Below, in pieces: positions 1 to 32,360 of a stretch of 32,360 nucleotides of DNA (position 1 is the stretch's first letter; each line of letters begins with the position of its first letter). Origin of the DNA: an uncultured Eubacteriales bacterium (GTDB taxonomy: Bacteria; Bacillota; Clostridia; Christensenellales; CAG-138); assembly GCA_902761365.1 (NCBI GenBank), contig CACWJZ010000024.1:1-32360 (forward strand), read 5' to 3'. A program made the position numbers and the translations under genes. The notes under the pieces are model-generated. The model did no database searches, was not told the origin of the DNA, and saw only the letters and a list, made by a program, of their open reading frames with translations.

Positions 1-155
1 TCCTGTTTTTTCATCTCTTCTATATGCCATGCTGCTCATATGCGAACAGTATCGGCAGGCAAGTCTGTATCGAGGATAAGGATCCTTCCCCCGCAACCAG
101 TTGGGGTAATGCCGGAGGTAAAAGCAGTAGGGAATAAACTGCGATTGTTTTGAAT

Positions 156-181
156 AGCCCTCATCAGAGGGCTTTTCTTTT
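156..181 (+). terminator. Intrinsic terminator of an upstream gene outside the window
   Basis: A 7-bp perfect stem (AGCCCTC / GAGGGCT) closes a four-base ATCA loop and is followed by a T-rich run. No convincing gene is visible in the first 155 bases, so it probably ends a transcript that enters from the left edge. Confidence 0.7.
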
Positions 182-242
182 GCCCACACCATATGATAAA
201 ATACTGTACACACTCAATTGCTGCAAATCTCATTCATAAAAA

Positions 243-271
243 AGCATCATTTTCTCTCTTTGCAGTATAAT
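243..271 (+). promoter_or_regulatory. Possible promoter of the alpha/beta hydrolase (-10 TATAAT)
   Basis: A consensus TATAAT lies at 266-271, about 55 bases before the hydrolase start. No good -35 box is seen at 16-18 bases upstream, so only the -10 element is supported. Confidence 0.35.
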
Positions 272-326
272 CAAGGCGGCAGATGACCAGACGCCGGAAC
301 AACCGGACGGAGAATCGGAGGAAAAC

Positions 327-1256
327 ATGGGACTGATCACTGATCTGTATAAAAAGAACTTTTTGCTGCGATTTGATAAGGATGAGGCGATTCCGTATTA
401 CAGCGCCGACGATTTCCCGGGGCTTGTGTGCGAACGCGGTTCGTTTCGGAACACGGCGGGCGTGACGATCCGATACTTCACATATTATTATGAAGGATAC
501 GATCCGGACAGGCTGATCCTGTTCTGCCCGGGGATCGGTCCGGGGCACACCGCGTACCTTGCTGAGATCGAAACCCTGTGCCGTGCGGGGCGCCGTGTTC
601 TGACGCTCGATTATACCGGCTGCGGCGAATCGGGCGGAGACCGTCTACCATCCGCGAACGTGCCGACGCGCGACGCCATGGAATTGCTCGATCTTCTGCA
701 TCCCGAAGAGGAGATCATCCCAGTCGGGCATTCGCTGGGCGGCTACACCGCGCTGAACCTTGCACATCTTCTGTCGACCGTGACCCGGGCGGTCATTCTG
801 TCAGGCTTTGTGAGCATTTCCGACGAGATGATGGGCTTTGTCAAGCTGCGGATCCTTGCCGACCGCGTGAAGCGTTTTGAAAAGAAACTCGATCCGCAGT
901 ACGGCGCGCTCGACAACCGGGCGTATCTAAAGACAACTGCGGACAGGCTGCTGTGGATCCATTCGATGGACGATCCCATGGTGAATTACAAGTATAACGC
1001 AGGACAGGTGCGGAAGATAGGGAATCCGAACGTGCGCGTCATCACGGTGGAACACAAAAAGCACAATCCGCAGTACAGCGCGGAGGCGCTGGAAACGATG
1101 AACACGTGGATCGGTGGATATGAGCGCCTGCTCCGGGAAAAGCAGCTTGAAACGCCGGAAGCGCGGAAAGCATATTTTGCCGACAAACCCATCGCACGCA
1201 TGACCGCGCAGGATTCCGCCGTGTATGAAGAGATCCTCCGCTTTATCGAAGCGTGA
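327..1256 (+). CDS. Alpha/beta hydrolase (serine aminopeptidase-like fold)
   Basis: This 309-residue protein has the alpha/beta-hydrolase layout: an N-terminal strand region, the nucleophile elbow GHSLGG at residues 134-139 (Ser136), a probable acid at Asp215/Asp216 in the HSMDDP stretch and a candidate histidine at His243 or His246. There is no signal peptide or membrane segment, so it is cytoplasmic, most likely an esterase or lipase-like enzyme of unknown substrate. The start is supported by a GGAGG ribosome binding site eight bases earlier. It stands alone between the terminator at 156 and a gene-poor, tRNA-containing stretch. Its base composition is less GC-rich than genes beyond 5.2 kb. 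Family assignment is firm; substrate is not predictable. Confidence 0.85.
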   Translation: MGLITDLYKKNFLLRFDKDEAIPYYSADDFPGLVCERGSFRNTAGVTIRYFTYYYEGYDPDRLILFCPGIGPGHTAYLAEIETLCRAGRRVLTLDYTGCGESGGDRLPSANVPTRDAMELLDLLHPEEEIIPVGHSLGGYTALNLAHLLSTVTRAVILSGFVSISDEMMGFVKLRILADRVKRFEKKLDPQYGALDNRAYLKTTADRLLWIHSMDDPMVNYKYNAGQVRKIGNPNVRVITVEHKKHNPQYSAEALETMNTWIGGYERLLREKQLETPEARKAYFADKPIARMTAQDSAVYEEILRFIEA

Positions 1257-1328
1257 CCGCGCTTTTTCATGAAAGGCATTTCCAATACGCACAAAGTGCC
1301 AAAAACGAGGGTGAACTCCAAAATTCCA

Positions 1329-1473
1329 ACATTTTTACCACATTTTTATTGAAATAGTGCCTATTCATATATACTTATTGGCATTTTGGAAGTGCAAAAA
1401 AACCTATTTCCGGACTAAAAAAGCCCCGCATATAGGGATTTGCAAATTAAAAGTTTTGCTCCTAAGCGGAAGG
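1329..1473. other. Attachment-site-like copy A (arm repeat plus tRNA-Arg core)
   Basis: An AT-rich block opens with ACATTTTTACCACATT at 1329 and ends with GCTCCTAAGCG at 1458-1468, followed by GAAGGC. The last part matches the anticodon arm of tRNA-Arg 140 bases further on (CTCCTAAGCG, two free bases, then AGGC). The same two parts recur with almost the same spacing (126 against 129 bases) at 4510-4646. The arrangement resembles a tyrosine-integrase site with an arm-type repeat and a core taken from the tRNA anticodon loop. No integrase gene is left in the window, so this is an inference. Confidence 0.45.
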
Positions 1474-1498
1474 CGTATTTTTCCAGAATGAGACTGGC

Positions 1499-1543
1499 AC
1501 CGGCAGCATTGGAATGAATAGACTCCGTTACAATGCCGCCGGT
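1499..1543. repeat. Inverted repeat upstream of tRNA-Arg
   Basis: A 13-bp stem with one mismatch (ACCGGCAGCATTG against CAATGCCGCCGGT) encloses a 19-base loop. It is not followed by a T-run. It shares the string CATTGGAA with the hairpin downstream of the tRNA at 1693, so the two may be related element ends. Confidence 0.5.
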
Positions 1544-1569
1544 CGCCCCCCGAAAATCGAATACCTTTT

Positions 1570-1646
1570 GCGCCATTAGCTCAGCAGGATAGAGCGCACG
1601 CCTCCTAAGCGTGAGGCCACTGGTTCGAATCCAGTATGGCGCGCCA
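1570..1646 (+). tRNA. tRNA-Arg (anticodon CCU)
   Basis: A full cloverleaf can be drawn. The acceptor stem pairs GCGCCAT with ATGGCGC, the anticodon stem pairs CACGC with GCGTG around the loop CTCCTAA (anticodon CCT in DNA), and the T arm carries GGTTCGAATCC. The 3' CCA is encoded at 1644-1646. It reads AGG codons. A terminator follows at once, so it is probably a single-gene transcript. Its anticodon-loop sequence recurs in two attachment-site-like copies at 1458 and 4636, suggesting that it has served as an integration target. Confidence 0.95.
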
Positions 1647-1648
1647 GA

Positions 1649-1683
1649 AGCCCATTGAGAAGCGATTCTCGATGGGCTTTTTT
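1649..1683 (+). terminator. Terminator of tRNA-Arg
   Basis: A 13-bp stem (AGCCCATTGAGAA with TTCTCGATGGGCT, one G-T wobble) with a GCGA loop runs into a T-run. It begins three bases after the tRNA CCA end. Confidence 0.85.
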
Positions 1684-1692
1684 GTGCTGTTT

Positions 1693-1734
1693 GCGGCGAC
1701 ATTGGAAAGGATAAACCCATTCCAATAGCGCCGC
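1693..1734. repeat. Inverted repeat downstream of tRNA-Arg
   Basis: The arms GCGGCGACATTGGAA and TTCCAATAGCGCCGC pair at 13 of 15 positions around a 12-base loop. There is no T-run, so it is unlikely to be a second terminator. With the hairpin at 1499 it brackets the tRNA. Confidence 0.5.
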
Positions 1735-1742
1735 CCTTACCC

Positions 1743-1766
1743 ACATTTACTACATTTTTACTACAC
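1743..1766. repeat. Arm-like direct repeats next to tRNA-Arg
   Basis: Two overlapping copies of an ACATTT(TT)ACTACA motif lie here. They resemble ACATTTTTACCACATT at 1329 and 4510, as expected if they are further arm-type integrase sites left by an element inserted at the tRNA. The rest of 1767-2086 is AT-rich to mixed sequence with no recognisable gene. Confidence 0.35.
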
Positions 1767-2086
1767 TTGCTTCCCAAACAGTAACACAAAGAACAATTCG
1801 GTACGAAAACCGTGTTTCAAGAAAGCATTGTAACAGGACAAATTCGTTCTACTATCGCCAAAATAATATATTTTTTTGAATGCCAAAAAGGGGGTACGAA
1901 TTTTGCCTTTTCGTGAGCTAGTAAGTGAAGGGCTGTTTCAGAGGGTCCTTCACCGGACCTTGAAAACTGAATAGCCCGATCAGGTAACAGCAGAATGATA
2001 CTTCCGCCTTGAACGCGTCACAGCATTGGGCGGCCCGGCCGGGAGGCGGGGGTCCGGGAGGACATGCACGAGGACGGTGGCCTGAG

Positions 2087-2299
2087 ATGGAAACAACCAA
2101 GCTTGCTTTCAATCCAGCTGTCGCGCTGTCATATCTGAACCCTGCCGATCAAGCTATCGTTCAAGAGACCATGGAACGCGAGGAAACTGCCCCATCCTTA
2201 TCTCAAGCGCAAAAACTGAAGAAGATGGCCAGCGACGGGACGATAGACGACAAAAAGATCGTTGAGGTCTTGACCGTACAGAAGCCCATGTATGAAACC
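2087..2299 (+). pseudogene. Fragment of an ICE-type ParB partition protein gene
   Basis: About 71 codons read like the middle of the ParB/Spo0J-type proteins carried by Firmicutes integrative conjugative elements: a KLAFNPAVALSYL stretch, then a helix, then the diagnostic PSLSQAQKLKKMASDG segment and a final QKP. The N-terminal nuclease-like domain and the HTH core that should precede it are absent, and the frame after residue 71 no longer resembles the family. No ribosome binding site precedes it. I take it as a decayed piece of a conjugative element near tRNA-Arg. The family match is from memory of the motif and has not been searched. Confidence 0.6.
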
Positions 2300-2348
2300 A
2301 CGGGCCCTCGTCTACCAGATTCAATACACACTCTTCGTGCGCATTCAT
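2300..2348 (-). pseudogene. Truncated 5' end of an unknown leftward gene
   Basis: A good AGGAGG site (complement of 2357-2362) sits eight bases before an ATG at 2348. The reading frame then gives about 16 plausible codons (MNAHEECVLNLVDEGP) before meeting the ParB fragment head-on, where the sense is lost. This looks like the surviving start of a broken gene. Nothing can be said about its product. Confidence 0.3.
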
Positions 2349-2475
2349 ATCCTTTTCCTCCTGGGTTCTTAAGTTATTGCGCATGCAAAAGTCCATCTTC
2401 CGATCCTGCTCGGAACACGAGTTACTGCCTTCCGATCGCATGATTTGCGTCCGGGAAACGGATTCATTGAACAGC

Positions 2476-2499
2476 AAAAACGCTCCCTGACCGGGAGCG
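2476..2499 (-). terminator. Terminator of pgi
   Basis: Read leftward, CGCTCCC and GGGAGCG form a 7-bp stem around a five-base loop and are followed by five T residues. It lies about 110 bases after the pgi stop. The opposite strand also ends in CTTTT, so it could work in both directions. Confidence 0.7.
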
Positions 2500-2606
2500 C
2501 TTTTGATCGTAATCATCGGAGAGAAATCGGACAAACAGTTCTGCAGCCAAAACTGGTATTCAGCACTGTTCGCTTTCGTGCTACTTTTGTTTCGGCAGGG
2601 AACAGA

Positions 2607-4190
2607 TCATATGTTCAGCAGTTCGCTGTAGGCCTTCAGTGCACCGTCCGTTTCGTGTGCCAGCACTCGCTTGGCCAGCACTTTGCCCAACTGCACGCCC
2701 TCCTGGTCGAAGCTGTTCACGTTCCAGCAGAAGCCCTGGAACATCACCTTGTTCTCAAAATGCGCCAGCAACGCGCCAAGGGATTCCGGCGTAAGCTGTT
2801 CACCGATGATGATGCTGGAGGGACGACCGCCATCAAAGCTCTTGTTGGGATCATTGTCCTGCTTTCCGCAGGCAAAGGCCATGATCTGCGCGGCGACATT
2901 GGCGCACAGCTTTTGCTGGCTGGTGCTGCCCTGAATGTCCGCGTCCATTCCCGCTTGATTCTTACGGAAACCGACAAACTGCAGCGGAACGATGTCTGTA
3001 CCCTGATGCAGGAGCTGATAGAACGAATGCTGGCCGTTGGTGCCCGGTTCGCCGAAAATGACAGGTCCGGTGGGATAAGCGACCGGCTCGCCGAAGCGGT
3101 TGACATGCTTGCCGTTGGACTCCATGTCGAGCTGCTGCAGGTGCGCAGGAAAGCGGCTGAGCGCTTGGGAATAGGGCAGCACGGCGGTGACCGGATAGCC
3201 CAGCACATTGCGCTCGTATACGCCGATCAGGGCGTCAAGCATAGAGGGATTCTTCAAGGGGTCATTCTCTTTTGCCGTCAGATCCGCCGCATGCGCACCG
3301 GCCAGGAAGCGTGCGAACACTTCGGGACCGAACGCCAGCGACAGTACCACGCCGCCGACACAGGAAGTGGAGGAATAGCGCCCGCCAATGAAGTCGTCCA
3401 TGAAAAACGCTGCCAGGTATTCATCGGATCTTGCCAGCGGTGAGGTCTCGCTGGTGACGGCGACCATGTGTTTGGAGGGGTCCAGCCCCACGTCTTTCAG
3501 CGCGTTCTTGACAAAGGTTTCGTTGGTCAGCGTTTCAAGCGTGGTGCCGGACTTCGAGACCAGCACGAACAGGCTGTGCTTTAGATCGATCGATTTGAGC
3601 ACGTTCGCTGCATCGTCGGGGTCCACGTTGCTGATAAAACGGGCTTCGAGCTGGAATGCGCCGTTCTCTTTGGCCCAGTTTTCCAGCGCCAGATACATGG
3701 CGCGGGGTCCCAGGTCGCTTCCGCCGATGCCGATCTGCACGACGGTCGTGAACTTCTCACCATCGGCGTTGGCAATCTCTCCCGTATGAACCTTTTGGGC
3801 AAACTCAGCCGCTTTTTTCTGCTCGCCGGTATAAAATGCGCGCTTGTCTACGCCGTCCACGACCACGGCATCTCCCAGCTGACCTCTTGTCAGCTGGTGC
3901 AGCACCAGACGCTTTTCGCCGGTGTTGATCATTTCGCCGTTGTACAGCGCGGCGTACTTCTCCTCCAGCTGCGCCTCCCGGGCAAGCTCTTTCAGGATGG
4001 AGAGCAGTTCGTCGTCTACGGCCTTCGCCGCGTAGTTGTAAGCAAGTCCGCAAGCCATCGGCACCGTGTACTTCGAGACACGTTGCGCACCGCTTTCGCC
4101 CGCCATCGCTTCCTGCAGGTTTACGCTGCCTTTTTTTGCTTTCAGCTCTTCAAAAGCCTTCAGCGTATCAAGATTTTTCCAATGCAACAT
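2607..4190 (-). CDS. pgi: Glucose-6-phosphate isomerase
   Basis: This 527-residue cytoplasmic enzyme interconverts glucose-6-phosphate and fructose-6-phosphate in glycolysis and gluconeogenesis. Family signatures are intact: IGIGGSDLGP at 153-162, the phosphate-binding SKSGTT at 212-217, GGRYSSTS at 269-276, QQLDMESNGK with catalytic Glu357, and NGQHSFYQLLHQG with His388 and His395. Length is between the usual short Gram-positive and long forms. An AAGGAGG site precedes the chosen ATG. The gene stands alone with its own terminator. It lies between the two attachment-site-like copies at 1329 and 4510, which is odd for a core gene and may reflect an old rearrangement. The 300 bases upstream of it hold no clear gene. 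Confidence 0.96.
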   Translation of the reverse strand: MLHWKNLDTLKAFEELKAKKGSVNLQEAMAGESGAQRVSKYTVPMACGLAYNYAAKAVDDELLSILKELAREAQLEEKYAALYNGEMINTGEKRLVLHQLTRGQLGDAVVVDGVDKRAFYTGEQKKAAEFAQKVHTGEIANADGEKFTTVVQIGIGGSDLGPRAMYLALENWAKENGAFQLEARFISNVDPDDAANVLKSIDLKHSLFVLVSKSGTTLETLTNETFVKNALKDVGLDPSKHMVAVTSETSPLARSDEYLAAFFMDDFIGGRYSSTSCVGGVVLSLAFGPEVFARFLAGAHAADLTAKENDPLKNPSMLDALIGVYERNVLGYPVTAVLPYSQALSRFPAHLQQLDMESNGKHVNRFGEPVAYPTGPVIFGEPGTNGQHSFYQLLHQGTDIVPLQFVGFRKNQAGMDADIQGSTSQQKLCANVAAQIMAFACGKQDNDPNKSFDGGRPSSIIIGEQLTPESLGALLAHFENKVMFQGFCWNVNSFDQEGVQLGKVLAKRVLAHETDGALKAYSELLNI

Positions 4191-4507
4191 TTTTCCGTTT
4201 TCCTCCTTGAACCGGTATGAAGTATTGAAGTTTCTTCAGTGTGATCATTTCAGCACGGCGGGGATTTCGTCTCAGCCTTCGGCTATTTCCGACGCTTCCT
4301 CAATCCGCCGGTAAAAGTTTACCATTTCCGGGGCGATTTTTCAATCCCGCTGAAACAAAAATCGCTGTCCTCATATGAGAGCGGTAAGCGGGGATTTCTC
4401 CGTTATTTCCATTCTTTGCCACTTTCGTTCGTTTCCCGTGAGGAGCTGTGCTGGACAGAAGCATAAGAAAAAGGCCGATGTATTAGACTCATTCATCAGA
4501 AAAAGTG

Positions 4508-4680
4508 CAACATTTTTACCACATTTCAATTAGAATGTTGCATTTGAAATATATATTGTCATTCGAACGGTTCGAAAAAACACCTAAATTATATGATTTT
4601 TTAACTATATATATGTTATCACGCTGTAGTCAACCGCTCCTAAGCGCAAGGCTTGCGCCGCCGCGCAGGTCGAATCCCAG
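4508..4680. other. Attachment-site-like copy B with tRNA-derived remnant
   Basis: The arm-like string CAACATTTTTACCACATT starts at 4508. It is followed by AT-rich sequence recognisably related to copy A, and by GCTCCTAAGCG at 4636-4646 plus CAAGGC. Beyond the core comes GGTCGAATCCC, which resembles a tRNA T-loop, but no complete cloverleaf can be folded. The order and spacing match copy A, so this looks like a second integrase site carrying a piece of tRNA 3' half. The rest of 4195-4895 shows no coding region. Confidence 0.45.
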
Positions 4681-4807
4681 GCAAGTCAAATGAAAGGTCC
4701 TCTCTCCCTCGTCGGGGCCGCAATGTGGAAAAAGCGCTTATACTGGGGAAAACCCATTTGTCGGCGCTCTCCTATGTGAAACGCGCCCAGGAACCACACC
4801 ATTTCCA

Positions 4808-4838
4808 TTGACTTTGGCTGGCGCGCATGAAATATTTT
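4808..4838 (+). promoter_or_regulatory. Weak candidate promoter for the truncated binding-protein gene
   Basis: TTGACT at 4808-4813 is followed 19 bases later by TATTTT at 4833-4838, about 60 bases before the start codon. The -10 match is poor and an alternative TAGAAT lies at 4871, so this is tentative. Confidence 0.3.
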
Positions 4839-4895
4839 ACCATATACAGGGGCTGATGCGTTGGCCCGTGTAGAATACATCATAAGGAGAGGAAT

Positions 4896-5210
4896 ATGAA
4901 GAAAGTAGTTGCTCTGTTGCTTGCTGTTCTGATGCTGGCCGGTTTCGCGGCCTGCGGTAAGAAGGAAGCTGCGGCGCCCGCCGCCCCTGCCACCGACACC
5001 AAGAGCGAGACCAAGACTGAGGCCAAGAGCGAGCTGCCCTTTGCCGGCACCACGCTCCGTGTCATCCTGGCCACCCACGACTGGACCAAGGCTGTCGAGA
5101 AGAAGCTGCCCGAGTTCGAGGCTGCCACCGGCATGAAGGTGGAATACGAAGTCTATGTATTCCTCCGTATTCCGGTCATTTTTGCGCAAAGCGCAGCACG
5201 TTCCAGCTGA
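4896..5210 (+). pseudogene. Truncated ABC-transporter solute-binding lipoprotein (N-terminal part only)
   Basis: The first ~87 residues are a typical sugar-binding lipoprotein start: a Lys-rich signal peptide with lipobox AGFAAC (Cys20), a Lys/Ala/Thr/Glu-rich tether, then the first strand and helix of the periplasmic-binding fold (TTLRVILATHDWTKAVEKKL and GMKVEYEVY). Family members run to about 400-550 residues; here sense is lost at about 5155 and the frame stops at 5210 after running antisense into the end of the GH51 gene. An AAGGAG site precedes the ATG, so the start is genuine. The break coincides with a change in base composition. It may be a deletion fusion or an assembly join; no permease genes follow. 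Confidence 0.75.
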
Positions 5211-6687
5211 GGGCGGGGATGGTGACGCGGCCCCGGCCCCCTTCGAAGGTGCCGCCGGGGCCAGGCTCGGGACGCACTCGGTCGGGATCGTCCGCCGTGT
5301 TCACCGCTTGCACGTCCGGGTGGTGGAGCAGGATGTGCTCTGCTAAGGAGAGCTCGCCGAAAGCCCGGAAGTCCAGCTCCAGGGAAATGCCCTCTTCCTC
5401 GCTCCGGTTCACGCAGAAGACGGTGACGCCCCCGTCCTCGTGCAGCACCGCCGCCGCGTCCAGATACGGCACGTTCCTGTATTCGGAACAGTCGTAGGCG
5501 GGCGACGCCACCAGGGGCCTGAGGGAGGTCCCCCGGCCGAAGCGGGCCGCGTGCAGGAAGGGGTAGTAGATGGTCTGGGCCCAGGCCCGGCCGCCGTCCT
5601 CCGTCATGATGGGCGCGATCACGTTCACCAGCTGAGCCAGGCACGCGATCTTCACCCGGTCCGCGTGGCGGATCAGGGTCATGAGCATGGACCCCACCAG
5701 CAGGGCGTCCTCAAAGGTGTACACGTCCTCCAGGAGCGGCAGGGCCCGGCCCCACTTGTTCTTCTGCAGGACCTCCTCGTCCTGCTGGCCGGAGTGGTAC
5801 CAGACGTTCCACTCGTCGAAGGACAGGTTCACGGTCTTCTCGCTGTGCTTCTTGCCCTTCACGGCGTCGCACACCGCCGCCACCGTCTGGATGAAGGCGT
5901 CCATATCCACGGTACGGGCCAGGAAGCTGGCGGTGTCGCCCGTGGGGTTCCCGTAGTACCGGTGGAGGGAGATGTAGTCCACCGTGTCGTAGCACTCGTC
6001 CAGGACCGTGTTCTCCCAGTCCACGAAGGTGGGCATGTCGCTGGCGGAGGAGCCGCAGACCACCAGCTCGATGTCGGGGTCCATCCACTTCATGAGCTTG
6101 CCCGCCTCGTGGGCCACCCGGCCGTACTCCTGGGCGGTCTTGTGGCCGATCTGCCAGGAACCGTCCATCTCGTTGCCCAGGCACCAGAGCTTGATGCCGA
6201 AGGGTGCCTCAGCCCCGTTTTGCTTCCGAAGGTCGGACCAGTAGGACCCGCCGGGGAAGTTGGCGTACTCCACCAAATCCCGGGCCTCCGCGGGGCCCCG
6301 GGTGCCCAGGTTCACGGAATACATGGGCTGGACCCCCGCCTTCCGGCACCAGGTTATGTACTCGTGGAGGCCGAAGGTGTTGGGCTCCGTGGTGGACCAG
6401 GCCTGATCGAGGCGCACAGGCCGGCTATCCCTGGGGCCGATGGAATCCTCCCACTGGAACCCGGACACGAAGTTGCCGCCGGGATAGCGGATCGTAGTCA
6501 CGCCCAGATCCTTCACCAGGGCCAGCACGTCCGTACGGAACCCGTCCTCGTCCGCCGCCGGGTGGCCCGGCTCGTAGAGCCCACCGTAGACGCAGCGGCC
6601 CAGGTGCTCCACGAAGGAGCCGTAGAGGCGCGGGTCGATGGGGCCGATCACAAAGTCCCGATCCAAAGTCAGCTTGGCGTTTTGCAT
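5176..6687 (-). CDS. GH51 alpha-L-arabinofuranosidase, intracellular
   Basis: This 503-residue protein removes terminal arabinofuranosyl units from arabinan, arabinoxylan or arabinogalactan oligosaccharides with retention of configuration. It starts with the family pattern of a strand followed by IDPRLYGSFVEHLGRCVYGG, then RYPGGNF at 67-73. The acid/base Glu173 lies in CLGNEMDG and the nucleophile Glu292 in LSFDEWNVWYH. A TIM barrel followed by a C-terminal beta domain is expected and the length fits. No signal peptide is present. AAGGAG precedes the start. It is the last gene of a leftward GH105-GH28-GH51 operon, 68 bases after GH28, and its stop lies about 20 bases from the break at 5155. 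Confidence 0.94.
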   Translation of the reverse strand: MQNAKLTLDRDFVIGPIDPRLYGSFVEHLGRCVYGGLYEPGHPAADEDGFRTDVLALVKDLGVTTIRYPGGNFVSGFQWEDSIGPRDSRPVRLDQAWSTTEPNTFGLHEYITWCRKAGVQPMYSVNLGTRGPAEARDLVEYANFPGGSYWSDLRKQNGAEAPFGIKLWCLGNEMDGSWQIGHKTAQEYGRVAHEAGKLMKWMDPDIELVVCGSSASDMPTFVDWENTVLDECYDTVDYISLHRYYGNPTGDTASFLARTVDMDAFIQTVAAVCDAVKGKKHSEKTVNLSFDEWNVWYHSGQQDEEVLQKNKWGRALPLLEDVYTFEDALLVGSMLMTLIRHADRVKIACLAQLVNVIAPIMTEDGGRAWAQTIYYPFLHAARFGRGTSLRPLVASPAYDCSEYRNVPYLDAAAVLHEDGGVTVFCVNRSEEEGISLELDFRAFGELSLAEHILLHHPDVQAVNTADDPDRVRPEPGPGGTFEGGRGRVTIPALSWNVLRFAQK

Positions 6688-6755
6688 GAATGAACTCCTT
6701 TTCTATGCTTTTCGGTCGAACCGGAGGGTGACGATCTTGACGGGCTTCTTTAGGC

Positions 6756-8048
6756 TCACTCGCTTTTTTCCATCAGCGCGCCCATGGCCTCGTCCTCGGA
6801 GAAGGTCACACCCTCCCAGCGGACGTTTTGGGCGTGTTCCACGGTCACGTGGCGCAGGGGCCGCCGCTGCAGGGTGTCCCCGACCCCGGGGCGGATGTCC
6901 AGGGTGCCCACGGGCCAGTCCGTGGCCCGCCGCAGCCGGAAGGAACAGTCCCGGAAGCGGATGCCGTCGATATTTTGGGCCAGCGCGTCGCCCACGATGA
7001 GGATGCCGCCCTCCGCTTCGGCGGCAATGTTTTCAAAGGAAACGTTGCGGATATGGCCGATCTCTGTGTCGGGGTAGCGCCGGTTGGCGGTGATGGCCAC
7101 GGGCTCCGCCTTGCCCCACCAGCCCTTGGGATCGCACAGGTGGGTGTCGATCTGCAGGTGGTGGAAGCGGGCGTTCTCGATGCTGCCCCTATCCCGAAGC
7201 TGCAGGGAGATGGCCCGGTTGGTCCCCCGGATCACGCAGCGGCCCACGTCGATGTCCGTGAACAGGGCCTCGCTCTCGGAGCCGATCTTGAAGGCGGCGG
7301 ACTTGGAGGTGAGCTCGCAGTCGCTGACGCGGATGTTCCGGCAGGGGCCGTACTGGGCGGCGGCCTGGGTGGTCTTCAGCACGATGCAGTCATCGGCGCT
7401 GGTGATGCGGCAGTGGGTGATGGTGACATCACGGCAGGCGTCGGGGTCGATGCCGTCACAGTTGGCCATGCACAGGTTGTTGCTAATGGTGATGCCGTCG
7501 ATCCGCACGCCCCGGCACCCCACCAGGTGCACGGTCCAAAAGGCGCTGTGCTGCAGGGTGACGCCCCTCATGGCGAACCCCTGCACGTTTTCCGTGTACA
7601 GGAGCGGCATCCGGGGATAGAACAGGCCCTCAATATGGTCCCCCGTGATCTCCCCGTAGAAGATTTTTTCGTTCCCGTCGATGGCTCCGGCGCCTGTGAA
7701 GGAGATGCTCTCAGCGTCCAGGGCGTGGATGAACTTCAGCGGCGGGCCGCCGGTATAGTCGCAGCTGGCGTAGGACGGCACATCCCGCCAGGCGTAGGCG
7801 AAATGCCCCCCCTCCGGCAGAAAGGCGTCGAAGCTGTCCGCGGCCTTCCACAGGCTCCCCTCCTCCAGGCGGACCTCCGTGTGGCTGTAGACGCGCACGT
7901 ACCCGGTGCGATAGGTCCGGCCCCCGGGGAAGAGGACCGTGCTGTCGCCCGCCTCGTCCCGGGCCGCCTCCATGGCCGCCCGGACGGCCGGGGTGTCGTC
8001 CGTGACGCCATCGCCCGCGGCGCCGAAGTCCAGGATGTTGAAGCGCAT
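6756..8048 (-). CDS. GH28 family glycosidase (polygalacturonase/rhamnogalacturonase-like)
   Basis: A 430-residue right-handed beta-helix enzyme, expected to hydrolyse galacturonic-acid linkages in pectin fragments. The N-terminus has the helix-capping pattern FGAAGDGVTDDT at 8-19. Catalytic aspartates are seen as NCDGID (Asp198) and SADD (Asp219, Asp220). The usual third and fourth motifs (a GHG-type histidine and RIK) are altered: the histidine region reads FKIGSES at 253-259 and the last one RDRG at 285-288. That suggests a divergent specificity, such as exo-acting or rhamnogalacturonan-directed. There is no signal peptide. It starts three bases after the GH105 stop, and its GGAGGG site lies in the GH105 3' end, so the two are translationally coupled. 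Confidence 0.88.
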   Translation of the reverse strand: MRFNILDFGAAGDGVTDDTPAVRAAMEAARDEAGDSTVLFPGGRTYRTGYVRVYSHTEVRLEEGSLWKAADSFDAFLPEGGHFAYAWRDVPSYASCDYTGGPPLKFIHALDAESISFTGAGAIDGNEKIFYGEITGDHIEGLFYPRMPLLYTENVQGFAMRGVTLQHSAFWTVHLVGCRGVRIDGITISNNLCMANCDGIDPDACRDVTITHCRITSADDCIVLKTTQAAAQYGPCRNIRVSDCELTSKSAAFKIGSESEALFTDIDVGRCVIRGTNRAISLQLRDRGSIENARFHHLQIDTHLCDPKGWWGKAEPVAITANRRYPDTEIGHIRNVSFENIAAEAEGGILIVGDALAQNIDGIRFRDCSFRLRRATDWPVGTLDIRPGVGDTLQRRPLRHVTVEHAQNVRWEGVTFSEDEAMGALMEKSE

Positions 8049-8051
8049 GGG

Positions 8052-9155
8052 TCAGCCCTCCGGCAAGAGGCGCTTCGCTTCCAGCAGGAACAGGAGCGCC
8101 ATGGCCGTGCCGTAGGGCATGGGCCTGAGCTCGATGTTCTTATAGAAATCCACGGACGCCCGGCCCATGGGCGTGCCGTAGGACACCTGCTGGACGGTGC
8201 CGGTCTCGTCGATCAAATCGAGGATGGGATCGAGGGCTTTGAGGGCCGCGGCCCGATACCCCTCGTCCAGAAGCCCCAGGCGCACCCCCGCCAGGAGCCC
8301 GTAGCCGAAGCCGCAGGTGCAGCTGGCCTCCACGTAGGAATCGGGGTCGTCGATGAGGGTATGCCACATGCCAGTGGGGTCCTGATAGCGGACGAGGGCG
8401 TCCGCCTGGCTTTGGAGCACCTCGCGCAGGTAGCGGGTGAGGTAGGGCTCGCACCCGATCATGCCCACCAGCTCCGGGATGGAGGCCGTGAGCCAGCAGT
8501 TCCCCCGGCCCCAGCGGCCCCGGGCGAAGTTGTGGCGGCCCCGGAAGGTCCAGCCGTGGAAGAAGAGGCCCGTCTCCGTGTCCGCCAGATACCGGATGTG
8601 CAGCAGGAACTGGTACTTGGCTTCATCGATCCAGTCCCCTCTCTTCTCGATGCGGCCCATGTTGGCCAGGAACAGCACCGCCATGAACAGGGTGTCGTCC
8701 CACAGCTCCTGGTCGTTCAAAGTGTCCGAGGTCAGGTGCTGGAACCCGCCGCCCTGGGTCTTGGGGAGCTCGTCCACGAGCCACTGGGCCCAGTCCCGGC
8801 AGACGGCCCCGTAGCGCTCGTGGCCGGTGTGCTCGTAGAGGCAGGAGAGGGTCAGCAGGGGGGCGGTGGTGTTCACGTTCCGGCCGGGCAGGCCCTCGGC
8901 GAGGCGCGCCTCGTAATAGGCCGCCAGCTCGTCCAGCACGGCGGGGTCCCCCGTCTGCCGGTAGTATTGCCAAAAGCCGTAGAGGCCCACGCCCTGGGTC
9001 CACTCCCAGTGCCGGTATTTCAGTATCTCCTGGGGCGGCACGGCCGTGGCCTTCATGCCCTCCAGGAACTTTTCGTCGTCCTCATAGAGGACCTCCTTGA
9101 ATTTGCGGATCAGCAGCTGCAGCTTTTGCTCGATGACATCGGTCCTGTTCCCCAT
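8052..9155 (-). CDS. GH105 unsaturated rhamnogalacturonyl hydrolase
   Basis: This roughly 367-residue protein belongs to the (alpha/alpha)6-barrel family typified by YteR and YesR, which hydrate and release the unsaturated galacturonyl residue left by pectate or rhamnogalacturonan lyases. Supporting features are HWEWTQGVGLYGFWQYY at 49-65, LWDDTLFMAVLFLA at 151-164 with the probable catalytic Asp154, and GRWGRGNCWL later. A longer frame opens 57 bases upstream, but ATG at 9155 is preferred because AGGGGAG lies five bases before it and the extra residues fall in the promoter. It is the first gene of the leftward operon and is cytoplasmic. Confidence 0.9.
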   Translation of the reverse strand: MGNRTDVIEQKLQLLIRKFKEVLYEDDEKFLEGMKATAVPPQEILKYRHWEWTQGVGLYGFWQYYRQTGDPAVLDELAAYYEARLAEGLPGRNVNTTAPLLTLSCLYEHTGHERYGAVCRDWAQWLVDELPKTQGGGFQHLTSDTLNDQELWDDTLFMAVLFLANMGRIEKRGDWIDEAKYQFLLHIRYLADTETGLFFHGWTFRGRHNFARGRWGRGNCWLTASIPELVGMIGCEPYLTRYLREVLQSQADALVRYQDPTGMWHTLIDDPDSYVEASCTCGFGYGLLAGVRLGLLDEGYRAAALKALDPILDLIDETGTVQQVSYGTPMGRASVDFYKNIELRPMPYGTAMALLFLLEAKRLLPEG

Positions 9156-9182
9156 AAGGCTCCCCTTCCGTGGCGTTGCCGT

Positions 9183-9193
9183 GATACTGTATC
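9183..9193. promoter_or_regulatory. Operator-like palindrome between the divergent glycosidase operons
   Basis: GATAC-T-GTATC is a perfect 11-base palindrome. It overlaps the -10 box of the leftward promoter and its presumed start point, a typical repressor position. No local regulator gene is adjacent, so its binding protein is unknown. Confidence 0.35.
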
Positions 9194-9219
9194 TTACCAT
9201 TTCACGCGGCAAAAATCAA
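9191..9219 (-). promoter_or_regulatory. Promoter of the GH105-GH28-GH51 operon
   Basis: Read leftward, TTGATT at 9219-9214 and TAAGAT at 9196-9191 are separated by 17 bases. The -10 lies about 35 bases before the GH105 start. It is back to back with the rightward promoter. Confidence 0.5.
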
Positions 9220-9226
9220 ACAAAGC

Positions 9227-9255
9227 TTGCAAGGGTTTTGGCCTTATCCTATAAT
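9227..9255 (+). promoter_or_regulatory. Promoter of the GH27-GH29 operon
   Basis: TTGCAA at 9227-9232 and a consensus TATAAT at 9250-9255 are spaced by 17 bases, close to the ideal housekeeping sigma promoter. The GH27 start follows 25 bases later with a GGGGAGG site. Confidence 0.75.
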
Positions 9256-9280
9256 GAAGAAAACGGTGGGGAGGGATCGC

Positions 9281-10540
9281 ATGGATACGAGCCGAGCGCC
9301 CATGGGATGGAACAGCTGGGATTGCTACGGGGCCGCGGTGACGGAAAAGATCGTCCTGCAAAACGCGGCCTATATGGCCGAGCATCTGCGGCCCTTGGGC
9401 TACACCTATGTGGTGGTGGACATCCAGTGGTCCGCGCCTCAGGCCAGGAACAACGAGTACATCCCCTTCACGGAGCTGGAGATGGACGAGTATGGGCGCC
9501 TTTTGCCGGCGGCCAACCGCTTCCCCTCCGCGGCGGGGGGCAAGGGCTTCGGCCCCCTGGCGGCGAAGATTCATGGCATGGGGCTGCAGTTCGGCATCCA
9601 TATCATGCGGGGCATCCCCCGGCAGGCGGTCCACCGCAACACGAGGATTTTGGGTACCGACCGAAGGGCGCGGGACATCGCCGCCACGGACAGCATCTGT
9701 TCCTGGAACACGGACATGTACGGGGTGGACCCCCAGAAGGACGGGGCCCCGGCGTATTATGAGAGCCTCTTTGCCCTGTACGCCGCCTGGGGCGTGGACT
9801 TCATCAAGCTGGACGACATCTGTCGGGAGCTGCCGAGGGCGGAGGCGGAGCTGCTGCTGATCGCGGATGCCCTTCGCGGCTGCGGGCGGGAGATGGTGCT
9901 GAGCCTGTCCCCCGGGCCCGCCCTGCCCGAGAAGGCGGAGCTCTATAAGCAGGCGGCCCACATGTGGCGCATCACGGACGATTTCTGGGACGAGTGGCGG
10001 CTCCTCTATGATATGTTCGACCGGGCCGAGACCTGGTGCATCCACGCAGGCAACGGCCGCTGGCCGGACGCCGACATGCTGCCGGTGGGGCCCATCCGGC
10101 AGGTCTACGATCCCGCCGAGCGCACCCGATTCACCCGGGCGGAGCAGCGCACCATGATGACCCTCTGGTGCATCCTGCGCTCCCCGCTGATGATCGGCGG
10201 GGAGATGACCGGGTTCGATCCCTTCACCCTGGGCCTGCTGACCAACCGAAATATCCTGGACATGCACCGGCTGGCCCGCCATAGCCACCCCGTGTGGCGG
10301 CGTCGGGCGGCGGGGACGGAATGGGTCCTCTGGACGGCGGCCTGCGCGGAAGGGGGGACCTACGGCGCCTTGTTCAACATGGGCGAGGGGGACGCCCAGC
10401 TGGCGCTGCCCCTGGAGGAGCTGGAGCTTCGGGGACCCCTGTCCTGCACGGACCTATGGACCGGGCGGCAGGATGCGGTGGCCGGGTCTCTACAACTGAC
10501 CGTCGAAAAGCACGGGGTCGCGGCGTTCCTGCTGCGGTGA
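9281..10540 (+). CDS. GH27 alpha-galactosidase family enzyme, intracellular
   Basis: A 419-residue TIM-barrel protein expected to release alpha-galactosyl (or beta-arabinopyranosyl) residues. The start MGWNSWDCYG at 8-17 is diagnostic. The nucleophile is probably Asp178 in DFIKLDD and the acid/base Asp234 in WRITDDFWDEW. It ends in a small beta-sandwich domain (after about residue 340). ATG at 9281 is chosen over an earlier in-frame ATG at 9227 because the earlier one lies inside the -35 box and has no ribosome binding site. No signal peptide. It heads a rightward operon with the GH29 gene 40 bases downstream, and diverges from the pectin operon. Confidence 0.92.
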   Translation: MDTSRAPMGWNSWDCYGAAVTEKIVLQNAAYMAEHLRPLGYTYVVVDIQWSAPQARNNEYIPFTELEMDEYGRLLPAANRFPSAAGGKGFGPLAAKIHGMGLQFGIHIMRGIPRQAVHRNTRILGTDRRARDIAATDSICSWNTDMYGVDPQKDGAPAYYESLFALYAAWGVDFIKLDDICRELPRAEAELLLIADALRGCGREMVLSLSPGPALPEKAELYKQAAHMWRITDDFWDEWRLLYDMFDRAETWCIHAGNGRWPDADMLPVGPIRQVYDPAERTRFTRAEQRTMMTLWCILRSPLMIGGEMTGFDPFTLGLLTNRNILDMHRLARHSHPVWRRRAAGTEWVLWTAACAEGGTYGALFNMGEGDAQLALPLEELELRGPLSCTDLWTGRQDAVAGSLQLTVEKHGVAAFLLR

Positions 10541-10580
10541 AGCAAAAATAGATTTTATCTCAAAAGGGGGAGCAAGCCAT

Positions 10581-12059
10581 ATGACAGCGGAAGAAAGGAT
10601 ATTGGCCTATGTGGATAAGGTCATCGGGGAAGGGCCCTACAGCGCGGACTGGGCGTCCCTGGCGCAGGCGCCGGAGCCCGCCTGGTTCCGGGAGCGGCGG
10701 CTGGGCATCTTCATCCACTGGGGCGTCTACAGCGTCCCCGCCTTCTCCAACGAGTGGTACCCCCGGGAGATGTACATGCCCGGGATGCGGGCCTACGAGC
10801 ACCATCTTAAAACATACGGGCCCCCGGATAAGTTCGGCTACAAGGATTTCATCCCCCGGTTCACGGGGGAGCGCTTCGACGCGGCGGCCTGGGTCCGGCT
10901 CTTCCGGGAGGCCGGGGCCGGGTACATGTTCCCCGTGGCGGAGCATCACGACGGGTTCCAGATGTACAACAGCGAGCTCTCCCGGTGGAACGCGGCCCAG
11001 ATGGGCCCCCATCGGGACGTGCTGGGCGAGCTGAAGGCAGCCGCTGAACGGGAGGGGCTCCTTTTCTGCGCCTCCTCCCACCGGGCGGAGCACTGGTTCT
11101 TCCTGGGCCACGGCAAGGAGATAGAGAGCGACGTGAAGGAGCCCCTGAAGAAGGGCGACTTCTACTGGCCGGCCATGCCCGAGGGGGCCCTGGACGACCT
11201 CTTTTCCGAGCCCTATCCCAGCGCCGAATTTTTGGACGACTGGCTGGCCCGGACCGCGGAGCTCATCGTGAACTACCGGCCCCGGCTCCTGTATTTTGAC
11301 TGGTGGATCCAGCATGAGGCCTTCAAGCCCTATCTCAAAAAGCTGCTGGCCTTCTACTACAACCTGGGCGTCTGGGACGGTACCCCCGTGCGGGTGTGCT
11401 ACAAGCACGACGCCCTGCCCTTCGGCGTGGGCATCCCCGAGGTGGAGCGGGGCGGCTTTGCGGACGCCAAGCCCTTCCTGTGGCAGACGGACACCGCCGT
11501 GGCCCGGAACGCCTGGTGCTACACCACCGAGCTTGAGTATAAGAGCAGCCGGGAGATCGTCCAGACCCTGGTGGACGCCGTGAGCAAGGGCGGGAATCTG
11601 CTGCTGAACATCGGCCCGAAGCCGGACGGCACCATTCCTGAGCCGGATCGGCGGCTCCTGGAGGAGCTGGGCGCCTGGATGCGGGTCAACCGGGAGGCCA
11701 TCGACGGGGCCAAGCCCTGGCGGATCGCCGGGGAGGGGCCCACCGTGCGGCAGGAGGGCCAGTTCACCGACAAGGCGGAGACCCCCTACTGCGCCAGGGA
11801 CTTCCGCTTCACCGCGGCCAACGGCTGCGTCTATGCCATGGCCCTGCGCTGCCCCGAGGACGGCCGCTTCCTGATCCGGTCCCTGGGCAAGAGCCCCGAC
11901 CAGAACCTTCCCGCCTTCCACGGCATCCTCCGGGATGTCACCATCCTGGGCTGGGAGCAGGTGCCCGTCCAATGGCACGCCGATTTGGACGGCCTGCACG
12001 TCTGCGCCCCGGGCGTGGCTTCCGATATGCCCATCACCCTTCGGATCGCGGTGGAATGA
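10581..12059 (+). CDS. GH29 alpha-L-fucosidase, intracellular
   Basis: This 492-residue enzyme should remove terminal alpha-L-fucose from oligosaccharides such as xyloglucan, rhamnogalacturonan or host glycans, with retention. Family motifs are in order: RLGIFIHWGVYSVPAF with NEWY at 40-60, the fucose-binding EHHDGF at 121-126, and the probable nucleophile Asp240 in RLLYFDWW. The segment GGNLLLNIGPKPDG, typical of the barrel end, is present, followed by a C-terminal beta domain. No signal peptide. An AGGGGGAG site precedes ATG. The reading frame is intact and GC-rich, like the adjacent GH27. No terminator is obvious after it; a new promoter starts about 30 bases on. Confidence 0.93.
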   Translation: MTAEERILAYVDKVIGEGPYSADWASLAQAPEPAWFRERRLGIFIHWGVYSVPAFSNEWYPREMYMPGMRAYEHHLKTYGPPDKFGYKDFIPRFTGERFDAAAWVRLFREAGAGYMFPVAEHHDGFQMYNSELSRWNAAQMGPHRDVLGELKAAAEREGLLFCASSHRAEHWFFLGHGKEIESDVKEPLKKGDFYWPAMPEGALDDLFSEPYPSAEFLDDWLARTAELIVNYRPRLLYFDWWIQHEAFKPYLKKLLAFYYNLGVWDGTPVRVCYKHDALPFGVGIPEVERGGFADAKPFLWQTDTAVARNAWCYTTELEYKSSREIVQTLVDAVSKGGNLLLNIGPKPDGTIPEPDRRLLEELGAWMRVNREAIDGAKPWRIAGEGPTVRQEGQFTDKAETPYCARDFRFTAANGCVYAMALRCPEDGRFLIRSLGKSPDQNLPAFHGILRDVTILGWEQVPVQWHADLDGLHVCAPGVASDMPITLRIAVE

Positions 12060-12091
12060 GCGCCATCGACAAAACACGCGCAGCTCTGCCC

Positions 12092-12120
12092 TTGCTTTTT
12101 CCCTGAGTTGCGGGTAAAAT
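12092..12120 (+). promoter_or_regulatory. Promoter of the flavodoxin gene
   Basis: TTGCTT at 12092-12097 and TAAAAT at 12115-12120 are 17 bases apart, 35 bases before the flavodoxin start. This separates the flavodoxin transcript from GH29. Confidence 0.6.
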
Positions 12121-12154
12121 CTGAGACAAGAGCGATCCAAAGGAGGAGACGGAT

Positions 12155-12607
12155 ATGAAGACATTGGTGGCCTATTTCAGCGCCCAGGGGACTACGGCGG
12201 CCCTGGCCAGGGAGCTGGCGGCAAAGACGGGGGCGGACCTGTTCGAGATCGTGCCCCGGGAACCCTATTCGGCCGCGGACATTACGTGGACCAACCCCCT
12301 GGCCCGCTGCAACCGGGAGAAGATCGGCAAAAAGGACGTGCCCGTGGCGGGGACCGTGGCGGATTGGGAGAGCTATGATCGGGTGTATCTGGGCTTCCCC
12401 ATCTGGTACTACGGCGCGCCCAACGTGGTCAACACCTTCTGCAAGGGCTACGATTGGCAGGGCAAGCGGGTGGCGCTCTTCGCCACCTCCGGCGGCAGCG
12501 GCATCGGCCGGACCGTGGAGAAGCTCCGGCCCTATGTGGCGGGCGGGGAGATCGTGAAGGCAGAGGTCATCCGGGGCGGGAAGACCCTGGACGATATTCT
12601 CCTCTAA
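12155..12607 (+). CDS. Flavodoxin
   Basis: A 150-residue single-domain FMN protein that carries low-potential electrons in the cytoplasm. The phosphate-binding loop follows the first strand (LVAYFSAQGTTAALA at 4-18, with the T-rich turn), the isoalloxazine-flanking loops are GFPIWYYGAPN and FATSGGSGIG. Length and ending match the flavodoxin_4 type common in Clostridia, which is often annotated as a ferredoxin substitute or NADPH-linked partner. AAAGGAGGAG precedes ATG. The metallophosphoesterase gene starts one base after its stop, so they are probably co-transcribed without an evident functional link. Confidence 0.9.
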   Translation: MKTLVAYFSAQGTTAALARELAAKTGADLFEIVPREPYSAADITWTNPLARCNREKIGKKDVPVAGTVADWESYDRVYLGFPIWYYGAPNVVNTFCKGYDWQGKRVALFATSGGSGIGRTVEKLRPYVAGGEIVKAEVIRGGKTLDDILL

Positions 12608-12608
12608 C

Positions 12609-13733
12609 ATGGCCTTTTGGTTCCTGCTCATCGGAGCCGTGCTGGCGCTGTTCGCCGCAGGGCTCCTCTATATCTCCTTTCGCGCGGCCCATTTTCCGGC
12701 GGTGCAGCGGCTGGCTCGGGGCAGCCGGGCCCGGGCGCGGCTTTTGTGCATGCTGGGCTTCGCCGCCCTGACCGCCCTGTTGTGGTGCGTCCTGAACCTG
12801 ATGAACGCGGTGGTCTGCTTCCTCCACCTGGTCCTGTTCTGGATGATCTGCGATCTGGTCGCCTATATGGTTTCGAAGATCCGCCACCGGGCGCCGAAGC
12901 GCCATTGGGCGGGGGCGGCGGCCCTGATCCTGTGCGCCCTGTGGCTCGCAGGGGGCTGGGTGGCGGACCACAGGGTGTGGGAAACGGACTACACTTTCAC
13001 ATCCCCCAAGGTGGACCGGGAGATCCGGCTGGTGCAGATCAGTGATTCTCACATCGGGGCCACCTTCCATGCTGACGGGTTTTTGCGGCATATCGAGCGG
13101 ATCAACGCTCTGCGGCCGGACGTGGTGGTGGTGACGGGGGACTTCGTGGACGACGACACCTCCCGCGAGGACATGCTGGACGCCTGCGCCGCGTTGGGGG
13201 AGGTGACCGCGCCCTACGGGGTCTTCTTCGTCTTCGGCAACCACGACAAGGGCTATTATAGCGTATCCAGCCGGGGCTGGACCGGGGCGGAGCTGCGGGC
13301 GGCCCTGGAGGAGGCCGGGGTCCATGTGCTGGAGGATCGATGCGTTAACGTGGGCGAATCGTTGTCCATCGCCGGTCGGAAGGACCGCTCCCAGGAGCAG
13401 CGGGGCGACGGGCGGCTGAGCGCCCAGGAGCTCCTGTCCGCCGTGGACCGGAGCCGGTACATCATCCTTTTAGATCATCAGCCCCACGACTTCGATGGGG
13501 AGGCGGCCGCCGGCGCGGACCTGGTCCTGTGCGGCCACACCCACGGGGGCCAGTTCATCCCCATCCGCCACGTGGGCGAGTGGCTGGGGGAGAACGCCCT
13601 TCGATACGGCCACGAGCGGCGGCAGGGCACGGATTTCGTCGTCTCCTCCGGCATCAGCAACTGGGCCTTCCGCTTCAAGACCGGCTGCCGCTCCGAGATC
13701 GTCCTCATCACCCTGCAGCCACAAAACGGCTGA
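12609..13733 (+). CDS. Membrane-anchored metallophosphoesterase (YkuE/YaeI-like)
   Basis: This 374-residue protein has an N-terminal hydrophobic part with about three or four membrane helices (residues 2-24, 46-64, 66-88 and 102-118) and a calcineurin-like phosphoesterase domain. The metal-binding motifs are complete: QISDSHIG at 143-150, VVTGDFVDDD at 174-183, FGNHDKG at 209-215, DHQPH, and CGHTHGGQ. Relatives act on nucleotide-linked lipids or cyclic nucleotides at the membrane; the substrate here is unknown. There is no clear ribosome binding site: the ATG comes one base after the flavodoxin stop, implying translational coupling. Confidence 0.88.
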   Translation: MAFWFLLIGAVLALFAAGLLYISFRAAHFPAVQRLARGSRARARLLCMLGFAALTALLWCVLNLMNAVVCFLHLVLFWMICDLVAYMVSKIRHRAPKRHWAGAAALILCALWLAGGWVADHRVWETDYTFTSPKVDREIRLVQISDSHIGATFHADGFLRHIERINALRPDVVVVTGDFVDDDTSREDMLDACAALGEVTAPYGVFFVFGNHDKGYYSVSSRGWTGAELRAALEEAGVHVLEDRCVNVGESLSIAGRKDRSQEQRGDGRLSAQELLSAVDRSRYIILLDHQPHDFDGEAAAGADLVLCGHTHGGQFIPIRHVGEWLGENALRYGHERRQGTDFVVSSGISNWAFRFKTGCRSEIVLITLQPQNG

Positions 13734-13759
13734 TCGCCCTTTCTTTCTCGCACCTCCTA

Positions 13760-13768
13760 TGGTATACT
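13760..13768 (+). promoter_or_regulatory. Extended -10 promoter of the DUF1653 gene
   Basis: TG-G-TATACT at 13760-13768 is a full extended -10 element 29 bases before the start codon. The -35 position (TTTCTT) is poor, as is usual for this promoter type. Confidence 0.5.
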
Positions 13769-13797
13769 CATATATCATATGTTTCGGGAGGTGCCCC

Positions 13798-14037
13798 ATG
13801 ACCTACGAGGAAGCCCTGCGGACCATACGCCCCGGCCGCTACCGTCATTTCAAGGGCCGGGAGTATGAGGTGCTGTTCATCGCCCGCCATTCGGAGGATG
13901 AGTCGCCCCTGGTGGTCTACCGGGCTCTCTACGGTGATTTCGGTCTCTGGGTGCGGCCCGCCCACATGTGGAACGAGACCGTCATCCGGGACGGGCGGAC
14001 CTATACCCGCTTCGTGCGGGTGGACGGACAGGACTGA
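13798..14037 (+). CDS. DUF1653 family small protein
   Basis: A 79-residue cytoplasmic protein with the family pattern: PGRYRHFKGREYEVLFIARHSED at 12-34, then LVVYRALYGDFGLWVRPAHMWNE and a conserved FVRV ending. DUF1653 proteins are small beta-rich domains of unknown role, widely present in bacteria. The GGGAGG site and the extended -10 promoter fix the start at 13798. The DUF218 lipoprotein gene follows 23 bases on. Confidence 0.85.
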   Translation: MTYEEALRTIRPGRYRHFKGREYEVLFIARHSEDESPLVVYRALYGDFGLWVRPAHMWNETVIRDGRTYTRFVRVDGQD

Positions 14038-14060
14038 ACCATGAACGGGAGGAAAATCTC

Positions 14061-15122
14061 ATGAAACGCGTCCTATGCTGTCTTTTGCTGGGGGCCATGT
14101 TCCTGTCCCTCTGCTGCTGCACGCCGAATCCGCCCGTCGAATCGGCTGCAACGACTCCTTCCGAACCCATAACCACGGCGGTGCCTATGATCATCCCGGC
14201 GTCGCCGGAGACCCCGGCGCCCACGGCACCGCCCACCCCGGCGCCCACACCCGTCCCCACGGACACGCCTGCGCCTACAGACACGCCCGTGCCCACGGAT
14301 ACGCCTGCGCCCACGGCGCCCCCAACGCCTACCCCGGTGCCGCGGCCCGTGGTGGAGATCGTGGAGGAGATGGCCGTGTACTATGCCCGAGACGGGGAAA
14401 AGGCCTGGGGAAGGGTGGAAGAACTGCTGCAGGAGATGGCCGGCGTGGATCCGGTGGCGGCGCAGAAGTGGACCGAGATCATGGACCGCTGGCGGACGCT
14501 GGACGAGCGGGTCACCGTCAACCGCTCCGTCCTGCCCGACGGCCTGCCGGACACCAACGAGCTTTGCATCGTGACCCTGGGCTATTCCCTCAACGCCGAC
14601 GGCACCATTAAGGACCATCTGAAGGCCCGACTGAAGGTGGCGGTCAAGAGCGCCAGGAAATACCCCCAGGCCTACATCCTCTGCACCGGCGGCTCCACCG
14701 CTTCTCGGAAGAAGGACTATACGGAGGCGGGGCAGATGTCGGAGTATCTTCAGAAGCAGAAGATCAGCAAAAAGCGCATCCTCACGGAGAAGCGGGCCCA
14801 CACCACGGCCCAGAACGCCCACAACAGCCTGGACCTGCTCTTGAAGAACCATCCCGAGGTCAAGTACGTGGCCGTGGTCTCCGGCGATTACCACGTCCGG
14901 GTGGGGGTGCTGCTCTTCGAGGCGGACCTCATTCTGCGGACGGAGCCGGGCGGCACGCCGCCCATCACGGTAATCTCCAACGCCGGCTCCAAGACCTCCA
15001 AAAACGACTTGTCCCAGCAGTACCGGGCGGGGGGCCTTATCGAGCTGGCAGGCAACGTCGAGGCGGCCCAGCAGCTGTACAACAACCGGTACGATATGAA
15101 CAAATACCCGCCTTTGCCCTGA
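14061..15122 (+). CDS. Exported DUF218 (YdcF/SanA-like) protein with Pro/Thr-rich linker
   Basis: This 353-residue protein starts with a signal sequence ending in LSLCCCT at 16-21. The cysteines suggest a lipoprotein, although the lipobox is atypical because the residue before Cys is not Gly, Ala or Ser. Residues 49-96 are a low-complexity Pro/Thr linker in TDTPAP-like units, which spans the wall. The DUF218 domain occupies about 165-353, with VTLGYSLN, ILCTGGST, AHTTAQNA and VVSGDYHVRV. Relatives are implicated in envelope integrity and vancomycin tolerance, without a proven reaction. GGGAGG precedes ATG. The patatin gene follows in the same direction. Confidence 0.85.
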   Translation: MKRVLCCLLLGAMFLSLCCCTPNPPVESAATTPSEPITTAVPMIIPASPETPAPTAPPTPAPTPVPTDTPAPTDTPVPTDTPAPTAPPTPTPVPRPVVEIVEEMAVYYARDGEKAWGRVEELLQEMAGVDPVAAQKWTEIMDRWRTLDERVTVNRSVLPDGLPDTNELCIVTLGYSLNADGTIKDHLKARLKVAVKSARKYPQAYILCTGGSTASRKKDYTEAGQMSEYLQKQKISKKRILTEKRAHTTAQNAHNSLDLLLKNHPEVKYVAVVSGDYHVRVGVLLFEADLILRTEPGGTPPITVISNAGSKTSKNDLSQQYRAGGLIELAGNVEAAQQLYNNRYDMNKYPPLP

Positions 15123-15156
15123 GGGCCGGGGCAATCGAAAGACGGAGCAGGCGCCC

Positions 15157-16200
15157 ATGAAACTGCCGATCGAGCATCTACTACCCAGCGAACCCAATAT
15201 GGACGAGATCCTGGCGGACATCCCCCGCGGCCAGGCGCCGGAGGGGTTGGTGGCGGGCTGCCTGGTGGTGGAGGGCGGGGCCTTCCGGGGATTACACACC
15301 CAGGGGTTCCTGGACGTCATGATGGAGAACGGCCTCAATTTGAGCTGCGTCATCGGCGTGTCCGCCGGGGCCCTGGCCGGGGCGAACTACGTTTCGGGCC
15401 AGATCGGCCGGTCTGCCCGCACGAACATCGCCTTTCGCCACGACAGCCGGTACATCGGCGCCAAATCCCTGCTCCACAGCCACAGCATCCTGGATGTGGG
15501 CTTCCTCACGGAAAATCGAGGCATCCTGGAGCCCCTGGACCGGGCCCGGTTCGACCGGCCCGACCGGCGGTATGTGGCCGTGGCCACCAACTGCGAGACG
15601 GGGGAGGCGACGTACTTCGAGAAGGGGCGCTGCAGCGACATCCTTCTGGCCGCCCGGGCCTCCGCCACCATGCCCTTCATCTCGCCCGCGGTCATGATCG
15701 ACGGCGTGCCGTATCTGGACGGCGGGTGCTCCGACGCCATCCCCTACCGGTGGGCCCTGGCGCAGGGGTACGAGAAGATCGTGGTCCTCCGCACCCGGGA
15801 TAAGGCTTTCCGGGACAAGGGCCGGGTCCTGCGCCGGGCCGACGCCCTGGCCGAGACCTATGTGAAGCGGAAGCTCCCCGGGGCCGGGCGGGTCTACCGG
15901 GCCTATCCCGCCTTCGCGGAGCAGCTCAGCCGCCGGGAGCAGAGCGCCGTGAACCGCATCTACCGGCGCTATCCCGCGTTGGCCGCGGCCTTCATGGACA
16001 GCTACCGCCGGTACAACGAGGCGTGCGACGAGCTTGAACAGCTCCACGAGACGGGGCGGCTGCTGCACGTCTGCCCCTCCCGGCCCATCGAGGTGGGCAC
16101 CATCGAGGGGAACGTGACGAAGCTTCGAGATCTGTATCTCCAGGGTCGTCAGGACTGTCTCGACTTGCTGCCCGCCATGCGAAAGTATCTGAATTGCTGA
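15157..16200 (+). CDS. Patatin-like phospholipase family protein
   Basis: A 347-residue protein with the Ser-Asp dyad of patatins. The oxyanion loop GGAFRG is at 40-45, the nucleophile Ser69 in GVSAG, and the catalytic Asp188 in YLDGG. Relatives of this form (YjjU type) hydrolyse acyl lipids and are usually cytoplasmic; there is no signal peptide. The C-terminal third is Arg/Tyr-rich and helical. GGAGCAGG precedes the start. The phosphatidylserine synthase that follows has its own promoter, yet the neighbourhood (patatin, pssA, psd) hints at phospholipid turnover. Substrate is not known. Confidence 0.88.
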   Translation: MKLPIEHLLPSEPNMDEILADIPRGQAPEGLVAGCLVVEGGAFRGLHTQGFLDVMMENGLNLSCVIGVSAGALAGANYVSGQIGRSARTNIAFRHDSRYIGAKSLLHSHSILDVGFLTENRGILEPLDRARFDRPDRRYVAVATNCETGEATYFEKGRCSDILLAARASATMPFISPAVMIDGVPYLDGGCSDAIPYRWALAQGYEKIVVLRTRDKAFRDKGRVLRRADALAETYVKRKLPGAGRVYRAYPAFAEQLSRREQSAVNRIYRRYPALAAAFMDSYRRYNEACDELEQLHETGRLLHVCPSRPIEVGTIEGNVTKLRDLYLQGRQDCLDLLPAMRKYLNC

Positions 16201-16235
16201 AAGCGCCGCATATCCTGCCTATCCCGTCTTTCGAC

Positions 16236-16264
16236 TGGACAAAATCCGTGAAAATGTATATACT
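16236..16264 (+). promoter_or_regulatory. Promoter of pssA-psd
   Basis: TGGACA at 16236-16241 and TATACT at 16259-16264 are separated by 17 bases. The pssA start lies 35 bases downstream. Confidence 0.65.
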
Positions 16265-16298
16265 GTTGCCATGATTTTTGAGAGGATCTGTCTTTATC

Positions 16299-16925
16299 AT
16301 GCTCGGTGTCTATAACTATACGGTGATCCTCACCTATATTGGGATGCTGTCGGGGTTCTCCGGCATCCTCTGCGCCTTCGAAGGGAACGTGGTTTGGGCC
16401 ATCGTCTGCCTGATGATCTCGGGCGTCTGCGACATGTTCGACGGCAAGGTGGCCTCCACCAAGCAGGAGCGCAGCCGCAGCGAAAAGCGCTTCGGCATCC
16501 AGATCGACTCTTTGAGCGACTTGGTCTGTTTCGGTGTTTTGCCCGCGGTGATCGTCTATTCCCTGGGCCGGGGCACCTGGCTGCGGGCCGCGGGCTGCGC
16601 GCTCTATGTGCTCTGCGCCCTCATCCGCCTGGCCTGGTACAACGTGGACGAGGAGGCCCGGCAGGACTTCGACACGGGCCGGCGCAAGGTCTATCTGGGC
16701 CTGCCCGTGACCAGCGCGGCCCTGGTGTTCCCCCTGCTCTACGGCCTCTGCGGTCTATTCCACTGGCCCATAGGGCCCCTGTCCATTTTCGCATCGCTCC
16801 TGGTGGCGGCGGCCTTCTTGACCCCCTTCTCCATCCGCAAGCCCTCCCTGTCCGTGCGCCGCAAGCCCAAGCTGCGGGGGTCCCGTCGGCCCCGGCGGAA
16901 GAGGAAAAAAGATGTCGAGTCCTGA
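16299..16925 (+). CDS. pssA: CDP-diacylglycerol--serine O-phosphatidyltransferase
   Basis: This 208-residue integral membrane enzyme joins serine to CDP-diacylglycerol to give phosphatidylserine. The CDP-alcohol phosphotransferase motif is present: Asp45, Asp48-Gly49, Ala52, then Gly66, Asp70 and Asp74, in a region ending FGIQIDSLSD. Two departures from the textbook motif are seen. The residue after Ala52 is Ser, not Arg, and the spacer to Gly66 is 12 residues rather than 8. About five membrane helices follow, and the tail is Arg/Lys-rich. ATG at 16299 is preferred over a TTG at 16278 because the latter would precede its own GAGAGGA site. It overlaps psd by 14 bases, so serine decarboxylation follows directly. 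Confidence 0.9.
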   Translation: MLGVYNYTVILTYIGMLSGFSGILCAFEGNVVWAIVCLMISGVCDMFDGKVASTKQERSRSEKRFGIQIDSLSDLVCFGVLPAVIVYSLGRGTWLRAAGCALYVLCALIRLAWYNVDEEARQDFDTGRRKVYLGLPVTSAALVFPLLYGLCGLFHWPIGPLSIFASLLVAAAFLTPFSIRKPSLSVRRKPKLRGSRRPRRKRKKDVES

Positions 16926-17733
16926 AAACGACGGCGCCGTCCGCTTCCTCTACGGCACGGCCCTGGGCCGGGGCCTGTTGAAGGTCGTCCAGGGGCTGCA
17001 CCTCGATCGGGTGGCGGTGTGGTATCTCAGATCCCGCCTGTCGAAGCCCTATATCGTCAAATTTGCCCGAAAGAACAACATCTCTCTGTCCGAGGAAGCG
17101 CTGCATAGCTTCCCCACCTACCGGGATTTCTTTCTCCGGGGGCGGGCGTCCCTGCCCCTCGATAGGGAGCCTTCCCACCTCATCAGCCCCTCAGACGGGT
17201 GGCTCAGCGCCTATTCCGTTTCGAAGGACAGCTCCTTTGCCATCAAGGGCTCCCGCTATAAGGTCCGGGACCTGCTGGGGGACGAAGCGCTGGCCCGGAA
17301 CTATGAGGGCGGGCTGTGCCTCGTCTTCCGCCTCTGCGCCTCGGACTATCACCACTATTGCTATATCGACGACGGCGTCCAGGGGCCCAATCACTACATC
17401 GAGGGGCAGCTCCACAGCGTCCAGCCCATCGTCCTGGAGCACTATCCCGTCTTCACCCTGAACCGCCGCAGCTGGTGCCTGCTGCAGACGGAGCACTTCG
17501 GGCCCGTGATCCAGACCGAGATCGGCGCCCTGGTGGTGGGCGGCATCGTCAACGCCCCCGAGGGCCCCATGCGCCGGGGCGAGGAGAAGGGGTACTTCGA
17601 TCTGTGCGGCTCCACCATCGTCCTGCTGCTGGAAAAGGATCGGGTCCGGCTGATCCCGTCCCTGGCGGACGTCCTGGACACGGAGCAGGAACGGCGTGTC
17701 ATCCAGGGCCAGTGGGTGGCCACGGCGGTGTGA
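16912..17733 (+). CDS. psd: Phosphatidylserine decarboxylase
   Basis: A 273-residue proenzyme that cleaves itself into beta and alpha chains, producing the pyruvoyl group that decarboxylates phosphatidylserine to phosphatidylethanolamine. The self-cleavage site is Gly233-Ser234-Thr235 in YFDLCGSTIVLL; Cys replaces the more usual Leu or Gly before GST. Candidate triad partners are Asp95 (SPSDG) and His147/His148 (SDYHHY). Length fits the family, and the N-terminal region is amphipathic for membrane contact. It overlaps pssA by 14 bases and is followed by a terminator, giving a two-gene phosphatidylethanolamine operon. Confidence 0.95.
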   Translation: MSSPENDGAVRFLYGTALGRGLLKVVQGLHLDRVAVWYLRSRLSKPYIVKFARKNNISLSEEALHSFPTYRDFFLRGRASLPLDREPSHLISPSDGWLSAYSVSKDSSFAIKGSRYKVRDLLGDEALARNYEGGLCLVFRLCASDYHHYCYIDDGVQGPNHYIEGQLHSVQPIVLEHYPVFTLNRRSWCLLQTEHFGPVIQTEIGALVVGGIVNAPEGPMRRGEEKGYFDLCGSTIVLLLEKDRVRLIPSLADVLDTEQERRVIQGQWVATAV

Positions 17734-17752
17734 TCACAACAGAAGCGAATCA

Positions 17753-17779
17753 AAAGCCCTTGCCGTGCAGGGGCTTTTT
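17753..17779 (+). terminator. Terminator of pssA-psd
   Basis: An 11-bp stem (AAAGCCCTTGC with GCAGGGGCTTT, one wobble) with a three-base loop ends in a run of five T residues, 20 bases after the psd stop. Confidence 0.8.
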
Positions 17780-17788
17780 GTGTATACT
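17760..17788 (+). promoter_or_regulatory. Promoter of the GH3-MFS pair
   Basis: TTGCCG at 17760-17765 and TATACT at 17783-17788 are separated by 17 bases. The -35 lies inside the preceding terminator hairpin, giving a tightly packed terminator-promoter junction. Confidence 0.5.
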
Positions 17789-17819
17789 TCTGCCAAAGAC
17801 AAGCGAGGGGGAAACGGAC

Positions 17820-20255
17820 ATGGAAGCCTACGAACGGGAACATTTGGGGACCCTGCGGGGGTATCTTGCTGACTGCGCGGTGCTGCTGAAGACGAACGGC
17901 GCCTTTCCGCTGGCGGCGCCCTGCACCCTGGCGGCCTTCGGCAACGGCGTGCGGCGGACCGTCAAGGGCGGCACCGGCTCCGGGGAGGTGAACTCCCGAT
18001 TCTTTATCACCGTGGAGCAGGGGCTCGCCGACGCGGGCTTCACCCTGACCACCGGCCCCTGGCTGGACGGGTACGACGCCGCCTGGGCTGCGGCCAAGCA
18101 AACCTTTTTGAAGAAGCTCAAGGCGGAGGCCCGGGCCCACCACACCAGCGTGTTCACCTACGGCATGGGCAAGTCCATGCCGGAGCCGGCGTACGATCTG
18201 CCACTGGAGGGCGAGGGCGACGCAGCGCTCTACGTGCTCTCCCGCAACTCCGGCGAGGGGAGCGATCGGGACCCGGTGCCGGGGGACATCCTGCTGACGG
18301 ATTCCGAGATCCGGGACATCCTGGCCCTGAACCGCCGGTTTTCTCGGTTCATGCTGGTGCTGAACGTGGGCGGGCCCGTGGACCTTTCGCCCGTGATGGA
18401 GGTGGGGAACATCCTGCTCCTCTCCCAGCTGGGGGTGGAGACGGGGGCGGCTCTCGCCGACATCCTGTTGGGCCGGGCCAACCCCAGCGGCAAGCTCACC
18501 ACCACCTGGGCTCGCTGGACGGACTACCCCGCCATGGGCACCTTCGGGGACCACGACGACACGGACTACCGGGAGGGGGTCTACGTGGGCTACCGCTATT
18601 TTCAGGCGGCGGGGGTGCGGCCCCTATTCCCCTTCGGCTTTGGCCTGTCCTATACGAGCTTTGATTTGAACCCCGTGGAAACCACCCTGACTGGCACCGT
18701 CGTCACCTGTCGGGTGCAGGTGAAAAACACCGGCGACCGGGCGGGCCGGGAGGTGGTCCAGGTCTACATGAGCGCCCCCGAGGGCCCCATAGACCGGCCC
18801 CCGCAGGAGCTGGCGGCCTTCGTCAAGACGAAGCTGCTGTCGCCCGGGGAAACGGAAACGGTGGCGGCGTCCTTCGACCTCAGGGACTGCGCCGCCTTCG
18901 ACGCGGCCCGCGCCGCCTACGTGCTGGCGCCGGGGGACTATGTCCTGAACGTGGGGGATTGCAGCGACAGCACACGGCCCGCGGCCATCCTGCAGCTGCC
19001 GGAGGAGATCGTGACGCTGCAGGCCGTCCCCTGCCAGGAATTCGACGCCCCGGGCTTCGAGGACTGGCGGCCTGAGCCCCATAGGCGGGCGTCCCTGCCC
19101 CAGGGCCTGCCCGTGCTGACCGTGACGGATGTGGAGGCGCGGACCGTGCCGGAGGAGCGGCCCTGGCCCGTGGAGGAAGCCCTGCGTCACGTGCCGGACG
19201 AGCAGTTGGTATACGCCAACGTGGGGTCCTTCGCCCCGGGCATCGCTTCCTTTCTGCCCATCGGTGATTCCGGCGTCCATGTGGCCGGGGCGGCGGGGGA
19301 GACCACCTCCCAGCTGAAGGACGCGGGCATGATGCCCCTGGTCATGGCGGACGGCCCGGCGGGCCTACGCCTGGCCCGGCAGTACTATCGGGACAAAAAG
19401 GGCGGCGCCCACGCCGTGGGCCAGAGCACCATGCCGGAGAGCGTCACGGATTTGATGGGCCCCGTGGTGAAGTTTTGCGCGGAGTTGGTGGCGGGGAAGA
19501 AGAAGCCGCCCCAGGGAGCCAGGATAGAGGAGCAGTACTGCACCGCCCTGCCCATCGGCACGGCCATCGCCCAGAGCTGGGACGTGGACTTCGCCCAAAA
19601 ATGCGGCGACATCGTGGGGGACGAGATGGAGCGCTTCGGCGTGCAGCTGTGGCTGGCTCCGGCTTTGAACATCCATAGGACCATCCGCTGCGGCCGGAAC
19701 TTCGAATACTTCTCCGAGGACCCGCTGATCGGCGGCAAGATGGCCGCGGCCCTGACGCAGGGCGTCCAGGCCCATCCCGGCCGGGGGACCACCATCAAGC
19801 ACTTCGCCGCCAACAACCAGGAATATAACCGCTACGGCAGCAACAGCCGCATGTCCGAGCGGGCGCTTCGGGAGATCTATTTGAAGGGCTTCGGCATCGC
19901 CGTACGGGAGAGCCAGCCCAAGGCCCTCATGACCTCCTACAACCTGATCAACGGCGTCCACACGGCCCAGAGCCGGGATTTGATCGCCACCATCCTGCGG
20001 CGGGAGTTCGGCTTCGAGGGCATCGTCATGACCGACTGGGTCCTGGCCTTCATGGACAGCAAAACGAACAAGCACCCCGCCACCAAGCCCCACAAGGTGG
20101 CATCAGTGGGCGGCGACCTGTTCATGCCCGGCTGCAGGGGAGACTATGCAGACATCCTCAAGGCCCTGCGGGACGGCCGCCTCAGCCGGGAGCAGCTCCT
20201 TATCAACGCTTCCCGCCTCTACCGCATGGCCCAGGAATTGCGGCCGGAGGAATAG
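17820..20255 (+). CDS. GH3 beta-glycosidase with inverted (circularly permuted) domain order
   Basis: This 811-residue enzyme carries GH3 domains in reverse order. The alpha/beta sandwich domain comes first (roughly 1-250, with LVLNVGGPVDLSPV and GRANPSGKLTTTWA), then a fibronectin-III-like domain (about 270-400, GFGLSYTSF onwards), and the TIM barrel last (about 465-811). The probable nucleophile is Asp739 in GIVMTDW, and the barrel also shows LAPALNIHR, GRNFEYFSEDP and KHFAANNQE. The same permutation is known in some ruminal beta-glucosidases. No signal peptide, so it cleaves imported gluco- or xylo-oligosaccharides. GAGGGGG precedes ATG at 17820; the open frame extends further 5' but only through psd antisense-free sequence in another frame. 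The MFS gene follows after 12 bases. Confidence 0.92.
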   Translation: MEAYEREHLGTLRGYLADCAVLLKTNGAFPLAAPCTLAAFGNGVRRTVKGGTGSGEVNSRFFITVEQGLADAGFTLTTGPWLDGYDAAWAAAKQTFLKKLKAEARAHHTSVFTYGMGKSMPEPAYDLPLEGEGDAALYVLSRNSGEGSDRDPVPGDILLTDSEIRDILALNRRFSRFMLVLNVGGPVDLSPVMEVGNILLLSQLGVETGAALADILLGRANPSGKLTTTWARWTDYPAMGTFGDHDDTDYREGVYVGYRYFQAAGVRPLFPFGFGLSYTSFDLNPVETTLTGTVVTCRVQVKNTGDRAGREVVQVYMSAPEGPIDRPPQELAAFVKTKLLSPGETETVAASFDLRDCAAFDAARAAYVLAPGDYVLNVGDCSDSTRPAAILQLPEEIVTLQAVPCQEFDAPGFEDWRPEPHRRASLPQGLPVLTVTDVEARTVPEERPWPVEEALRHVPDEQLVYANVGSFAPGIASFLPIGDSGVHVAGAAGETTSQLKDAGMMPLVMADGPAGLRLARQYYRDKKGGAHAVGQSTMPESVTDLMGPVVKFCAELVAGKKKPPQGARIEEQYCTALPIGTAIAQSWDVDFAQKCGDIVGDEMERFGVQLWLAPALNIHRTIRCGRNFEYFSEDPLIGGKMAAALTQGVQAHPGRGTTIKHFAANNQEYNRYGSNSRMSERALREIYLKGFGIAVRESQPKALMTSYNLINGVHTAQSRDLIATILRREFGFEGIVMTDWVLAFMDSKTNKHPATKPHKVASVGGDLFMPGCRGDYADILKALRDGRLSREQLLINASRLYRMAQELRPEE

Positions 20256-20267
20256 AGGAATACGCCT

Positions 20268-21425
20268 ATGGTTTCTCTGCTGCTGGCAATCATCTACCTT
20301 GCCTTTATCAGCCTGGGCTTGCCCGATTCCCTTCTGGGGGCGGGCTGGCCCGTAATGCACGGCTATTTCGGGGTGCCCCTGTCCTACGCCGGGTTCGTGT
20401 CCGTGATCATCTCCGCCGGGACAGTCACTTCCAGTCTCCTCTCCGAGCGGCTGACCCGGAGGCTAGGCACCAAGTACGTGACGCTCTTCTCCGTGCTGCT
20501 GATGGTGGTGGCCCTCTTTGGCTTCTCCTTCTCCAACCGGTTCTGGGTGCTGTGCCTGTGGGCCGTGCCTTACGGCCTGGGCGCCGGGTCCGTCGACGCG
20601 GCTCTCAACAACTATGTGGCCCTACACTATTCCTCCCGGGATATGAGCTGGCTCCACTGCTTCTGGGGCGTGGGCACCATCGTCAGCCCCTACGTCATGA
20701 GCCTGGCCCTCACCCGCGCCACCTGGCAGGCGGGTTACCGGGCGGTAGGGGTCATCCAGTTGGCCATCGCTGTCGTGCTCCTTGTGACCTTGCCCCTGTG
20801 GCGGGTCCATAATGCGGCGGACGACGATCGGCAGAGCGGCCGGGTTCTGGGCCTGAAGGGGGCGCTGAAGATTCGGGGGGTGCCCCAGCTGCTGCTGGGC
20901 TTCTGCGGCTACTGCGCCCTGGAGAGCACCTGCATGCTCTGGACCAGCTCGTACCTGATCGCCACCCGGGGCGTGAGCCCGGAGCGAGCGGCGGCCTTCG
21001 CGTCGCTGTTCTTCATCGGCATCACCGCGGGCCGGTTCCTGGCGGGGTTCATCTCCAACCGGCTGGGGGACAGGACCATGATCCGGCTGGGGACCGGGAT
21101 CCTGTTCTTCGGCGTGCTGTTGCTCCTGGTGCCGGGCCTGCCGGAGGTTGTGGTCCTGGCGGGGTGCGTCGTCATGGGTCTGGGCTGCGCGCCTATCTAT
21201 CCCAGCATCATCCACGCCACGCCGTATAACTTCGGGTCCGAAAACTCCCAGGCCATCATCGGCGTCCAGATGGCAAGCGCCTACACGGGATCCACCTTCG
21301 CGCCGCCCCTCTTCGGCTTCCTCTCCACCCGGATGGGCCTTGGGCTCCTGCCGGTGTACGTGGCGGCCTTCGGGGTGCTGATGATCGCCATGGTGGAGCG
21401 AGCGTTCAAGTTAGCCGGACGCTGA
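20268..21425 (+). CDS. MFS transporter, probably sugar/oligosaccharide permease (FucP-like)
   Basis: A 385-residue membrane protein with about 12 hydrophobic helices and MFS loop signatures (RLTRRLGTK after helix 2, SNRLGDRTMIRLG after helix 8). The early GLPDSLLGAGWPVMH segment and overall length resemble the fucose-permease-like branch of MFS. Its ribosome binding site lies at the end of GH3 and the gap is 12 bases, so it is co-expressed with that glycosidase and may import its substrate or export product. The substrate cannot be told from sequence. A weak terminator follows. Confidence 0.82.
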   Translation: MVSLLLAIIYLAFISLGLPDSLLGAGWPVMHGYFGVPLSYAGFVSVIISAGTVTSSLLSERLTRRLGTKYVTLFSVLLMVVALFGFSFSNRFWVLCLWAVPYGLGAGSVDAALNNYVALHYSSRDMSWLHCFWGVGTIVSPYVMSLALTRATWQAGYRAVGVIQLAIAVVLLVTLPLWRVHNAADDDRQSGRVLGLKGALKIRGVPQLLLGFCGYCALESTCMLWTSSYLIATRGVSPERAAAFASLFFIGITAGRFLAGFISNRLGDRTMIRLGTGILFFGVLLLLVPGLPEVVVLAGCVVMGLGCAPIYPSIIHATPYNFGSENSQAIIGVQMASAYTGSTFAPPLFGFLSTRMGLGLLPVYVAAFGVLMIAMVERAFKLAGR

Positions 21426-21435
21426 ATCCGTCCCC

Positions 21436-21456
21436 TCCCCGAAGGGGGCTTTTTTT
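21436..21456 (+). terminator. Probable terminator after the MFS gene
   Basis: A short G/C stem (TCCCC with GGGGG around GAA) leads into C and seven T residues. A second palindrome (CTCCCC / GGGGAG at 21461-21475 inside flanking TCTCT / AGAGA) follows directly and may strengthen it. Confidence 0.5.
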
Positions 21457-21520
21457 CTCTCTCCCCCCTGGGGAGGAAAGAGAGAGATCCCTCTTGGGGG
21501 GGGTATATATATATGTTTTC

Positions 21521-21610
21521 TCCTTGTCCTTGTCTTCGTCCTTGTCCTTGTCTTTTTCCTTGTCTTTGTCTTTATCCTTGTCTTTATCCTTGTCCTTGTC
21601 TTTGTCTTAG
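21521..21610. repeat. Hexanucleotide tandem repeat, about 15 units of TCCTTG
   Basis: Fifteen consecutive six-base units of the form TCCTTG, TCTTTG or TCTTTA run without interruption. They follow eight G residues and a (TA) run at 21496-21514. Read leftward, the repeat encodes alternating Lys and Asp/Glu. No gene with a ribosome binding site spans it. The rest of 21611-21830 holds T-rich TTTTGTT motifs and no gene. Confidence 0.85.
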
Positions 21611-21832
21611 TTAGTTTTGCTACCTTTTGTTAGCTTTTGTTATTTTTGTTCCCACTTGTTCCCTTTTGTTCGATCCAACCGGTCGTTGAGGGGCCGGTTG
21701 CGGCGCCCTTCCCCCCCACAACCGATGGGTGATTGCTCAACCGGCGGACGAAGTAGTACGCTGCACGCAGCCGGGACGGATGGCGTCCGCCGATCTGTTT
21801 GTGCGGCTTTCTATGATCGCCACCCGCAAATA

Positions 21833-21847
21833 TATACTGTTGGTATA
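21833..21847. promoter_or_regulatory. Operator-like palindrome O1 (TATAC-TGTTG-GTATA)
   Basis: A perfect 5+5 inverted repeat with a five-base centre. It recurs with one altered arm base 70 bases downstream, at the promoter of the XRE regulator gene. The pair is a strong candidate for autoregulation. Confidence 0.5.
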
Positions 21848-21890
21848 GAAAAAGATATTCCATTGATATCGATCGTGTCTTTTCTTTCGG

Positions 21891-21896
21891 TATAAT
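21891..21896 (+). promoter_or_regulatory. -10 box (TATAAT) of the XRE regulator gene
   Basis: A consensus TATAAT lies 39 bases before the start codon. TTGATA at 21863 is 22 bases away, too far for an ideal -35, which would suit a promoter needing or blocked by a regulator. Confidence 0.4.
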
Positions 21897-21902
21897 CCCT
21901 GC

Positions 21903-21917
21903 TATACTGCCGGTATC
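21903..21917. promoter_or_regulatory. Operator-like palindrome O2 (TATAC-TGCCG-GTATC)
   Basis: It shares ATACTG..GGTAT with O1 and covers the expected transcription start, a position suited to repression. Confidence 0.5.
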
Positions 21918-21935
21918 AAAAAGAGGAGCACCACC

Positions 21936-23009
21936 ATGGAATTGACCCTTTCGAAAAACATCCGCACCCTGCGCAAAGAGCGAAACCTGACCCAGGAGCA
22001 ATTCGCCGAGGTCATGGGCGTGACCACCGGCGCCGTCCACAAGTGGGAATCGGGGCTGTCGGTGCCCGAGCTGGATTTGATCGTGGAGATGGCGGACTTC
22101 TTCGACACCTCCGTGGACGTCCTGCTGGGCTACAAAATGAAGGACAATCGCCTTTCCGCCACCATCGACCGGCTCAGCCGGTACTGTCGGACCCGGGACC
22201 CGGAGGCCCTGATCGAATGCGAGAAGGCCCTGAAGAAATATCCCCATTCCTTCCAGGTGGTCCACACCTGCGCCGGAATCTACGCCTTTTTCGGCGTGGG
22301 CGGTCAAAGCCGCGAAAAGACCCGGCGGGCCCTGGAGCTCTATGAGCAAGCACTGCTGTTGGTCTCCCAGAACACCGATCCAAAGATCAGTGAGTTCACC
22401 CTCTATGGGGAGATGGCCGGGGCGTATATGGTTCTGGGCGACTTTGAGAAGGGCGTGGAGCTCATGAAGCGTCACAACGCGGGCGGCATGTTCAGCGACA
22501 CCATCGGTGCCATCCTGGCTGCCCATCTGCACCGACCGGAGGAGGCGGAGCCCTATCTCTCCGCGGTGTTGCTTCAGAACGTCAATTCCCTGCTGAATGC
22601 CGTGGCGGGATTCTCCTTTGTCTTCACCGCCCGAGGCGACTGCGCATCGGCCCAAGCCGTGCTCCAATGGGGCATAGACCTGCTCAACAGCCTTCGCCGG
22701 GAACCCGTCACCGATTTTTTGGAAAAGCTCAACGCCCTGCAATACCTGCTGCTGGCTCATGCCCAGATCAAGACCGGGCAGACGGAGCAGGCCTGCGCTT
22801 CCCTGAGGCAGGCCCGGGCGCTGGCCGCCCGCTTCGACGCCGCCCCGGATTACGGCGTGCGAAACCTTCGCTTCGTCACCACCATGGATACCGTGAGCGT
22901 CACCGACATATTCGGCGCCACCGCGGCAGAGAGTCTGGAAAACCTGCTCCGCCTCATCGACGATCCCACCCTGTCCCGCCTTTGGAAGGAGATCAAGGAC
23001 CATGAATAA
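21936..23009 (+). CDS. XRE-family transcriptional regulator with TPR-like C-terminus
   Basis: This 357-residue protein begins with a lambda-repressor-type HTH (residues 6-60: NIRTLRKERNLTQEQFAEVM, then VTTGAVHKWESG and VPELDLIVEMADFF). The remaining 290 residues are all-helical with TPR-like spacing (for example around 95-140, 150-185, 200-235 and 265-305). This design is common in Clostridia regulators that sit next to a transporter they control. AGAGGAG precedes ATG. Its stop overlaps the start of the following MFS exporter by eight bases. Two matching palindromes upstream suggest autoregulation. The ligand is unknown. Confidence 0.88.
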   Translation: MELTLSKNIRTLRKERNLTQEQFAEVMGVTTGAVHKWESGLSVPELDLIVEMADFFDTSVDVLLGYKMKDNRLSATIDRLSRYCRTRDPEALIECEKALKKYPHSFQVVHTCAGIYAFFGVGGQSREKTRRALELYEQALLLVSQNTDPKISEFTLYGEMAGAYMVLGDFEKGVELMKRHNAGGMFSDTIGAILAAHLHRPEEAEPYLSAVLLQNVNSLLNAVAGFSFVFTARGDCASAQAVLQWGIDLLNSLRREPVTDFLEKLNALQYLLLAHAQIKTGQTEQACASLRQARALAARFDAAPDYGVRNLRFVTTMDTVSVTDIFGATAAESLENLLRLIDDPTLSRLWKEIKDHE

Positions 23010-24186
23010 CGATACCCGCAACGTATTTTTCAACCGCAACTACCGGCTGGTGTTCTTCGGCGCCCTGGTGTCGGAGCTGGGGGCCATCCTCTACAGCTTC
23101 GCCGTCAGCTTCTACATCCTGGAGATCACCGACAACAACGCCTTCCTTCAGGGCCTGTATCTGGCCCTCTGCGGCGGGATGCTGCTCCTCGCCACGCCCG
23201 TGGGCGGCGTGCTGGGGGACCGGTTCAGCAAGGCGAAGATCATGTTCCTCTGCGACTACATGAAGGGCGGCATCATCGTCCTCGCCACGGTGCTCATGCT
23301 CCTCTTCCGCAGCAACCAGGCCCACGTCCTGATCCTGTTCGCCGTGGGTATCCTGGGCAACGCCGTCAGCGGCGTCTTCTCCCCCGCCGCCGGCGCTCTG
23401 CTTCCCCACATCGTGGTGGAGGAAAAGCTCCAGCAGGCCAACGCCTACTTCTCCATTAAAAGTTCCCTGCAGAGCATCCTGGGGGTGGTCCTGGCGGGGA
23501 TCCTGTACGCGGCCCTGCCCATCCATCTGCTGTTCATCCTGGTGGGCGTCTGCTATATCCTCTCCGGCGTGTCGGAGATGTTCATCCGCTATGAGCACAA
23601 GCCCTCGGAGGAGAAGCTGACATTGCGCCTGGCCCTTTCCGACATGGGCGACGGGTTTCGGTACCTGAAGACCCAGAAGGCCCTCATGGCCCTGATGGCG
23701 GCCATCCTGTTCATCAATTTCTTCTTCTCCCCCATCGGCGGCAACTTCCTGCCCTATTTCGTGAAGACGGACGTGGCCGCCGCCCCCGGCTACCTTTTCG
23801 ACCGGGTTTTGACGCCGGAGCTCTGGTCCTCTGTGTGCAGCGTGATGATCGGCATCAGCTCCCTGCTCGCCGCAGCCATCCTCAGCGCCCGGCCCCAGGA
23901 GGACAAGTGCGGCCGCAAGGTGGCGGTGCGCCTGGGATACATCGCGATGGTGATGATCCTCCTGACGGTGGGTTATTGGCTGCTGGTGGATCGGGGCCGG
24001 GACAAGCTCAGCAAGGTCTCCAGCATCGTCAGCATCGTTTCTCAGGGCCTGACCCCCATCTCCTCGGTCCTGGCCGGGTCGGTCCTCCAGTATCTGGGCA
24101 GCACGCCGCTGCTGCTGGTCTGCTCCCTGGGCTTCACCGCCACGGCCCTGTTCCTCCTGTTCAACAAGAAGGTCCAGGACATCTGA
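23002..24186 (+). CDS. MFS efflux transporter (macrolide/drug exporter-like)
   Basis: A 394-residue membrane protein with about 11-12 helices, of the branch that includes MefA-like exporters: an N-terminal FFNRNYRLVFFGALVSELG, GGVLGDRFSKAKIMFLCDYMKG after helix 2, and a PAAGALLPHIVVEEKLQQANA loop after helix 4. These loops match drug-exporting MFS-3 proteins rather than sugar importers. The ATG overlaps the regulator stop (ATGAATAA), so both are on one transcript. A strong terminator follows. Substrate specificity is unknown; efflux of an antibiotic or a metabolite sensed by the regulator is an inference. Confidence 0.85.
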   Translation: MNNDTRNVFFNRNYRLVFFGALVSELGAILYSFAVSFYILEITDNNAFLQGLYLALCGGMLLLATPVGGVLGDRFSKAKIMFLCDYMKGGIIVLATVLMLLFRSNQAHVLILFAVGILGNAVSGVFSPAAGALLPHIVVEEKLQQANAYFSIKSSLQSILGVVLAGILYAALPIHLLFILVGVCYILSGVSEMFIRYEHKPSEEKLTLRLALSDMGDGFRYLKTQKALMALMAAILFINFFFSPIGGNFLPYFVKTDVAAAPGYLFDRVLTPELWSSVCSVMIGISSLLAAAILSARPQEDKCGRKVAVRLGYIAMVMILLTVGYWLLVDRGRDKLSKVSSIVSIVSQGLTPISSVLAGSVLQYLGSTPLLLVCSLGFTATALFLLFNKKVQDI

Positions 24187-24196
24187 ATCGTCACGC

Positions 24197-24229
24197 AAAA
24201 AGCGCCTCCCTCTGCGGGAGGCGCTTTTT
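24197..24229. terminator. Bidirectional terminator between MFS and ccsA
   Basis: A perfect 14-bp stem (AAAAAGCGCCTCCC / GGGAGGCGCTTTTT) with a five-base loop. T-runs occur on both strands, and the flanking genes converge, so it ends both transcripts. Confidence 0.92.
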
Positions 24230-24240
24230 CGCATGGAAGC

Positions 24241-24960
24241 TTATTTGTAGCTGTGCACCCCCGGCAGCAGGGCGTTCACGCCGATGTAGGTGAAGATCAC
24301 GCACACGAAGCCCACCACGGCGAAGATGGCGGCGGACTTGCCCTGCCAGCCCCGGCGGATGCGCAGATGGAGATACGTGGCGTAGACCAGCCAGGTCACC
24401 AGCGACCAGGTCTCCTTGGGGTCCCAGGACCAGTAGCTGCCCCAGGCCCGCTCGGCCCAGATGGCGCCGGTGCTGGCCTTCATCCTGTCCCGCAGCAGGA
24501 AGATGATCCCCAGCACGCAGCTGACGCCGAAAGCGCCGTAGGCGATGATGGCCGTGGACACGTGGAACCCCAGCCAGTTGGATTGGAGCGCGGGCATCAG
24601 GGCGCGGATCTCCTTGGACTGCAGGGCCGCGTAGCCGATGATGATGAAGGTGATCGGCGCGGCGAAGGCGCCCAGGAGCGTGAACCGGAACTTCAGAATG
24701 AACAGCAGGCTCACCAGGCACAGCCCCCAGGCGAAGGCGGAGGCGAACTCGTACTGGTTGGTGAGCGGCAGCCGCCCGGCCGCCACGCCCCGAAGGACGA
24801 TGGCCGTCGTGTGCAGGAAAAGGCCCGCCGTCTGCACGCCCATGGCCCCCTTGCCGAGGCCCTCCTTCTTGACGGCCACGAACAGGAAGTAGAGGATCAT
24901 GGCCCCGAAGTAGAGGCCCAGGACCCCGTAAAAGAGGATCGTTTCCAATGGCAGCGTCAT
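24241..24960 (-). CDS. ccsA: Cytochrome c maturation protein CcsA (ResC family)
   Basis: A 239-residue integral membrane protein with about eight helices and the tryptophan-rich heme-handling WWD motif WGSYWSWDPKETW at 173-185. Histidines at 50, 133, 198 and 236 are candidates for heme ligands. With ResB/CcsB it forms the system II synthase that moves heme to the outer face and attaches it to CxxCH motifs of apocytochromes. The start ATG overlaps the resB stop (ATGA), and its AAAGGAG site lies within resB. It is the last gene of the nrfA region, so its natural client is NrfA. Confidence 0.92.
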   Translation of the reverse strand: MTLPLETILFYGVLGLYFGAMILYFLFVAVKKEGLGKGAMGVQTAGLFLHTTAIVLRGVAAGRLPLTNQYEFASAFAWGLCLVSLLFILKFRFTLLGAFAAPITFIIIGYAALQSKEIRALMPALQSNWLGFHVSTAIIAYGAFGVSCVLGIIFLLRDRMKASTGAIWAERAWGSYWSWDPKETWSLVTWLVYATYLHLRIRRGWQGKSAAIFAVVGFVCVIFTYIGVNALLPGVHSYK

Positions 24961-26207
24961 GCCTGGTCTCCTTTCTCTTGGTGCGCTTCGTCCCGGCCCG
25001 CGGCCCGGGCGAATTCTTCCCGGAACAGCGCGCCGCCCTTGCGGCTTTGGCCGTACACCGTCCAGGTCCCGTCCGCCTGCGCCGCCGCCCAGACTTTCGC
25101 GGGCAGCAGGTAGAACGCGAGGATCAGCCCCAGCAGGGTGACGAGGCCGCCGAGGAGCGCCAGCGTCTGGAACCGGTCCGTCTTCACCTGCAGCAGGGTG
25201 TAACTCTGGGGTTCCGAGAAGGTGATGCTGTAATCGTTGACGGTGATGGGCCCGTCCGATTCCTGCCAGTAGTTCATGCCCACCATGCTGTCCCCGTAGG
25301 TGATGGAATAGAGGTAGGCGGGGTTGTTCATGCGGCCGGACAGGGTCATGGGCCCTATGCCGGGCTGCAGATAGAAATCGGGATAAAAGGCGTTGAGATA
25401 GACGCGGAGGCCCGGGGCGTCGGCGATCTCGATACCCTCCCCGGCGCAGACGATTTGGGTCTGCAGCGGCGTCCCGTGCCGGGCGGGATGGTTCACGGAC
25501 ACGGTGTCGCTCTGGCTGTCGGGGACCGCGGTGGAGCCCTGGGGCGCGCGGAAGATCGTCACGTCCGCCACGTACTGCGCCACGGTGTCGTCGTCCCTGA
25601 GCCGGACTTCAAAATCGTCGATGGTCAGGTAGTAGCCCGTTTCGCCGATGGGCTTGGTGTCGCCGGGGACGCCATAAACCGTGTACTCCCGATGGGTGAG
25701 CTGGCCCAGGGTGAAGCCCAGGATCAGCAGCAGGATGCCCAGGTGGCACACCCAGGGTCCCCAGAGGCCCAGCCGGTTCCTGCCGGAGAACAGGACCTTC
25801 TTGCCCTCGATCTCACAGACCTTGGGCTTGGGGAGCCGGAGCCTTTCAAACAGGGGCAGGGGGTCGGCCACGTTCTCGCATGCGGCGTCCGCAGGGCCGG
25901 ACAGGGCGGCGGACGGGTCCGCCTCCCGCTTCGTACGGGCGATCAGGGGCTTTAGGCGGGTCAGGTTGCAGAGGAGCAGATTCCCGCAGAGGAAGGCGGT
26001 CAGGGTCAGCAGCCACCAGCTGTGGAAGGCGTCGTCCAGCCGCAGGCCCACGATCAGCCGGGCCGCGCCCTCGGAATACGCCTCGGCGTACCAGGCGTAG
26101 CTTTGGCCCTGGGTCACGAAGCTGGCCGCCACGCAGGCTGCCGCCAGCACCGTCAGCAGCGTGATGGCGAAGCCCATGGAGCCAAGGAATTTCAGGAGTT
26201 TTTTCAT
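24957..26207 (-). CDS. resB: Cytochrome c biogenesis protein ResB/CcsB
   Basis: A 416-residue membrane protein of the ResB family, partner of CcsA in heme ligation. Membrane helices are seen near 13-30, 64-84, in the stretch WVCHLGILLLILGFTLGQL and near the C-terminus (LGGLVTLLGLILAFYLLP), with a large extracytoplasmic domain between the third and last. The C-terminus is short and basic. The chosen ATG has no recognisable ribosome binding site; the upstream AT-rich hairpin element may have replaced it. It follows nrfA at 196 bases and overlaps ccsA by four. Confidence 0.9.
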   Translation of the reverse strand: MKKLLKFLGSMGFAITLLTVLAAACVAASFVTQGQSYAWYAEAYSEGAARLIVGLRLDDAFHSWWLLTLTAFLCGNLLLCNLTRLKPLIARTKREADPSAALSGPADAACENVADPLPLFERLRLPKPKVCEIEGKKVLFSGRNRLGLWGPWVCHLGILLLILGFTLGQLTHREYTVYGVPGDTKPIGETGYYLTIDDFEVRLRDDDTVAQYVADVTIFRAPQGSTAVPDSQSDTVSVNHPARHGTPLQTQIVCAGEGIEIADAPGLRVYLNAFYPDFYLQPGIGPMTLSGRMNNPAYLYSITYGDSMVGMNYWQESDGPITVNDYSITFSEPQSYTLLQVKTDRFQTLALLGGLVTLLGLILAFYLLPAKVWAAAQADGTWTVYGQSRKGGALFREEFARAAGRDEAHQEKGDQA

Positions 26208-26236
26208 AGGAATTTATGGTATTTATTGAAAGCCTC

Positions 26237-26369
26237 GTTCTTTTTCTTGAAAGAAAAAGAACCAAAAAGAACTTTGAGAAGGGGGCAATTCATGTGCAAA
26301 GACCATGATCCCTTCTTAAGTTTCTCTTTATGCGCCGCTTTTTCTCTTTGTATAAAGAGAAAAAGCGGC
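26237..26369. repeat. Composite hairpin element between nrfA and resB (MITE-like)
   Basis: Three inverted repeats lie side by side in AT-rich DNA unlike its GC-rich surroundings. They are a 12-bp stem at 26237-26262 (GTTCTTTTTCTT / AAGAAAAAGAAC), a 13-base imperfect stem joining 26270-26283 to 26310-26322, and a perfect 16-bp stem at 26334-26369 (GCCGCTTTTTCTCTTT / AAAGAGAAAAAGCGGC). No ORF is inside. It may be a miniature mobile or REP-type element. Confidence 0.55.
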
Positions 26370-26394
26370 AAAGAAAAACTTCTCCGCCGCTTTT
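26354..26394 (-). terminator. Terminator-like hairpin after nrfA
   Basis: Read leftward, AAAAGCGGC (26394-26386) can pair with GCCGCTTTT (26369-26361), followed by TCTCTTT. The second arm is also the first arm of the 16-bp hairpin at 26334-26369, so the two structures exclude each other, as in attenuators. Confidence 0.45.
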
Positions 26395-26403
26395 GTTCAA
26401 CCC

Positions 26404-27702
26404 TTATTTCCCTAACAGCGCCATGCCATCGCTGATCCGCTGTTCGGCGGTGTCCAGGCACCTAAACGCCAGCTCGGAGTTGTGGGCGCCCTCGGCGTTC
26501 TCCACGTAGCAGAAGTCGAAGAACCACTGGGCCTCCCGGTACAGCTTCTGCACCGCGGAGAGCTCCTCCTCGCCCATCTGCCCTGCCTGCACGGCCGCAG
26601 CCAGCGCGTCCTTGAAGGCGGAGAGCTTGTTCCCCACCTCGGTCTCCCGGGTCGTGACCCGCTCCTGGAGCCGATGGACCAGGTTCACCATATCCGTATC
26701 TCCATGGCAGGTGGCGCAGGACTTCAGCAGCGACTCGTTCTCCAAGGGGCTCACCAGCAGGTGGCTGTGGTAGACGGTCCCGTCCTCGGTCTCTTCGAGG
26801 GGCATATGGCAGTCGGCGCAGTTCAGCAGCTTCGCATGCTTGCCGGCGAGGAAGGTCTCAAACTCCGGATGCTGGGCCTTGAGGAGCTTGGCGCCGGTGC
26901 TCTCCTGGGTCCAGTCGGAGAAGCCCACGGTCCCATCGGGCAGGACCATGTTGTCATAGAACGCCAGGATCGCTTCCGGCGTCATGGCCTCCACGCTGTC
27001 GTAGGGCATCATGGTCTCCTTGTCCGTGGGCGTGAAGTAGTACTCGATATGGCACTGGCCGCAGGACAGGGTGGCCGCATCAATCTTCTCCGCGTTGGCA
27101 CCCAGGGCCTTGGTCACATAGCTGTGAGTCACCACCAGCTTGCCCTTTTCACCCGCCTCGTTGCCGTGGCAGGTGTAGCAGCTTACGTTCTCCTCCATCA
27201 TGGCCATGGCCTCGTCGAAGGGGATCTTGTAGGCGCTGACGCCCTGGTCGTTGACCAGCTTGGCGAAGTTGGGGGTCTTGCAGGTGAGGCAGTTGGCCAG
27301 GGGATGAGGCCGGGCCGTATGGGCCACGTCCTCCAGCGTGTACTCATGCCCCCGGGCGGAGCCGTACTCCTTGGCGAAGCCGAAGCCCTCGTAGATGTTC
27401 TTCAGGTACGGGTCCTGATTCAGGTAGTCCACAATGTAGCTGTTCTTCCTGTTGTCGCCCATGGTAGCCGCGATCTCGGGGTAGGCGGCGGCCCAGTCGG
27501 CGGCGTTGATGGTGCCGTCCTTGCTGGAGGCCTTGGGCGCGTCCGCGGTCTTGTAGGTCACGTCAGCGCGTACGAGGGGCGTGGTCCGCTCCACACGGAA
27601 CAGCAGGTTCTTGCCGCCCACGACGCCGCCCAGCAGCAGCACCGCCAGGATGACGATGACCAGGCCGATGAGCAGTTTTGCCGCTTGATTTCTCTTTTCC
27701 AT
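26404..27702 (-). CDS. nrfA: Ammonia-forming cytochrome c nitrite reductase
   Basis: A 432-residue pentaheme enzyme that reduces nitrite to ammonium with six electrons, on the outer face of the membrane. The N-terminal helix (9-30) lacks an obvious cleavage site and may serve as an anchor. Hemes bind at CLTCK (138-142, active-site heme with Lys ligand), CYTCH (175), CGQCH (214), CADCH (295) and CATCH (329). Active-site residues are Arg131 (TARPHP), Tyr221 (CHIEYYF) and His278 (KAQHPE), the last motif retaining the Lys and Gln of calcium-binding forms. AAGGAGG precedes ATG, 13 bases after rnfB. No nrfH lies beside it, so Rnf is a candidate electron donor. Confidence 0.95.
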   Translation of the reverse strand: MEKRNQAAKLLIGLVIVILAVLLLGGVVGGKNLLFRVERTTPLVRADVTYKTADAPKASSKDGTINAADWAAAYPEIAATMGDNRKNSYIVDYLNQDPYLKNIYEGFGFAKEYGSARGHEYTLEDVAHTARPHPLANCLTCKTPNFAKLVNDQGVSAYKIPFDEAMAMMEENVSCYTCHGNEAGEKGKLVVTHSYVTKALGANAEKIDAATLSCGQCHIEYYFTPTDKETMMPYDSVEAMTPEAILAFYDNMVLPDGTVGFSDWTQESTGAKLLKAQHPEFETFLAGKHAKLLNCADCHMPLEETEDGTVYHSHLLVSPLENESLLKSCATCHGDTDMVNLVHRLQERVTTRETEVGNKLSAFKDALAAAVQAGQMGEEELSAVQKLYREAQWFFDFCYVENAEGAHNSELAFRCLDTAEQRISDGMALLGK

Positions 27703-27715
27703 GCTATGCCCTCCT

Positions 27716-28525
27716 TCATTCCGCCTGCGCGGGTGCGTTCAGGGGCCGGGTGATGACCTTGCTGGGGCATTTCTCGGCGCACTTGCCGCACTGGGTACAG
27801 TTCTCGTAGGTGACCTTGGCCAGGCTCCCCTCCATGTGGATGGCGTCGAATGCGCACTGCTTCACGCAGAGGCTGCAGCCGATGCAGCCGGCGGAGCAGA
27901 CCTTCTTCACCAGGGGCCCCTTGTCCTTGTTCCGGCACTGGACCACCACATGCTTCGATTCGGGAATGAGCTCGATGAGCCCCTTGGGGCAGGCCTTCAC
28001 GCACAGGCCGCAGGCCACGCACAGCCGGGGGTTCACCTGAGCCACGCCGTCCACCATGCGGATGGCGTGCTGGGGGCACACGTTCACGCAGGACCCCAGG
28101 CCCATGCACCCGTAGTCGCATTCGCCCACGTTGACGCCGCTGAGGGCCGCAGCCCTGCAGTCGGTGACGCCCACGTAGTTGCCCTGCTTCTTGGTGTTCT
28201 CGCAGGTGCCCTTGCAGCGGACGAAGGCCACCTGGCGCTCCAGCACCGCCGCGTCCTTGCCCATGATGCCGCCGATCTTGGCAGCGCAGGGGGCGCCGCC
28301 CACGGGGCAGCCGTTCACGGGCGCTTCCCCGGAGACGATGGCCGCCGCCATGGCGTCACAGCCCGCGTAGCCGCAGGCGCCGCAGTTGTTGCCGGGCAGA
28401 CACTCCCGCACGGCCGCCTCCCGCTCGTCCACGGGCACATAGAACTTCTTGCCCGCGAAGACCAGCCCGGCGCCTACGATGACGCCGATGACCACGATCA
28501 CGATCGTCGTTATGAGAATAACCAT
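27716..28525 (-). CDS. rnfB: Rnf complex subunit B (multi-cluster ferredoxin)
   Basis: This 269-residue subunit accepts electrons from reduced ferredoxin at the cytoplasmic face. It has one N-terminal membrane helix (3-25), the Fe-S domain with CLPGNNCGACGYAGC (42-56) and CP at 73, and four further cysteine motifs: CDYGCMGLGSCVNVCP (136-151), CVACGLCVKACP (169-180), CIGCSLCVKQC (214-224) and CTQCGKCAEKCP (243-254). This matches the multi-cluster Clostridia type. GGGAGG precedes ATG. It sits between rnfA (15 bases) and nrfA (13 bases), which makes nrfA part of the same transcript in all likelihood. Confidence 0.95.
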   Translation of the reverse strand: MVILITTIVIVVIGVIVGAGLVFAGKKFYVPVDEREAAVRECLPGNNCGACGYAGCDAMAAAIVSGEAPVNGCPVGGAPCAAKIGGIMGKDAAVLERQVAFVRCKGTCENTKKQGNYVGVTDCRAAALSGVNVGECDYGCMGLGSCVNVCPQHAIRMVDGVAQVNPRLCVACGLCVKACPKGLIELIPESKHVVVQCRNKDKGPLVKKVCSAGCIGCSLCVKQCAFDAIHMEGSLAKVTYENCTQCGKCAEKCPSKVITRPLNAPAQAE

Positions 28526-28540
28526 ACTATCCTACCTCCC

Positions 28541-29122
28541 TCAGAACGACAGCTTGGAGAAGCCGATGAACGCGATGGACATGAGCGCCGCCGAGATGAG
28601 CACGATGGGCGCGCCGCGAAGGGGCGCGGGCAGGTCCTCCTCCCGGATGCGGGTCCGGATGCCGGCGAGGAGCACGATGGCCAGGGTGTAGCCCACGGCG
28701 GAGCTGAAGCCGGACACCACGCTCTCGATGAAGTTGTAGCCGCTCATGGCGTTGAGCTGAGCGATGCCCAGCACGGCGCAGTTAGTGGTGATGAGGGGCA
28801 GGTAGATGCCCAGGGCCTTGTAGATGGCCGGGGAGGTCTTCTTCAGGAACATCTCCACGATCTGCACCAGCGCCGCGATGACCAGGATGAAGACGATGGT
28901 CTGCATGAACTCCAGGCCGAAGGGCTTGAGCACGTAGTCGTTGAGCAGGCTCGCCACGGCGGAGGCGATGGTCATGACGAAGATGACCGCCACGCCCAGG
29001 CTCGCCGAGGCCTTCATCTGCTTGGAGACGCCCAGGAAGGAACAGACGCCCCAGAACCGGCTCAGCAGCACGTTGTTGATGAGGGCGCCGCTGACGATGA
29101 TCAGGATCAGACTGTTGTTCAT
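28541..29122 (-). CDS. rnfA: Rnf complex subunit A
   Basis: A 193-residue membrane subunit with six helices. Cys27 (WGVCSFLG) and Cys115 (ITTNCAVLG) are the two cysteines that, with two from RnfE, hold the intramembrane [2Fe-2S] cluster known in Rnf and Na+-NQR. Length is typical. It overlaps the rnfE stop by four bases (ATGA), so the two partner subunits are made in step. Confidence 0.96.
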   Translation of the reverse strand: MNNSLILIIVSGALINNVLLSRFWGVCSFLGVSKQMKASASLGVAVIFVMTIASAVASLLNDYVLKPFGLEFMQTIVFILVIAALVQIVEMFLKKTSPAIYKALGIYLPLITTNCAVLGIAQLNAMSGYNFIESVVSGFSSAVGYTLAIVLLAGIRTRIREEDLPAPLRGAPIVLISAALMSIAFIGFSKLSF

Positions 29123-29802
29123 TTGGCTTCCTCCTTCCGCTCGTCACAGGACATGGTGCAGGCGGCGCAGTTGCCGTTGCAGCCGTCGTTCTCCACCAGC
29201 TGCCGCTGCCGGGTCTTGATGCCGATGGCGTTCATGATGATGATGAACAGGGCGATGACCAGGTACGCCCCCGGCGGCAGGCTGAAGATGGCCGCGGGGG
29301 ACACGCTCTCAGGCAGGACCTGCATGCCGAACAGGGTGCCCTTGCCCAGGATCTCCCGGAGGGAGCCCGCCAGGGTCAGGGCGATGGTGAACCCCAGGCC
29401 CATGCCCACGCCGTCCATCATGGCGAGGCCGGGTTCGTGCTTGTTGGCGTAGGCCTCGGCCCGGCCCAGGATGATGCAGTTCACCACGATCAGGGGGATG
29501 AACTGGCCCAGGGCCTTATCCACCGTGGGCAGATACGCCTTGATGATGAGCTGGGTCACGGTCACCAGGGAGGCCACGATCACGATGTAGGCCGGGAGCC
29601 GGACCTCGTTGGGGATCCGCTTGCGCAGGACCGAGATGATCAGATTGGAGAACACCAGCACCGCCGTGGTGGACAGGCCCATGCTCACGCCGTTGATGGC
29701 GGCGGTGGACACGGCCAGGGTGGGGCACATGCCCAGCATGAGCACCATGGTGGGGTTCTCCTTGATAAGGCCGTTATACAGCCGTTCCATGTATTTATTC
29801 AT
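29119..29802 (-). CDS. rnfE: Rnf complex subunit E with Cys-rich tail
   Basis: A 227-residue membrane subunit, paralogue and partner of RnfA. Cluster cysteines are Cys26 (LMLGMCPTLA) and Cys109 (VVNCIILG). After the last helix a hydrophilic tail carries CNGNCAACTMSC at 208-219, four cysteines spaced like a metal or Fe-S site on the cytoplasmic side. ATG at 29802 is chosen because AAGGAG lies 13-18 bases upstream; the longer frame to 29880 would be read from within a folded element. The structured spacer at 29826-29920 separates it from rnfD-rnfG. Confidence 0.94.
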   Translation of the reverse strand: MNKYMERLYNGLIKENPTMVLMLGMCPTLAVSTAAINGVSMGLSTTAVLVFSNLIISVLRKRIPNEVRLPAYIVIVASLVTVTQLIIKAYLPTVDKALGQFIPLIVVNCIILGRAEAYANKHEPGLAMMDGVGMGLGFTIALTLAGSLREILGKGTLFGMQVLPESVSPAAIFSLPPGAYLVIALFIIIMNAIGIKTRQRQLVENDGCNGNCAACTMSCDERKEEAK

Positions 29803-29825
29803 ATATAAATCCCACTCCTTTAATA

Positions 29826-29887
29826 GTAGTTTTGCCGGTTTCGCTTGCGAAATTGCTGCGTCGGTCCGCAGCAAAGGCACAAACTAC
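29826..29887 (-). ncRNA. Three-way-junction structured element upstream of rnfE
   Basis: An outer stem (29826-29836 with 29876-29887; GTAGTTT / AAACTAC plus GCC / GGC) encloses two hairpins placed end to end: TTTCGC-TT-GCGAAA at 29839-29852 and TTGCTGCG / CGCAGCAA at 29853-29874. In the rnf transcript it ends five bases before the rnfE ribosome binding site. It could be a cis-regulatory RNA, a processing site or a small repeat element. No known riboswitch is recognised. Confidence 0.4.
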
Positions 29888-29889
29888 GG

Positions 29890-29920
29890 GTAGTGTGAAA
29901 AACTCGTTTTTTCACACTAC
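29890..29920 (-). repeat. Perfect hairpin over the rnfD-rnfG stop codon
   Basis: A 13-bp perfect stem (GTAGTGTGAAAAA / TTTTTCACACTAC) with a five-base loop. The rnfD-rnfG stop codon (TAG) lies inside its first arm. It is not followed by a T-run, so partial termination or mRNA processing between rnfDG and rnfE is more likely than a full stop. Confidence 0.6.
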
Positions 29921-31503
29921 TCTCCTCCCTGCATCACGCTGTGGAAGAAGTCGAGACCCGCGTTCACCGCGTTGACCACGGCCCCGGAGGTAGTGGAGGC
30001 GCCGGAGATGGCGTCGATCACGTTGTCCCCGGTGACGCCGCCCTTGTTGTGGACGAACTGATCGACCTGCCGGTCAGCGAACTGGTCCTTGAAGGCGGGC
30101 TCGTCGGCCAGCATGCCCATGCCGGGGGTCTCGGTGAGCTCGGTGAAGGCGATGCCCAGGACCTTGCCGTTGGCGTCCAGGCCCATGGACAGGGTCACGT
30201 TCCCGTCGTAGCCGTCGCCGCTGGTGACGCTCAGGGCGTAGCCCACGGTGTTGCCCGCGGCATCCTTGGCCACGAAGGCCTCGTTCACGTAGGCCTTGCC
30301 GAACTTGGTGCCGTAGACCTGACCGTCCAGGGCCGCGATGGCCGCGTCGGCCGCCTCGTCATGCTCGAAGGTGACCGCCTCTGGCACCACCGCCACATAG
30401 GCAGCTGCCTTGGCCTCCTCCTCCTGAGCCTCGATGGTGGGCTTCGTCATGGAGTAGACCCCGGAGAGGGCCACGCCGGAGAACAGGGCGATGAGGACCA
30501 GCGCCACCACGGGCTTGGGGATCCGCTGCAGCAGGGGCGGCAGCTTCACGCCGCTGGCGGCCCGGATGGCCCGCTTGCGATAAGCGTAGGGCTTGGGGAT
30601 CACGTACATGTCGATGAGGGGCGTGAACAGGTTCCCGATGATGACGGAGTAGCTGAAGTAGTCCACCTTGCCCAGGATCCGGAACAGGGCCCCCAGCACG
30701 CCGATGAGGCAGCCGTAGACCGCCTGACCCAGCCGGCTCACGGGGGAGGTGGTGTAGTCCGTGGCCATGAAGAAGGCGCCCATGACCACGCCGCCGCCGC
30801 AGAGCTGCGCGGCCAGGAAGGCGGGGTCGAAGCCCCGGCCGCCGAAGAGACCCATGACCAGGGTAAAGGCGCCCAGCACGGAGAAGCAGATCTCCCCGTG
30901 GATGATGTCAAGGCCCCACAGGATGAGGCCGCCGATGAGCAGCGCCACGATGGAGCTGCCGATGACGCCGGTGGAGGTGCCCAGGAACATGCTGGTCACG
31001 TCCAGGCTCGCCGGGACGCCCTTGCTCATGGCGTCGGAGAGGACGGCCAGGGGCGTCGCCGAGCTGACGCCGTCCAGCGCCGGGAACTGGGTCATCACCT
31101 TGCCGAAGCTCAGTAGCAGGAAGCACCGGCCCGCCAGCGCCGGGTTGATGAAGTTCTTGCCGAGACCGCCGAAGCAGCACTTGGCCACCAAAATGGCGAA
31201 CACGGAGCCCAGAATGGGGTAGATCACGGGCGTGGAGGGGGACAGGGACAGGGCGAGGAGCATGCCCGTCACCGCCGCGCTGCCGTCCGTGATGGACAGG
31301 GGCCGCTTGATGAGGAGGCAGAACAGGGCCTCCGTGCCCACCGCCGCCAGGATGGAGGCCAGGATCACGAACAGGGCGTTCCACCCGTACACGATCACGC
31401 CCACGATGGCCGCCGGCACCAGGCTCAGCAGCACCGTGTGCATGATGAAGGAGGTGGTCCACCGATCCCGTACATGGGGGCTTGCGGATAGATTCAGTGT
31501 CAT
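29917..31503 (-). CDS. rnfDG: Fused Rnf subunits D and G
   Basis: This 528-residue protein joins two normally separate subunits in one frame. Residues 1-315 are RnfD: about nine helices and the FMN-attachment motif SSATPL (Thr150). After a short linker (316-328) residues 329-528 are RnfG: a membrane helix at 330-350 with GVYSMTKP, then the extracytoplasmic FMN-binding domain with GMGM and the attachment motif DAISGASTTSGAV at 497-509, where Ser503 stands at the usual Thr position. There is no internal ribosome binding site or stop. GGGAGG precedes ATG, three bases after rnfC. In the complex these two flavins pass electrons across the membrane. Confidence 0.93.
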   Translation of the reverse strand: MTLNLSASPHVRDRWTTSFIMHTVLLSLVPAAIVGVIVYGWNALFVILASILAAVGTEALFCLLIKRPLSITDGSAAVTGMLLALSLSPSTPVIYPILGSVFAILVAKCCFGGLGKNFINPALAGRCFLLLSFGKVMTQFPALDGVSSATPLAVLSDAMSKGVPASLDVTSMFLGTSTGVIGSSIVALLIGGLILWGLDIIHGEICFSVLGAFTLVMGLFGGRGFDPAFLAAQLCGGGVVMGAFFMATDYTTSPVSRLGQAVYGCLIGVLGALFRILGKVDYFSYSVIIGNLFTPLIDMYVIPKPYAYRKRAIRAASGVKLPPLLQRIPKPVVALVLIALFSGVALSGVYSMTKPTIEAQEEEAKAAAYVAVVPEAVTFEHDEAADAAIAALDGQVYGTKFGKAYVNEAFVAKDAAGNTVGYALSVTSGDGYDGNVTLSMGLDANGKVLGIAFTELTETPGMGMLADEPAFKDQFADRQVDQFVHNKGGVTGDNVIDAISGASTTSGAVVNAVNAGLDFFHSVMQGGE

Positions 31504-31506
31504 GGC

Positions 31507-32360
31507 TTATTTCCCTCCCCCCTGGGCAGCCTGGGCCGCCCGTTTTTTGACCAGGATCTCCGCCTTGGTCTGCTTGAAGTTCTGCGTCAAGGGGCGCTTG
31601 GCCGGGCAGATGTAGGTGCAGGAGCCGCAGAAGATGCAGTCGAGGCCGTAGAGCTTCTTCTCATACCGCTCCATGTCCCCGGCGATGATGGCGTCGGCCA
31701 TCATCTGGGGCATGAGGCCGTTGGGGCACACGGTGGTGCAGCGGCCGCAGTGGAGGCAGGTGGTGAGCTTCAGCTCCGCCTCTTCCACCTCATCCGCCAA
31801 AAGCACCGTGATGGCGTTGGTGGTCTTGGTGATGGGCACGTCCAGGGTGCTGACGGCCAGGCCCATCATGGGGCCGCCCGAGATGACCTTCTTGGGCTCC
31901 GCGCCCTCCTGGATGCCGCCGGCGGCTTCGATCATCTCCGCGAAGCTGGTGCCGTCCCGGGCGATGAAGTTGGAGGGGGTCTTGACGCCCTCGCCGGTGA
32001 CGGTGATCACGTGGCGGAACAGGGGCTCGTTGTAGAGGACCGCCCGGCCCACGGCGTAGATGGTGCCCACGTTGTCCACGATGCAGCCCACGTCCGCGGG
32101 GAGCTTGGAGGTGGGATAATCGATGCCGGCGATGACGCTGATGAGGCTGCGCTCGCCGCCCTGGGGGTACTTGGTGCGGAGCTTTTGAACCCGCATCCGG
32201 GGGTGCCCCTTCACGGCCATCTCCATGGCGGCGATGGCCTCGGGCTTGTTGGCCTCGATGCCGATGACGCCCTCGGCGTTGGGGAAGAGCCGGAGCATGA
32301 TCTCCATGCCCTCCACGATCTCTTTGCCGTAGCCCCGCATGAGCTGGTCGTTGCAGGTGA
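31507..32360 (-). CDS. rnfC: Rnf complex subunit C, C-terminal part (5' end beyond window)
   Basis: The last ~284 codons of RnfC, the peripheral subunit that binds NADH/FMN and Fe-S clusters. The frame stays open to the right edge (TCNDQLMRGYGKE), so the start is outside. Visible parts are the SLBB-like domain and GEGVKTPSNF segment, then two [4Fe-4S] motifs, CLHCGRCTTVCP and CIFCGSCTYICP. A Lys/Ala/Gly-rich tail ends it. The rnfD-rnfG start follows after three bases, and rnfC is the expected first gene of the operon. Confidence 0.95.
   Translation of the reverse strand, partial: TCNDQLMRGYGKEIVEGMEIMLRLFPNAEGVIGIEANKPEAIAAMEMAVKGHPRMRVQKLRTKYPQGGERSLISVIAGIDYPTSKLPADVGCIVDNVGTIYAVGRAVLYNEPLFRHVITVTGEGVKTPSNFIARDGTSFAEMIEAAGGIQEGAEPKKVISGGPMMGLAVSTLDVPITKTTNAITVLLADEVEEAELKLTTCLHCGRCTTVCPNGLMPQMMADAIIAGDMERYEKKLYGLDCIFCGSCTYICPAKRPLTQNFKQTKAEILVKKRAAQAAQGGGK

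What the first reader, a model, noticed from the sequence alone, without database searches (positions are those of the whole stretch)
24241..32360. Rnf operon running directly into nrfA and cytochrome c maturation genes, with no nrfH
The order rnfC-rnfDG-rnfE-rnfA-rnfB-nrfA-resB-ccsA is seen on one strand with gaps of 13-15 bases around rnfB. NrfA normally receives electrons from the NrfH quinol dehydrogenase or NrfBCD. Here the only electron-transfer partner encoded nearby is Rnf, which moves electrons from ferredoxin toward NAD+ and has an outer-face flavin in RnfG. Rnf linked to a multiheme cytochrome is known from methanogens (MmcA) and some sulfate reducers. A direct Rnf-to-NrfA route would couple ferredoxin or NADH oxidation to nitrite ammonification and ion pumping without quinones. 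The electron route is inference.
Basis: partly seen in the sequence, partly recalled or inferred. Interest (0 to 1): 0.78.

Follow-up and report, generated by a model that had tools for sequence, protein, structure and literature searches.

The report
Rnf pump wired to nitrite reductase
Gut bacteria, many from ruminants, carry a conserved gene cassette in which an altered Rnf electron pump sits next to a nitrite-to-ammonium reductase, which suggests that they respire nitrite without the quinones this enzyme normally needs.

Summary
On the minus strand rnfC (cut by the window end)-rnfDG fusion-rnfE-rnfA-rnfB-nrfA-resB-ccsB lie in order, 13 nt between rnfB and nrfA. It is not a one-contig accident: of 79 NrfA-related loci 74 have rnfB upstream of nrfA, 68 within 213 nt; of 38 nrfA-bearing genomes in the window's family 36 show adjacency (the two sets overlap). 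Only the eight-gene cassette is conserved, not its flanks. The linked Rnf is a distinct clade with RnfD fused to RnfG; the 40 unlinked Rnf compared are unfused. NrfH and NrfD profiles hit 0 of 103 family genomes, and none of the 38 carriers has a UbiA-type prenyltransferase over the cut-off. The NrfH genome search did miss one NrfH fragment elsewhere. Most likely this Rnf variant passes electrons from ferredoxin, perhaps also NADH, through the outer RnfG flavin to membrane-anchored NrfA. The electron step is inferred; no biochemistry or structure was available. I found no description in the papers searched.

The parts
31507..32358 (-). rnfC, cut at the 5' end by the window edge: Complex1_51K, SLBB and 4Fe-4S domains
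   Evidence: Pfam; TIGR01945 over its cut-off
29917..31503 (-). rnfDG fusion, 528 aa: RnfD membrane domain plus RnfG outer FMN domain; flavinylation-type motifs DGVSSAT (D part) and DAISGAS (G part)
   Evidence: TIGR01946 and TIGR01947 both over cut-off in one frame; motifs
29119..29880 (-). rnfE, with a Cys-rich C-terminal tail
   Evidence: TIGR01948 over cut-off; tail
28541..29122 (-). rnfA
   Evidence: TIGR01943 over cut-off
27716..28525 (-). rnfB, ferredoxin-side Fe-S protein
   Evidence: TIGR01944 over cut-off; Fer4 and FeS domains
26404..27702 (-). nrfA, 432 aa pentaheme cytochrome c nitrite reductase with an N-terminal hydrophobic anchor-like stretch
   Evidence: PF02335 7.4e-76; one CXXCK and four CXXCH; best PDB match 1gu6 at 4.4e-46
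26361..26394 (-). terminator-like hairpin (15 pairs) just after nrfA
   Evidence: sequence
24957..26207 (-). resB, cytochrome c maturation
   Evidence: PF05140 3.1e-41
24241..24960 (-). ccsB (also called ccsA), cytochrome c maturation
   Evidence: TIGR03144 over cut-off

Best explanation
The cassette encodes a quinone-free nitrite-respiring unit. Electrons from reduced ferredoxin enter at RnfB, cross the membrane through the RnfA/E iron-sulfur centre (the ion-pumping step in Acetobacterium woodii Rnf) and reach the FMN of the RnfG domain on the outer face. There they are handed to the hemes of NrfA, which is held to the membrane by its own N-terminal stretch, and nitrite is reduced to ammonium. 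NADH could also feed in through RnfC and RnfD, probably without pumping. ResB/CcsB attach heme to NrfA and ApbE attaches FMN to RnfDG. Shown: genes, order, conservation, clade, fusion, motifs, and no detected NrfH, NrfD or over-cut-off UbiA in the family carriers. Inferred: physical contact, direction and donor of electrons, ion pumping, nitrite as substrate in vivo.
For: Adjacency in 74 of 79 loci and 36 of 38 family carriers, sets overlapping. Linked Rnf is one side of one branch, 100% SH-aLRT, 65 linked against 40 unlinked rows. RnfDG fusion in 70 of 72 linked ORFs (68 without four repeats; the two short ones, L059 and L068, begin at a contig edge) and 0 of 40 unlinked. NrfA and Rnf distances co-vary, Mantel r 0.62 on 61 loci, 0 of 2000 permutations as high. 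PF03264 0 of 103 and 0 of 50; PF03916 0 of 103; UbiA over cut-off in 0 of 38 family carriers and 2 of 50. ApbE twice in the own genome. No frame other than NrfA with two or more CXXCH in the window plus 79 loci, 1.28 Mb. Heme motifs and the residues recalled as catalytic (R117, Y221, H278, K142) invariant in 35 NrfA. Two loci place an FMN_bind/FAD_binding_2 protein between rnfB and nrfA. U-shaped path past RnfG FMN: PMC11889175 (passages).
Against: G002 has a related NrfA (59% identity) but unfused, unlinked Rnf, and L100 and L108 have no rnf in the 2.6 and 10 kb upstream of nrfA. Other Clostridia have nrfA-resB-ccsA with neither NrfH nor Rnf adjacent. Four of the six long rnfB-nrfA inserts hold no reductase-like frame. 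The NrfH genome search missed a fragment in G466. Rnf may simply be co-regulated. The genomes are largely incomplete MAGs (own genome 69%).
Confidence: 0.7

Rival explanations
1. Co-regulation without direct wiring: Rnf and NrfA are expressed together because both dispose of reductant, while NrfA is reduced by an unidentified donor (small cytochrome, flavoprotein, exogenous hydroquinone or humic mediator).
For: A few NrfA of this clade stand without adjacent Rnf (G002, L100, L108). Stand-alone nrfA-resB-ccsA exists in other Clostridia. Mediators in gut contents are recalled, not tested.
Against: Linkage is near universal in the sample and goes with a fused-RnfDG clade; no other multiheme frame in the window or the 79 loci; over-cut-off UbiA lacking in 38 of 38 family carriers and 48 of 50.
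Confidence: 0.16
2. Shared role: this Rnf still works mainly as ferredoxin:NAD+ oxidoreductase, and NrfA only bleeds off electrons as nitrite or NO detoxification, adding little energy. The wiring is as in the best explanation; the purpose differs.
For: Of the 36 family carriers with an RnfD match, 34 have one RnfD locus and two (G057, G058) have matches on two contigs, so this Rnf probably keeps the general Rnf job. At least 61 of 70 linked RnfC rows keep the glycine-rich motif. Of 38 family carriers two (G002, G039) match the Molybdopterin family, so most would take nitrite from outside.
Against: A D.R pair in the RnfC segment after NGAECE, present in 36 of 37 readable unlinked rows, is in 0 of 58 readable linked rows, 49 of which have N.Q; this hints that RnfC changed, but its meaning is unknown.
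Confidence: 0.25
3. A classical NrfH or other quinol route exists but was missed because of incomplete MAGs or search sensitivity.
For: The genome search missed an NrfH fragment in G466. Own genome is 69% complete. Two of 50 genomes have UbiA over the cut-off.
Against: PF03264 0 of 103, including 0 of 50 genomes at least 90% complete, and 0 of 50; UbiA over the cut-off in 0 of 38 family carriers while 14 of 14 controls ring. PF02621 (58 of 103, 41 over its cut-off, best 47 bits) includes one carrier over the cut-off, G018, whose protein fits an ABC substrate-binding family better.
Confidence: 0.07

Closest known systems
Methanosarcina Rnf with MmcA (PMC11024163, passages)
   Same: Rnf operon carries a multiheme cytochrome c that takes electrons from the complex outside the membrane.
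   Different: MmcA passes electrons to methanophenazine or extracellular acceptors and is related to octaheme tetrathionate reductases; here the cytochrome is itself a nitrite reductase, and RnfD and RnfG are fused. That paper says MmcA is absent in Bacteria that use Rnf between ferredoxin and NAD.
NrfHA (Pelobacter pPRO1) and NrfABCD (E. coli)
   Same: Same catalytic subunit family and heme set.
   Different: No NrfH, NrfB, NrfC or NrfD gene in the cassette; no quinone prenyltransferase detected in the own genome.
Desulfovibrionaceae Rnf with CbcC-like decaheme cytochrome (PMC11434368, passages)
   Same: rnf operon with an adjacent multiheme cytochrome.
   Different: The passages describe a CbcC homologue, not NrfA (nrfA has 0 occurrences in that text), and many of those operons lack rnfB.
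Multi-flavinylated or heme-bearing RnfG (PMC8238504, passages)
   Same: Same idea of a second exit from RnfG to an outer acceptor.
   Different: Extra domains sit on RnfG itself; nrfA has 0 occurrences in that main text.

Membership tests
Rnf complex | All six subunits A, B, C, D, E, G encoded together | tested here: met
   rnfC is cut by the window end but longer in related loci
Rnf complex | RnfD and RnfG as separate proteins | tested here: not met
   one 528-aa frame in the window; 70 of 72 linked ORFs are 514-539 aa, two are cut by a contig edge
Rnf complex | Flavinylation motif Dxx[ST]GA[ST] in RnfG | tested here: met
   DAISGAS in the window; a looser pattern fits 67 of 72 linked and 21 of 27 unlinked RnfG rows; motif as in PMC12052999 (passages)
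Rnf complex | Membrane [2Fe-2S] cysteines in RnfA and RnfE | tested here: met
   Cys in GVCSFLG and TTNCAVLG (RnfA), GMCPTLAV and VVNCIILG (RnfE) of the window; cluster in PMC11889175 (passages). Read by motif, not aligned to A. woodii
Rnf complex | Ferredoxin:NAD+ oxidoreductase and ion pumping | not testable with these tools
   needs biochemistry
NrfA (PF02335) | Family profile over cut-off | tested here: met
   256 bits against 24.1
NrfA (PF02335) | CXXCK active-site heme plus four CXXCH | tested here: met
   window; 92 of 95 NrfA rows, near and far, have exactly 4+1; two have 3+1 and one 8+2
NrfA (PF02335) | NCBIfam model cut-offs for named NrfA types | tested here: not met
   214 bits against 595; 178 against 692.5
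NrfHA / NrfABCD | Partner NrfH or NrfBCD | tested here: not met
   sensitivity caveat; NrfB and NrfC were not searched genome-wide
NrfHA / NrfABCD | Quinone pool | tested here: not met
   UbiA no match in the own genome; PF02621 in the own genome 21.9 bits, under its cut-off; other menaquinone genes not searched
MmcA-type Rnf | Multiheme cytochrome as a subunit of Rnf | not testable with these tools
   physical association not tested

The most novel reading that the evidence does not exclude
A dedicated bacterial Rnf variant (fused RnfDG) forms a supercomplex with NrfA and runs quinone-free, ion-pumping nitrite ammonification straight from ferredoxin. The whole cassette moves between Clostridia, Erysipelotrichia and Spirochaetes, largely in ruminant guts, where it competes with methanogenesis for reductant. 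Two related loci suggest the same Rnf also drives fumarate-reductase-like flavoenzymes.
Probability: 0.5. Interest if true: 0.85.

Novelty: new variant of a known kind. Interest (0 to 1): 0.74.

Why it matters
The characterised NrfA systems known to me draw on quinol. A direct Rnf-NrfA wire would be a further way to feed this enzyme, would give fermenting bacteria without quinones a real respiration, and would make Rnf a branch point rather than a closed ferredoxin-to-NAD loop. In the rumen, nitrite reduction is an electron sink that competes with methane formation and removes a compound toxic to the animal (recalled); these uncultured lineages could matter for nitrate-feeding strategies. The model is testable by swapping electron donors and ionophores.

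Tried and rejected
Considered and rejected: chance adjacency (74 of 79 loci); a larger conserved island (flanks not conserved by mechanical ORF clustering); a futalosine menaquinone pathway suggested by PF02621 matches in 58 of 103 genomes, 41 over that cut-off. The matches score 47 bits or less; the one nrfA carrier over the cut-off (G018) gave a protein that NCBIfam matches to an aliphatic sulfonate ABC binding protein (below that model's cut-off) and Pfam to NMT1 as well as PF02621; the other matches were not identified. Dead ends: the plasmid collection holds only distant NrfA (18 records, all under 60% identity) and RnfDG relatives (69 records, all under 60%), so these served as outgroups. 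A class-wide sample gave PF02335 in 5 of 391 genomes, own included, too few for a class-level linkage test. Limits: the 79 loci are what remains of the best 80 of 159 relatives found by NrfA similarity, so 'linked Rnf is one clade' is partly by selection; of the 40 unlinked rows 35 came from the window's family and five from the plasmid collection. Whether fused Rnf exists without nrfA outside that family was not tested. The 79 loci and the 38 family carriers overlap: 16 of the 30 family loci held have an identical 800-nt stretch in one of the 79. Five loci judged near-copies (L032, L034, L037, L088, L073) were left out of trees and. Taxon labels are record titles of MAGs and were not checked with marker genes; L059 is titled Erysipelothrix rhusiopathiae, which I did not verify.
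Full report
What is there. The minus strand of 24241-32358 carries rnfC (5' end cut by the window edge), rnfDG, rnfE, rnfA, rnfB, nrfA, resB and ccsB in that order. Pfam supports every assignment; NCBIfam gives hits for all but ResB, and NrfA stays under the cut-offs of the two NrfA models it matches. RnfD and RnfG are one 528-aa protein. rnfB and nrfA are 13 nt apart, with AGGAGG between the stop of the first and the ATG of the second. Between nrfA and resB lie 196 nt with a 15-pair terminator-like hairpin; that scan found 5 terminator-like sites against 4.8 expected, and no promoter-like site. In related loci such hairpins occur in 23 of 70 nrfA-resB gaps and 1 of 63 rnfB-nrfA gaps, against 2 of 350 shuffled nrfA-resB gaps; the rnfB-nrfA gaps are shorter, which favours fewer hits there.

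NrfA itself. It has one CXXCK and four CXXCH. In 35 aligned relatives (window included) the residues recalled as catalytic (R117, Y221, H278 and the CXXCK lysine K142, window numbering) are invariant. It matches solved NrfA structures, best 1gu6 at 4.4e-46. The N terminus carries a hydrophobic stretch that looks like a membrane anchor (sequence). By pattern, two extra cysteines (C398, C415) are present in 85 of 85 NrfA rows of this clade, four of them repeats, and in 0 of 10 others.

Conservation. A scan of genome contigs with NrfA gave 159 relatives; the best 80 gave 79 loci. The titles are mostly of MAGs labelled Clostridia, Lachnospiraceae, Oscillospiraceae, Solobacterium or Spirochaetes; many name goat, sheep, deer, cattle or buffalo gut organs, and the RUG series is recalled as rumen. 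In 74 of 79, rnfB lies upstream of nrfA; in 68 the gap between tblastn ends is at most 213 nt, in 6 it exceeds 600 nt. Of the five without rnfB, three start within about 100 nt of nrfA at a contig edge, and two (L100, L108) lack rnf in 2.6 and 10 kb upstream. In 66 of the 67 loci where both RnfD and RnfG were found they are one open frame; L065 has one stop. Flanking genes are not conserved: the commonest flanking ORF cluster reaches 12 loci in mixed orientations. In the window's own family 38 of 103 genomes have PF02335. Comparing places by eye, 34 have rnfD on the same contig within about 4 kb, two more (G056, G066) have rnfA and rnfB adjacent, one is cut by a contig edge (G042) and one (G002) is unlinked. 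The two samples overlap (16 of 30 family loci).

A distinct Rnf. In the RnfD+RnfA+RnfE tree, 65 linked and 40 unlinked rows (101 different of 105) fall on two sides of one branch, support 100, stem 1.38 changes per column; the method was the quick one, without bootstrap. Linked RnfD ORFs are 514-539 aa in 70 of 72 rows (68 without four repeats), the other two cut by a contig edge; unlinked ones are 301-352 aa in 40 of 40. Rows labelled Spirochaetota sit among Bacillota rows in both trees, which suggests transfer of the cassette. NrfA and Rnf tree distances correlate (r 0.62, 61 loci, 0 of 2000 permutations as high); shared descent contributes. Linked loci were chosen by NrfA similarity.

Cofactor sites. 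Cysteines for the RnfA/E cluster are present in the window, as are DGVSSAT in RnfD and DAISGAS in RnfG. Over the linked rows a loose RnfG pattern fits 67 of 72 and a loose RnfD pattern 58 of 72, against 21 of 27 and 26 of 40 unlinked (the RnfD pattern was sought in a fixed stretch and can miss). ApbE accepts Ser or Thr at the last place but prefers Thr (PMC12052999, passages); the window and many relatives have Ser there. The own genome has two ApbE matches. At least 61 of 70 linked RnfC rows keep the glycine-rich motif, but a D.R pair found in 36 of 37 readable unlinked rows is in 0 of 58 readable linked rows, 49 of which have N.Q (12 of 70 linked and 3 of 40 unlinked rows unreadable). Its meaning is unknown.

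No usual partner. PF03264 (NrfH/NapC) hits 0 of 103 family genomes and 0 of 50 genomes behind the loci, at least three of which are family genomes too. The same search also gave 0 of 4 for class genomes with other NrfA, yet one of them (G466) holds an NrfH fragment upstream of nrfA that a direct scan finds (PF03264 6.6e-7, TIGR03153 4.1e-26, the latter under its cut-off). The genome search therefore misses some NrfH. A separate scan of the window and the 79 loci (1.28 Mb) found no frame other than NrfA with two or more CXXCH. NrfD PF03916: 0 of 103. UbiA PF01040: 9 of 103, 6 over the cut-off, none of these six an nrfA carrier; one carrier (G057) has a 19.5-bit match with stops; 14 of 14 controls ring. 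Among the 50, two (behind L062 and L096) are over the cut-off, against 3 of 4 class genomes with other NrfA. PF02621 (MqnA/D) matches 58 of 103, 41 over the cut-off, best 47 bits; among nrfA carriers only G018 is over the cut-off, and its protein fits an ABC substrate-binding family. Two of 38 family carriers (G002, G039) match the Molybdopterin family, so nitrite would mostly come from neighbours.

Mechanism. In A. woodii Rnf electrons run from RnfB through the membrane [2Fe-2S] of RnfA/E to RnfG FMN on the outer face, then to RnfD and RnfC; pumping is assigned to RnfA/E and not to RnfD (PMC11889175, passages). If NrfA takes electrons at RnfG FMN, ferredoxin oxidation keeps the pumping half and gains a far more positive acceptor (nitrite/ammonium about +0.34 V, recalled). 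NADH could enter in reverse through RnfC and RnfD without pumping. This is inference. In support, L055 and L107 carry a protein with FMN_bind and FAD_binding_2 domains between rnfB and nrfA, as if this Rnf serves several outer-face reductases; the other four long inserts (L071, L076, L083, L095) hold no such frame by eye.

Literature. Ten searches of the PMC library were made; nine bear on this question, and no listing or passage that I saw describes an rnf-nrfA cassette. Most listed papers were not opened. Opened by passages: PMC3534657 (Melioribacter) has separate rnf and nrfHA loci, PMC5317091 (Caldithrix) has Rnf but no NrfAH, PMC4595116 (Thermoanaerobacter) speaks of nrfA only for other organisms; rumen papers PMC6479175, PMC12918512 and PMC10811737 count nrfA and mention or count rnf without linking them. 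Closest ideas are MmcA-Rnf (PMC11024163), CbcC-Rnf (PMC11434368) and a second electron exit proposed for multi-flavinylated RnfG (PMC8238504). Gut NrfA without membrane partners was noted as an open question in PMC4257093 (passages). Supplements were not read; most subscription papers and preprints are not in this library.

Verdict. Observation confirmed, interpretation supported at the genomic level, electron transfer step unproven. New variant of a known kind.

Noticed in passing
L055:7892-9961, L107:7122-9293: Between rnfB and nrfA sits a protein with FMN_bind and FAD_binding_2 domains; by eye L055 also has tatA/tatC-like frames there.
   Followed up: partly
L063:10001-12433: Two nrfA copies in tandem in the same cassette.
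   Followed up: no
window 26404-27702 (C398, C415 of NrfA): Extra cysteine pair near the C terminus in 85 of 85 NrfA rows of this clade and 0 of 10 others; possible disulfide.
   Followed up: partly
window 29119-29880: RnfE has a Cys-rich C-terminal tail: 72 of 75 linked rows have at least four Cys in the last 32 residues, against 7 of 40 unlinked (two unlinked tails are read past a stop).
   Followed up: partly
rnfC of linked loci (segment after NGAECE): Conserved D.R pair of other RnfC is N.Q in 49 of 58 readable linked rows and D.R in none.
   Followed up: partly
L163-L166 (G234, G313 two copies, G421): nrfA-resB-ccsA in other Clostridia with neither NrfH nor Rnf adjacent; the N termini look lipoprotein-like by eye, though my motif scan flagged none.
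   Followed up: no
G002 (L157, L158): The one family genome whose nrfA is clearly not next to Rnf; its Rnf is of the unfused kind.
   Followed up: partly
L076, L083, L095 between rnfB and nrfA: Short frames that look like toxin-antitoxin or other small mobile genes by eye.
   Followed up: no
window 5176-9212: Plant cell-wall polysaccharide genes on the minus strand: arabinofuranosidase C-terminal domain, GH28 and GH88.
   Followed up: no
window 21936-24186: HTH/TPR regulator and MFS transporter on the plus strand, convergent with ccsB.
   Followed up: no
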